Source: Agarophyton chilense (taxonomy: Eukaryota > Rhodophyta > Florideophyceae > Gracilariales > Gracilariaceae). From it: 64,000 nucleotides of DNA. Below are positions 1 through 64,000 of this stretch, one piece after another. The notes below the pieces were generated by a model, which worked only from the letters and a program-made list of their open reading frames with translations, was not told where the DNA came from and made no database searches. The stretch lies in assembly GCA_030374765.1 (NCBI GenBank), contig JARGXX010000075.1:682001-746000 (forward strand), written 5' to 3'. The translations under genes were made by a program, and so were the position numbers. The stretch's first letter is position 1, and every line of letters begins with the position of its first letter.

Positions 1-1
1 C

Positions 2-1186
2 CGCGATGAATTCGGCTTCGACCTACGGATGTACCGGACTCAGGGTGAGATCGGCTATTGTGACTGCCTTGCGGCGTTGGAAACTTAAGCATGGCGCGGT
101 CAACCGCGAGCCCGTCAAAAAGCGATCTGCTGGGTCCGTCCGATCATTCGTGAGTCTCGATATCGGTGGTTACAGAACTTCGTCCGCAAGGAGCGTCGGG
201 GCAGGTCCCGCTTTGGGTTCCTTGTCTTTTATCAGAACACGGAGATAAACCGAACTAGTCCCTTTTACCAGTTTGGGCGATATGTTCCCCTGCCTGGGTG
301 GTGGTCCTCCGTGGAGGTGTGCCAGGGATGTTACGTGGAGTTGCCTCCAGTCGTCTCCTATCTGGGCTCGTACCTAATCGAGGATCCGCACTCCGGCTTA
401 TAGTACGTGGTCCTAACCGAATGGGCAGTCCGCGCCGCAGCATACATCTTGTGGGAAGCCTACGACCAGTATCGACTGTGGTATCTTCCTCCGCGTTTGC
501 GTGGTTACATCCGGCAGCTGGACCTTCAACTCCCTCTTGGAGGTGTCAATAACGCTGATGAAGCTCAGGAGCTCATCGACATCAGCGGGCGTGTCGACTG
601 GGCTGTCGTGCCTGTCCGGCAGAGCGGCCGTGGTCAAGAAGCCGGTGGGGCTGATCGGTCTCCGGGGCGACGCTCGCCGTTGGCGGGAGATTTCATCTTC
701 TTTAACCCATGGGAGCAGCAAGGGATCTCCGAGGCGGAGGTGTCGGCATTCCGGATGGCTCCGCGAGGCATACCATACGGGCACCCCGTGGGGTTTGTCA
801 ACTCAGATGACTTCTACTACGCCTATGGCGGTGATGATCTCCCGGAGGAGGCGGGCGCATACCGTGGCGACGAGGTCATGGAAGACGTGGTAGACCCCGA
901 TGGTGCCGATACTACGGCGCGGCCGGCGCAGGGAGCGACTCACGCAGGTGCGGTGGTCGATCCAGTGGCGGCGCCATTGCCGGACGAATCGGAAGTTGTC
1001 GAGGTTCCCATACGCCCAGAGGCGATCGTGATCTCCCAGCTCCTTTGGGGTGTTGGACTGAACGCCCAAGCGGCGAGCGGCGACATCAGTGCGATGAGAG
1101 ACGCCCTCGCGGCACGCCTGGCCGGTGGGAGTAACCGTTCTAGCGATTCGGGTGGCGCGCACGGCAGTCCGGGTTATTTCAACTAA
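2..1186 (+). pseudogene. Opposite-strand accessory ORF of Gypsy-1 (copy 1)
   Basis: This reading frame runs against gag-pol and is open to the left edge, so its start is missing. Two in-frame stops interrupt it (TAA 86-88, TAG 401-403); the last open part is 407-1186. It aligns with the plus-strand frame at 29303-30985 in Gypsy-2 over nearly its full length. Shared blocks include a stretch of the form LW(D/E)AYDxxRxWY near 449-484, a VDWxxVP block, a block SPGR...AGDF...NPW, an acidic linker, and a C-terminal helix-like segment. No signal peptide or membrane segment is obvious, and I recognise no known domain. The position 3' of pol and antisense to it recalls the additional antisense ORFs described in some plant Gypsy elements, but homology to those is not shown here. 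The gene and pol converge across a pyrimidine-rich spacer (1187-1377). Confidence 0.75.
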
Positions 1187-1377
1187 TCCTTTGTGATCTT
1201 GGTTATTATATTCCGCTGTGCGGTAGTGTGTGCAGAAACTTCGAAAATAGTAAACTGCTTCCGTCTATGACGTTTTTGTTTTCTTTTTTCTCTTCCACTT
1301 CTTCTGAGTGTCCTTCTCCAGGTCTTCTGTGCATCTTCTCCTTCTTCCAAGGGTCCTTATCCAGATCTTTTGTTCCT

Positions 1378-3510
1378 TTATCCCCATCGGGTGTCTTCTT
1401 GTACCACTTGGGCTCGGTCTGTGGTAGCCGGCAAAGCCGTGAAAGTACGACGATGATACTGTACCACCTTTGACCGAGGTGGGTGCTCTATCGGTTCGTC
1501 TGAATCCCATTCGGGGCCGTACCCGTACCAACGAACCAAGTATTGGAGATACCCCTTTGGGTGGTAGGAGTGCTCCAGAATGCGTCCGACCACGAACTCT
1601 TGTCGGTAAACTTCCCGGCCATCCCGTATGACGGTGTCGCTATTTCCGGGTGGTACCCGTCCTGAGCCAGGGCGTACCGAAGTGATCACGCGTTGGGCGG
1701 CTTCGCTCCAGTCAGGCCGTGTAGCGCGCAAGGCAGTCCTCGGCTGAGTAGAATGTCGACCCGACTTCGGCGGTTCATTTTCTCCAAGTGCCGGACTTCT
1801 TTCGGCGCTTCCCACTGCGGTTGGAGGACCCACACCAGCGGGTAACCCGGGTGGTCGTTCCACTAATCGGCGTGGTGAATCTCGCTTCGGCGGTGAGATT
1901 CGCTGGGGCGGTGGCGCATTGTCGCATCTCTCTGTACCACGGCGAGATTCCGTGTAGTCACGTGAGCGTTCCAATGGCTGGCTGTCCGGCGTCGGCGCCG
2001 TGGATGTATCCGCCTCCCTGTGCGGGGTACTTGGCGGTGCGTCGTCCACTCGTACTGTATCAGGCTGCGGTGCGTCGAGCGCATTCGCATTCCGTGTTGC
2101 ACGGGTGGTGACACCTCGGCAAGTGTTGGTGGCGTTATCCACAGCTGCGTTCTGAGGCGTGGATAGCGACTGCGTCGAGTCGTGCAGGACGTCGGTATCA
2201 GGCACCCCTGATGGGTGAAGAATGACACGCGACGGTGCGGCGTTTCCAGCGACGGTATCGACCGGACTACGACGGCTGTCGGGCGCCTCCCCCTCCTTAG
2301 ACGATGCACCGGAGTTGGTGTCCGTCGGGTGGACTGGGGAGGAGCGACGAATGCGCGACACGATTCCTTGCGGGTTGGGCGCCCCGGGTAGCGGAAGATC
2401 AGACAAACCCCGAGATGGGTGTGGTAACGCGTAGGGACGCGGGTGGACCTGGGGTAAGAGGGTCGATGTATCCGTTTCAACAGGAGCAGTCACACCAGTA
2501 CGTTGGGATGTTAACGGCGGAGGAGCCGATACCAGGCGATCGCGGGAGATGCGTTCGTGATTACCAGCGTGGTCAACAACGACAGTGTCGGGAGCCACCG
2601 AAATAACCCGAAAGGGGCCGTCGGCAACGGGTGACAGCTTGTGGCGTTTCTCCTTCTCTGGGTTCCAATACTCCTTGTGGATGAATACATAGCCGTCGGG
2701 GGCGAGACGTGGCGGCGAGCGAGAGGCTTCGGTATCAAAGTCACGCTTGTAAGCGGCTTGGGCTCGGCCCATTGAACGCCGTGCGGCGGGAACGAGCTTC
2801 GTGAGCCAAGTTTTCCACGCTTCGCGGTAAGCAGTCGGTGGCGGAAAGGTATCCAGCGTGGTCTGTGGTTCCAGCGCTACGGGCGGTGGGGTACGGGACA
2901 GTACCAACTCGAAGGGCGTTAATCCTGTTGTCCTGTGCACCTGCGTATTGTACGCAAAGGTGAGCGCATCAGTGAACAAGTCCCAATCTTTGGGGTGGTC
3001 TGCAACGTATGAACGGAGTGTCGCAAGTAATGTCCGGTTGAACCGTTCGGCCTGCCCATTAGTTTGGGGGTGGGAAGTGGTCGTGAACAGGTTCTTAATG
3101 TCCAAGATGCGACACACATCCTCGAAGAAACGAGAGGTGAACTGTCTCCCGTTATCGGAGAGGAGGTTGACCGGTGGACCGTAGACGAAGACCCAGTGTA
3201 GGACGAAGGCTTGAGCCACGCTCATAGCGGAGATCTTCCGTAACGGTACGGTCCGGACCAGCTTTGAGAAGCGATCCGTAATTACGAGTAAGAACTTGTA
3301 ATTCCGCTTAGTGGTAAGGAAGGGACCGAGTATATCGATGGCCACAAACTCCAATGGAGCGCGAGCTGGAAACAGCTTCAACTTCGTCGCATGACGGCAA
3401 AGCTTGACACGGTTCCGAGCGCAATCGGTACAAAACCGCACCATTACGTAGCAGTCCACTGCCACGGCAGGCCAGTAGAAGTTACGGCGTAGGGTGAGGT
3501 AAGTTTCCAT
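1378..3510 (-). pseudogene. Gypsy-1 integrase and chromodomain part of pol
   Basis: This open frame of about 710 residues holds the second half of pol. It continues the zinc-binding HHCC region (two histidines lie just upstream in the other frame; CxxC follows here), then the integrase core with Asp in AIDILG, Asp in LLSDNG and Glu in GQAERFN, so the D,D35E triad is present. A long Ser/Pro/Thr-rich linker follows, then a C-terminal chromodomain (about residues 645-695, with the aromatic block YLVRWYGYG). Integrase inserts element cDNA into chromosomes; chromodomains can steer it to marked chromatin. The frame differs from the upstream RT frame: one T appears to be lost near 3505, where Gypsy-2 reads through. 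The frame itself has no stop, so this half looks intact. Confidence 0.88.
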
Positions 3511-6404
3511 CCCCCGACGTGGCCACTCAGTTTCGAGTAGTGCGACAACTGCAAGACTCTCGACTGGAGGTTATATGGTACCACGATTTGTGGGTGCGAT
3601 CCAACGGTCCGTACAAGGAATCCGGCATCATTCACCTGAAAGGGGAGAGTACCTCCTCCATTGAGTTGAGCGAGGACCTTCGCGCAGAACGGGTCAGCGT
3701 ATTGCTCCCGTTTCATCTCCTCTGGAGTAATAGGCACGAAGTTACCTGGTAACGGTTTCTCGGAATCTTCCGAGAGAAGAAAGTCGTCCAATTCGGAACC
3801 GGAATCTGAAAAGTCCGTGTCTCGTTCCTCGTCCTCGATGGTAGCGTCGTCGCCATTCACTGAAAAACAGGGTATTTCATCGTCTTTGACGGGTAGTGCT
3901 TCCCCAGCAGTGAACAGGCGGGAGAGAGCATCAGCTTGGGTGTTGCACGATCCTTTTCGGTACTGCACGTCAAAGTCAAATTCCGCTAGACGGAGACGCC
4001 AACGCATCCAGCGGCCTGGAGGCTCCGAGATGGAGAGTAGCCATCGAAGCGATGCGTGGTCCGTGAAAACGGTGAAGTGATTACCCATGAGATAGGGGCG
4101 CAACGTTTGTAATGCCCACACTACTGCAAGGCATTCGTTCTCCGAGACGGAGTAATTTTTCTCGTGGGCGTTTAGCGACCGGGACCAGTACCCTACGGGG
4201 CGTCTTTCCCCATTGGGTGCAGTTTGAAACAGTGCACAACCTACTTGGTAGTCGCTGGCGTCCATACCTACGGTGAAGGGCCTTCCAGGCTTGGGCAACG
4301 AGAGGATCGGGGCGGAGACGACAGAATCCTTAAGAGAGTTGAAAGATTCCGTTTGAACGGGGGTTAAGGGGTCCAGTTTTGGTGGTTGGCCTTTCCGCAA
4401 AAGCGAGTTTAACGGTGCACCCTTGTGCGCAAAGTGCGGGATGATTCGTCGGTAGCCGTTGGCGAGTCCCAGAAAGGAACGAAGCTCGGTTTGCGTTCGC
4501 GGTTCTTTAGCCTCTTCGAGTGACTTAACACGAGTCTCCTCGATTGTAACACGTCCTTGACGGATAACATGGCCGAGATAATTCACGGTGTTTGTGAAGA
4601 AGTCACATTTCTTCAACTTAAGAGTGACACCCGCATCTCGTAGCGTGGTCATGATATCCCTCACATGAGTGAGATGTTTGTCCAGATTATCTGAGAAGAC
4701 GATTATGTCATCCAGGTAGACCAGGCAGGTACGCCATTTGAATCGGGCCAGTAGGATGTCGATGGCTCGCTGGAAAGTAGCGGGGGCGTTGGTAAGACCA
4801 AAAGGCATCCGTTTGAAACGGTAGAGACCGGAGTGACAAGCGAAAGCGGTTTTATCCTGGTCTTGCTTCCGTACCAGAACTTTCCAGTATCCCCAATTGG
4901 CGTCCAGGGTTGTAAAGACGGTGGCGGTGCCCAGCGAGTCAATGTACTCGTCCATTATTGGGATTGGATACACGTCCTTGACGGAAACGGCATTCAACCG
5001 ACGGTAGTCCACGCAAAACCTCGAGGAACCATCCTGCTCTGGAGCAAGTACTACTGGAGAAGCCCACGGCGACTGAGCCGGTTCAATGACTCCTGCTCGA
5101 AGCATTTTATCCACTTGTGCCTTTTCCTCCGCGCGTGCGGCGGGTCCGGCACGGTATGGGTGCTGAGAGATGGGTCGGGTGTCCGGGAGCAAGTCAATCC
5201 GGTGTTCCGTAGTGACAATCTCACCAAGGGAGCCGTCTGACATAGTGGTGAAGTCCCTTAACAGTTCTCTCAATCGATGGCGGTATGACTCCAGGACGTG
5301 GGTGAGATCTAGGTCCTCGAGTTCTTGGACTGGATCGGGGCGGTCAAGACTCGTTGAAACGGGCTGCGTTCCTGATGTTACAGGTTAAACTCCGGGTACT
5401 GGTGATGAAACGGGTTCCGGGCTGTCCCCCTCCTTAGAGTGAACAAGTCCGAGAACGTCAGCTGCGGTCAGCTTTGTCGGCACCATAGCGATGGGGTGCG
5501 GCATGATGGACCCTATCACTTGGTTCTTCACCAGATACTGGGGTACAGTCCCTAGATTGGCGATCAGCACGTGAAACGGTTGGTTTGGCTCCACATGGAC
5601 GATTCCATTCGCAATTGCGAGGCTGTGCCTGTCATACAGTGACGACAATGGTTGCAAGACCCGGAGTCCGTGTTGACGGGAGGTTACTTTCACCATCATT
5701 TGGGACTCAGGCGGGACGCACAACGACGCTGCGACGCGGAGCTTATTAGATTCACCGTTATCCGGTCCAGGTTCCTGTGCTGCCGGTAGCGGGACATGCT
5801 TCTTCGTGGCACGCCTAAGCGGACGACGAACGATCGGAGTGGACGATCCATCCTTCATCTCGACACGCCGTTGGCAGGGGAAGATCGCTTAGACGAAGCG
5901 GTCGCAAAAGTAGCAACCCAAGATGACTGGGGCGGCTAATTTCCGACATACGACGAAGTCGAGTTTCACCACGCGAGTGCCAACGCAGACTACCAGTTCA
6001 ATGAACCCCACCGTATCCAACGGTTTGTTGTTCGCGTCAGCGACCTCCGGAACGTGGTCGCGGCGGATTCTAGACTGCAATGAAGGCTGTAACACTTCCT
6101 TCACGACAATGTTCGGACCGGCACCGGTATCTAAGACGGTAAGGTGTCGCACCATAAACTGGGGTGAAAGGCCAAGGTCAGCATAGACCTTGTAGTTTCT
6201 CTTGGCCATCACCAGAACTCTATCCGGGAACCGGTTATGGGAAACACGTTTCCACGGACGACGCAGAACACGAAAGTGTTCCGAGTTCACGTAATTGACG
6301 GCCTCTTTCCTTGAAAGGATTATGACCGGGGAGCGAAGCTTGGACGCCTCGGGCGCCGTCGACCTCGACTCTGAGGGCGCCCCTCCTTGAGAGGAGACTC
6401 CCAC
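3444..6404 (-). pseudogene. Gypsy-1 protease, reverse transcriptase and RNase H part of pol
   Basis: The frame starts right after the gag stop (6407-6409). An aspartic protease comes first (active-site block LDTGAGPN, then VILG), followed by a spacer domain, the reverse transcriptase with the catalytic YLDD motif near 4707-4718, and RNase H with Asp in VGMDASDYQ, Glu in NECLAVVWAL and Asp in TDHASLRW. Two in-frame TAA stops interrupt it, at 5889-5891 (where Gypsy-2 has Glu) and 5385-5387. The true frame is lost near 3505 by a one-base deletion, so the last residues before 3444 are out of frame. It copied element RNA into DNA when active; this copy cannot make a full polyprotein. Confidence 0.88.
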
Positions 6405-6406
6405 AT

Positions 6407-8467
6407 TTAGTTTTTCTGGGCCTGCTCCGCCGGAGGCGGCTGCTCAGGGCGTTTAGCGGGCAACGCCTGGGCATCAGGTCGAGAAGGTTCCGCAGAAGCG
6501 GTGGGGTGACCGACCACGTCGGTGACACGGGATTCAGGTGCAGGTACCACCCGAGCTCGGGGAAGCGACACGTGACGTGGAACATCCGTTCGAGCACGGA
6601 TATACGATGCAATCGGAACAGCTGCTTTGTCCTCCAGGGATAGGGCCTCGAAATTGACTACGACTTGTGCTCATTCTCGGAGGGACAACACAAATTGTGG
6701 AGAAGTATGGTCTGGTTTATAGCAGAGATGACAAATCAGACCAGAAGCCGGTGTTGGATGGCGAAGCTCGGCGAACTTCACCGCGGGGCGGGTATCTCTC
6801 CAACCAGGACGCGAAAAGCGGACATTACCACTCTCGTGTGGGACGCGTGGCGCACGGACGCGACCATTATCCGCATAGGGTAGCGTGTCATCCTCAATCA
6901 CGTATTGTGATTCGTCCAAGGTTGAGGGTAACTCCGTTGTCGGGATGGAATGAACGTCGCTATGGGCTAGCTGCACGTTAAAATTATCCCTTCGAGAGGT
7001 CTGTTCGTCGATCATCGAAGCTGACGGGGTACCCGGTTGTAACATCAACGCTTTTGCGGACCTAACCCTGGAGCCAGGAGTTCGTGCGGGCAGGGCTTCA
7101 CCCTCTGCACGAGCGAACTGCACTAGTTCCAAATACGTGGCTTTAGGTCTATCTTATCGACGTCGAGCAACAAGAGTCCGGATCGCCGGGTCCAAACCAT
7201 CGAAAAACATGGTACAATGCTCTTCAGCGGGGTAAACATTTCCACAGCGGTGGAAGGCCTTGTTAAGGCGCGACAAATAATCGGTTTCCGACTCGCCTGG
7301 ACGTAGGCGAGTGTCCTGCAGGGCGCGTATTGCCTGCTGAATGGCGGAGTTAGTAGCATACGACCTCAGGAGGTACTGAACTGCTTCGGGCCAGCAGGTT
7401 ACCTCTTCTTCGGATGCGCGTGATGTACCTCTGACAGAGTGATACTGGTCTTCTGCAAGCCCACGTAAGAAGTACGGTAAGGCAATGTAGGCCTGTCCCT
7501 CGTTCATTCCAAGGATGTCAGCTTCTGCGACAATGCGTGCCAAGAAATCCAACACCAATATTGGGTCTTCTCCAGAAAACAACTGGTTTTGTAGTGAGAG
7601 CTGCATTCGCTTAATTCAGTCCTTCACCCTTCCCGTACCACGTGGTGTACGATCCAAAGAGGAGTCCTCCAAACGGTAGTACCGGTATGATAAGAGCGTT
7701 TTGAAGAGTGAATTGGTCGGTTTCAGCTCCTTCAAACCTGCGTGCTTCCTTCCCTTCGTGCGGGCGCGGATCACACCATGGGTGGCTGTTGACCGCTTAG
7801 AGCGTGAGGAACGCTCACGGCGAGCTACTTCCACCGATGAATCGGAAGAGTCGGACTCCGAGGATGAGGAGTCGGACGGTTCGGGATCTGTGTTCCTTCG
7901 CTTCTTTCGAGGCTGGTGGTTCTCTTCCTTTCTTTCCTTGTGGGATACTGCAACCGGCTCGGCCGGATCATTCCCCGACATCAGGGTTTGTTCCAACGTC
8001 TCGAGACGGCTTCGGACGCGCGAGAACTTGTCCGCGACGTCCTTGACAAATGCCGAGGGTCCACCAAGAGACTCCAGAATCGAGTTCACATCCGCACGGA
8101 GGACACGGAGTTCCTCAGAAAAATACTGCGTCGCAGTGTCATTTACCTTCTTGTGAAGGGAATCGAACTCCTCTGCAAGGATGACTTGAGCTTCCCACAT
8201 AGAGCGGAGTTGCTCTTCCACAGCTGCAAGGCTGGGATGGGGGGTGACATCCCTAGCAGGGGAGAGCATCTGGGCGGCGGCAGACGCCGGTCCTGCTCCA
8301 CTTGCTGGGGGTGTCGAATCAGAGACAGGAGGTTTTGAGGTCCTTCCACCTTGCACGCCAGTCGATCCACCGGTATGAGACCGTGAACGGACCGGGATAC
8401 GAGATGGTTGCGATGGTTCCGGTGCACCGGTTTGACTCCGCGTCCTCGGACAGTCTTTGGACGACAT
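6407..8467 (-). pseudogene. Gypsy-1 gag
   Basis: Capsid/nucleocapsid gene of the element, read from the Met at 8467 to a TAA at 6407-6409, in one frame with three in-frame stops (TGA 7616-7618, TAA 7154-7156, TGA 6671-6673). The order is: a basic Ser/Arg-rich N-terminus, a predicted coiled coil (about residues 75-145), an acidic Ser/Asp tract, the retrotransposon gag domain (7154-7606), and a degenerate CCHC zinc knuckle near 6700-6740 whose last Cys reads Phe. The Gypsy-2 gag aligns throughout and has an intact CX2CX4HX4C knuckle, which supports the reading across the stops. Confidence 0.82.
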
Positions 8468-9340
8468 GAGATCAGAATCCGTTACACGTGAGTATCCAAA
8501 CCCGATCGGCTAGTGGGGCCAAGAAACTCCCTCAAAGAGGGCAACTGAGGTCAACCTCAAGTTGTGAGTCCTCTTTCCGATTAATCGTGACTGAGTGTGC
8601 CCGACTCAAACTTCGAAGTTCGGTTTACTTGGTGTAGGACAACGCTTGGAGCGGAGACACCACGAAGATGTTCGGGATCTTCCTCTCTTGAAAGATACGC
8701 CTCAGGCGGAAAAGACGCGTCCCAGCGGAGCACAGAAACAGAGCCACTCTGGAAAGGGACGACGGAGTCGGGTGTAAGACCGAGGCCAATCCGGCGGGAT
8801 ATACCTAGAGTGTTTAGGTGAGCACGGCACAGTCCGGGGTGAGACCAATTCTATGCGGAGCGGTACCACGGCGATTGTCGGAAAAGGAGCGAGGAAACAT
8901 TCGTATGAGGTGGACGAGCGGGTTGAGTGGTGCGGCCACTCACGAGAGCCAAAAAGTAAAACGAGAGAAAAACGGGGGGGAAACCATATACAGGGGCGAG
9001 ACTACGACAAGTGTCGGCGATTAAATATGAACCCACGGTGGTGGTAGCACTCTGGTCGACAGAGAGGTGGATGAAGTAACGTGCCACGGGCGCTCACGCA
9101 GTATGTGGTGAAGACGCGCCGAAGGCGAAAAGTCCAGAGCCAAGACTCCCTCCTTGGGATCCCAAGAGGGTGTCTACTGGGGAGCAGTGCTCAACCTTCT
9201 ATGTAGTGTGGCGCGCGGCTCCTGACAGTGAGAGCGCGCCCGAAAAATAGACACTAAATAGCGATAGCGTAGCCAAATAAAAACTAAAAATTACTAAATA
9301 ATACTAACCATTAGGTAGAGTCCGGGCCACATGTGGGACG
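8468..9340. other. Stretch between Gypsy-1 gag and the tandem repeat; no gene seen
   Basis: This interval should hold the leader and 5' LTR of Gypsy-1 if the element was complete. I see no convincing primer-binding site or LTR terminus, and the partner LTR lies outside the window, so the boundary stays open. Short open frames here have no recognisable product. Confidence 0.5.
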
Positions 9341-9692
9341 CCTCGTACTCGAGCGTTGGCATCCGTGCAGTCCACGGGTTCCACCCGTGTGCACTTCCGG
9401 TCCTACCCGGCTGTCAGCACGCAATAGCGGTATAGCTTGTCATAGCCCAAGCTATTCCTCAAGCGAGCAAAACTTCTAAGTTCTGCGAAGAAACCCCCAT
9501 GAAGGGCATTGTCCTTCACCTCGTACTCGAGCACTGGCATCCGTGCAGTCCACGGGTTCCACCCGTGTGCACTTCTGGTCCTACCCGGCCGTCAGCACGC
9601 AATAGCGGTATAGCTTGTCATAGACCAAGCTATTCCTCAAGCGAGCGAAATCTCTAAGTCCTGGGAAGAAACCCCATTGAAGGGCATTGCTC
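9341..9692. repeat. 178-bp tandem duplication
   Basis: Two head-to-tail copies, 9341-9518 and 9519 to about 9692, stay in register at an offset of 178 bp and differ at only a few bases. The unit starts CCTCGTACTCGAGC and ends near GAAGGGCATTG. The right edge coincides with the start of the Gypsy-3 relic at about 9693. The repeats may be part of an LTR or satellite-like unit; nothing coding is seen. Confidence 0.85.
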
Positions 9693-11060
9693 TACAAGCA
9701 CATGTGTCAGAACACTACAGAACGTATATCAAGGCAATTCTTAATAATTATGCCTCCATGTGGAGTGAAAAGTTTAAAGAGATCTCCATTACGGAACATC
9801 ATATCGATCTGGTTCCAGGATCTCAACCCATTTCCTAACCTTCCAGTAGAGCGGCATATCGACCTCGTTAGATCGAGGAGGAAAACTTTAGCAAGATGCT
9901 AGATGAAAGATTCGTAGAAGTAGCTCAATATTTTTGAGCTTAACCAGTGTTATGGTTCCAAAACCCGATGGATCTTTAAAATTCTGTCTCCATTATAGAA
10001 AACTGAACGAAGTTACAGTTCAGTTTACATACCCGTTTCCCCGAATGGAAGAATTTATCGAGAGCTTAGAAGAAGCAAACGTGTTCAAGTCTTTGAATGG
10101 CAACAATTGCTTTTAGCAGGTACCTGCATCGAAAAAAGACCCAGAGACGCCCGACTTTGCGTGAAACGCCGAGATCTACAGTTTTAAGAAGATGCCATTT
10201 GGCTTAAAAAATTCCCCTTCTATGTTCCGGCGGACTCGGAACATCTTTCCCTAAACACAAACATGGAAAACTGTTTCAGTTTATTTGAATGATGTGATCA
10301 TCTTTTATCAAAATGTGAGAAGCCATTTACGGCATATCGAGGAGATCTACACCGTTTTGCAAGCCAAAAGAATCTCCTTGAAGTTTAAGAAGTGTGAATG
10401 GTTTGCTGGCACCACAACCTACTTAAAACACGTGATCAAGGGAGCAACTCACGCCATTAAGAAAGCTTAAACAGCAGTTCCCTGCGATTTTCAATCTCCG
10501 TTGTCACAAAAACAATAACCTCGACTTATGCACCTTAAATAGACCATTTGTACTACGTTTCTGGCAAATCATAGCACATTTTAAATTAAAATTGACTTAA
10601 AGAAAGCGAAAACAGCTGGAAAAGTTCAAACCAACTGATTAACAAACGTTTGAAAAGCTGCAGACAAACATTATTACAACCTCATTATTAACGTGGCCAA
10701 TTTCTAGTTTTTTGTATGCAGTGGATACCGACTCTATTTGGTACCAAGTAAGGTCTGTCCTTGGCTTAACATTTCGTGATTGTGAACGAAATCCTAAGTA
10801 TTTTACTGTTCAAGACCTCTGAACACAATTGAGGAGAAGTATTCAGTTTCAGAAAATGAATGCCTTGCATTAGTTTGGGCCGTAACTATTTTGAGATTGT
10901 AAATCCAACGAGAACTTTTTAACGTCAACACGAATCATTCGTCTCTACAGAAGTTACTATCAATCAAATACCCCATTAGTCGTCTTACAAGATGGCGGTT
11001 ACGCCTTTCTGGATTAGATTTCAAAGTTAATAACGAAAAAAACGTTGGCCAATGTCCAAG
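9693..11060 (+). pseudogene. Gypsy-3, heavily decayed RT-RNase H relic
   Basis: The plus strand encodes fragments of a Gypsy pol of the Gypsy-2 family: the block before RT (SEHYRTYIKA...), RT blocks around 9960-10110 and 10285-10450 (VIIFYQNVRSHLRHIEEI), and RNase H blocks to about 11060 (RSIQF...NECLAL). The catalytic YLDD reads YLND. Many stops and frameshifts break it. The DNA is AT-richer than Gypsy-1 or Gypsy-2, as expected for an old copy. Gag and integrase parts are not seen. Confidence 0.82.
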
Positions 11061-13390
11061 CCATCCCTTGAAAAATCGATGCCTTGTACATGGCGTGAAA
11101 TTGTGTATATGTGGTTACTGTAAATGTAAATGGTGCATAAATTGATGCTTTTTTCACAAACTTAAGATGGAGACCGAAATATATGGCGCCTAAGTTACCA
11201 AAAACTCTGTGTCAACCAAAAGCTCATAATTTGTACGCCATTCAAATGCTTTGAAAAGATTTATAAGTGGCGTTATTCTATGACCAGTTGCGAAAGAGTT
11301 ACAACTGGCATGTAAAGTTTGAAGTAGAAAGCTAGCCATTAGTATAAATAATAATCGCCATTTGCAGGAGAAAAGATATGGCTCATAAATCATTAACACT
11401 GTCGAGTTATAGAATATGGCGTACAAAATATGGATTTCGTAGCGAAAACTTTGTATAGTACTTATTTATACTTTTTACATTAATTTTGTACTGTGTGAAT
11501 GGCAATCATTTAGATCTTTGCAATAATGAGAATGGCATATAAAAATGATAGCTGAAGTACGGAGTAAATATGCTTAACTTGGTCTCAATATGTAGTTCAG
11601 TTTAATAATGGCTTAAAAAGGTTGTTCAGCAATTTAAATGGCTTATAAATTGTTTCTTAAATAGAGAACACCGAATGAAAGGTGTATTAATTGAGTTTAA
11701 TGTATTTAGAATATCCAGAGAGTTTCACCATATAGTTGTCGCGGCAAATGAACAGCGGAATAATGACCTTGAATTATTGGCATACATATCGATATTGATT
11801 GGGATCGCGGAATTGCAACAACGTCAGGTGTGGTGATTAGACAGCCGCGAGCATGCCTTCTTTCGCTACCCATAAATGATGATGGCTTGACGCATATTTG
11901 ATACCCTCCGTACATTTTTTTTTCTATACGAGACCTACCTTGGGCACTCATTGATTTTTTTCCACAAATCCGAAAAAAGGGCACTGCTCACATTTCAGCA
12001 GTTCAACAAAAATGATTACGGTTGGTCTGAAACGATTCTGCTCCCGTCACACTCGCGCAATAAAACACAGAGAATAAAAAAAGAGGATTTTCGCGATAAT
12101 GTGGCTTTTGCTTCTTTCGAAACTTCAAGAAAACTTTTTCAAAGGTTCTCGAGAAGCTGAAAACAGAAATGGCCTACGAGCTTACAATGAACGACAACTT
12201 TTTCACCTCATGTATGAGCAGAGTTCTTTTCAATGGGTAAAACGTTACTGATTGCGGTTTTCATTCGAAAAGTATCAAGAAAGGGAACTTATTCAAAATC
12301 GAAACCCCTTTTGTCGTCAGAATTTTAGTCATTTTTTCCTTTTATTACAGATCCAAATTGACTAATGTGTAGTAAGTGGTACCTTCTCAATTTTCCAATG
12401 ACAGAAAGAAAATCTGAAAAGTGAGCCTTCTCAACTGCACTCGTGATGATGCTTGGATTTTGATATAATCGTACGTTTATGTTGGGTTTCTCTGCTGATG
12501 TCGAGAAACGCCAAAAGATGTTCAAATTGCTCATGTTTTCAGATTCAGCAGTCTTTACAATGAAAATGGGCAGAAGGCTGTTGCTTCTTTCTTCCGGCTC
12601 CCCCGGGGGAGGGAGGGGGGCGGCTGCAATCTCAGCGGTGATAAGCAACCCGTCTTGAACGTAAAAGGTATCGTTTTCTGAATGAACAAAGATATACAAA
12701 TGATTTTTAAATATCAAAAATTCCGAAAGGTTCATCCCCAACCCCTTAAATAAATTAATCTTTTTATCTCAATTAAATTTTACTGTTCAACAAGATGGGC
12801 TTGCAATGAAACCCACTATTTCACAAAACTTAGCCGATGCCAATTAGAAATGGTGTCTCTGAAAAACGGTAATAAGTTACTCTCCTTGATCTTGGCTGGA
12901 ATAATTGTCAGCCAAAAGGCAAGTCGAATTGGAGAAAACTAAGGTTTACTGCATTTAGCGCTTTGCTGAAAAAACAGCTGCCTGGCACATGAAAACGAAA
13001 ACTGTTTTTTTTCTTCTTTGCAGGCGGAAAATTAGACCCCATTGCGCTCAATTGCATGACAAATTTCTTCACCATATGTTAAAAAAGGACGGAAATGGTG
13101 AATGGGCGTTTGAATTTCTTTTGCGCAGTAATTACATCTATATTTTTGAATCAAAGTGAGAGACAGGTTTTCAGTTCTAGTTTGGAGCTTTGGATTCATG
13201 AATGTTTTCAGAAGTAGATTTATGTCAGTTAAGTCTTATACGTATGAGAGGCTCTTTATTTACCTAGCATGCGATGGGATTGAAGGAATTTACTCGAAGT
13301 CGAATTCAAACTGAAACGGGTTGATTCTCTGAGAGAGCTTTCTCAAGGCCAACCAGAATTGGTACGAGAACAATAAATTTGGATCCGTAG
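11061..13390. other. AT-rich stretch without a recognisable gene
   Basis: I translated the longer open frames on both strands (for example 12325-12741 minus and 11706-11984 minus) and recognise nothing. They are short, in low-complexity AT-rich DNA, and lack any family motif. Further decayed Gypsy-3 sequence is possible but not demonstrable by eye. Confidence 0.5.
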
Positions 13391-13401
13391 ATATCTGAGG
13401 C

Positions 13402-13425
13402 CGACCGGGGGTGGCGCCCCGGTCG
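13402..13425. other. GC-rich perfect hairpin
   Basis: A 9-bp perfect inverted repeat (CGACCGGGG / CCCCGGTCG) encloses a 6-base loop. A second small hairpin with a GAAA loop lies at 13689-13702 and a 10-bp palindrome TCGGGCCCGA at 13701-13710. The 13390-13740 patch is sharply GC-richer than its surroundings. Confidence 0.6.
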
Positions 13426-13966
13426 AGTGGAAGAACCGCCTCAATTTCAACTGGAAGATACCGAGTTCGAGGAAAGAAGCAGCGGAATAAATTCAAACAA
13501 TGGACCTGGGAAAAATATCAAAAGAGGGTGCAACGGGAGGACCGCTAAGATTAGCCTAAGTCGGGTGAAACAAGCCGGATTCCTCTGTGTATCTGTGTGG
13601 ACGAAGAACAAGAACAAGAAGAAGAAGAAGAACCAGATTGGGTCGGGGTGGTCGGGAGCCTCGGCCTGGGCCTAGGGGTAAGCCTCTAGACCCGAAAGGG
13701 TCGGGCCCGAGTGGGGATATTGCCCCCCGGGTCCAACATGACCTAAAATTTTTGATTTCTATTGTTTGTAAGGAAAGGTAAGTGACGAAGGGTACACTAC
13801 ACTGATTGATACCAATCCTAAGTTTGTCCAGCGTCGCAGGGAGATTGAAATGTTGAACAATCTGGAAGCATTCCCGTCTCTTCAACAGACGAGGTGGTGC
13901 TGTTCATTCGTAGTCCCGGAGACCTACGAAGAACGCCCGGAAAGAAATGTCTAACCTCAGCGAAAA

Positions 13967-15086
13967 ATGCACGAGGGATTCTCCTTCTCCACTGTTGCTG
14001 TTACGCGTGCTGCTGACCATCCAAGCATCTTCATTAGTACCCAATGTTCCAGGACGCCGTCAGGATGCCTTGCCTTCCGAACTGCATCCTATTTTTCTTC
14101 TTTCATTCCAGTTTGGCAGACAAATTCATCTGGTGCAATTTCAACTATCAGCTCAACGCGTTTCCAGAACCTTTTAACTTTGACATGCATCAAGAAGAAC
14201 CATGATGTCATGAATATCCCCGAGAAGAGTTCCAAGAGCTTTCCAACAGCAGACGAGAAAGGGCAGCGGAACAACAGGTTCGATTGGTTTAACCAATGGT
14301 ACCCTGTTTCTCTAGTAGATGATCTAGAAGTAAGACGGCCAAATGCAGTCCAAATACTCGACACCGATATCGTCGTGTGGCGTGCTGAGGGAAGCGATAG
14401 CTGGACGGTGTTTCATGACCGATGTCCGCATCGATTTGCCGCACTCTCAGAAGGAGTACGTTCGTCTACCTATTTGATGCTGTCTTCAAAGTTTCATTCA
14501 TCTAACTCTTGAACAGCGCATAAACCGAACGACCAAGACCTTGGAATGTGGGTACCACAGATGGCAATTCAGCTCAAAGGGAGAGTGTTCGGTTATCTCT
14601 CAGAGCAAGAGGACTCCATCTGATATATTATGCTCCGCTTCTTTGCCGAGCGTTGTGAAAAGTGGTATATTATTTGCGTGGATGGGGAATTCAGAACCCC
14701 CATCGTTCTCCCTTTCATCTTTTTTCGATTTCGTGAGGGCAAAGTACAACACAAGCTCTTACTCTCGTGTCCTCCCTCTTTGCTTCACGACTTTGATTCA
14801 GAATGTACTTGACCCGGCACATGTGGGTTTGTTGCTTCCCTCAGCCGTAAACATTAAACCTATTTGGCAGTGAAACTTATTAACGCCTACTTTCTCTTCG
14901 TAGATTCATTTCGCACATCACGGGCAAATCGGACACCGAGATCTTGCAGCTTCAATTTCTATTCGTATACTAAAATCTCATACAATTTAGGGATTCACTG
15001 CAGACTATTATGATGGTTCTGTTCGTCTTTTACATCGGCAGTCCTGTATAGTTGAGATTACCACAACCGACTTAAGGTGCGGATAA
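13967..15086 (+). pseudogene. Rieske oxygenase of the PAO/Tic55 type, broken and truncated
   Basis: Three exons are proposed: 13967-14455, 14517-14822 and 14904-15086. Intron 1 (14456-14516, GT...AG, 61 bp) and intron 2 (14823-14903, GT...AG, 81 bp) both keep frame. Exon 1 has a Ser/Thr-rich N-terminus that could be a plastid transit peptide, then the first half of the Rieske [2Fe-2S] site (RCPHRFAALSEG). Exon 2 supplies the second half (CGYH). Across the exon 2-3 junction the mononuclear iron motif NX2DX2HX4H is complete (NVLDPAHIHFAHH). Family members such as pheophorbide a oxygenase and Tic55 are plastid enzymes or translocon parts using ferredoxin-type electrons. A TAG at 14988-14990 interrupts exon 3, and the frame ends at 15086, well short of the family's usual length with its C-terminal membrane segments. 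The start codon is uncertain. Which PAO subfamily it belongs to is not decided. Confidence 0.75.
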
Positions 15087-16009
15087 TGAAAAGACTAAAG
15101 ATCCAGAAGTATTTAAAATAACGTAAATGTATCTAGTGAGCACTTTTACAAAAGCTTTAACGAATAAATGAGAGCAACTTGCTTCTAGACAGTCAGTTTT
15201 AGTTGTAGAGTAGCCCGCGAGATCTCTTTTAAACCTCGCAGGGCACTCATTTAACTGAAAGAAGAGCAATGAGCCTGATTAAACTGGAGTGCTCACCTCG
15301 CTCGCGCTTCAAGGCATCATTTAACAATTTGACAGACTCTTCTTTCTACAGTGCAACAGATACGACAGGACCTTCTCTCACGCTCATAGGAGCGCTGCTG
15401 CGTCGTCAGAAAGCAAAGATGAACGTTCTGACTGCTTTTAAGGTGTAGTTCGAGAAAAACTACTACTAAATTTCTTCCATCAACGTGGGGGGACTCACCC
15501 CGGCAGAAACGAAAAGTGTAAGAAAACGAATATTGGGTGGAAGCCAAACGTAAAGCACTCATGTCTTTTATGGAGGCAGTAAACAAACAAGTGGAGACAA
15601 ATAGATTGGAACTTCCCTCGCAGCAACAACACAAGCGTATTGATGAAACATGAAATGAGGTTCATGTAACGATCTATGTGCTATCAACACTGCCTTTGTT
15701 ACGAGAAAATGAATTTACCTCAATCAAAGATCTGTTAGAACTTTTGGAGAACAAGAAAGAAATGCTCTCCCTTCACAGGAAGACAAGTCAGATAAAAGCA
15801 AGACAAAGTGAGGTGGAGGGTATTGATAGCAGAGAAGCAACCAATATTCCCCTCTATATACTGAAGGAGAACAATAAGCGAGCACTGGATACTTATGTAG
15901 TGTGCTGACGCAAGCATGTTCAAATACAATAACAACTTGTACTTAGGTAAACAATAAAAGCATTTAAGTTAATACAAATACAAATATCAGTGAGAGCCCC
16001 CGTCAACCT
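15087..16009. other. No gene recognised
   Basis: Short open frames on both strands (for example 15678-15908 plus) lack recognisable motifs. No further exon of the Rieske gene could be found here. Confidence 0.45.
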
Positions 16010-16390
16010 ATACGGGAGCAATATAGAGAAATGTTCGAATGGATGTGAACACGTCCCAAATCAGAGATTTTTTAAATATGTCGTCGCGGTTTTGTTCAGA
16101 GGAAACATGATGAAGTACAATGACACCTTCACTGACAGCGTCCTAAACATGGTGATGCCTTGGTCCAATATGTTTCACCTTCTTCATTCTAAATTCGGTT
16201 TGTGTCCAAGAGATCGTGCCAAGGTTGTCCTGGTACAAAGAATTGGGACAGTCTATATTCAACTTCAGCTCATCAAAAACGTTCGTTAGCCAAGATAGTT
16301 GCATAATGCATTCATATATTCTCACAGAGTATATCCTTGTCCCCGTGGACTTAAATAACACCCTCCGTGGAGAAGGTGCTTTACAGCTCC
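16010..16390 (-). pseudogene. Copia RNase H relic
   Basis: The minus strand encodes a decayed C-terminal Copia RNase H: a WLTNVFDELKL block, then LYQDNLGTISWTQ (family: DNxGAI), then KVKHIGPRHHHVRDAV (family: KHIDIRYHFVRE), and a tail like the end of Copia pol (DIFKKSL). It is broken by stops after about 16143 and has no neighbouring domains. Confidence 0.75.
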
Positions 16391-16460
16391 ACGGATAAAA
16401 CGTGTGCCTACTCTATGATCAACAGTAATCCAATCCCCGGAGCACTCTTAAGTCTCTAGT

Positions 16461-17155
16461 ATGAGGCCAAACTGTAAATTAGGTGCTGATTATTAGTTAT
16501 TTTGAAGAGATTTTTTTCCTGTTTTGACCTTCAAACAGTAAACACTTGGTATAACATGCATTTCACGAAACTGCTTCTATGTAAAAGAATGCAACTTAAG
16601 AAACAAAACAGTATAGAATATATGTTTAACTGATAAGCAGGCTAATTTGTATATTAGAATATAAAACATGTATTTTTGGGTGGAAAAACCGTGTTTAAAC
16701 TCTAAAAAATCGTTTTGAAGCTTTGTATGAAACAGAACTACCTTTCAAAAAAGAACCACTTTCGAACTGTCTCCCCGGCTGTATAGACACTAGTAGTGGA
16801 CGACTGGCTTCATACATGAGGTCAAACTTAACATTTTCGTACTGAATTTTAGTTATTTCAGGGAGAATTTTTTCGTGTTTTGACTTAAAGACATCGTATA
16901 TTCTTTTAAAAAAAAACGCTTCATGGATCTGTTTTGACGTGAAAGAAGAAACCTAAGTGAACAAAACGATATAGAAAATATATATTTACTGCGTAGTATG
17001 CTAGTTACTATATTAGAATATATAACAGGCTGTTTTGGGTGCAAAAACAGTGGTTGCACTCTAAAAGCTTTCTAAAGCTGTGTGCGAAAGAAACAGAACT
17101 ACCCTTGAAAAAATTATTATTTTCGAACAGTGGCTCCGGTCGAATAGACACCAGA
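16461..17155. repeat. Diverged tandem duplication, unit about 355 bp
   Basis: Copy 1 (16461 to about 16795) and copy 2 (16816 to about 17155) share, in order, ATGAGG(C/T)CAAACT, a T-rich block ending TGTTTTGAC, AACAAAAC-TATAGAA, TATTAGAATATA, a GGGTG-AAAAAC block and CAGAACTACC...CGAACTGT/CGAACAGT...ATAGACAC. The copies are clearly diverged with small indels. No coding content is seen. Confidence 0.75.
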
Positions 17156-17197
17156 TATCTTTAATTATTGAGCAGGGCAGCTTCTGCACCTATCCAA

Positions 17198-17295
17198 TGA
17201 CAGACCGTACACGTTGCCTCCAGACCAAGGAATAGATAGTCCACCAGACGCCGACGTCGACCCAAGTAAAGATAGACATCTTGTGCACTCCGTCA
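17198..17295 (+). repeat. Copia-4 5' LTR (98 bp, internally deleted)
   Basis: It starts TGACAGACCGTACA and ends CACTCCGTCA. It matches the last 98 bases of the 3' LTR with three differences. Compared with the 142-bp 3' LTR it lacks 44 bp, exactly the interval between two TGACA(G/T)ACCGTACA repeats there. Confidence 0.9.
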
Positions 17296-17307
17296 GGTTA
17301 TGGACCC
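17296..17307 (+). promoter_or_regulatory. Copia-4 primer-binding site, half initiator tRNA type
   Basis: The 12 bases directly after the LTR read GGTTATGGACCC. The complement of the eukaryotic initiator tRNA-Met anticodon arm is GGTTATGGGCCC, so 11 of 12 match. This is the mode known from Drosophila copia, where a tRNA cut in the anticodon loop primes minus-strand DNA. Confidence 0.75.
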
Positions 17308-17457
17308 TCACTCACAAATCGATCCCACATCCGCACGATCCCGCCGACTCCACCGCCGCCAAGAGCAAGCAACATTCGTCGACATAACAGCGGACCTCTT
17401 AAGACTCGTCTACCAAGAACAAAAGTATACCTTACAAGCAGATAACACCATCACACT

Positions 17458-20400
17458 ATGGCGAACGACTCCAAATCCGAAATCCCACAACTCGAAAAAG
17501 CAAACTACGGACCTTGGCTCGTAGCGCTACGCGCCTACGCACGACGCAACGAGTGCCTAGATCATCTCACAAGCAACTTACCCAAACCACAGGCAGCCGC
17601 TGAACTCAAATCATTCAACAACAAGGAAGACCTGCTCGTCGGAAAAATACTATCCACGACTCCCACAGATATCCTAAACCTACTGATAACACCAGAAAGC
17701 GATCCATCACCACACGATCTCCTGCAGTACATAACGAACCATCTTAACACGGCAAACCAAGACAACCACAAATACCTCAAACAAGAAGCGGAAGACACCA
17801 TCTTCGAACCTGGGATGGACATTACGGAGTATCTCGAGAAGCATCTAGATATCAGAGCTCGTATGGTAGCCGCGAGATACCCGGGAATATCAGACCAAAG
17901 CCTCACAGTCTCTTTCATGATCGAGGGACTAAAACACAATCCAGACACCGCACAGATTGGCATCACCTTCTTCTCAACAAAACCCAGCACCCCACAAGAA
18001 TTCGCCAGCCAATTCAAAATGATACACAAATACGTACACACAACATCCCGCACTTTCGGACTCTCTGCCCACGGCCTTACCCGGGACCACACACGTACTC
18101 CTACCCAACGACAACGGACTCATACCACCCCGCGGTACAGAGAGCGCCACGCGAACCCGTGCCAGCACCACATCGCCCTCGGCGTGCGCCCTCCACGCCA
18201 TACAGACACTGAATGCCGAGACCCAAACCACCCGCGTCACAGAAACGAACGCGCACCAGCCCGCGGCCGACGCCCACAACCGCGCGCTCGGGCCCTATAT
18301 GTCGTAAACAACGACAACGAAAACCCCCTGCAAGAACTGCAATACGCCTCTAAAGACTCTGACAGCCACGGTAAGCTAATTTTGGATTCCGGAGCACACC
18401 CAACACATGTCCCAAGCCCTTCCGCATTACTACATCCCACACGCCAAACACTGCAAACGAAAACAGCAATGAACCAGTCCGTGCCCTGTACGCACGCCGG
18501 CCAGACCGCGATCCTCACCAGCAAGGGTAAAAACCTCACACTACCCGCCGTGTGCACACCTCGAGTCCCCGACACCCTTCTGTCTGTCCACGACATCGCA
18601 GTGCGGTCAGGCGCAGTAACCTTCGACCCCGTTAGAGCCTTCATCATTCAACTAAAGAAAGACAGGCTCCCCAAAGTTATTGGCGTCGCCCCATGGAACC
18701 CTAAACACAACGCCTACATCCTCTCGCGATCACGAAAAACAGCAGTAGCCCGCACAAGCCGCATAATCCCAATCTCGAAATGCTCTGCTCCCCCCGAAAA
18801 GCAAACGCATCTGCACACGAATCCAACCGCCAACGACCAACCCCACCCACGAACAAAACTTTCCACCAAGCACATCCACAGCCACCACGGCCCATCCTCC
18901 TACCGATCAGCGAGGCGTGAACCACTAATCCACAAACACTCTCCACCACCAGACCCGACCCACCGACCATCGCCATCCCAACTTATATACCACGACTGGC
19001 ACCTTCGCTTAAACCACGCCCCGATGCGCGCCATACAAGTCATGGAAAACAGGAAAATACTCCCTAACATGCCTGGAAACCTCCGCAACCACCCGCCGTC
19101 CCTAACATGCACATTTTGCGCATACGGCAAACAAACACCACGCCCACATCACCTCACCTCACACCACTATGCCCTTGGCTACTACTTCAGCTCGGACACA
19201 TGCGGCCCGATCAACCCTCCCTCTTGCCACGGAAACCGACATTTCTTCAGCTTCATAGACAGCCACAGTAGATACCTCATCCTCTACTTCCTCAAATCAC
19301 GCTCTGAAGTCCTTCCCTGCATCCGGGAACTCCTGAACATACTCCAAACCAGCGGCCCTCGTACCCCCGCAATATACCGTACCGACAATGCTAAGGAATT
19401 CCTATCAAAGAAGGCATCTCAACTGTACCGCACATACAAAATAGAACATCGCACAACGACCCCACATCAACCCCAAGAAAACTCCATCGCGGAACGGATC
19501 AACCAAACACTCATGCGCGCTGCCCGCGCGAACCTACATCACTCCCAACTCCCCGACAACTACTGAGAGGACGCCGTACGAAACGTAGCCTTCAAGTATA
19601 ATATCATGTACCACCGCTCCATAGACAACTCCCCTGCAACCCTTTGGAACAACCGCCAGCCCAACCCCAGCCGCATCTTTTCCTTCGGCCAACTAGGCCA
19701 TACACCCATACACAAAGCACAAAAACACAAACTCGAGCCCCGCGCCGACCCCGCTCGATATATGTATAGCATCTCCGACACAATGATAGTCGTACAGAAC
19801 CTCCGCACAAATCAAACACAAAAACTGAGAGCCGTCGACTTCATACCATACTACCCAGAATCCGATCCCACCGTCTCAAACCCCACAGTACGCAGGGCCC
19901 TCACAAAGAACCCCAACCCGCCAACCATAACCCCTTTTACATGCGACCCAACTTCCAGAAAAGATGCGGGACGATTCCCCGACGCAGAGGCATGGTCCGC
20001 AGCACACAACACCGAACTTCGAAAATTGGACGACAACGGCACGATCAAATGGATACACAACTCCGATCTACCCATTACAGCCAAACCCATACCACTCAAA
20101 ATGACATACCGGTACAAAAGGTCTGAGCACGGCCAAGTCCTAGAACGCAAGGCCAGATGCACAGTGGGCGGCGACCGCATGCTCCCGAGCATTCACTACG
20201 ACCCTTCCAACGTCGCCACCCACATGGCCGAGAAGACATCTATTCGATCCATCTTTGCGATAGCTGCACAAAACAAATGGCCTATCGAACACTTCGACAT
20301 ATCTTCGGCATACTTCCATGAAAATTACGACACCTCCTTCGCGGTACACGTCCGACATCCCCCGCTATTCGATGGTACCTTCGCTCATCCAGGTAAATAT

Positions 20401-21594
20401 GGACGCCTCATCGGTAACCTCTATGGCACACCACCAGCTGCTTTCATCTACGCCGATGCCCTTCGAAACTACTTCAAGATCCACGGCTACGACACCACCT
20501 CAGCTGACCAAAACGTCATCTTCCACGAAAACCACCGGGGCAAACTCATATGCGCACTTAGTATGGACGACTTCCTAGTCACGGCGACCGACACACAGCT
20601 CATCACCGACCTTTACACCAAACTGTCCAAGAAGTACAAAATTAAGCGCCTGGGCCACCCCACCAAGTACCTGAACTGGATCGTCCATCGAACGGACAAC
20701 GGAAACAAACACATATCACAACCACACGTGATACAGGACATCTTTCAGACCAACAACATGAGCGCATGCAACACGAAACCAACCCCACTGCCAAAGCAAA
20801 AAATGCTCCTCACAACACAAAACCGGCCACTCTCCTCACAGGATACAACCGAATACCACCACACCTTAGGATCACTGCGCTATCTCGCCGATTCAACGCG
20901 GCCCGACATTACCTTTGCAACCAACTGCCTCGCCTGTGCCATGCAAAATCCCACTAGGAGCGACCAGCAGAAATTAAAATGGCTCCTACGGTATCTAGCT
21001 GGTACCCGCAATCTCGGCATCCTATACTCCAGCAACCAACCCACAAAACACCCACTCTGCTCTTTCTCTGATGCAAACTACGCCAACGCAACCAACCGTC
21101 GCTCCTACAGCGGCTCTGTACACCTATTGTAGGGATCCCCCATCTGCTGGTCTTCCAAGAAACAATCTATCACCGCACTCAGCACGTGCGAAGCTGAGTA
21201 TATCACCGCTTCTTCTACGGCCCAAGTCACCAACTGGCTTCGTCGCCTACTCCAGGACATCGGCATCGACCCAATAACACCATCTCCGCTTTTCATAGAC
21301 AACTCCAGCACCCTCCAAATCATCGACAACACGGCGCCCACAAAACGACGCAAACTTATCGATATCCGCCATCATCACATCGCCAACAACAGACAGCGAG
21401 GAGTTGTCACCCCAACCCACGTCGAAAGCTCCCGAAACTCGGCCGACCCATTCACAAAGCCGCTAAACCGCGTGGCACACCACAACCATCTGAAGCGACT
21501 GCACATGACCACGTCTGCCCCTCCATCAGCGCAGCAGCACCGGGGACTGACAGACCGTACAAGACCTCATGCTGCTGCGCCCAGCCAACACTGA
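17458..21594 (+). pseudogene. Copia-4 gag-pol polyprotein
   Basis: The frame runs from ATG 17458 to a TGA at 21592-21594. It is interrupted by TGA at 19564-19566, where the family has Trp, and TAG at 21130-21132. Order: gag (about residues 1-230); a nucleocapsid-type Cys/His cluster of the form CX2H...HX4C; protease with LDSGA near residues 309-313; pre-integrase and integrase with Asp in SSDTCG, Asp in YRTDNAKEF and Glu in NSIAERI; RT with SMDDFL near residue 1036 instead of the common YVDD; RNase H with Asp in SDANYANATNRRSYSG and a KLIDIRHHHI block. The second stop falls at the start of the RNase H strand ending GSPICWSSKKQ. It would encode all proteins needed for retrotransposition if the stops were absent. 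Confidence 0.92.
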
Positions 21595-21689
21595 CATACC
21601 GTACACGTTGCCTCCAGACCAAGGAATAGATAGTCCACCAGACGCCGACGCCGACCCAAGTAAAGAGAGACATCTTGTGCACTCCGTCA
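21548..21689 (+). repeat. Copia-4 3' LTR (142 bp)
   Basis: It starts TGACAGACCGTACA after a short purine run (GGGGA, 21542-21546, possible polypurine tract) and ends CACTCCGTCA. An internal near-repeat TGACATACCGTACA lies 44 bp downstream at 21592. The stop codon of gag-pol lies within it. Confidence 0.85.
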
Positions 21690-21694
21690 TCCAA

Positions 21695-24453
21695 GCAATC
21701 ATCTTCATCTCTTTCCCAAATGAATACCAGGCGTATTTTTTGAAGAACAAATATAGACAATGCACTTTCCATTCATCAACAGCTCTCCCACTACTGTTAT
21801 GCGGCAGGTACTGTCAGAGAAAATCAGATAATCCGATCTTGAGTGAGTGAACGCTGTTGTAACTCACTCTGACGAAATGCTATTACTTGGCACTTGGAGT
21901 TATAGACAGGTAATATTACGTAGATGATAAGTAATAAGTAGATAATATAACTCTCCTACAACATCCTGTTTGGGAAACATTTATCCCCTATAAAAGGCGC
22001 CGTGAACGAGCCTTCCTAGGTCTCGTCCGGTCAGCTCTTTTGCTCACTCCAAGACATCCGCGCACATTAGCGCTAACAGGTACGTCATAGATTTACTAAC
22101 CCTATTGCCCTTCTTATAAATTTTTTATATACACACATCCCTAATTTTTTTGTTGCATAAACATCAAACCACAGACGCAGTTTTCATTCGTTCACTAAAT
22201 TATTTTATACATCATCTGGAGATGTGATACGATTTGACACATACTCTATTCCCTATGTCATCGAATATCTTTCCGCGCCCCCTACAAATAGAGTGCATTC
22301 TTTATTCCAGACTTGTCTCCCCAGCCATAAAATGGATCGCCTTGCCTATTTTCATCTATAGAAGCGCTAACGGGAAGACAACGAGTCTTGTATTTCGGCT
22401 TTTCATTAATGGACGTATGGCCAGTTTCAAAGTAGCACTGTCATTTGTCACTTAGTTCATTAAGACTTCGTATACTTTTTCAGAAATATACTCCTTTCCA
22501 CGTGCTGAACTCTAAGCTCTCAGCCAAATCGTTGCGTTACTTCAAGCCTATTTGTCCTTATTATAACTGTAGATTCGTTTTCAGCCTCCACTTTGGACTT
22601 TGCGATTTTCAGCGTGACTTCAGAGCCTTATTCGCGGCCTTTTATTGTGCTGATAAACATGTCGTCTCTTGCACAGAGTGCGTTTGAAAATACAATATCC
22701 AAAATGGCTTTTTCCTACAAAGACGCTTAATATATTTGGTGAAAAGTAGTGAGATACTCTAGTCTTTGTAGGTTTTGTAGAGCAAAATCCGTTAGGATTC
22801 AAATATACAGGATGTCCGAGTCTTGCTCCTTAAAAAGGAGATCTTAGCAGCAGTTCCTTCTGCTCGGGTGCAAGAGCGAACGAACGCCGGATATAAGAAC
22901 GGAGATTGTGACTAGCTATACCTGCAAAGGTAAATCTAGAAAGAAATAGTATTCAAATGCAGATAACAAAAATCTAGAAAAATGCGGAAATTGTAGAAAG
23001 AGGATAAGTAAAGAAATTGTAACACCGAGAAATAGCCAGGGCAGCAACACCCAAAGCGAGCCATCGGACCGTCTTGCAAGCGGAAACAGGTTCATTGGCG
23101 GAGCAAAAACAGCTATAAGCATTTGCAAAATTTTTTTATACGTGTGCAGAGATCGGAAGTAGTCTTTGTATTAACAAAAGCCCTGGAAAGCATCGAAAAG
23201 ACGCGAGCATTTTTTTGAGTAGTTCTGAGGTGTAAAAGTAAAAAAACCAATAGTGGTGATTCTCTTAATGGCGTTGTACACCATGTTATATATAGAAGAG
23301 CATGGCTTGGAACTATTGAAAGAGAACAAGACTCAATTGACTTTACGTAGTTGTTTGATCATCAAGGCTGGCCTCTTTTAAGTAGGGTCTACTGAAAAAT
23401 TAATTAGTAGTCATGATTTGTTTGGAGCACACTCTACGGAGTACATAAAAGTGGCCATCCCACTTAAATAGTTCCATAGTGAATACCTCCTAGTTGCGAC
23501 ATTCAAAATCTTATTCAAAGTGTACAGAAGTCCACCTTGTACCACCTGGGAGTAGGAACGAAAACCAATTCCACCTATTAAGGTTTCCAAAAACTCTGTT
23601 CCTATAGTATACCAAAACTAAGGGTAGTCTCATTACTTATAGAACGTCGCCTTCTCAATGATGTACTGTCTATGAGTTAAGCTTTTAATTACGTTATCGG
23701 ACTACGTTGCTCTACATCTACTGCTCAATAGACAAGAATTCATGCGCTTTTCAAAGCAAGGAGAGACAGCAGGGCATGGAGTTAATGAAAGACGTCAACA
23801 TGGGGTTAGCCCACCTTCCAGTTCTCAAATAAGGAACAGTCCGGCATCAATTATATCTCTATCTTCCGATTCTGGAATTTGTCTTGTTCATGAGATTTTT
23901 GTTAAAATACGAGAATTATTTCTTTCAAAACTAAGCCAAACTCGGGTTCTTCTCTTTTCACAGCTCCCCCGAACGGCTTCTTTAATAAAACTTAACAGGA
24001 CCCTTTTGGGTGTATCGGCGGTCTTCAGTCTGAACTGCTCTCTGAAGGGAATCAGCATAATGGGAGATCGCAGTTTCTGAACTTTCGTTTTCATGAGCAC
24101 CACCCAAATAGTCTATCTTCCAGGTTCATGACATCGATGCCGTCGTGTGGAATACCGAGCAAGGCGATAAAGTCGACTGTGAACTCCAAGGGATGGATCT
24201 TTTGCGCTGGATTTATTGCGCAAAATCCCTGTATTGATGTTCTCATCTACTCCACGGCTCCCTGAATCTATCCGACCGTAGATACCGACCAGTCCCTCAT
24301 CAACTTCTACGGCATTTATAGTATGCTCCTTGGTGATATTACTCTCGGAGTGGTGTGCTCTCGCGACTAGCGCTTTCGCATTCCAGTTGAACTCCACTTG
24401 TTATTCCGAAGACGCGGTGAGTCACTATAAATCGCTCGTAGCGAAATAGAGTG
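21695..24453. other. Intergenic stretch, no gene recognised
   Basis: No open frame here shows a known motif. One promoter-like element, CTATAAAAGG, lies near 21989-21998. The interval 21855-22078 has LTR-like ends (TGTTG...AACA), but no target duplication or second copy was found. The rest is AT-rich with short frames only. Confidence 0.45.
21989..21998 (+). promoter_or_regulatory. TATA-box candidate
   Basis: CTATAAAAGG followed within 70 bp by a C/T-rich start-like region. It could be the promoter of a decayed solo LTR (21855-22078). No transcript or downstream gene is evident. Confidence 0.35.
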
Positions 24454-24670
24454 TGTTTGTTATATATTATTACGTAAAATCCATTTATTGTTTTTACGTA
24501 ACAACCGCTTATTACAAATTCCTATGTTTGAATTCGATTAAAATATGTAAGCGGTCACAAAAATGTCTATATAAGCTACATGATTTGTGTCGCAACGATA
24601 GAAGCAGTGGGCTTCATCGTTGCAGTGAGTAAAGTTGAAGTTCAATCGTCATTATATATTCTCTCTTATA
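24454..24670 (+). repeat. Gypsy-5 5' LTR
   Basis: It aligns with 41313-41529 at the same length of 217 bp. Shared blocks are ATTACGT, AACCGCTTATT, ATGTTTGAATT, TAAGCGGTC, CTATATAAGCTACAT and GTGGGCTTCATCGTTGCA. Directly downstream, TGGTAGCATC (24673-24682) is a possible primer site: its first 8 bases match the complement of the initiator tRNA-Met 3' end. The exact 3' end is uncertain by a few bases. Confidence 0.8.
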
Positions 24671-24709
24671 TTTGGTAGCATCAAAAGAATTAAGCAAACT
24701 TGGGCAGAA

Positions 24710-25411
24710 ATGAGCGCAGTTACGCACAGCCGTAAAAACAGTGACGACAACCATGATGTAGCGCAAGCTGATGCTTCAAAGTTCGAGGAACAGCAGAATT
24801 TCTTGCAAACGACCGTGCAGCAGCAGGCTGATCTCATAAAAACTTTTCAAGCGCATGAAAACAATGGTCAGAATACTGTCGGAAATCAGAGAAAAACTGG
24901 CTCCAATGCTTTCAAGTCTCCGCTGGTTCCGCTTTTGAAAGGAACTACAGCCGACCGAAAATATAAGCGAGTGAAAATTCGTTTTTACTCAATCGAAAAG
25001 TATGAAACCTTGTGTAACTGTTCTGAAGAAAAAATGGTGCCTATGGCCGACTTTCACGTGCAAGACCGCGCAGCATCGTGTATTCTTTGTTTAGAACCCG
25101 AAAAACAGAAACCTCAGACGCTTGAAGATTTGAAGCGCCAGATGCTTCATGAATTTGAAATTACACACAAAACAGCCGCCGCGCGCGTGCAATGCATCGA
25201 TATTAAGCTGAAGGGTTCAAACGATTTTAATGAGCATTTAGTATCTTTTGAAGACTTGGTTACGTTGTGTGGGACTCCAACGAACGAGGCTTACAATTAT
25301 TTTCTCAACAGCTTACCCAAATACTACAAGAAAAAGTTTGCACAACGCTTCCCCGATTACAAACCCCTTAAAAGTACGGGTCGCAAAACAATATTTGTAG
25401 CTTACGACTAG
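24710..25411 (+). CDS. Gypsy-5 gag
   Basis: The frame starts at the Met at 24710 (MSAVTHSRKN), 37 bp downstream of the primer-site candidate; an upstream in-frame ATG at 24635 lies within the LTR. The product of about 233 residues has a Gln-rich N-terminal segment and a capsid-type retrotransposon gag domain (LMRQ-like block DLKRQMLHEFEI, then ...LPKYYKKKFAQRFP). It lacks a zinc knuckle in frame, so the nucleocapsid part has probably been lost to a stop or frameshift after 25411. It formed the particle shell of the element. Confidence 0.65.
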   Translation: MSAVTHSRKNSDDNHDVAQADASKFEEQQNFLQTTVQQQADLIKTFQAHENNGQNTVGNQRKTGSNAFKSPLVPLLKGTTADRKYKRVKIRFYSIEKYETLCNCSEEKMVPMADFHVQDRAASCILCLEPEKQKPQTLEDLKRQMLHEFEITHKTAAARVQCIDIKLKGSNDFNEHLVSFEDLVTLCGTPTNEAYNYFLNSLPKYYKKKFAQRFPDYKPLKSTGRKTIFVAYD

Positions 25412-28400
25412 GCCAGGACATTGAAGCTTTCAATGAAACAAAGTGGTGGGTTTTAGAAGAATACAAACGAGGACAACAAATGTTACAAAAATAAGAAAAA
25501 CAAGAGAAAAACACGATCTCCGACTCCAAAACGGACGCCGAGACTAGTCGAAAGTACAATAACACTGCAAGATGGGTACGAATAAGTGAGGAGAAAATAT
25601 TTTGTACAGAAAACATGACCGATGTTTCAAGTGAAATGGCAAGGGCTGGAGTGACACTGGCCATCCTTCTCATGTGGAAAGAAAAAGTCAAACGAACACT
25701 ATCTCAAAAAGAAGAGTAACCCTGCAGGGCAGTGCGGCTCTTGAAGGCAACATGAAAATACCTCGTCTTTTTGCCATGACATGGCAGAGAGAGAGAGAAC
25801 TGGATGAACGATGCAACCTTTAGCGGACATCCTAATTGCGTTGTTGTTGATTCATTTGCTATCCATAAATATATGGAATTTAAAACGGCCCAGAAGTTTA
25901 GTCTTGATGTAGAGGATACAGCTGGCACCGAATGTAGACTTGGAGACAAGACAACAAGATCAGTCATTGGTTAACTCACTTATTTGCTTAATGTCAACGG
26001 ACAGTTTTCTACTGCGAGTGTCTTCCTTATCGATTTGAATAGGGAAGAAGATCCACCAGTTCTCATACTAGGACGAACTTGCTTGAGGAATCACAATCCG
26101 GATATCCATTGACAAAGTAACGTTTTATTGTTGACAGAATATGATGGGTCAACGGTAAAGTTCCTTCCAAGGACGATTAAGAACTCCTGCAACACAAAAT
26201 TTTGAAACGAATTTCATTCAAGAAAGTGATGTGGGTACTGTAGAAAAGCACTGTGAGTTTTACATGGCTCTACTAAAAAAAGTAGGCCTTTTTAAATAGA
26301 AAATTTGAGTACCAAAAAGTGTTTCAAAGATATACTTACCGACAATGAGAATACTTTCCGGGAAGAATTGCCGGAAGAACTACCCCCAACGCGTGGATTG
26401 GAGTTTACGATTAACCTCAAACCCGGAGCACCCCCTCTAGTAAGACCAGTTATCTGATTGTTCCCAAAAGAGTTGAAAGAGCTGAAACTACAATTGCAGA
26501 AGTACCTTGAAAGAAGACTAATTCGACCATCTTCATCGCCATATAGCGCACCAGTATTTTTTCGTGAATAAAAAACGGTGATTTACGTATGGTTTATAAC
26601 TACAGAGCTCTAAACAAGATCACGATTCCTGATTCTAGCCCGATCTTTCTAATCCACGAGACCATCGACCACGTAGCTGGTGCCACCATTTGTTCTCAGC
26701 TTGATTTTATTTGGAGATATCATCAGACGGGATCTAAGGACGAAGACTGTCACAAATCGGCGAGAAGAACTAGATTCGGGTTTTCGAGCGTCGGGTTTAT
26801 GTTTCAGATTAACGAACGCTCCTGCAGTGTTCTCCCGTCTCCTTGCCACTTTCTTCCAGGACGTTCTTGGTGTATGTATGCTATTTAACCTGAGCCATGT
26901 ATTAGTATCCAATAGGTCTGTGTGAGAACATTGAAAACACCTGAGACGTGTGTTTGAAGTTTTGTGTAACTACAAGCTGTACCTACGACCAAACAAATGT
27001 GCTTTTGGACTTATAGAAGTCGATTAGCTTGGTTACAAGGATATTTTTGAGGAAATAAGGTCACAAAAGAGATTGGTTTATGCAGTCCAAGAGTGGCCCA
27101 CACCCAATAATGCTAAGGACGAGCAGTGGTTCTTAGGCCTGGCAGATTTCTACCGACGATTTATGAAGAACTACTCCGGTAGGGTGTTGCAATTCACTTA
27201 TTTGGTTCGAAGAAAGGATTTCATATACGGTGAAAGAGAAACAAATGCGTTCGAGGAAGTAAAACAGAAGCTTTCAAATGAGCCACTTGTCAGACATCCT
27301 TCTTCGACTGAACCCTTCGTTCTAACGGCAGATGCGTCTAAATTTGCTGTGAGAGCAACATTTGAGCAAGCTGGTCACCCTGTTTCATACTCATTTCATT
27401 AATTTGCAGATACCGAAACGAGATGGGATACTGGAGACCAGGAATTGTTAGCAGTGATGATTTCATTGACATCATGGGCAGTTTACGTGAGAGACAGACT
27501 GTTCATTCTGAAGACAGACCATGAGCTTATCAAATAGCTACAGTCGAAGAACAAGTTGACTGGAAGACAGACACGATGGATCGATGAGCTGCAAAGCTAC
27601 AATTTTACATTGGAACATATTCCGGGCTCGAAGAATTGTGGTGCTGATGCACTGATTAGAAACTTCGCAAGCTTTGTGATTTTGAACGCATTATGTCTGA
27701 AGGACAATACTCTGGGACAGAGAATTCAAAAACGTTATGCTACTGATACATGGTCGAAGAAACTCATTGCGTGGTTTTCGACCGAGGAGGCCCAGCACTC
27801 TAAGAAAGTCCGTATGTCCGCCTGCAACTATACAACGGATGGCAATCATATCTACCGGAAAGGGACAGACACAAGAAGGCTCTATGTACCACATGTAGGA
27901 TATCTTAAAAAGGAATTCATCGCCGAACTACACACTTGCCCCCATTTTGGAGTGAAAAAGACCTTTTATAAGTGCGCAAGGTCGTTCTACTGGAAGTTTA
28001 TGTAGATCGATGTTGCGAAATACTTCGGCTCGTGTGCCATCTTTCAAAATAACAAGAAAGAACGGGCCAGGTCCAAGGTACTGCTACATCCACACAGAAT
28101 TTCAAAGAATTGTTGGGATGTAATGACGATGGATTTTCTTTCAGAATTCCTTCCCCACCTTCGAGAAAAGAAATGACTCTGTGTTTTTCATTACAGAGAA
28201 ACTATTAAAACGCGGTCTGTTTATCCCTCTGAAGAACAGTATGATATTTTCTGATGTTGGTAATTTGTTGATTGACCTTGTACTTCGATGCATGGTATGC
28301 CGAATAGCATCATCTTAGACAAAACTCCCCTATTTACATCGAAGTACCTCGAAGGAATTACAGACACGCTGAAAACTGAAAAAATATTGCAACGAAAGGA

Positions 28401-28468
28401 CACCCACAGACCAAAAGGGCAAAGCGAAATTACTATTCGGACATTTAGCAAGATGCTTTGCCACATTA
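25412..28468 (+). pseudogene. Gypsy-5 pol, N-terminal part (PR, RT, RNase H, integrase start)
   Basis: Fragments in changing frames follow the Gypsy order. Protease near 25840-26100 reads VDSFAIHKYM where the family has DSGA, and ends with LILGRTCLRNH. RT at about 26380-27000 has YNYRALNKIT and SQLDF blocks, but the YLDD site reads NLSH. RNase H at 27073-27650 has TADASKFAV and a TDHELI block. Integrase from about 27900 keeps the two zinc histidines, the first Asp in TMDFL, the second in LDKTPLFTS and Glu in GQSEITIR. The frame is cut at 28468, the insertion point of Gypsy-2. Numerous stops make this a relic. Confidence 0.85.
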
Positions 28469-29134
28469 TGTAGTATCCGCTTTAACGGAGAGAGCAGACA
28501 CCTGCGACAGCGTTCGGACTGCCGATGGGTCGCTTGCGGCGAAAAAAAAGGGGTCGTAGAGCTACAACACCAGGGAGCTGGAAGTGGGGTGTAAGGCCAC
28601 TACTCGCCAGCGAGGGTGAACAGTGCAACTGTAAAACGTTGATGGAACGTAGGTACGAGACGGCTCGTGAAGTGGTTGGGGGCTGACTATCTATTATAGC
28701 TCGTCCGGATCTCCGGTTAAGGAATCCTAAGCGAGGAACAGAATAGTCATGATGCCCATGTTGTCTCCTTTACTTGGAGTCGGCGCTCACCTCTGGTACA
28801 CTATATACTGTGTACCAGGGTGAGTTCCCAAATAAATATATAAATAATACCCAGTGGTCAGCCACTTAGCCAAACCACTGTATGGGTATGGTCCTTAATG
28901 GACGTCTAGCTACAAAGGGTAGTAAAACCAGCCACGTGGATCGCCACTACATGCGCCGTTGCAAGCCCCTCCACTCGTGATACCCCGTGTCCCAACAATG
29001 TACCCTGCCTCCTGGCATCCTACGAGGTGTGTCGCTTCTTATCCTAGCACTGACCAGGCCACTCAGTAATGAGTTCCAAACGCGACTTTGTGACAAAGAA
29101 ACCATCGGATACCCCGACATAGTAGAATACTACA
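28469..29134 (-). repeat. Gypsy-2 3' LTR
   Basis: It matches 39913-40578 base for base in register, with no indels seen. A long hairpin (28786-28824: CTCACC-T-CTGGTACAC, loop TATATACT, GTGTACCAGGGTGAG) is conserved in both LTRs. An A/T-rich block (28831-28850) reads TTATTTATATATTTATT on the element strand and could serve as promoter. Open frames inside are LTR sequence, not genes. Confidence 0.95.
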
Positions 29135-29144
29135 TACCCCCCTC
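29135..29144 (-). promoter_or_regulatory. Gypsy-2 polypurine tract
   Basis: Read on the element strand, GAGGGGGGTA directly precedes the 3' LTR. This is the expected position and composition of the primer for plus-strand DNA synthesis. Confidence 0.8.
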
Positions 29145-29302
29145 GTTAAGCGCGAACCATGGGGGACGCAAGAAGCGTTTATACGCTGTCGGACCGGTGT
29201 TCCGGGTACTCATCGTCATCACTAATTCCTCGCCGCCCGACCAACTCTTACAGTTCTCAACAGCATTCTGTTCCTCACCGCTCTTCAGCTTGATCTCTCG
29301 CG

Positions 29303-30985
29303 ATGGATCCAAACGCCAGGTCCAACCCGTTTCAGCCCTCCTCTGAAGATGTGCCTTCTGGGGCTCCGTTTTACACTGCTGGTTCTGCGTCGCATCATAC
29401 TGCTCAACTCGGTCCATACCGTTCGTTCCCCACACCGTACATCGGATTCCGGTCGGTACCGTTACCTCAGCCAACCGTGGCTCCGATGCCGAACGCGGCT
29501 TGCGTCGCCTCTGCGGGTGTGATTCGAGCTCCTTCTCGTGGTGCTCAGCGGAGCTACCCGCACTCTGCGGATTTCTATTGACGAGATCCTCTCGACAACG
29601 TTGAACTTTTCGCGCAAGCGCCCTGGTTTGATCCAGTTGCTATCCACGATGACGCGTTGATACAACAGTATGTACACGGTGGGTATTTCCCTGACGGTAT
29701 TCTGGAACACGCGATTCATAGCGACGAATGGGTGAGCCATATTGCTTTGCCAGATACCGCGATTGCGCGATATTCAACGGAAACCTTGTCCGAAGCCCGT
29801 ACGCGGTTCACCAAGCTGATTTACCGGCGTCTTCACCGATTCATCAGTACGGTTCTCCTCCCGCAGGACTGCGAACTAGATACCTGGAAAGCCCGTACCG
29901 ACGGTGAAGGTTACTCGTATATTGAGACACTCGTTGAAGTCGATGTTAGCGGTTGGCGCGGTGTGCGCCGTGTGCGTGATGCAGATCTCCGCTTTCAGCA
30001 ACCTCTTCTCCGTGTGGAATTCCGCTTCCTTCGAAAGCGTGGTATTCCCTATTGGGATTATTCCCGTTGGTAACGTCGTACCCGATCAAGTTTGGGCTAT
30101 TTGGTGCCGTATCAAATGATCGAGATTGACTGCATCCGGCAGAACGCGCGCTTCGGGCGCTACATCGGTATTCCGGAGCATTGAGCGGCGATCGAGAGTC
30201 CTCGTGGTTGCCCTGTGGAGCTCCCACTGGCGATCTCCTACATCGGGTCCGCGTTGGTTAACGACCCGTTCTCGGGATATTGGACGGTGGTTTATACCGA
30301 GTTTATCGCCAAGATGGCCGTCTTCCTCCTGTGGGATGCTTATGATACCTGTAGAGTTTGGTACATGTCGCCCACAGCGCGAAAGTATGCGAGAGAACTC
30401 GATCTTTCCCTTGTTCTGGGATCCCGTGGGAACCATGCCGACTTCCTCCATCTTGTGGATTTGATCGACAGTGTCGACTGGTCTGGAGTGCCAGCTGATC
30501 AATCCGCTCGCCGAATCCGTGCAAGACACTATGACCATTCTCCTGGACGAACAGCAAGTGCTGGAGATTTCGTTTGGTACAACCCCTGGACGCGCCAGTT
30601 GATCACCTCCGAGCAGGCTCGCTTTCTTCGGGAGAACCCGCGTGACATGCCACCGAACCAGCTTACTGGATACGTTTACAATGGTACTCCATCCGATAAC
30701 GGAGAGGAACCGTATGAGGAAGCGCCGGGAGCTGAGACTGAACTCGGTTACGAGGACGAGCCAGAGCTGGCAGGCGTAGCGACTTCTGTCGACCAATCTG
30801 CAGCGGCGTGAGTTGCTCAAGAGTACTGTCATGAGTTTACCCAACAACCGAGTGCAGTGCCGGTCGAATATCAAGGCTTTGATGCGCTGAGGCAGTTCCT
30901 GTTAGATGCGGGCTTTCCCGTGGACCAAGTTGAGGGTGATCGCGCACAGCTTCTTGCGAACCTGCGTGCTCGCACGTCTCTTTGA
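29303..30985 (+). pseudogene. Opposite-strand accessory ORF of Gypsy-2 (copy 2, most complete)
   Basis: One plus-strand frame of 561 codons runs from ATG 29303 to TGA 30983-30985, interrupted by TGA 29579-29581, TAA 30071-30073, TGA 30182-30184 and TGA 30809-30811. It aligns across these stops with copy 1 (2-1186). Order: a Pro/Ser-rich N-terminus of about 90 residues, a middle region with GYSYIETLVEVDVSGW, a block VELPLAISYIGS, the LWDAYDTCRVWY block (30329-30364), VDWSGVP, the SPGR...AGDF...NPW block, an acidic linker, and a C-terminal QFLLDAG...LLANLRAR segment. The minus strand here also has a long open frame (30086-30874), but the conserved protein is on the plus strand. Function is unknown. 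It starts 169 bp from the 3' LTR, so its promoter might lie in or near that LTR. Confidence 0.75.
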
Positions 30986-31095
30986 TGATCCTAGAAAAGA
31001 CTCCTAGTCAACACCCTTGCGGTGGTATCTTGATACCAATAAACTCCGATGACTTCGTGTCTTCACGTTCTCTTCTTATCTTCTAGTCTTCATCT

Positions 31096-31262
31096 CTTCT
31101 CGCTTCTCGAGTTCTTAACTTCTTCTTCTCGCTTCTCGAGTTTCATACTTCCCTTCTCGCTTCTCGAGTTCTTAACTTCTTCTTCTCGCTTCTCGAGTTT
31201 CATACTTCCCTTCTCGCTTCTCGAGTTCTTAACTTCTTCTTCTCGCTTCTTGAGTTTGTCCT
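31096..31262. repeat. 57-bp pyrimidine-rich tandem repeat
   Basis: About three units of 57 bp, with CGCTTCTCGAGTTCTTAAC starting at 31101, 31158 and 31215. Each unit contains two CTTCTCGCTTCTCGAG blocks. It lies between the ends of the accessory ORF (30985) and pol (31371), which converge here. The matching spacer in Gypsy-1 (1187-1377) is also pyrimidine-rich but not tandemly repeated. Confidence 0.9.
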
Positions 31263-31370
31263 AGGTGATAATCAGTAAATGTCCTTTGCTTGCGTGTCTT
31301 CACGTTTCCTCTTCATGAATTCTTGTTTTCTTCTCGCCTTCCGAGTTTTTACTACGTTTGTAGCCCATAC

Positions 31371-34300
31371 TTAGAAATGGGATGTGCCCATGAGCCCGAC
31401 TATCGAGGAGTCGATCTCCCTGCGGAGTGGTAATCGCATGCGTCGATGATATCGCAGGAGTTGCGAACGGGGGATATGAGCTATAGGTTCCCACGTATCC
31501 GCTTCCGGAGGAAAACCGTACCAACAGACTCGATATAGTAATTCTCTAGTATCTTCATGCTCGCCATGTTCACATATGCGATCCATAACATATTCCTGAG
31601 CGTTACCCAATGCTTTCGCTGTTGGCGCGAGACTCCTGTTAACAGGTTTGAAATGCCTTAGGGCTGACCCTAGCGTCTCTGTGTTAGCAGTCTCAGCGTC
31701 GCTAAGCGTTCGCTCGTCGACTAACTGTCGTTCTGCCCGCAGGGGCAGTGTACTCATTCCTTGAGAACCTTTCTCAGATAAAGAGCGATCCTGTTTTCCA
31801 GGTTCCATAGACGCGTACTTCTTGCTAATTCTCAATTCCATTCGTGGATGAACTTCCTTCGGTTTTTCTGATTCTGACCGCTCTTCAGTGGACGATGGTG
31901 CTTGCACCACGACAGGAGGCGATACCTCTTCTTCTTCCTTCCCACGAAGGATGGGAGCCGATATCGGCGGAACAGCGAGTGGCGCTTCACCTGACGGTTC
32001 AGCCTGAAGCAGCAACGGCTCGTTTTCGCGTGCACTCGTTTCCAAGTCCTTGGGGCCAAAATCCAAAACATCTTTCCTGCTTTCAGGTTCCACGTCTGTA
32101 CTTACGGGTGTGCGCGTGCCACGAGGCATATCCCGATATTTTGGAAGCTGTCCGCGATTGGCGTACGCAACCGCCGTCGGTGGGAGATCAGGAGCTTTCT
32201 CCTGCGCTCGAGCCATTGGTGGCGGTTCACTCTCCCCAGAGTCACTTCGGCTTTTGCCTTGACGTTCCGGCGCACTTGCCTCCTTAGTTCTACCAGATAT
32301 ATGGACTTCCACATGCGGGTCAGGCGCGGCTCTAACGCGATCGCGCGATATACGTTCAACGTCTTCACCTGTCTTGATGACCACTGTGTCTTCATCAAGG
32401 TCCACCGCTTTGAAGGGTTCAGCCGTTATCGGAAACAACTTATGACGAGATTCTTCCTGTTTGTCCGGTCTTTCAACTCGCACGAAGACATGACCTCCTA
32501 CTCGGATTGCCGGATTTCCTCTTCGCCTTCTGGCGTCATAGTTTCGCTTATAGCGAGCTTTCGTCTTTGGTAACTCTTTAGTGGCTTCTTCCGCTCTGGC
32601 CTTCAGGTCATTCCTCCATTTCAGATGGTACTTAGCCGGGGTCGGCGCGTCCATTTCTGTCTCGTCGTCGAGCGCAACCGGTAAAGCCGGAGGGTTACGT
32701 GAGAGCACGAGGTCGAACGGTGCCGTCTTTGTAGAGGTATGAACTTGCGTATTGTACGCGTAGCACAGAGTATTAGTAAACATGTCCCATTCTTTCGGGA
32801 GGTCCGCGATGTAGTGTCGTAATGCTGCTATCAGCGTGCGGTTGAAACGCTCCACCTGACCGTTGCATTGCGGATGATAGGTCGTGGTAAACACGTTTCG
32901 AATGCCCATAATGCGGCAAACATTCTGAAAGAACTTCGAAACGAATTGCTTCCCATTATCTGATAACAGAACTTCTGGTGGTCCGCATATAAATACCCAG
33001 TGTTTGATAAACGCCTGTGCGATTACGGTTGCGGTTATCTGCTTCAGTGGCACAGTCCGCGCTAGCTTCGAGAAGCGGTCGATGGTTACCAATAGATAGC
33101 GATAACCTCGCCTTGAGCGAATCAATTCCCCTAGGATGTCGATACTGACGTATTGTAAAGGCGCTTTCGCCTGGAATAAAGCAATCGGTTTCCGCTTCCT
33201 GTAAAGCTTCAAGCGAATCTTCGCACATGTTGTACACAACCTCACTGTAGCATGGCAGTCCATTGCCAAAGTAGGCCAGTAAAAGTTTCTTCTTAGAGTC
33301 ATGAACAACTTCGTTCCTCCTGGATGACCAGACAGCCTGATGTAGTGTGCCAGATGGAGTACTCGACTCTTCAAGACGTGTGGAATCACGATTTTATCAT
33401 GCTTTTCGACATTCCTTAACAGTATTCCTCGTGAATCGAGTGGAAAGGGGAGCTCCTCCCCCCCGTTAAGACGAGAGCGTATCGACGCACAAAACTTATT
33501 GGCGTGTTGCTCATTGAGGAGCTCAGTGCACGAGATTCGCTCGAGTTGAACTGAAGGGTCAGTGTCTGCTAATGCAAGGAACGGGTCTGCATCCGAATAA
33601 TCATCAAGGGTCTCTTGTTCCTCTTCTTCAAAAGATGGTGAATGGGTCTCCATGTAGAAGCAAGGTATCTCTTCATCTATTTCGCCTTGGGTTTCGCCAA
33701 GTGTTTTGAGTCGCGATAGCGCGTCAGCTTGGACATTGGCCAATTCCTTCTTATACTTCACTTCGAAATCGAATTCAGAAAGGCGTAAGCGCCATCGTGT
33801 GAGACGTCCAGACGGGTCTGTAATGGACGGTAACCATCGTAGAGACGAATGATCCGTGTTGACGGTAAAACGTTCTCTTTGGAGATACGTTCGAAATGTG
33901 GTTAGAGCCCAAACGACTGCAAGGCATTCCTTTTCTGAAACTGAATACTTTTTCTCAGCTGCGTTCAGCGATCTTGACGAGTAACCAATGGGTTTGCGTT
34001 CACCATCAGGGTGTGTTTGAAAAATGGCACACCCTACTTGGTACTCGCTAGAGTCGGTATCCACTGAGTATGGCAGGTTGGGGATGGGCAGCGCCAAGAC
34101 TGGGGCTGTAATAATCTTTGTCTTCAGCGCGTCGAACGATTCCACTTCAGCTTGTCTGAATTGTTCCAGCTGTACTGGTTGTCCTTTACGCAGCTTTGCG
34201 TTGAGCGGTGCCGCTATATGCGAGTATCGCGGCACGAATCGTCGGTAGACGTTGCACAAGCCGAGGAAAGAACGCAATTGCTTCTGTGTCGACGGAGGTT

Positions 34301-34618
34301 GTACTTCGCGGAGAGCCACTGTTTGTGCCTCTTGAATGGCAAGCTGTCCCGGCTTGATCACTTGTTCTAAGTACCGGACGGTGCCAGCGAACCATTCGCA
34401 TTTCTTGAACTTCAAGGTGATACCTGCGCTCTGTAGTGCTTTGAGAATCTCCTCGACATGCCGTAAATGGCTTTCCACATCCTGGGAAAAGATGATCACA
34501 TCGTCCAAATAGACTAAACAAGTCTTCCACTTGTATCATGAGATCAAGATGTCCAGAGTACGCTAGAAAGTAGCCGGTGAATTCGTTAAGCCAAAGGGCA
34601 TCCTTTTGAAACCGTAGA
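31371..34618 (-). pseudogene. Gypsy-2 pol, RT (second half), RNase H, integrase, chromodomain
   Basis: From the second half of RT (GFKRMPFG, next to the solo LTR at 34619) the frame reads through the catalytic YLDD motif near 34508-34520 to the C-terminus. Two in-frame stops lie in RT: TAG 34563-34565, where relatives have Gln, and TGA 34536-34538, where they have Arg. After that about 1045 residues are open. RNase H has VDTDSSEYQVG, EKECLAVVWAL and TDHSSLRW. The integrase has the zinc site (HYIRLSGHPGG, CTTCAK) and the triad in SIDILG, LLSDNG and GQVERFN. A charged Pro/Glu-rich linker and a chromodomain (block RVCWYGFPPEADTWEP) end it at 31371. Confidence 0.9.
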
Positions 34619-35291
34619 TCACAACGTGAGCGCAGGTTAGGTAAAGCAAAAGGAAGAAGAGGGATAAAAGACGAGAAAAAGAGAAAAATAAAAGAAGAGA
34701 AACAAAGGAAGGTAGTCAGCCTTGACAATTTACTTCGATCGTTGGCGACCGTCATTCCAAACTACATCTACCTCGCACGCAGTTCCGCCGCCGGTGCTGA
34801 CCGTCGGCGGGTCACCCACGTCTCACACCTTGCCACTGTGCGACGAGGAGTTGCGCGCCAAAACAATTTCAAACATGAAGCATATCAAATAAAAACTCAA
34901 AAAATCATCCAAAGTGGTGCGCCAGTGCCAACCACCCCGCGCAGCCCAGATTCGGCTGTTACGGCCAAACCCCGTATCCAGCCCACATTCGCACATTCTC
35001 TCCAACTGCATAGCCCGTTCTCATTCAGCGCTCTCGTCCAATCAAATCGCTCCACTTGGGCCGAAGCCCCAACACACCCCATTAGAACCAGACCACTTGT
35101 CCATACCACGTTGCATGAGGGCATTTGCAGTAGCCAATCAGATGGCCGTTTCACGTTGAGATTGAGATGAGGCGCATATGCGTTTTTTCGTGGAGGGTGC
35201 CCAAAAGTGCCCATGCTTAAATCTACCTTTTGTTTTCCACTATTTCCAACACTCCAAAGGGCTTGGGGGCAGAGTCGACCAAACCTCAACA
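34619..35291 (-). repeat. Solo LTR of the Copia-3 family inside Gypsy-2 RT
   Basis: 673 bp, the same length as the LTRs at 56013-56685 and 62636-63308. On the minus strand it begins TGTTGAGGTTTGG and ends CGTTGTGA. The flanks GTAGA (34614-34618) and GTACA (35292-35296) are a 5-bp target duplication with one change. It carries the shared U3 palindrome CGCATATGCG (35173-35182) and an inverted CCAAT box. No coding part of the element remains, so LTR-LTR recombination removed it. Confidence 0.9.
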
Positions 35292-35296
35292 GTACA

Positions 35297-35416
35297 GACC
35301 GGCGTGACACGTAAATGCGGTTTTGTCTTGGTCTTCTTCCGTTACAGGAACCTGCCAACAGCCAGAGTTGGCGTCCAACGTGGTGAACACGTTCGCTTCT
35401 CCTAAGCTGTCAATAA
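35297..35416 (-). pseudogene. Gypsy-2 RT fragment between two solo LTRs
   Basis: About 120 bp encode the RT block SLGEANVFTTLDAN and TAFTCHAGLY, which in Gypsy-1 is contiguous with the neighbouring RT parts. It is stranded between two independent LTR insertions. Confidence 0.9.
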
Positions 35417-36085
35417 TGATGGAAAGGTTGAGGGATGAAAGGAAAGTTCGCCAGCTCTGGCTCGGATTTACTTGGAGGCGCTCAATCTCTTACTCAAATA
35501 CAACTCAAAAACGTCAGCCAACTAGACGCCAACCCAGAGTAAACCCTAGACTACAAAGCAGGGACACCCAATACTACCAATCATAATCAAGCACGACATT
35601 AACCCTAGCCAAAGTTCATTGCATCACACAACAAGGCATTACAACAGTGCACAGCACATCATTACACTGACGTGTGCACAAATTCAATTTGCCAGCACAC
35701 GCTTCTTGCAATCCGCCTCCATACACGTTTGCCTTCCAGCACAGTACACCAAGTCTTCTGTGATACACATGACACGCTCTTCTCCAAGTACATTCGTTAC
35801 ACCTTGTGAGACGTGTACATAGTACACCAGCTGGACATCCTGAACAGCGTGCACAATAGTACAAGTAGACAAAGTACAAAGGTGTACAACAGAAAATCCC
35901 AATAGTGCCATACTACTTGTACACACCACATTGCAGGTGCATATTTGCAGTAGCCAATCACAGCACGATTTCACGTTGAGGTCCGGCTGATACGCATATG
36001 CGCTTTTCCAGAGGCAACCTCCAAAACAGCCCATGCTCTCCTGGACATTTGGTTTTCAGTGACAGCATAGGCACTTGCACCAACA
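35417..36085 (-). repeat. Solo LTR of the Copia-1 family inside Gypsy-2 RT
   Basis: 669 bp, homologous to the LTRs at 52537-53223 and 59159-59846, with a short internal deletion near its left end. On the minus strand it begins TGTTGG and ends CCATCA. The flanks AATAA (35412-35416) and AATAC (36086-36090) are a 5-bp target duplication with one change. The palindrome CGCATATGCG lies at 35993-36002. Confidence 0.88.
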
Positions 36086-37501
36086 AATACATTCGTCCAT
36101 TCGAGGCAACGGGTATGTATCCCGAACTGTAACTGCGTTCAGTTTTCGATAATCGATGCAGAATCGTAAAGAACCATCAGGTTTCGGAACCAGCACCACT
36201 GGTGAGGCCCAAGCAGATTGAGCTGCTTCGACTACCCCTTCTTCCAGCATTTTGCTGAAATTCTTCTCCTCGATTTGGATAGTTCGCGGTCCCGCTCTGT
36301 AGGGTGGTTGGATGATGGGTCGTGACCCTGGGACCAAATCAATATGGTGTTCCGTAGCGCAGATCTCTCCTAGTTTTCCACTCCACATGGATGTATAATT
36401 CTTCAGCATAGACCTGATCTTCGTTCTGTAGTGTTCCGACACATGTACTAAGCCTAGCTCATCGACCAAGCTCTCTGGATCCTTTGCCGTTTGCAATTGA
36501 TCTCCAGACGGATTTTGCAGTTCTTCGTCTGTGTCACCGACATGGGTTAATCCCAATACGTCTGCGGTAGAAATATGAGTAGGGACCACCACTGTGGGAT
36601 GAGGCAAGGCTGTTGCAACAACCTGATTCTTCGATATCTGATAATAGTTTTCAGTGAAGTTACTCACTAGTATCCTAAAGGGGCTACCAGGATCAACCTG
36701 AACAATGCCGTTAGCGACTAGCAATCCACGGGACTCGTACATCCGAGTATTTGGTTGAATTACCACGAGTCCGTGTCGTTCTGTTCTTACTTGAACCCAA
36801 GTTTGGGTTTGCGCCTTCAACATGGCACTCTTCCCCACTAGAATCCTCGGCGAGACACGTCCTCGGGATTTCCCGTATTCCATAGATGGTGGAAGTAGAG
36901 GTGCTTTGGGGCAACGACGCATTGGTTTGCGAACAATTGGTACCATTGATCCATCATCTAGTTCCACTAGTTTTCTTCGCGGGAGAATGGCTTCGACAAA
37001 CTTGTCGCAATGATCACGTCCTAGTACCACTGGTGCAGCTAACGTCTTACAGACGATGAAGTCGACTAGGACTACAAAGCGTCCCAAACGCACCACGAGT
37101 CGAACTGTTCCCAGTGTCTTCACAGCATTTTTGTTGGCATCCCAGATGTCCGGTAAAGGACCGTATCGAATACGTTCTAAGTCAGCAGGAGCGAGCTCCG
37201 ATTCCCGTATAAAGTTCGGACCAGCACCTGCGTCCAGGATAGTCAATCGACGAGATAACAGATTCCTTTCAGAGCCGATGTCGGCATAGACCTTATAGTT
37301 TCTTCTAGACAACACCATGAGGTAATTTTCCCGTTTTGAAGGACAAGTATAACGTCTCCAAGGACGATGTAACTCACAGTCAAACTGTACTCGCTTTCCG
37401 TCCGGCGGATTGATTCCGTACTGCGGAAATTTCTGAGGCCTCAAGAGAATCTTGGGCTTCCAAGCGCGGGAGCAGGGAGGCGAGCTCTCCCTCGTCAGCA
37501 C
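36086..37501 (-). pseudogene. Gypsy-2 pol, protease and N-terminal RT
   Basis: The frame opens just after gag and holds the protease (LDAGAGPN active site, then PVVLGRDHCDKF), a spacer with LVHVSEHYRTKIRSML, and the first RT blocks (WASPVVLVPKPDGS, FCIDYRKLNAVTV, DTYPLPRMDE). It is open down to the solo LTR at 36085, which cuts RT. The active site reads DAGAG where Gypsy-1 reads DTGAG. The frame relative to gag differs, which suggests programmed frameshifting or a separate start; it opens with GTG, so the true start is unclear. Confidence 0.88.
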
Positions 37502-37542
37502 TATGGGATCGACTAGTGCCGACCCCCTAGGGGCTCCCTCAC

Positions 37543-39697
37543 TTAGTTTTCCGGTTGCACCGGCTTATTCGCCTCAAAGGGGCCTCTTCCTGCCGGGGTT
37601 CTGGGTTGTAACACTTCAGCATTCTGAGCAACAGGCTTGTCCGTCCGGCGCATTGTTGTCTGAGAAAACCAACTTTTGGCTTTCCAATACATGCCTGCCG
37701 GTACGCGGCTCCTTTCTTCTTCTGAGAGTACTTCATAATACGTCATGATACCACTCAGATCCTTTGCAGGAAGCGTGCATTCTGCACTCAAATGGTGTTT
37801 TCCATAACATGAATAACAGATCAAACCGTCACGACGCTTGGTCAACGTAGGTTGTGAACGGTATGCCGTGCGAGTATCCACCCATCCGGGTTTCCCGTTC
37901 TTAAAACCTCCTTGTGGTGGCACCGTGTAGGGACGGTACATAGGGCGATGGCCCTCCATAGCCATTAGGGCTTCCTCCTCCTGAGACTCCGAGTGTGGGA
38001 GATCCTCTGTAGGTACAGAATAGTCCGTATATTCTATTAAATGGACCGCCTCCTCATGCCAGTCTCTCCCTTTGGGTGCCAACGACGAATCTCGCGAGTC
38101 AACTGGAGATTTCAGATGTAGCAGTTTTCTGCGCTGATTAACTCTGGCGGAGACCTTCTCCTTACTCATTGAGGTTCCCAAAGCCACTGAACGACAGGGG
38201 CTACCACGCGCTCTGGCCGCGTCTCCTTCAGCTTTCGCAAACTAAACTAACTCCGAAAAGGAGACTCTTCCATGCTTCTCTCGATATAGAGCTACCAACG
38301 ACTTGATGCTCGGGTCCAGCCCGTCGATGTAAAAGGTAATCTTGTCCTCCGTCAAGTGGACGTTTCCACAGCGGAGTGAAGCTTTGTTAAGCCTTGAGCT
38401 GTACTCAGCTTCGCCCTCCTCAGGCTTTTGGGTCACATCCCTTAGGTCCAGGATCGCCTGACGTATCGCGTTTGAAGTCGCGTAACTGCGCAGCAAATAC
38501 TGCACCGCCTCTGGCCATGAGGTAACGCCGCCTTCATCGGCTGTCAATGATCCGCATACGGAACGATATTGCTCTAAAGAAAAACCCTTCAGGAAGTTTG
38601 GTAAAGAAACAAATGCCTGTGGTTCACTCATCTCTAGAGTGTCCGCTTCGGCAACGAATCGAGTGAGAAACTCGATAACGAGAATGGGGGTCTTCCCATC
38701 AAATGTTAAATCATTAAGGCCGATCTTCAATCGTTTGATGTGATCCTTCACCTTCGCGGTTTCGCGTCCTGAGAGCTTCTTGCTCTTCACCTTCATACGG
38801 TAGTACCTGTAATTCAGGACCGTGCGATAAAGCGGATTCGTGCATGGGAGCACCTTCAATCCTCTGTAAGGTGAGCCGTTTTTTTCTCATTAACCACGAA
38901 GACGTGTTCTTCTTCCGAGATCGGGACCTTCGATGACCATCATCACTGTCGTCGTCATCAAACGTATCTGAATCATCATAATCATCCGTACTGGAACTGA
39001 AGCCCTCCGTGCGTGACGATTCATCACTCGAATCACGTGCGGACTTCCGCTTCTTACGTCGTGACTTCGACTTCTTCGAACGAGCTTCCTTCAAAGGAGC
39101 TCCTTCCTATTCCAGCACGACTGGTTTAGCAGCAGTCTGCGCATGAACTGCCGCCTCCAGGCGTTCTAAACGAGGGTTAACTCGAGTGAGGACTTCCTCT
39201 GCATCCACGATTAAGCCGGGTAGCGCATCGGGCGTATTCCCGTACCTCTCCAGTAGATGGTTCAAATCCTCACGTAGTGTTTTCACTGATGCAGAGAGCT
39301 GCTTCCCATCGTCTTGACGAACGAGTGCTTGATGCGCGCTGCGTAATTGTTCGACATCAGCGATAAGAGCAGCGATCTGCGATTCCAACGCAACCATGCG
39401 CACACGCGAAGCGCCTGACTCAGACTTCAGACGACGCACTTCCCTGCGCAAATCATCCTCTTCTTGAGGTCCGACGACCTCAGGGTCAACTACGGCTTCT
39501 GTGGTGGGCGTGACTGCCGCTGCCACAGGGGCCGGTACATCCGAGAGCTCTCGTTCATCATTCACCGAGCGTGAACGCGGCATCGCTTGACGATACAGCC
39601 GCTGTCCGGCTTCAACAGACGAGGCGAGCATCGGTTTCGGGGGTGGTCCCGCAGGACCGGGGCGACCAGTACCCGACTGGCTTCGGGTCTTTGGCAT
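37543..39697 (-). pseudogene. Gypsy-2 gag
   Basis: I start at Met 39697 (MPKTRSQSG), which aligns with the Gypsy-1 gag start; about 215 bp separate it from the 5' LTR. Order: Ser/Pro-rich N-terminus, coiled coil (about residues 80-135), a Lys/Arg then Asp/Ser tract, the gag domain (38242-38859), an intact CX2CX4HX4C zinc knuckle near 37780-37830 (CYSCYGKHHLSAEC), and a C-terminus ending at 37543-37545. Breaks: TAG 39107-39109, a frameshift near 38883 at a run of seven A on the element strand, and TAG 38242-38244 where Gypsy-1 has Gln. Confidence 0.85.
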
Positions 39698-39890
39698 CCC
39701 AGACCAAACCTGAGTCCAGATGCGAACCAAATGGTGTCTTCGACTTCTCGACCACGTGTTCAACCACGATTAATTTCGCAATTGCCGGAGGTGGTTCGAT
39801 AAACAATAACTGTAGTGATTCCACTTCTTCCAAGTATCGATATCGATTCCACGTTCCAGGAACGAATTGTTCAATGCAGCTGATCACAGT

Positions 39891-39910
39891 GGTTCTAAGT
39901 CGGGAGACCA
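39891..39910 (-). promoter_or_regulatory. Gypsy-2 primer-binding site candidate
   Basis: On the element strand, two bases after the 5' LTR, TGGTCTCCCGACTTAGAACC begins with the TGG that pairs with a tRNA CCA end. I could not match it to a specific tRNA. Confidence 0.55.
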
Positions 39911-39912
39911 CT

Positions 39913-40578
39913 TGTAGTATCCGCTCTAACGGAGAGAGCAGACACCTGCGACAGCCTTCGGACTGCCGATGGGTCGCTTGCGGCGAAAGAAAAGGGGTGG
40001 TAGAGCTACAACACCAGCGAGCTGGAAGTCGGGTGTAAGGCCACTACTCGCCAGCGAGGTTGAACAGTGCAACTGTAAAACGTTGATGGAACGTAGGCAC
40101 GAGACGGCTCGTGAAGTGGTTGGGAGCTGATTATCTATTATGGCTCGTCCGGATCTCCGGTTGAGGAATCCTAAGCGAGTAACAGAATAGCCATGGTGCC
40201 CATGTTGTCTCCTTTACTTGGAGTCGGCGCTCACCTCTGGTACACTATATACTGTGTACCAGGGTGAGTGCCCAAATAAATATATAAATAATACCCAATG
40301 GTCAGCCACTTAGCCAAACCACTGTATGGGTATGGTCCCTAATGGACGTCTAGCTACAAAGGGTAGTAAAACCAGCCACGCGGATCGCCACTACATGCGC
40401 CGTTGCAAGCCCCTCCACTCGTGATACCCCGTGTCCCAACAATGTACCCTGCCTCCTGGCATCCTACGCGGTGTGTCACTTCTTATCCTAGCACTGACCA
40501 GGCCACTCAGTAATGAGTTCCAAACGCGACTTTGTGACAAAGAAACCATCGGATTCCCCGACATAGTAGAATACTACA
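39913..40578 (-). repeat. Gypsy-2 5' LTR
   Basis: Partner of 28469-29134, same termini and length. The hairpin is conserved at 40230-40268. About 22 substitutions separate the two LTRs by eye, so the insertion is not recent. Confidence 0.95.
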
Positions 40579-41312
40579 CTTTATCTAGGAGAAGCCCAAA
40601 GATTAGGACTTATACTGCAGCGAGCCTGCATTTGACTATAATTAATAAAAACACAAGAACACAGGGCCCATTCCGTATGAAATAGATCTGGGATACGTAC
40701 CCCACTCTCAATTGAAAAGATAATCTGGTACAGGTTCGAGTTGCCGAGAAGCAGTGGACACCCTCAAACGGCGAAAAATCTTTAAAGCAATGGCACTGTA
40801 TAGCCTTACTGTAGCACAAGCATAGCAAATATACAACGCTAATCAGCAGAAAAGATACGAATACTTCAAAGCTGGAGACTTGGTGATGTTGAATCTGGCT
40901 GGTGCAGGGATGTCATCTCGCGTAGACCTACCGAAGAAATGGAAATCGGAGTTTGTTGGTTCTCTAGCAATTACTGAAATCATGGGTCCGACCATGTACA
41001 AGATAGAGCTCTCTCCAACTATGAAACGTGTTTACGGTGTTTTTCACGTTTCGAAGCTTTAGAAGTACTTGAGGCCGTCAATTGACAGAAGTACACTTTC
41101 TGTATTCATTGATGCCGAAGTTAACGTCGATCAAGATGTCAAAAAAATATTGGATAAGAAACAGTCACGTCAAAAGGTCTAGTACTTGGTTCAATTTCAG
41201 AACGACACACCAGAAGACTCTATTTAGATGGCGAACAGAGAATTACGCAACTGAAAACATCGCATCCGCTCATACGAGGAATCGACGAGGACTTTCGATT
41301 CCAAAGAGAGGG
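40579..41312 (+). pseudogene. Gypsy-5 pol, C-terminal integrase and chromodomain-like end
   Basis: This continues the Gypsy-5 integrase after Gypsy-2. The block YEIDLGYVPHSQLKR near 40670-40720 fits the usual integrase stretch before the GPY/F module. Then 40880-41062 encodes GDLVMLNLAGAG and KWKSEFVGSLAITEIMGP...VYGVFHVSKL, the GPY/F module. A chromodomain-like tail (KVQYLVQFQNDTPEDS) follows to about 41260. A purine-rich tract (AAAGAGAGGG, 41303-41312) directly precedes the 3' LTR. Stops and frameshifts are common. Confidence 0.85.
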
Positions 41313-41529
41313 TGAACTTAATATAGTATTACGTGACCTCTATTTATTCTTATTACGTAGCAACCGCTTATTTCCAATTCATATGTTTGAATTTGAATCA
41401 AATATATAAGCGGTCGCAAACATGTCTATATAAGCTACATAATTTGTGCTTCAATCATAGAAGTAGTGGGCTTCATCGTTGCATTGAGTATAGTTGAAAT
41501 GCAACCCTCATTAGCTCTCCCCTCTTAGA
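41313..41529 (+). repeat. Gypsy-5 3' LTR
   Basis: It begins TGAACTTAATATAG after the purine tract and matches the 5' LTR (24454-24670) at the same length but with strong divergence, which marks Gypsy-5 as much older than Gypsy-2. Confidence 0.8.
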
Positions 41530-41573
41530 GTTCTGTTTACAAGCGAGTCCACAGGGTTCAATATGAACTTGAA

Positions 41574-42469
41574 ATGTCACCGACTCATGGTTTCAATATC
41601 TCACACGATCGAAATTATGGACATGTGGCGTATGTCGACGCTCTGGATGAGTTTCCAGGAGCTTGGTCCAGCGATGGTCGTCTGCAGATAATCAGTAACA
41701 TGCTGCTCTGGAGCCGACCCCTGCAAAGGGATGATTTTCGGTACCATTGTAGGTCTAGAGCTTAGTATTGATTCCATTCCCAAGTGCTGTTCAAAACAAA
41801 GACTTTCTCTTGTAGGAAATATCTTTTTCCGTCCCATAACGTATTAGCGACGACGCCTGTGGGGCCAGATATGCCAGCCTTCCTGTCTGCGTAAATTGCG
41901 TCGACGTCCTTCATAGATGTTGAACGAAGGTTCCATCGGGTATCTATTACATCGTTCTTCGATTACGGAGCGACACATAATTGGGTTACTGGTCCCTGGT
42001 TGCGGCAGAGTGGGAAGATCGCATTGTGATTTAACTTCCTTGGAGAGTGTACATGCACCATCGCATTTGGTACATTCCACAGTTGCTTCAGACTTTAGTC
42101 CGTCGCTTGGAGTTTTAAATTCCATGAGAATCCAAAGAGAACTGAGACGAACTCCGATATCTTCTCGATATGAATGATACTGTGGATTAGGACCGAGTTT
42201 CAGTGGCGATCCAACCAGACAGAGGGACGTGTTTGATCGATCGATCTCCCAAACATGTTCTTACACTTTCTGGAGCCTTGGGTACTAGCCCTTCATTGGA
42301 TCGAATTCTGATTTTTGGTGCACTTGCGCTACAGTTGTTACGATTGGAAATCCTCGTTCTATCTGGTCACCCTTGGAGGTACGTCTTCCATGAAAATTAC
42401 GCTCCATCGGTGGATGAAGATGGCCCAACCCTGTACTACGTAACTGCAGCCGAGAACCGACAACCGTAA
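41574..42469 (+). pseudogene. Opposite-strand accessory ORF, decayed copy 3
   Basis: The plus strand carries fragments of the same protein as copies 1 and 2. At 41574-41765, HVAYVDALDEFPGAW aligns with the block before the middle of copies 1 and 2. At 42041-42097, WRVYMHHRIWYIP...RRLEF aligns with the LWxAYDxxRxWY region. At about 42135-42230, DELRYLLDMNDTVD then DRSP matches the ELIDISGRVDW and DRSPG blocks. Stops and frameshifts are frequent. The chromodomain relic at 42959 lies to its right on the minus strand, so the convergent arrangement is the same as in Gypsy-1 and Gypsy-2. Confidence 0.65.
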
Positions 42470-42958
42470 TCATGGGTTAGAGTTCCGAACACGGAGTCTG
42501 CCGCTGCGGACATCCCCACGGAGGGCCAACGTGCCCCTGACGGTTTGCATCAGGTACCCTAATCAAAATGGGAGTAACCGAGGTCAGTGACTTCTAGGAA
42601 ACGCACATCTCAACCCAAACACGACCTTGGAAAGTGCTGGTCCAAAGAAAGGCCAAGATCTTGAACAAAGTTGCTCAAGTCAACACCTTCTTTCTCGTAC
42701 TTAGGTAAAACTTACAAAGTAAACCTACTTCTGGTACTTCTTACTTCTTGCGTCATATCTTTATTTTCCATTCTTAGGATTTCTTCACGACTTTGAGCTT
42801 TCTTTTCATCCTCACTCCATTCATGGATTCTTCTCAAGTATATACTTTCTATACTTCTGACACTTATTCGGTAATCTCTCAAAACATGACAATACGGTAA
42901 GTCAATCTCTCTTTTCTCTTTCATACAGTGATATCCTCTTTACTTTTAATATTTAGAG

Positions 42959-43240
42959 TCAACGAATTTCAACGGAGGCGCTGACAAGTTTACGCTGTTT
43001 TATACCGGCTTCAAATAGTCCAACCCGAGCGTTGTGCAGCCTTGGACGCAATGCCAATTGGGTCCTTCGATGATAGAAGATGACTTTCGACCTCTCCAGA
43101 TGTTGAACTGGCTCCCACTGGAATTCTTTATGGAGACAAGTGTACCATCGGACGAGATATAATAGCTTCTTTTCAACAGATACGTCGTGCTTCACAATAA
43201 GATCAACCCCAAACTTCTGTGGGTCCAGACTCGGTTCCGA
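42959..43240 (-). pseudogene. Gypsy-6 chromodomain relic
   Basis: The minus strand encodes VEKKLLYLVRWYTC...WEPVQHLERSKVIFYHRRTQLAL, clearly the C-terminal chromodomain of the Gypsy-1/2 lineage (compare YLQYLVRWYGYG...RSKVVQYHRR). The rest of pol is missing to the right. The interval 42470-42958 corresponds to the convergent spacer and holds no recognised gene. Confidence 0.82.
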
Positions 43241-44239
43241 ATTTTTCTTGTGCTTTCCTGGTATTGGGGCGTCTTAAAGATTCCATTGGATGTAGATAGG
43301 GTAGGGATAAGTATTGAAAAGCATTCGGGTACTAGATAGATCTGAGACAGCTAAATGATGCGAGGAAGCTGCGGTGTGGTAGTCAGATGAGTAACCTTAC
43401 CAGAATTTAGTCTTTATATGTAGTCTATTTCATCTGTATTGTAATGTAAAAACTCACTACAACTTCCATCTGAGCGGATGCAGTGTAATCGCTACTCTCT
43501 CCCGTGGTCTCTCGTACATGCTCTCGTGAGTCTAACAAATGCAATTGATATTCATGAGGGAGAAAAGTTAGACGTCGGATATGATCAAATAACAATATGA
43601 GTGCTTGAACCCAATTCTAATAAACTTGACTGAGAGCTGTACATATGCTCACTGCAGCGGACAGTCCTCCTCCACGGTGGAACTACAGACTGTGTGGCTG
43701 TACAAAGGAGTTCCATCTCGGGATCTAGGCCTCAGGCCGTAAAAGAAGTTGCCAAGGAGGTGACATGTACACACCAGTGTAACACGACTTCGAAAATTTT
43801 TTAGGCCGTACAATAAATTTATTGCCACCAACGTGAAAAACATCACCCCCATAACAATCGTGAAATTTTGCCCAAAAGCACAGTACAGAAGTACAATTGA
43901 CTGGAGTTTCCTTCTCCAGATACTGAGCCCATGAATATCAACCACACCTTTTTTTATTGAAAGCACCTTAGTAAGGTAGCCTAACCGAGCACGAGGTGCT
44001 TTCCTACTACAGTTGGACGAGGTGGAACCTGTTCCGCCCTTGGGCGCCCACCTATTCTGATTCCCGAGCAACATCGATTCTCGGGGCAAAGGTTCCACAC
44101 CCCAGTCGGCCTTCTCTTCCCCCGAAGTCGCTGTCCCCCGCGCCTCTTTGTCAGCGCTCTCAACCATGTCTTCTTCTTTACATATCACTCTCCATCTTAC
44201 ACTTCCGTTCGCGCCACATCTCTTCTAGCGCCCCCGTGC
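43241..44239. other. No gene recognised
   Basis: The longest open frame (43649-44188 minus) shows no family motif, and I do not support it as a gene. No LTR ends or RNA genes were seen. Confidence 0.45.
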
Positions 44240-44590
44240 TTGCTCCATCGCTCTCCGCCACGCCTCCTTGCCCGTGACTTAGCTTCCGGCAGCGCATTCT
44301 TGCTCGTGCCGTCGCTCTCCACCACGACTGTTTTTCACGCTGATGCACTCCTTCGCGCCTCACTTTTCGCACCGTTGCTCCCTTCCGCACATGTCTGTCT
44401 GTGGTTTTCACCCCGCCTCTTCTTTCGGGCCGTTGCTCTCCGCCGCCCCTCTTTTTCTGTGCCGCCGCTCTCTGCGGCACTTTTCTTTATGCGCCGTCAC
44501 TCTCCGCTGCCACTCTCTTCCTGCAACGTTGCTGTCCGCCGCAACTTTCTTTGTGCGCCGTCTCTTCGGCTGCATATCCGTTCCTCGAGT
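44240..44590. repeat. Degenerate 31-34-bp pyrimidine-rich tandem repeat
   Basis: Successive units of the form GCCGT(T/C)(G/A)CTCTCCGCCGC-CTCTTT are recognisable from about 44370 to 44580, with weaker copies upstream. The repeat keeps long frames open on both strands; these open frames look like by-products of the repeat. Confidence 0.6.
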
Positions 44591-45937
44591 TCCCATGGTT
44601 TTCCCACAACGCTGAATTCGTTACAGATCACGCCTACCACATCTCCTTCGCCTTATTGCGCGTACCCTCGCTTCTCTTCCGTGCCAGCTGCAATAAGAAG
44701 CGATCCTTGTTTCGATACGTTCGTTCCTTATTTGAGAAGCAGTGCGTCTAAATTGCTTCGACGCCAGATTCGCCGCCTCTCAACGTGAGGCGCTTAAATC
44801 CGCCGGTTCGTCTGTCTTACACGAGGCCGGTCTCAAGGATGTTTCGAGTGCTGGGTCGATAGGTCGTGCGGGATTTGTTTCTCCATCTCAACTCTCGTGT
44901 TATAAACTCACCGGTCAAGCTGGAAAACCCTAACGACCTTACCCATTGCGAGAGAGATTCTATTCGCTCCAGACATTTTCAGACTGTGTCAAATACAGAC
45001 ATTTAGCATCAGTTTGCTGATACCGTCGATCCCTTCGCCTTTTATGGTGGAAAGTTCGTTGTGGAGCACAGTGACACTGAATTTGCGTCTGAACTAGAGC
45101 CTGAACGAGAAGGTTCTTAGGCTCAATTTCAGCACGGTCACGTGCCTCGCGATGGTCTCGTTTCGTAGGAATAACTGTGGCATCTGATCAGCGATGTACA
45201 GCACGCGCACCGACAGGAACAGGAACCGGCCCCCGAACAACTTCAACACACTCCCTCCTCAGATATACCGGACACTATTTAAATGGTTGCTGGTGCGACT
45301 TCGAAGGAGATTCATTTGCTTCAACTTATCAGCGTGCAGTCTCAGATTTAGGCCAGTCTCGGCAATCTCGACCGAAAAGTCTCCGAACCATATAAAACTT
45401 TGCCCCAATCACCTCCCGACCATCGTCAGCAACCAGAGCAATTATACGATGACCATACCAGTCACCAGTCACCATGATCATCATTATGATGGAAGTGATG
45501 GGGAAGAGTTTGATAAAGCTCCCGAGTATAAGCTCGGTACAGAATGCCGTGTCGAATATGTCAAGTTACCGATGCAGATAACGAACAGGCAGTTTGCGGA
45601 AATTGCTCTTATCATGTATTGCTATGGTGTTTTTCTAATTGCACCGAAACGATTTATGGACAAGAAATGGAGAGCAGTTAAATCCGAGACGAACATATAC
45701 CTCAACTCTATAGCGTTGATAATTACATTTTACTCCCCAGAGTACCTGGATACTGTCATGGCTGTGATTACTCCATTTCCCGAATGTCTGTTGCATCTTC
45801 TGATCCTGCGGGCTCTTTGCAAGACCATAGAACGCAGAGAGTGGAAGATCTCAACAGAGCTGCACGAACCAATTGAGTTCCTCACTCCATTTCTTTGGTC
45901 GCATGATTCTCTAATGATGGTCGTGGTCGTCCTGTAG
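44591..45937 (+). other. Hypothetical coding region, possibly a diverged accessory ORF
   Basis: The best piece is the frame ending at 45937 with an internal Met at 45449 (MTIPVTSHHDHHYD), about 163 residues, predicted mostly helical. I do not recognise it. Weak resemblance to the Gypsy accessory ORF exists in order: a proline-rich N-terminal stretch (about 44600-44700), GGKFVVEHSD near 45049-45080 against GGYFPDGILEH, a YCYGVFLIAP block near 45618 and a LILRALCKTI block near 45800. These are short and may be chance. The Met-started segment is open; upstream parts contain stops. Confidence 0.3.
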
Positions 45938-46178
45938 AGCACGAATGTGCAACAGAGTATGCAAGAAAAGGACCATGTCTCATTCGAAAATCAAAGCAAC
46001 CTGGGCGCCTGTAAACTATAAAGTGTCCTACGTTTTGCACCGCTTCAGGAAATCTAAACACGCTTAAATCTACAACAGACTGCTACTTAAGCGTAACAAC
46101 TTCGCTTTCAACCGTCTACCCCTCTCTCACCCACTCAGCTCTCCAGCCTCTCACTGCTGTTCATCAATACAAGTCCAT

Positions 46179-46852
46179 TGTTGAGTATTTAGGTCGACAG
46201 CCACTCCGACCTCCTGGGAAGCTTGGAAATAGTGGAAAACCAAAAGTGGATTTTAAGCATGGGCCCTTTTGGACACCCTCCGTGGAAAAACGCATATGCG
46301 CCTCATCTCAATCTCAACGTGAAACGGCCATCTGATTGGCTACTGCAAATGCCCTCAGGCAACGTGGTATGAACAAGTGTTCTGGTTCTAATGGGGCGTG
46401 TTGGGGCTTCCGCCCAAGTGGAGCCATCCGAATGGACGAGAGCGCTGAATGAGAACGGGCTATGCATTTGGAGTGAATATGCGAATGGGGGCTGGATATT
46501 GGGTTTGGCCGTGACAGCCGAATCTGGGCTGCGCGGGGCGGTTGGCATTGGCGCACCACTTTGGATGATTTTTTGAGGTTTTATTAGTTATGATTTATGT
46601 TTGAAATTGTTTTGGCGGGCAACTCCTCGTCGCACGGTGGCAAGCTGTGAGACGTGGGTGAACCGCCGACGGTCAACACCGACGGTGGAAGTGCGTGCAA
46701 GGTAGTTATAGTTGTCAATGACGATCGCCGACGACCATAGTAAATTGTCAAGGCTGACTACCTTCATTTGTTTTTCTTCTTTTACTTTCGTTTCCTTTTA
46801 GTCTTTTTCTTTCTTGTCCTTTTCCTTTTCCTAACCTGCGCTCATTTTGTGA
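46179..46852 (+). repeat. Solo LTR of the Copia-3 family, plus orientation
   Basis: 674 bp, starting TGTTGAGTATTTAGG and ending ATTTTGTGA; it is the inverted counterpart of the LTRs at 34619, 56013 and 62636. Flanks TCCAT (46174-46178) and TCCCT (46853-46857) are a likely 5-bp target duplication with one change. It carries CGCATATGCG at 46291-46300. It is more diverged than the other copies. Confidence 0.85.
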
Positions 46853-46897
46853 TCCCTAAACTCTTTCGGCCTTCTCTTCTTCTTCCCACACATCGCA

Positions 46898-47024
46898 ATG
46901 GCTCGTACCAAGAAAACCGCCCGTAAGTCCTTATGAGGAAGGGCCCGCGTAAGCCGGTTGCCACCAAGGCCGTGCGCAGGTCCGCCCTCGCCATCGGTGG
47001 AGTCAAGAAACCGCAGCTTTTCAG
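46898..47024 (+). pseudogene. Histone H3 5' fragment
   Basis: ATG 46898 opens MARTKKTARKS, the histone H3 tail with Lys for the usual Gln at position 5. A one-base loss then shifts the frame; in the shifted frame the DNA encodes PRKPVATKAVRRSALAIGG and VKKPQLF, which matches H3 up to the residues before the globular core. The match ends at AG|GTGAGA (47024|47025), a good splice donor, so the fragment looks like a first exon. No second exon was found. Histone H3 packages DNA; this copy cannot encode it. It begins 46 bp after a solo LTR. Confidence 0.82.
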
Positions 47025-47500
47025 GTGAGAGTGAAGTGTATTAGTATTTCTGGCTGTTGAATGCACCCGTTCTGCGATGAAGACTGGGGTTTGTGAATCG
47101 CGGGTGAAAAGTCCGACGATAAAAGTCTGGCTTTCTGGCGGTGTCAATATGAGGTCGTCGTCTGTGGCAGGAGTGGTAATGCTGGACGTAGAGAAATTGG
47201 GGTAGTGCATACTTGGAAAGTGCATGAGTAGTTATCTTGCGTAGGAACCCTTTTAGACACTATTGGATTTCTTGGAGCACCTTGCAGTCTGCATCAGTGG
47301 TGCCCGTGATCATCAGACAAGGTACTCTTTGGGGAAGGTACATGAGGGGATCTATCTCAACACCTCAATTATTTCAATGGGCAAACAAACCATATTCGTA
47401 CACTCAACTACTTGCGTAATGTCGGAGCATGAAAATCTATGTGTGCAAAACCCTAACAAAGAAAAAAAAGAAGTCGCGTTTAGTTCTCTACATAACGCAT
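47025..47500. other. No gene recognised
   Basis: Only short frames without motifs. No continuation of the H3 core was found in any frame. Confidence 0.45.
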
Positions 47501-49790
47501 TTATCCACAAGCTTGAGCTCGCGTAAAACAATGTATTGACCTATACTCATCCAAGACAGAAATCATTTCAGAAACTTCAGGTAGTTGCAAGTCTTCGTCG
47601 CCCACGTTCTCCCAGTCCATTCTGTTCTCCCCTTCAATGTCTTTCTCTTCAGAAACATACCCACTACCAAAGTACGACACATTTGCATTTTTCGTGATAT
47701 TCCCGTTGGTTGCAGTGCTTGGAATCACAGTGGCGTTCGTTCGCTGAGGTTTCTCGGCAGATGCTTTCTTTGATACAAAGAGAGAGCTATTAAAAGCGCA
47801 GAAGATCATCTTACTCACCTTTTCTGGATGAATAAGATTGAAGATCGGTGTTCTGATTCTTCCTTGCATTCTGCATTCTCTTTCGACGCTCGAAGAGAAC
47901 AAACTTATCGATAGTGTCCTCAGCACAGACGCACGCAGCGAAGACCTATCTTCGTTTTGCATCCGATGAACTGTTGTTATATTCCAGTAGGCAAGAAGTA
48001 CATCTCCTGTATTTGCTTTGCTGAGCTGAGTAGTCCAATATGACCTCAATAAAATGAAGTCTTCGAAAAGTCATTGAACTTCTCCGTCAGCGCCACCAGG
48101 TTTCTCAAGTTTCTGAGTGGGCGGAAAAACACTCGACATCAGAAAAGAGCGTATATGCTTCAGTATGTGAGAGCGAAACAATGACACTTCCTTTGTGGCG
48201 CTACGGAAATCTAGACAGAATGCGACATAATGCAAAGAGTTGAGGAGCGAAATCCTTCTCCCAAATTTCTGCAGCCGGCAGGTGTAAACCCCCTGGACCT
48301 GATTTATCCTCTCTTAAGTGAAGAATGGCGTGACAGGAAGCTGCTTCAGTTGTTCTCCCAGCTGGGGGGTGGCGGGAAGCACCTCAAAAAGTAGAGAACT
48401 CTTGTCGTCAAATATGCGCAGGTATATGCAAACCATCGGCAATATGTGATACACATCACGACACTTCTCATAAAGTGCATTATCCTTCACGGAGTACTCA
48501 AACAACGAACGCATACTTTCGTTCCGAGCACAATACAGGGCGGACGCAAAGTCGGATCATTCCACAAGCTTCTTATACACCTCTTTGCTTCTTAGAAATG
48601 GTCTAAGCATTCTTTCAGAGCTGGCAAACCGCGTTGTAGAAATTTTGACGGGTAGAACTGCAATACGAGGAGGGAGTGTCCTATCACACGTATCCAGCTC
48701 TTGTGTGGAGGCAACGTAGCCACTGCTCTGCTGTGTGAGGTTGTGTGCTTCTTTCAACTCTTTAAAACGAAAGTACAACTTGGGACGGTTTCTCAACTCT
48801 TTGAATATGGTTGAAAGGGTGAAAAGTATCTCCTTTACCCACGGCACTGCACCGATGTCCTGCATCAGAACATTCCCCAAATTCGTTTGATCTTGAGAGG
48901 GTGTCAGGTAGTTGTACTTCTCAGACATTTTTTTATTTGGCTCTCACACAGCAGATCGTGTTGTCGCTCGTACTCGCGCAGATGCGCGGCATCCTACCGT
49001 TGTTCCACATAGCGCTTGCCACAACTTCAGCGTATAACGAGGCGTTGCAGGATTGCGCCCCAGTGTATATACAGCGGAAAAAGAACGTGCGTCGAGGTCT
49101 CTTCACGCCGGTGAGTGACAGCAAGATGTTTAAAACGCTCTAGAAATTTGAATCAGTCCATCCGTCGATAACAAGCGTCCCGTAGCACTGCGATAGAGCA
49201 GCACAAATAGAACTTTTTCCGCGATCTCGCACCGATTCGTAGTAAGCGTCAAGGTTCTTTTCAGACATCTTAGCGACCGTAGGTACCTGTTCTGATAAAG
49301 CAGGATTCGCGAGCCTTATTAATTGATACAGTTCATCTTCTCCCTCCCTTCAGTTTAGCACAGAAAAGGGAAGCATGTGATTGTCGACAAAAGAGGTGAA
49401 AAGCTCGTTGAGCTTGGATCGCTTCTGATAGGAATCCCAACTCTCCTCACTCAGATTATTGGGTTTCAGGGGTTTTCTCTTCCCTTCAACATCTGAGTGT
49501 AGATTTGGATCTGAGTTTTCGGTCATCTTCAGACGTTTGCGGTTCTTCGATGGCGTGGTAGGTATACCGAAGCACATCGAAAAACGTCTGAGTTTCCTAT
49601 AGTAACTTGCCCAAATGGGATCCTGTACCAGTCTTTTTTTCATTTGTCTGCTAGTTGCATCGCACTTCAGGAGATGTCTACCCAATTGGGTGGCATTGAC
49701 TGTCGATGCATCAGATTCAAAGGAGCAGCACTGACACGTTGCGCGTTTCCGGACGGCATTCAAGTTGTCTGTGTAAAATTCAACATTAAA
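47501..49790 (-). pseudogene. hAT-family transposase relic with BED zinc finger
   Basis: In order on the minus strand: a BED-type finger (CQCC...HLLKC, about 49640-49740), a basic linker, a DUF659-like catalytic start (YGTLVIDGWTDS near 49160-49200), the block DIGAVPWVKEILFTLSTIFKELRNRPKLY near 48750-48860, then LRIFDDKSSLLFEVLPATPQLGEQL near 48350-48420, and the C-terminal hAT dimerisation region (LLAYWN, then VLRTLSISLFSSSVERECRMQGRIR near 47840-47990). Two frames are used, with a shift near 48930 and stops at 49350-49352, about 49142 and 48557-48559, among others. Active hAT transposases cut and paste DNA with 8-bp duplications; convincing terminal repeats were not found here. Confidence 0.82.
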
Positions 49791-52093
49791 GCAATGCTCA
49801 GTCCACTAGCTTCTCTTTCGTCCTACCCGGCTGCCGGAATCGGGAAGTGAGCCTTCCGAGTTTTGTGCGTTGGATGAAATTTCTGTCATGCAGTTTGCAG
49901 GAAAACTCTTGACCGGAGGTTTAGTAGAACTGCGGGTTTCGGGGAGGCAACGATTACAGCTCGCGGAAGGGAAGGAGTGGAGCGGAGATGGGGTTGTAGT
50001 GTTGTATCTGCGACTCGCAATATGGCAGTACGGCAATAAACGTCTTTATATTGGGTTTCTGGCGCCACAGAGAAGAGTTGTTCTGGCGCCACCGGGAAGA
50101 GCTGGAACTGAAAGTAGCTGCTCTATTTTCTGAAGCCACTGATTAAACAGGCCTCCGCAGAAAGGATACGTCAAGATTATAAGACTCTAATGCATGCTCA
50201 ATCTGGACCATAAAAGGGATCCAGTGGAACAATTTCAACTTTGCCGCCATACTTGAATGTTTTCGAGTTCACTCAGGCATGCACTAACTTCGGCCTGTTC
50301 TGTGGATTCCACGCCCCTTTCACTTCGCGCTCACAATAGGGATCATCTCAGGTTGAGGTCATGGAAGGTGGTGCGTCGTGAACGGGTCGCCGGGACGAGG
50401 GAGGCGGTGGGATCGCCTACTGCTGGGCTACGACCGTGAGGGCGACCGTAGCAATGCGATGACGGTACAGCAGAACGACGGCACACTCCAGCGCAAAATC
50501 TAGCAGACAGATTTTGGGGCCATTCTTGTGGAGTCCGGTTCTTAGTAGAATTGAGTTTTACCGGAAAATGGACATACACGTTCAATCGGTATATACGTGT
50601 GATAAAGTGGACGTCAGTGGTTCCAATGGAATACTGAAGTTCACTTTCTTACTACTTTCCACTGAAAAGTTTCTAGTGGTAGAAACTACAGACTTGAAAT
50701 ATATATCTTGCATAGTCTACTCTAATTGCATAAAGTGATATCGTGTTCACGTGTACTACTATTCACTGTTATCCAAAAACTCTGCGAGAATACTGTAACT
50801 GTTGGCGCCTTTGCCTATATTGTCATTTATTGCCGTGACATTGGAAACAAGCAATAAATTTTTGGAAGTCATGTGTACTACACACTCCTTGCAGAGGGTG
50901 GTGGAATACATGGGCCGCTGCGCAGTGAAACTAAAACGAACGAGCCCAAAGAGCGCACGCAAGAGTTGCACACGCTGGGAAGGGTAATTACCGTCCCGAA
51001 ATCGTTGAAAGGGCTACTGCAGACATGAAAAACGTGTACATCACATGTTTGAGCTTCATCCGTGCTGCTGGGCCCAGAACACGCCATGTGTGTACTGCAG
51101 ACTTACCCCCACGTTTAGGAAGTTTCAATATCACATCCTTAACCAGGGTTTTTAAATTTATACACGGATATAGGTTCCATAATGTGACTCATACAATAGT
51201 ATCATCCCGACAGGTTCATTGTCGTTTTCTTTCGTGTAAGGGTCAGCCGGAACCTTCTTGGCGGATGTACTTGTGCTTCCCGCTTCGCACGGGAAAGTAG
51301 TTTGTTTCAATGACTAGGATAAGTTCCTAACGGGCACAGTACAAATTTGCGTAGCGGCCACCCTAACAGCGTTTTTTTTTCAGAGTTGTTCTCAAAGAAT
51401 ATGAAGTTAAGAGAGCGAATTTATGCGAACATTACCATCTCCAGTTTTTCTTCTGTCTCATTATCAGACGGATCTGTTCGATCCCAATCCATGGAGTCCG
51501 AGAGAAACTGGAGTAGAATTGCCCGCTTACACCTCCTTCTTTGGGTTCGATACGAGGTATGTGTAACAACAGTCGGCGGTACTATCTCCAGTAGAAGCCG
51601 TAGCGGTTGTCCGAGATGGTACGTAATTATCCTTCGGTGGAACTATTGTTCCATGGTGGTCGGATAAACCGCGATGCGGATGCCGTCGTACCGAGGGTTG
51701 GAGGGAGCGCGGGACGTTCGCATAGATATTGTCCGGTATTGCTCGTCCTTCGCCCACAGAGCTCAGCACAGGGATTTTTTCTTTGTCAAATTGGGGGCTC
51801 GATAAAATAAATCGCGTGATGTTTGTTTATACTGATTGTAACTTTTAACTACAACGGTATTTTTTGAATAAAGACTAGCCTGCAGAGTCCACTGTCATCC
51901 GGAGAAAAATTGGAACGACATTACTTGTTATAATTGTAATATTTCTTATGTAAGAACACATATAAACCATCGTGTAATTGAGGGAGCGATTCGCGAATGC
52001 TCGTTGTCACAGCCATGCATGTAGTAGTTCTACGTATGCTCTGTTGAGCTACGGACTACAAGAACTCTTTCTCCGAACTGTTTCTTCCCCGTT
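49791..52093. other. No gene recognised
   Basis: Open frames here are short and without family motifs on either strand. No LTR ends, tandem repeats or RNA genes were noticed. Confidence 0.45.
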
Positions 52094-52536
52094 TCATGAT
52101 ATGAACCGGAAGGGGTAACTATCCAGTTTTGTCTGTTCTGCGATTGCTAGAGGAGGCTGTATTTTCGAAAGAACGAGTTTAAATGGAGACAGAGATGTTA
52201 CCCGATGAAAGTGGCGGTTGGACGTATAGTAAATTACATAAGTGTAGATGTCCCAATATTTTTGGTGACCCGCGATGTAAGATCTCACGACACTGATTAC
52301 TGTTTGGTTAAATCTTTCCTGCTGCACATTAGTTTCGGAATGAGAGGTTGGTGTAAGCAAATTAAGTATATCTTGGATTCGGCATACATCCTCCAAGAAC
52401 GTAAATATAAAAAGAGATTCGCTGTGGCAAATTAACTGCACTAGGGAGCCATAAACCGACACGCAGAGGGTCACGCACGCTTTCCCTTGCGTGGCTCTCG
52501 TAATTTTCTTCAGTGGGATGGTTCATACCAACTTTT
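52094..52536 (-). pseudogene. Gypsy integrase relic, cut by Copia-1
   Basis: The minus strand encodes FLEDVCRIQDILNLLTPTSH, then QQERFNQTVISVVRSYIAGH and SLSPFKLVLSKIQPP, which align with the Gypsy-1 integrase core. The catalytic Glu block reads VQQERFN. The piece upstream (52475-52536) matches the TVPLRKIS...VFVYG stretch with changes. It ends where the Copia-1 LTR begins, and I could not find its continuation on the other side of Copia-1. Confidence 0.85.
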
Positions 52537-53223
52537 TGATGGAAAGGGAAAGGCTTAAGGAAAGGTTGAGGGATGAAAGGAAAGTTCGCCAGCTCTGGTT
52601 TGGATTTACTTGGAGGCGCTCAAACTTTCAATTATATACTACTTCAAAACCACAGCTGTCTAGACTCCAACCCAAAGTAAACCTTAGACTACAAAGCAGG
52701 GACACTCAATACTACCAATCATATTCAAGCATGACATTAACCCTAGTCAATGTTCATTGCAGCGCACAACAAGGCAATATACAGTGCACAGCCCATAATT
52801 ACACTGACGTGTGCACAAATTCAATATGCCAGCACACACTACTTGCAATCCGCCTCCATACACATTCACGTTCCAGCACAGTACACCAAGTCTTCTGTAA
52901 TACACATGTCACGTCTCTTCTCCAAGTACATTCGTTACACCTTGTGAGATGTGTTCATAGTACACCAGCTGGACATGTTGAACGGCGTGCACAGTAGTAC
53001 AAGTAGACCACGTACACACGTGTCCCACAGACAAACCCAATAGTGCCGTACCACTTGTACACACCACATTGCATTTGCACATTTGCAGTAGCCAATCACA
53101 GCCCGAGTTCACAATGAGATCCGACTGACACGCATATGCGCTTTTCCAGAGGCACCCTCCAAAACAGCCCATGCTCCCCTGCACTTTTGGTTTTCAGTGA
53201 CAGCACAGGGTCAACAGCCAACA
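52537..53223 (-). repeat. Copia-1 3' LTR
   Basis: 687 bp; on the element strand it begins TGTTGGCTGTTGACC and ends CCATCA. It is homologous to 59159-59846 and 35417-36085. About 90 bp from its start it carries CGCATATGCG (53131-53140) and an inverted CCAAT box, also found in Copia-3 LTRs. Confidence 0.92.
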
Positions 53224-53243
53224 CTCCCTCTCTGTCACTGATT

Positions 53244-56012
53244 TCAAAGGTCTAGGTGTCGGACGCCACTGTCTTCACGGAACCTCTCGTGCTTCACACG
53301 GCAAAGTGGTTTGTTGAGCATATCGGCAGTCATGCAATCGGTAGGGCAGTAGAACAACACAATCGACTTGTCACGTAGAGCTTCTCGAGTAAAGTGAAAA
53401 CGAATGTCGATATGCTTGGTACGCTTGTTGACAACGCCATTTCGGGCAAGGTCAATGCACCCTTGGTTGTCAACATATACAGGCGTTGGTTCAACAAGCA
53501 ACTTTACCGAATCGTCCACTTCTACTCCAATGACTATGCCGATGCCATTCCACAAACGCGTAAGCCAGATGGCCTCTTTGGAACCACTGCACAGACTCAC
53601 ATACTCAGCTTCAGCACTAGACAGTGCAACCACTTCTTGCTGACGTGAACACCATGACACAGGACCTCCAGCCATCATGAACAAGTACCCACTGGTAGAC
53701 TTGCGGTTTGCAACATCGCCTGCCCAGTCAGAGTCCACGTAGCCGTGAAGTGCCAAATCGGTGTTTAAGCCGTAGGTGAGACCAAATGTACAAGTACCGT
53801 TGAGATAGCGAAGCACACGTTTGACTGCCTTCCAGTGAATCTCTCCAGGTTTCTCAACATACTTGGCAAGTTTGGACACCGCGTATGAGATATCTGGACG
53901 AGTTCCTACAGACAAGTACATGAGACAGCCAATTGCCTGACGGTACGGCACCTCCCTGAGTACATCCTGAATCGCAGACAAGTCCATGCCAACTTCCATT
54001 GGAGTGTCAACTGGTTTGGACTGGTGCATGCCAAAACGTTCCAAGACCTTTTGTGTGTACGCAGACTGAATCAGATACATCTCTTGCTTAACTCTGTCAC
54101 GGTGGATCTCGAATCCGAGTACCATGCGAGCTTGATAGAGGTCTTTCATGTGGAACCGAGACGACAGCTCTGCCTTTACACGATCCATTGTCTTCATGCT
54201 CGGACTTGCAATAAGCAAGTCATCAACGTATAGAGCAATCAGAACAACAAATCCCAGTATCTTTCCGCTGTACACACACTCATCTGCGTCATTTGGCGTC
54301 AACTGCATCTCCTCAACAAGGAACGAGTATATCTTTGCATGCCACTGTCTGGGTGCCTGTCGTAGCCCATAGATGGCTTTCTTAAAACGACACACCAGAT
54401 CCTCGTTACCTTGCTGAACAAAACCTGTTGGCTGCTCCATGTACACTGTCTCCTCAAGGTCACCGTTCAGAAAAGCTGTTTTCACATCCATCTGGTGCAA
54501 ATGAAAGTCTCGTACAGCAGTCACTGACAGAATCATCCTGATCGAGGTAAACTTAACAACAGGTGCATATGTTTCAGAAAAGTCAACACCCTCAATCTGC
54601 AGGAATCCTCTAGCAACCATACGAGCCTTGTACCTGATAGTTGATTCACCAGATGGTGCTGCTTCATACTTCTGCACATACACCCACTTGGACGAAATCA
54701 CGTTGCTGTCTGCTGGCCTTGGCACTAAGTCCCATGTGTTATGGTTAATTAGTGACTGGTACTCACTCTTCATTGCCTTCTTCCATGCTTCAGAATCAGG
54801 ACGTGACACAGCATCATCATATGACGACGGGGTGTCATCACTGGCAGTGAGTAGAGCAGTTGCACGCCACCATGAGCTCGGCTTCCTACGTTCACGCGTG
54901 GACCTACGAACAGGTTGTGTCTCATGCACTACAGGCTCAACTGGTGTATCAGCTGCGGAATCATCAACAGAGCTGTCAGAAGCATCATCAGAGTCAGGCA
55001 AAGGCGCAGAAGGGTCATCATCGCTGGGTCCACTAGATGTGTCAGATGTAGAGGTATCATGTGGACTAGACATATTACTAAAGTCAATGTCTGCGTAGTC
55101 CTCTTCCTCATGGCTAAACTGGTTGTCTGAGCCCGAAAACTCATCAAACCGTACATCTCTTGACACAATCACCTTTTTCTTTTCAGAGTCCCACAACTTG
55201 TGTCCGTGAGACCCTGGGGTGTACCCAATAAAGATAGCTTCCACACCACGCTCCTCTAGCTTCTTCAGCTTATGATCCACAACCTTGTACCAGCATCGGC
55301 TCCCAAACACACGCAGGTTGCTCACATCAGGCTTCGGACCATGCCACAGTTCATATGGTGTAACACTACTTGGAAGAGCTTTGCAAGTCACACGGTTGCG
55401 CACATACACTGCAACATTCAGTGCCTCAGCCCAAAAGTGCTTTGGCAATTTCTTGTGACATAACATCGATCTGACCAAGTCCATGAGTGTGCGGTTGAAC
55501 CGTTCGGCAAGTCCATTCTGCTGAGGATTGTAAGGCACAGTTCGCTGATGCTCAATACCGTGACGTTCAAGTTCTTTGGTAAAACGATGTGACAGATATT
55601 CACCACCGTTGTCAGTGCGCAATGCTTTGAGCACACTCTCACGTGCGGTGATGGTTTTCACTTGTCTGCCAGTTTGGTTTTGAACAAACTTGAGCCACCT
55701 TAGGAACATCTGGAACACCTCATCCTTAGTTTTGAGCATGTAGAAGAAGCAGAAACGACTGTGATCATCGATGAATGTGACGAAGTAGTGCGAGCCTCCC
55801 AAGGATTTCACACTTACTGGACCTGACACATCGGAGTGAACAAGTTCCAGTACGTGTTTTGCTCGTTCCCCCCCTTGCTTGGGAGTCGGAGCACGGGTTG
55901 CTTTTCCTACTACACATGAGCCACACACATCTGAATCCTGCGCAATGTCTACAGTGAGCCCTGACACAACCTTGTTTCGAGCCATATGCTTGATACCATC
56001 CACATTCACATG
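53244..56012 (-). CDS. Copia-1 pol: integrase, reverse transcriptase, RNase H
   Basis: About 921 residues are open from the pre-integrase domain (NVDGIKHMARN; zinc site continuing in DVCGSC) to a TAG at 53244-53246. The integrase has Asp in HSDVSGP, Asp in RTDNGGEY and Glu in GLAERFN. An acidic Asp/Ser linker follows. RT has LHQMDVKTAFLNG and the catalytic ALYVDDLLIA; RNase H has DSDWAGDVANRKSTSG, SSAEAEYVSL and KHIDIRFHF. The frame is the C-terminal part of a gag-pol polyprotein and has no start of its own: the first codon of the open stretch is the Val of the HVNVDG block. The solo LTR plus duplication (678 bp, a multiple of three) keeps frame with gag but contains stops. Confidence 0.92.
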   Translation of the reverse strand, partial: HVNVDGIKHMARNKVVSGLTVDIAQDSDVCGSCVVGKATRAPTPKQGGERAKHVLELVHSDVSGPVSVKSLGGSHYFVTFIDDHSRFCFFYMLKTKDEVFQMFLRWLKFVQNQTGRQVKTITARESVLKALRTDNGGEYLSHRFTKELERHGIEHQRTVPYNPQQNGLAERFNRTLMDLVRSMLCHKKLPKHFWAEALNVAVYVRNRVTCKALPSSVTPYELWHGPKPDVSNLRVFGSRCWYKVVDHKLKKLEERGVEAIFIGYTPGSHGHKLWDSEKKKVIVSRDVRFDEFSGSDNQFSHEEEDYADIDFSNMSSPHDTSTSDTSSGPSDDDPSAPLPDSDDASDSSVDDSAADTPVEPVVHETQPVRRSTRERRKPSSWWRATALLTASDDTPSSYDDAVSRPDSEAWKKAMKSEYQSLINHNTWDLVPRPADSNVISSKWVYVQKYEAAPSGESTIRYKARMVARGFLQIEGVDFSETYAPVVKFTSIRMILSVTAVRDFHLHQMDVKTAFLNGDLEETVYMEQPTGFVQQGNEDLVCRFKKAIYGLRQAPRQWHAKIYSFLVEEMQLTPNDADECVYSGKILGFVVLIALYVDDLLIASPSMKTMDRVKAELSSRFHMKDLYQARMVLGFEIHRDRVKQEMYLIQSAYTQKVLERFGMHQSKPVDTPMEVGMDLSAIQDVLREVPYRQAIGCLMYLSVGTRPDISYAVSKLAKYVEKPGEIHWKAVKRVLRYLNGTCTFGLTYGLNTDLALHGYVDSDWAGDVANRKSTSGYLFMMAGGPVSWCSRQQEVVALSSAEAEYVSLCSGSKEAIWLTRLWNGIGIVIGVEVDDSVKLLVEPTPVYVDNQGCIDLARNGVVNKRTKHIDIRFHFTREALRDKSIVLFYCPTDCMTADMLNKPLCRVKHERFREDSGVRHLDL

Positions 56013-56685
56013 TCACAACGTGAGCGCAGGTTAGGTAAAGGAAAAGGAAGAAGAGGAGGAAAAGACGAGAAGAAGAGAAAATTAAAAGAAGAGAAACAAA
56101 GGAAGGTAGTCAGCCTTGACAATTTACTTCGATCGTTGGCGACCGTCATTGAGAACTATATCTACCTCGCACGCAGTTCCGCCGCCGGTGCTGACCGTCG
56201 GCGGGTCACCCACGTCTCACACCTTGCCACTGTGCGACGAGGAGTTGCGCGCCAAAACAATTTCAAACATGAAGCATATCAAATAAAAACTCAAAAAATC
56301 ATCCAAAGTGGTGCGCCAGTGCCAACCACCCCGCGCAGCCCAGATTCGGCTGTTACGGCCCAACCCCGTATCCAGCCCACATTCGCACATTCTCTCCAAC
56401 TGCATAGCCCGTGCTCATTCAGCGCTCTCGTCCAATCAAATCGCTCCACTTGGGCCGAAGCCCCAACACGCCCCATAAGAACCAGACCACTTGTCCATAC
56501 CACGTTGCATGAGGGCATTTGCAGTAGCCAATCAGATGGCCGTTTCACGTTGAGATTGAGATGAGGCGCATATGCGTTTTTCCGCAGAGGGTGCCCAAAA
56601 GTGCCCATGCTTAAATCCACTTTTTGTTTTCCACTATTTCCAACACTCCAAAGGGCTTGGGGGCACAGTCGACCAAACCTCAACA
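56013..56685 (-). repeat. Copia-3-family solo LTR inside Copia-1
   Basis: 673 bp flanked by a perfect target duplication ACATG (56008-56012 and 56686-56690). It is nearly identical to the 3' LTR of Copia-3 at 62636-63308, and both sit at the same site of the host Copia element. CGCATATGCG lies at 56567-56576. Confidence 0.93.
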
Positions 56686-56690
56686 ACATG

Positions 56691-57947
56691 AGCCACTCGG
56701 GCAGGCTATAGTGACAAGTCCGACACAAGTGCGCTGTTTACATCTGTACACTGGTGTGCAGCAGTGCAAAGGTAGTATAGGCCTTTGACGCGGCGCCCCA
56801 AGGCAACCACTTTGGACCCCTTGTATACACATACCTTCTCTTTTTCAAACACTACTTTGCACCCAAGATCACAAATCGCCGATACAGAAAGCAAATGGTA
56901 CCTTAAATTCGGTACATGAACAACTTGCTTCAGCTGGCACTTTCGTTTGGACCCTTCCACAATCAGATCAAGCTCCACACTACCGTGACCAACAGACTCT
57001 AGTTTGGAATCATTACCGATGTTAACGCCAGAAGACACCTTACTATCATATGTTTGGAACATGGATTCGTCAAAAGTCATGTGGGCAGTAGCACCAGAGT
57101 CAACAATCCAGTCACTGTTCGTGGCTTTATCAGAGCCAGTAGCAATGAGACATACAAAGTCAGAGTCGTTGCCACCCGTACCTCGCTCATCGCTGAGCTC
57201 AGTATTGACAGTTGGGTGAGCAGCATCGACCTGATTCATGGTAGCCCCATCACGTTGCTTCTTGAAACAGTTCCTCTGGATATGACCCTTCTTATGACAA
57301 TAATGACATTCGATGTTCTTCCATCGCGACTGCCTGCCAACCAAAGCTGCCTCACTTCCACCAGGCTCCTCCTTGGCACGATCGTTCATTCGCTGCTCTT
57401 CTTGCAGCAGACGACTCTTCACAAACTCTAGAGTGAGTTGACGATCGCCAATCGTGGTATCAATTGCGACGATGAGGTGCTCGAATCTTTCCGGAAGTCC
57501 GCATAGGATGGCCATAGCGATGTCCTCCTCCTCAACAACAACGTCCATACACTTCAGGTCCGATGCCAGATGACGTACACGGTTGATGAACTGTAGCATT
57601 TTCTCATCATCACGCATCTTGGCAGAGTAGAAGGACCGTCGGGCGTTGATTTTGTTGAGCAGAGTCTTGCGTTGGAACACATCGCAAATGGCTTTCCACA
57701 TATCGGCAGCGTTGTCGGCGTCGCGCACATGATCTAAATGCTCATCACTGAGTGTGAGACCAATAATAGCTCTGGCCTTGGCATCTTTCTTTTTCCAAGT
57801 CGACAGCTCATCTTCGTCAGTGGGTCTAACAGAGTCGAGGTGGCCGTCGAGGTCCTTGAGTGCAAGCAGCAGCTCAATCTTCTGCTTCCATACGTGGAAG
57901 TTATCCTCAACCAGCTTTTCGATTTTCACCCCACTGAACGAATCCAT
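56691..57947 (-). pseudogene. Copia-1 gag, protease and pre-integrase start
   Basis: The gag start is taken as Met 57947 (MDSFSGVKIEK), typical of Copia gags; an in-frame extension to 58094 would add a hydrophobic leader-like stretch and is less likely. Order: UBN2-type gag domain (about residues 1-180), a CX2CX4HX4C zinc knuckle (CHYCHKKGHIQRNC, near 57260-57310), and an aspartic protease with IVDSGATAHM (near 57080-57110). The frame meets TAG at 56706-56708 where the family has the Trp of the WHxRLGH pre-integrase block, so a Trp codon was lost in addition to the LTR insertion 20 bp further on. Confidence 0.9.
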
Positions 57948-58094
57948 GTTGTGCAAAGTGTCACAAGAGGCCGAGAGAGATGGCTTGACAGCAACAGACA
58001 AGTGAACAACAAGAACAGACAACAACAACAAAGTAAAAACAACAAACGACAAATATTTCTTCAAGATTGAACAGACAATAGTCTGCGGGCGCAC

Positions 58095-59158
58095 TGGCAG
58101 GGCTTCCTATACTCGCGTCCCTAAAGGTCGGACCCCTGGCCCCCAGAGCTCTTCTGGGTAGATAACGGTTTTCTGCAGTCTACCTCCTCCCACGTCAAAA
58201 GGAGAAGGCGCGTTGCTCCTTACGAGGCTTCCAGAGGATGGTTAATGACCGAAGATATGCCTTCACCAAGTTGACCCTCTCTGGCCTCTTTCAAGAACTA
58301 GCGCGACCTCGAAACCGAAGCTACTTCAACACCGAGATACGCTTCTAACGAGCAATCAATGAAGATCGCACGCGGCCTGATCCTGAAAAGGAGGTCAGCC
58401 TTCGAAACGTCGCCTTCCCGCGTACAGCGGATCAAAAGCTCCTTATGGATGCTGTTCACAACAGTCCAAGTGCCCAACCACAAAGGTCGGGCTCACACAC
58501 AAAGTCAAACAACCAGCCAAATGCAGTGCGCCACGGCACCCCGTCCACAAATGCACCAGCAAAGTTCAACCAGATCTTTCGACCGTCACTGTTATCCGCC
58601 CTAAAAGGACCAGTGGGGAACCCGCTTGACAGTACACCTGCTTTGGTTCAAGCCGCCAGGCTAACGTCCCCGAGTACAAGGAATCACCCAAAGCACCTCG
58701 GATCAACCGCTCGTCGCACAGGCAAAGAAGCAGACCAAACACACAAACACACAAACACACACGAACGCTGAGCCAAGAACTCCAGGCCCAGACTTCAACA
58801 AACACGGTCCTCAACCTCTCAGATCAGAACCCGCAAACACGACGCAGGGATCCACAAATCAACGAAACAGAGGGAGACCAAACGAAACGGATAGCGATCG
58901 ACAAACACGGGCAACAACGAGCACCCAACCACAATCACGATAAAAACGTCCAAAAACTACCACCACAACGCCCTCAGGGAGGAACGCAAGACCGAAAGAA
59001 AATACCAACACCAACCCACGATACGGTCACACACCCGACGAAACGGCTACTACGGCGGAAACGAAGAGAATAGAACAGCGAAACGGATGAACGGCGGTGC
59101 GGGAGAGCGGCGAGAGACGAACTAGACGGCAGAGGTCAGCGGGGCTGGGCCCGTAACC
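58095..59158. other. Stretch without recognised gene
   Basis: The first part may be Copia-1 leader. The rest has short open frames only, and a small CA-rich simple repeat at 58736-58766. No LTR of the Copia-1 type is present, which is why Copia-1 is called 5'-incomplete. Confidence 0.45.
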
Positions 59159-59846
59159 TGTTGGATAGGGAAATGCTGAAGGAATGGTTGAGGGAATGAA
59201 AAGGAAGTTCGCCAGCTCTGGCTTGGATTTACTTGGAGGCGCTCAAACTTTCACTTATATACTACTTCAAAACGTCAGCTGTCTAGACTCCAACCCAAAG
59301 TAAACCCTAGACTACAAAGTAGGGACTCTCAATACTACCAATCATATTCAAGCATGACATTAACCCTAGTCAATGTTCATTGCAGCGCACAACAAGGCAA
59401 TATACAGTGCACAGCCCATAATTACACTGACGTGTGCACAAATTCAATATGCCAGCAGACACTACTTGCAATCCGCCTCCATACACACTCACGTTCCAGC
59501 ACAGTACACCAAGTCTCCTGTAATACACATGTCACGTCTCTTCTCCAAGTACATTCGTTACACCTTGTGAGATGTGTTCATAGTACACCAGCTGGACATT
59601 TTGAACACCATGCACAGTAGTACAAGTAGACCACGTACACACGTGTCACAACGACAAACCCAATAGTGCCATACCACTTGTACACACCGCATTGCATGTG
59701 CACATTTGCAGTAGCCAATCACAGCCCAAGTTCACGTTGAGAGCCGACTGACACGCATATGCGCTTTTCCAGAGGCACCCTCCAAAACAGCCCATGCTCC
59801 CCTGCACTTTTGGTTTTCAGTGGCAGCACAGGGTCAACAGCCAACA
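59159..59846 (-). repeat. Copia-2 3' LTR
   Basis: 688 bp, beginning TGTTGG and ending CCAACA on the element strand, a perfect 6-bp inverted terminal pair. It differs from the Copia-1 LTR at visibly more positions than the adjoining pol genes do. CGCATATGCG lies at 59754-59763. Confidence 0.92.
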
Positions 59847-59866
59847 CTCCCTCTCTGTCACTGACT

Positions 59867-62635
59867 TCAAAGGTCTAGGTGTCGGACGCCACTGTCTTCA
59901 CGGAACCTCTCGTGCTTAACACGGCAAAGTGGTTTGTTGAGCATATCGGCAGTCATGCAATCGGTAGGGCAGTAGAACAACACAATCGACTTGTCACGTA
60001 GAGCTTCTCGAGTAAAGTGAAAACGAATGTCGATATGCTTGGTACGCTTGTTGACAACGCCATTTCGGGCAAGGTCAATGCACCCTTGGTTGTCAACATA
60101 TACAGGCGTTGGTTCAACAAGCAACTTTACCGAATCGTCCACTTCTACTCCAATGACTATGCCGATGCCATTCCACAAACGCGTAAGCCAGATGGCCTCT
60201 TTGGAACCACTGCACAGACTCACATACTCAGCTTCAGCACTAGACAGTGCAACCACTTCTTGCTGACGTGAACACCATGACACAGGACCTCCAGCCATCA
60301 TGAACAAGTACCCACTGGTAGACTTGCGGTTTGCAACATCGCCTGCCCAGTCAGAGTCCACGTAGCCGTGAAGTGCCAAATCGGTGTTTAAGCCGTAGGT
60401 GAGACCAAATGTACAAGTACCGTTGAGATAGCGAAGCACACGTTTGACTGCCTTCCAGTGAATCTCTCCAGGTTTCTCAACATACTTGGCAAGTTTGGAC
60501 ACCGCGTATGAGATATCTGGACGAGTTCCTACAGACAAGTACATGAGACAGCCAATTGCCTGACGGTACGGCACCTCCCTGAGTACATCCTGAATCGCAC
60601 ACAGGTCCATGCCAACTTCCATTGGAGTGTCAACTGGTTTGGACTGGTGCATGCCAAAACGTTCCAAGACCTTTTGTGTGTACGCAGACTGAATCAGATA
60701 CAACTCTTGCTTAACTCTGTCACGGTGGATCTCGAATCCGAGTACCATGCGAGCTTGATAGAGGTCTTTCATGTGGAACCGAGACGACAGCTCTGCCTTT
60801 ACACGATCCATTGTCTTCATGCTCGGACTTGCAATAAGCAAGTCATCAACGTATAGAGCAATCAGAACAACAAATCCCAGTATCTTTCCGCTGTACACAC
60901 ACTCATCTGCGTCATTTGGCGTCAACTGCATCTCCTCAACAAGGAACGAGTATATCTTTGCATGCCACTGTCTGGGTGCCTGTCGTAGCCCATAGATGGC
61001 TTTCTTAAAACGACACACCAGATCCTCGTTACCTTGCTGAACAAAACCTGTTGGCTGCTCCATGTACACTGTCTCCTCAAGGTCACCGTTCAGAAAAGCT
61101 GTTTTCACATCCATCTGGTGCAAATGAAAGTCTCGTACAGCAGTCACAGACAGAATCATCCTGATCGAGGTAAACTTAACAACAGGTGCATATGTTTCAG
61201 AAAAGTCAACACCCTCGATCTGCAGGAATCCTCTAGCAACCATACGAGCCTTGTACCTGATAGTTAGTTCACCAGATGGTGCTGCTTCATACTTCTGCAC
61301 ATACACCCACTTGGACGAAATCACGTTTCTGTCTGCTGGCCTTGGCACTAAGTCCCATGTGTTATGGTTAATTAGTGACTGGTACTCACTCTTCATTGCC
61401 TTCTTCCATGCTTCAGAATCAGGACGTGACACAGCATCATCATATGACGACGGGGTGTCATCACTGGCAGTGAGTAGAGCAGTTGCACGCCACCATGAGC
61501 TCGGCTTCCTACGTTCACGCGTGGACCTACGAACAGGTTGTGTCTCATGCACTACAGGCTCAACTGATGTATCAGCTGCGGAATCATCAACAGAGCTGTC
61601 AGAAGCATCATCAGAGTCAGGCAAAGGAGCAGAAGGGTCATCATCGCTGGGTCCACTAGATGTGTCAGATGTAGAGGTATCATGTGGACTAGACATATTA
61701 CTAAATTCAATGTCTGCGTAGTCCTCTTCCTCATGGCTAAACTGGTTGTCTGAGCCCGAAAACTCATCAAACCGTACATCTCTTGACACAATCACCTTTT
61801 TCTTTTCAGAGTCCCACAACTTGTGTCCGTGAGACCCTGGGGTGTACCCAATAAAGATAGCTTCCACACCACGCTCCTCTAGCTTCTTCAGCTTATGATC
61901 CACAACCTTGTACCAGCATCGGCTCCCAAACACACGCAGGTTGCTCACATCAGGCTTCGGACCATGCCACAGTTCATATGGTGTAACACTACTTGGAAGA
62001 GCTTTGCAAGTCACACGGTTGCGCACATACACTGCAACATTCAGTGCCTCAGCCCAAAAGTGCTTTGGCAATTTCTTGTGACATAACATCGATCTGACCA
62101 AGTCCATGAGTGTGCGGTTGAACCGTTCGGCAAGTCCATTCTGCTGAGGATTGTAAGGCACAGTTCGCTGATGCTCAATACCGTGACGTTCAAGTTCTTT
62201 GGTAAAACGATGTGACAGATATTCACCACCGTTGTCAGTGCGCAATGCTTTGAGCACACTCTCACGTGCGGTGATGGTTTTCACTTGTCTGCCAGTTTGG
62301 TTTTGAACAAACTTGAGCCACCTTAGGAACATCTGGAACACCTCATCCTTAGTTTTGAGCATGTAGAAGAAGCAGAAACGACTGTGATCATCGATGAATG
62401 TGACGAAGTAGTGCGAGCCTCCCAAGGATTTCACACTTACTGGACCTGACACATCGGAGTGAACAAGTTCCAGTACGTGTTTTGCTCGTTCCCCCCCTTG
62501 CTTGGGAGTCGGAGCACGGGTTGCTTTTCCTACTACACATGAGCCACACACATCTGAATCCTGCGCAACGTCTACGTTGAGCCCTGACACAACCTTGTTT
62601 CGAGCCATATGCTTGATACCATCCACATTCACATG
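59867..62635 (-). CDS. Copia-2 pol: integrase, reverse transcriptase, RNase H
   Basis: The same 921-residue open stretch as in Copia-1, with about eight amino-acid differences by eye (for example Asp/Glu and Pro/Ser in the acidic linker, Met/Leu and Ser/Cys in the RT-RNase H connection). All catalytic residues of integrase, RT (YVDD) and RNase H are present and no stop interrupts it. As in Copia-1 it begins within the pre-integrase domain at the Copia-3 insertion, so it has no start or gag of its own within the window. The functional constraint on it is or was recent. Confidence 0.92.
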   Translation of the reverse strand, partial: HVNVDGIKHMARNKVVSGLNVDVAQDSDVCGSCVVGKATRAPTPKQGGERAKHVLELVHSDVSGPVSVKSLGGSHYFVTFIDDHSRFCFFYMLKTKDEVFQMFLRWLKFVQNQTGRQVKTITARESVLKALRTDNGGEYLSHRFTKELERHGIEHQRTVPYNPQQNGLAERFNRTLMDLVRSMLCHKKLPKHFWAEALNVAVYVRNRVTCKALPSSVTPYELWHGPKPDVSNLRVFGSRCWYKVVDHKLKKLEERGVEAIFIGYTPGSHGHKLWDSEKKKVIVSRDVRFDEFSGSDNQFSHEEEDYADIEFSNMSSPHDTSTSDTSSGPSDDDPSAPLPDSDDASDSSVDDSAADTSVEPVVHETQPVRRSTRERRKPSSWWRATALLTASDDTPSSYDDAVSRPDSEAWKKAMKSEYQSLINHNTWDLVPRPADRNVISSKWVYVQKYEAAPSGELTIRYKARMVARGFLQIEGVDFSETYAPVVKFTSIRMILSVTAVRDFHLHQMDVKTAFLNGDLEETVYMEQPTGFVQQGNEDLVCRFKKAIYGLRQAPRQWHAKIYSFLVEEMQLTPNDADECVYSGKILGFVVLIALYVDDLLIASPSMKTMDRVKAELSSRFHMKDLYQARMVLGFEIHRDRVKQELYLIQSAYTQKVLERFGMHQSKPVDTPMEVGMDLCAIQDVLREVPYRQAIGCLMYLSVGTRPDISYAVSKLAKYVEKPGEIHWKAVKRVLRYLNGTCTFGLTYGLNTDLALHGYVDSDWAGDVANRKSTSGYLFMMAGGPVSWCSRQQEVVALSSAEAEYVSLCSGSKEAIWLTRLWNGIGIVIGVEVDDSVKLLVEPTPVYVDNQGCIDLARNGVVNKRTKHIDIRFHFTREALRDKSIVLFYCPTDCMTADMLNKPLCRVKHERFREDSGVRHLDL

Positions 62636-63308
62636 TCACAACGTGAGCGCAGGTTAGGTAAAGGAAAAGGAAGAAGAGGGGGAAAAGACGAGAAGAAGAG
62701 AAAATTAAAAGAAGAGAAACAAAGGAAGGTAGTCAGCCTTGACAATTTACTTCGATCGTTGGCGACCGTCATTGAGAACTATATCTACCTCGCACGCAGT
62801 TCCGCCGCCGGTGCTGACCGTCGGCGGGTCACCCACGTCTCACACCTTGCCACTGTGCGACGAGGAGTTGCGCGCCAAAACAATTTCAAACATGAAGCAT
62901 ATCAAATAAAAACTCAAAAAATCATCCAAAGTGGTGCGCCAGTGCCAACCACCCCGCGCAGCCCAGATTCGGCTGTTACGGCCAAACCCCGTATCCAGCC
63001 CACATTCGCACATTCTCTCCAACTGCATAGCCCGTGCTCATTCAGCGCTCTCGTCCAATCAAATCGCTCCACTTGGGCCGAAGCCCCAACACGCCCCATT
63101 AGAACCAGACCACTTGTCCATACCACGTTGCATGAGGGCATTTGCAGTAGCCAATCAGATGGCCGTTTCACGTTGAGATTGAGATGAGGCGCATATGCGT
63201 TTTTCCGCGGAGGGTGCCCAAAAGTGCCCATGCTTAAATCCACTTTTTGTTTTCCACTATTTCCAACACTCCAAAGGGCTTGGGGGCACAGTCGACCAAA
63301 CCTCAACA
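62636..63308 (-). repeat. Copia-3 3' LTR
   Basis: It starts TGTTGAGGTTTGG and ends CGTTGTGA on the element strand, so the terminal pair is TG...GA instead of TG...CA. GAGGAGGAG (63309-63317, element strand) before it is the polypurine tract candidate. CGCATATGCG lies at 63190-63199. Confidence 0.9.
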
Positions 63309-64000
63309 CTCCTCCTCGACTGGTCGGCCAAGTCCAACACGGTCCACGTTATTGTTGTGAAGACCTGGGCGAAGTGGTTTAGTTAAGAAGTCCGCATCAT
63401 TGTCTTCACTTGGAACGTACGTCACATTGATGTGACTATCCTTGACTAGTTCCCGAACGAAGTGCAACGTAACGTCAATGTGCTTAGCGCGACCCGACGG
63501 ACAGCGTTCACCAGTTGCCCAGTCAATGGCGCACTGGTTGTCCGAACGAATGGGCACAGCACCTTGCACTTTCCATCCAATCTCCTTAAGCACACGCTTC
63601 AACCAAATAACCTCCTGACACGCAAGCGTCAAAGCATAATACTCGGCCTCGCCGGTAGACAACGCCACCGAAGCCTGTTTTCTTGCGCCCCACATACATG
63701 TCGCTTTGCCAAGCTTCACTAAGAAACCAGACATTGACTTGCGACCACGTGTGTCCGCAGCGTAGTCAGAGTCAACGTGCGCCTCCAGTTTCACCATGCC
63801 AGAGTGATAGTGCACACCATGTCCAGTTGTACCGCGAAGGTAACGAAGAACCCGCTTTGCCGCCTTGTGACAGTAGGCCGTGGGCGATTTCTGAAAACGA
63901 GCCAAGATTAGGACGGGTGCTAATATATCCAACCGAGTTCTCAGTGCCAAATACAAAAGCGATCCAATGATCTGCTGGTACAGCTGAGTATCCTGGATGG
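63303..64000 (-). CDS. Copia-3 RNase H, C-terminal part of pol (partial)
   Basis: Open from the right edge of the window to a TGA at 63303-63305. The frame carries a Copia RNase H: RVLRYLRGT, HVDSDYAADTRGRKSMSG, STGEAEYYAL, RSDNQCAIDW, KHIDVTLHFVRE and FLTKPL. The last codons overlap the LTR: the TGTTGA that opens the LTR supplies Cys and the stop. No break is seen. The family differs clearly from Copia-1/2 and Copia-4. The upstream RT is outside the window. Confidence 0.92.
   Translation of the reverse strand, partial: IQDTQLYQQIIGSLLYLALRTRLDILAPVLILARFQKSPTAYCHKAAKRVLRYLRGTTGHGVHYHSGMVKLEAHVDSDYAADTRGRKSMSGFLVKLGKATCMWGARKQASVALSTGEAEYYALTLACQEVIWLKRVLKEIGWKVQGAVPIRSDNQCAIDWATGERCPSGRAKHIDVTLHFVRELVKDSHINVTYVPSEDNDADFLTKPLRPGLHNNNVDRVGLGRPVEEEC

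What the first reader, a model, noticed from the sequence alone, without database searches (positions are those of the whole stretch)
29303..30985. A conserved gene on the opposite strand of a chromodomain Gypsy lineage
Directly seen: a plus-strand frame beyond the end of minus-strand pol in Gypsy-2 aligns, across several internal stops, with one at 2-1186 in Gypsy-1, over nearly the whole length including the C-terminal helix-like block. The elements are well diverged and both copies decayed, so chance is unlikely. Known: additional antisense ORFs occur in some plant Gypsy elements, mostly of unknown function. Inference: this lineage carries an accessory gene of about 560 codons, transcribed against gag-pol. 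I recognise no domain in it.
Basis: partly seen in the sequence, partly recalled or inferred. Interest (0 to 1): 0.88.

Follow-up and report, generated by a model that had tools for sequence, protein, structure and literature searches.

The report
Antisense gene in seaweed retrotransposons
Hundreds of retrotransposon copies in a farmed red seaweed carry, on the strand opposite their usual genes, an extra protein gene that selection has kept and that has no recognised relatives, so an oddity known from plants also occurs in red algae with an unrelated protein.

Summary
In the window's Gypsy-2 element (LTRs 28469-29134 and 39913-40578, pol on the minus strand) a plus-strand gene runs from 29303, or from an ATG at 29159, to 30985, with four internal stops after 29303, in one frame. 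Gypsy-1 carries its relative at 2-1186.

The window lies in a 79.8-Mb genome; public proteins matching its copies are named Agarophyton chilense. Three diverged families (A, B, C) carry the gene. Twelve of 12 family A copies fetched for a long frame read 606-611 codons open.

In fetched loci, pol lies antisense beyond the gene in 20 of 20 (A), 29 of 31 (B; 2 had no pol match) and 4 of 4 (C). Variants private to one copy look neutral. Variants shared by at least four copies are constrained (N/S 0.54 in A, not significant alone; 0.41 in B, p=0.003). A and B share 38% core identity.

Twenty-six database proteins belong; the 11 named ones are from A. chilensis and Gracilariopsis chorda. No significant Pfam, PDB or fold match, no plant TRP28 domain.

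Best reading: an LTR-expressed antisense accessory gene (aORF-3R) for a nuclear regulatory protein. Gene and selection are shown; expression and function are inferred.

The parts
28469..29134 (-). 3' LTR of Gypsy-2 (left end; TG...CA), bordered inward by a purine-rich tract in element sense (GAGGGGGG)
   Evidence: 96.7% identical over 666 bp to 39913-40578; ends and tract read; flanks CATTA / CTTTA fit a 5-bp target duplication with one mismatch
29159..30985 (+). antisense accessory gene (aORF) of Gypsy-2, longest reading: ATG in the context ACCATGG 24 bases inside the LTR edge; 29303 is an alternative in-frame ATG, the start of the public gene model P0001
   Evidence: four internal stops after 29303 and one between 29159 and 29303
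31038..31043 (+). AATAAA downstream of the aORF stop, candidate polyadenylation signal (motif match only)
31095..31256 (.). tandem repeat (29/57-bp unit) in the spacer between the convergent stops of aORF and pol
   Evidence: direct repeats at the same place in sister copies L010 and L015
31371..34535 (-). pol of Gypsy-2: end of RT, RNase H, integrase, chromodomain
   Evidence: Pfam RVT_1, RT_RNaseH, Integrase_H2C2, rve above cut-off; Chromo 28.6 bits against a cut-off of 25.1
34619..35291 (.). 673-bp insert of Copia-associated sequence interrupting Gypsy-2 (solo-LTR-sized; not proven to be an LTR)
   Evidence: 97% identical to 56013-56685; Gypsy-2 sequence stops at 34618 and resumes at 35288
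35416..36086 (.). second insert of about 671 bp, related to 52559-53209
   Evidence: 35421-36071 is 89% identical to 52559-53209; Gypsy-2 sequence present at 35288-35415 and from 36087
36087..39769 (-). 5' half of Gypsy-2 coding region (gag and start of pol; broken frames)
   Evidence: match to sister copy L011 traced to 39091, where that 10-kb locus ends; three of its four long frames were scanned and none has a Pfam hit above cut-off
39913..40578 (-). 5' LTR of Gypsy-2
2..1186 (+). antisense accessory gene of Gypsy-1 (C-terminal part; the start lies outside the window)
   Evidence: L021
1378..5384 (-). pol of Gypsy-1 in two overlapping frames (RT, RNase H, integrase, weak chromodomain)
   Evidence: rve, RVT_1 and RT_RNaseH above cut-off; Chromo 23.0 bits, under the cut-off of 25.1
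8633..9518 (-). 5' LTR of Gypsy-1; its 3' LTR lies left of the window (last base 695 bases left of base 1)
   Evidence: 94.4% identical over 886 bp

Best explanation
[quoted passage not shown] In families A and B the first in-frame ATG lies 24 and 35 bases from the LTR edge. The simplest expression model is therefore an antisense promoter inside the 3' LTR, reading inward, with the gene ending in the short spacer before the convergent pol stop. The protein has an N-terminal disordered tail, a mainly helical core with no recognised fold, a negatively charged linker, and a C-terminal helical hairpin that may be of SAP/HeH type. I read it as a nuclear nucleic-acid-binding accessory protein that tunes the element's own transcription or the handling of its RNA or pre-integration complex. 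Shown: the gene, its orientation, its intact copies, constraint on its amino acids, a homologous protein in a second genus. Inferred: the LTR promoter, translation, nuclear location, nucleic-acid binding, regulatory role.
For: Placement: pol lies antisense beyond the gene in 20 of 20 family A loci and 29 of 31 family B loci (2 had no pol match); distances between the ends of the two matches are 277-632 bases in A and 155-222 in B, but for one of 1158 where the gene match is cut. In family C, 4 of 4 sampled loci have a chromodomain pol end antisense beyond the gene (in one, L061, the chromodomain piece itself is inverted). Of 150 listed family A pol ends, 88 have a listed aORF match, 88 of 88 antisense, median gap 500 bases. 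Of 8 further pol ends without a listed match, 7 hold aORF sequence, some of it truncated, and 1 does not. Selection: in the aORF frame, singleton variants have N/S 1.19 (A, 20 copies) and 0.95 (B, 27 of 31 loci, 4 dropped as too short), while variants shared by at least 4 copies have 0.54 and 0.41; Fisher p 0.21 for A, 0.003 for B, 0.0004 pooled. A pol stretch in 13 A copies (2 partial) behaves alike: singletons 0.94, shared by at least 3 copies 0.35. Protein: helical core, low-confidence tails; negative linker in 6 of 6 examined (net -5 to -17). C-terminus: Pfam Ish1 in 2 of 14 pieces, best E 0.0023 but under the curated cut-off; two of the five Foldseek matches of the C-terminal half are SAP domains, at E 5.2 and 8.2. 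By analogy, the Grande gene23 protein is nuclear and TRP28 is predicted to bind DNA (PMC7264820 sections 5, 7, 8 read; PMC11963269 passages read).
Against: No transcript was examined. All SAP/HeH evidence is below significance: Ish1 is found in 1 of 19 full-length members at E 0.09, and of 14 PDB sequences listed for a profile of the block none is a SAP domain. Short basic runs occur in 11 of 14 proteins, at differing places apart from one RKR that refA, P0001 and P0007 appear to share, so no nuclear signal is conserved across the family. One conserved hydrophobic helix (Kyte-Doolittle maximum 1.0-1.9; 2 of 14 above 1.6) leaves a membrane role open. The TATATA motifs at 28802 and 28837 read the same on both strands and say nothing about direction. 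The constraint in family A rests on 14 shared variants only.
Confidence: 0.42

Rival explanations
1. The protein is a structural or assembly partner (an extra capsid, packaging or envelope-like factor) made from antisense RNA, not a regulator.
For: Helical core, and one conserved hydrophobic helix with fixed W, L, W and Y residues. Env-like proteins are another class of extra ORF in plant LTR elements (PMC7264820, abstract).
Against: The helix holds charged residues and exceeds the usual membrane threshold in 2 of 14 proteins. Env-like extra ORFs are described in sense orientation (PMC7264820, abstract). No Foldseek match to viral models at E <= 0.001 (the six weak ones, E 2 to 9.5, include one phage-like capsid protein).
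Confidence: 0.2
2. The antisense RNA, not the protein, is what matters: convergent transcription makes double-stranded RNA and small RNAs that limit the element.
For: Any aORF transcript would overlap the 3' end of the gag-pol RNA. The plant review names this option (PMC7264820 section 8).
Against: It does not explain open frames of about 600 codons in three families, constraint on shared variants, 38% core identity with changed codons, or homologous proteins outside this genome. It may act in addition.
Confidence: 0.12
3. The protein acts in integration or target choice, for example as a chromatin or integrase partner alongside the chromodomain.
For: Both window elements carry an integrase with a chromodomain, the one of Gypsy-1 weak; sister copies match these pol ends. 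A possible HeH/SAP-like C-terminus would suit chromatin.
Against: No specific signal; it cannot be told apart from the regulatory reading with sequence alone.
Confidence: 0.18
4. The open frame is a by-product: either a shadow of coding on the other strand, or a captured host gene or unrelated repeat riding along.
For: A minus-strand frame of 271 aa (family A) and one of 283 aa (family B) overlap it and are open in several of the fetched copies.
Against: In the five other frames shared variants give N/S 0.94-2.92 in A and 0.52-2.03 in B, with 1.6-5.0% stop codons, against 0.54/0.41 and 0.15/0.39% in the aORF frame (12 of the 20 A copies were chosen for an open frame, so the A stop figure is biased, the B loci were not). 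The 0.52 in B comes from the frame that shares the wobble position and has 4.1% stops. The gene is at the same place in three diverged families. No hit bears another gene's name; the surroundings of the outside homologues were not seen.
Confidence: 0.03

Closest known systems
[quoted passage not shown]
   Same: Same place (between pol and 3' LTR), same antisense orientation, present in most copies, long, tandem repeats in the same region in about half of Retand elements, function unknown (PMC7264820 sections 5, 7, 8; PMC11963269 passages).
   Different: Red alga, not a flowering plant; the element has a chromodomain, whereas Retand is described as non-chromovirus (PMC11963269 abstract, listing); no PF04195 match, 0 of 19 members up to E 10. 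The gene starts within about 40 bases of the LTR; Grande's promoter is said to lie in the region upstream of gene23 (PMC7264820 section 8).
brtn of Boty-like Gypsy elements in the fungus Botrytis cinerea
   Same: Antisense extra gene in a Gypsy element outside plants (PMC7264820 section 5; PMC8365987 passages).
   Different: Host; brtn itself was not available to compare, so homology was not tested.
Antisense genes of HTLV (antisense promoter inside the 3' LTR)
   Same: Works-like comparison only: an antisense gene transcribed from the 3' LTR (PMC7264820 section 8).
   Different: Different element class; no sequence relation was tested; the LTR promoter here is inferred, not shown.

Membership tests
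Ty3/Gypsy chromovirus (the element) | Gypsy-type RT and RNase H, integrase and a C-terminal chromodomain | tested here: met
   all above cut-off in Gypsy-2 (Chromo 28.6 against 25.1 bits); in Gypsy-1 the chromodomain is under the cut-off (23.0). No pol tree was built
Ty3/Gypsy chromovirus (the element) | LTRs with TG...CA ends, purine tract beside the 3' LTR, short target duplication | tested here: met
   the target duplication has 4 of 5 matching bases in Gypsy-2, and none was recognised for Gypsy-1
aORF-3R (antisense extra ORF between pol and 3' LTR) | ORF between pol and 3' LTR, antisense to gag-pol | tested here: met
   (the LTR itself was checked in Gypsy-1, Gypsy-2 and the family A loci, not in family C)
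aORF-3R (antisense extra ORF between pol and 3' LTR) | Present in most copies and conserved like other element proteins | tested here: met
   Family A only: 88 of 150 listed pol ends have a listed gene match and 7 of 8 sampled others hold it; constraint like pol. The tool scores only the best candidates, so this is not a whole-genome count
aORF-3R (antisense extra ORF between pol and 3' LTR) | Transcribed from its own antisense promoter | not testable with these tools
   No RNA data held
Retand/Tat TRP28 proteins (PF04195) | Transposase_28 domain | tested here: not met
   0 of 19 members match PF04195 up to E 10 (HMMER filters drop most matches above about 0.1)
Env-like extra ORF | Sense orientation with transmembrane segments | tested here: not met
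   Orientation is antisense; hydropathy above 1.6 in only 2 of 14 proteins
SAP/HeH (Ish1-like) C-terminal motif | Significant profile or fold match | tested here: inconclusive
   Ish1 in 2 of 14 pieces, best E 0.0023, 18.7 bits under the cut-off of 26.6; Foldseek SAP hits E 5.2 and 8.2; none among 14 PDB sequences listed by profile

The most novel reading that the evidence does not exclude
A previously undescribed protein family and fold, carried in antisense by red algal chromoviruses, perhaps since before Gracilaria and Gracilariopsis split. It would be made from the 3' LTR and work as a nuclear regulator of the element, an independent invention of the strategy seen with other proteins in plant Retand/Grande elements, fungal Boty and HTLV.
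Probability: 0.35. Interest if true: 0.75.

Novelty: new variant of a known kind. Interest (0 to 1): 0.56.

Why it matters
In the papers I read, antisense extra genes in Gypsy elements are described from flowering plants and one fungal group, with unknown function. A conserved one with no TRP28 domain in red algal chromoviruses suggests that an antisense gene beside the 3' LTR is a recurrent solution, not a plant accident. It also gives a compact system (three families, hundreds of copies that could be dated by their LTRs, pol of the same copies as a built-in control) to ask what such genes do. At the practical level, it is a protein family whose 11 named database members are called only 'unnamed' or 'hypothetical', and it could be mistaken for host genes when red algal genomes are annotated.

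Tried and rejected
Led nowhere: Pfam and NCBIfam scans of full-length members, PDB sequence search, Foldseek and VIA-align with the full model, IMG/VR scan (51 pattern matches, none confirmed). A VIA look at the C-terminal half was not possible and was not repeated. Rejected: the overlapping minus-strand frames (271 and 283 aa) as the real gene, because minus frames show either a nonsynonymous excess among shared variants or, in the wobble-sharing frame, 4-5% stops. Not supported: an intron in family C as implied by the public model P0005, which skips about 35 codons; sister copies list open frames up to 646 aa across that place. Rejected: capture of an unrelated repeat, since the gene keeps its place in three families; I did not check the surroundings of every aORF match. 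Not done: a pol tree, an exact copy count (the tool scores only the best candidates), dating, comparison with brtn or gene23, and surroundings of the homologues in other algae (their contigs are not held). Papers: PMC7264820 abstract and sections 5, 7, 8 read; PMC11963269, PMC8365987, PMC10388701 and PMC12502185 passages only; others seen in search listings only. Searches in which a report of this gene in red algae could have shown: and the more general 24 and 73; no title or abstract start that was listed reports one. The library holds open-licence papers only.

Full report
What was checked. The finding says that a plus-strand frame at 29303-30985, beyond the end of minus-strand pol in a Gypsy element, aligns with another at 2-1186, and that both are copies of one antisense gene. 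Both frames are there. In Gypsy-2 the frame runs without a frameshift through four stop codons to 30985. In Gypsy-1 two stops interrupt it. The Gypsy-2 element is present from LTR to LTR (28469-29134 and 39913-40578, 96.7% identical over 666 bp) and is interrupted by two inserts of about 670 bp at 34619-35291 and 35416-36086. Its pol at 31371-34535 has the end of RT, RNase H, integrase and a chromodomain. Gypsy-1 has 886-bp LTRs, 94.4% identical, one of them left of the window.

Where the window comes from. It lies in a genome of 79.8 Mb in 135 contigs. Public proteins named Agarophyton chilense match copies in it: P0001 is 99.5% identical to the gene of L018 over 556 residues, and P0005 matches one place at 100% over residues 1-363. 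A published G. chilensis assembly is 76 Mb in 138 contigs with 66% repeats, and its authors call the species an important crop (PMC10388701, passages). I therefore kept to observation of the elements.

How many, and how intact. With the 208-aa piece of the Gypsy-2 gene, 150 of 150 scored matches (of 1425 first-look candidates) have E below 1e-118. With the 260-aa Gypsy-1 piece, 147 of 147 (of 1412 candidates) have E below 1e-99. These are two families, A and B. A third family, C, appears with P0005: 33 listed places, one of them the query's own, the other 32 at 67-79% identity. The counts are lower bounds. Of the 150 family A rows, 19 list an open frame of at least 606 aa with no stop in the matched piece. 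I fetched 12 of these 19, chosen for that reason, and 12 of 12 read 606-611 codons from stop to stop. One of the 12, L019, differs at both ends.

Antisense beyond pol. In 20 of 20 family A loci and 29 of 31 family B loci the 3' end of pol lies beyond the gene, on the other strand; in 2 of 31 no pol match was found. In family C, 4 of 4 sampled places have a chromodomain pol end there, 39-60% identical to that of Gypsy-2, again antisense; in one of them (L061) the chromodomain piece is itself inverted. Of 150 listed family A pol ends, 88 have a listed gene match, 88 of 88 antisense, with a median spacing of 500 bases.

Selection on the protein. Variants found in one copy only are near neutral in the gene frame (N/S 1.19 in A, 0.95 in B). 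Variants shared by at least four copies, which most likely passed through active ancestors, are constrained (0.54 on 14 variants in A, 20 copies; 0.41 on 58 in B, 27 of 31 loci, 4 dropped as too short). Variants in two or three copies, and codons with more than one change, were left out. The contrast is not significant for A alone (p 0.21), is for B (p 0.003), and is for both pooled (p 0.0004). A stretch of pol in 13 family A copies (2 of them partial) behaves the same way: singletons 0.94; 0.52 for variants shared by at least two copies, 0.35 by at least three, 0.09 by at least four, the last on 11 variants. Among the other five frames only the one that shares the wobble position approaches this in B (0.52), and it has 4.1% stop codons. 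Between a family A and a family B copy the core is 38% identical, differences are most frequent at third positions (139, 139, 215 of 317), and 73 of 120 identical residues use another codon. This is protein conservation, and it argues against the overlapping minus-strand frames as genes.

Anatomy of the gene. In Gypsy-2 and in the four family A copies printed, an in-frame ATG in the context ACCATGG lies about 24 bases from the LTR edge, and in Gypsy-1 an ATG lies 35 bases from it. A public gene model starts at the later ATG equivalent to 29303 (P0001). I cannot decide between them. An AATAAA stands at 31038, and a tandem repeat fills much of the spacer (31095-31256) before the pol stop. Because the coding region begins almost at the LTR, the promoter is probably inside the LTR. 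That is inference.

The family. Three searches of 5.8 billion proteins gave 9, 17 and 23 hits, 26 different proteins in all (in each only the roughly 8000 candidates sharing most words were scored). Eleven bear an organism name: 8 A. chilensis and 3 Gracilariopsis chorda. The other 15 have no name. Relatives outside A. chilensis and G. chorda are about 31-54% identical to P0007, itself one of the unnamed. Fixed residues cluster in the core. No Pfam, NCBIfam or PDB sequence match is significant for the full-length proteins. Two AlphaFold models (mean pLDDT 66 and 72, pTM 0.60 and 0.58) show a mostly helical core between low-confidence stretches and a C-terminal helical hairpin. Foldseek finds nothing at E <= 0.001 in PDB or viral models. 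The hairpin has weak likeness to Ish1/SAP helix-loop-helix motifs: Ish1 in 2 of 14 pieces, best E 0.0023, under the cut-off; two SAP chains among five Foldseek hits at E 5.2 and 8.2; no support by PDB profile search. That these motifs bind DNA in other proteins is recalled, not from a call.

How it most likely works. An LTR-driven antisense transcript makes a nuclear accessory protein that binds nucleic acid and adjusts the element's expression or its path back into the chromosome. Only the gene and its conservation are shown. Rivals are a structural or envelope-like partner, an integration or targeting partner, and a role of the antisense RNA itself. None is excluded, but a pure RNA role does not explain the protein conservation.

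What it is compared with. A plant review defines aORF-3R as antisense ORFs between pol and 3' LTR, present in most copies of a family, with unknown roles (PMC7264820). In Retand 97% of clusters carry the TRP28 domain, which appears only in flowering plants (PMC11963269, passages). By position and conservation the gene belongs to this kind; by sequence it has no TRP28 match, and it sits in chromodomain elements of a red alga. No listed title or abstract start reports it; the library holds open-licence papers only. I rate it a new variant of a known kind.

Family C placement was tested, the Gypsy-1 ATG distance was corrected to 35 bases, and several statements were narrowed to what the calls saw.

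Noticed in passing
52570-56685 and 59193-63308: Two copies of a 4.1-kb Copia segment (922-aa frame with RVT_2 and integrase domains), 98.8% identical at a 6623-bp period, which looks like a head-to-tail element array or a recent tandem duplication.
   Followed up: partly
9697-11030: Fragment of a further Gypsy pol in the opposite orientation to Gypsy-1, 74-79% complementary to parts of Gypsy-2 (33757-36449).
   Followed up: no
9341-9696: The end of the 5' LTR of Gypsy-1 is repeated: 9341-9518 and 9519-9696, 178 bp, 92% identical.
   Followed up: no
13955-14512: Open frame with a Rieske [2Fe-2S] domain (Pfam E 1e-10), probably a host gene between the elements.
   Followed up: no
17446-21594: A second Copia-type element on the plus strand with strong AT and GC skew, flanked by 101-bp direct repeats 17195-17295 / 21589-21689.
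   Followed up: no
39880-39912: Beside the Gypsy-2 5' LTR a TGG-starting stretch could be a tRNA primer site; the corresponding place in Gypsy-1 has no TGG, so the two families may prime differently. Not compared with tRNA genes.
   Followed up: no
30086-30901 (minus) and 803-1264 (minus): Long minus-strand frames overlapping the antisense gene stay open in several copies; the variant counts argue that they are not genes.
   Followed up: yes
L061 (G000:C115:1746700-1748300): In this family C copy the chromodomain piece of pol lies on the opposite strand to the integrase piece, a local inversion.
   Followed up: no
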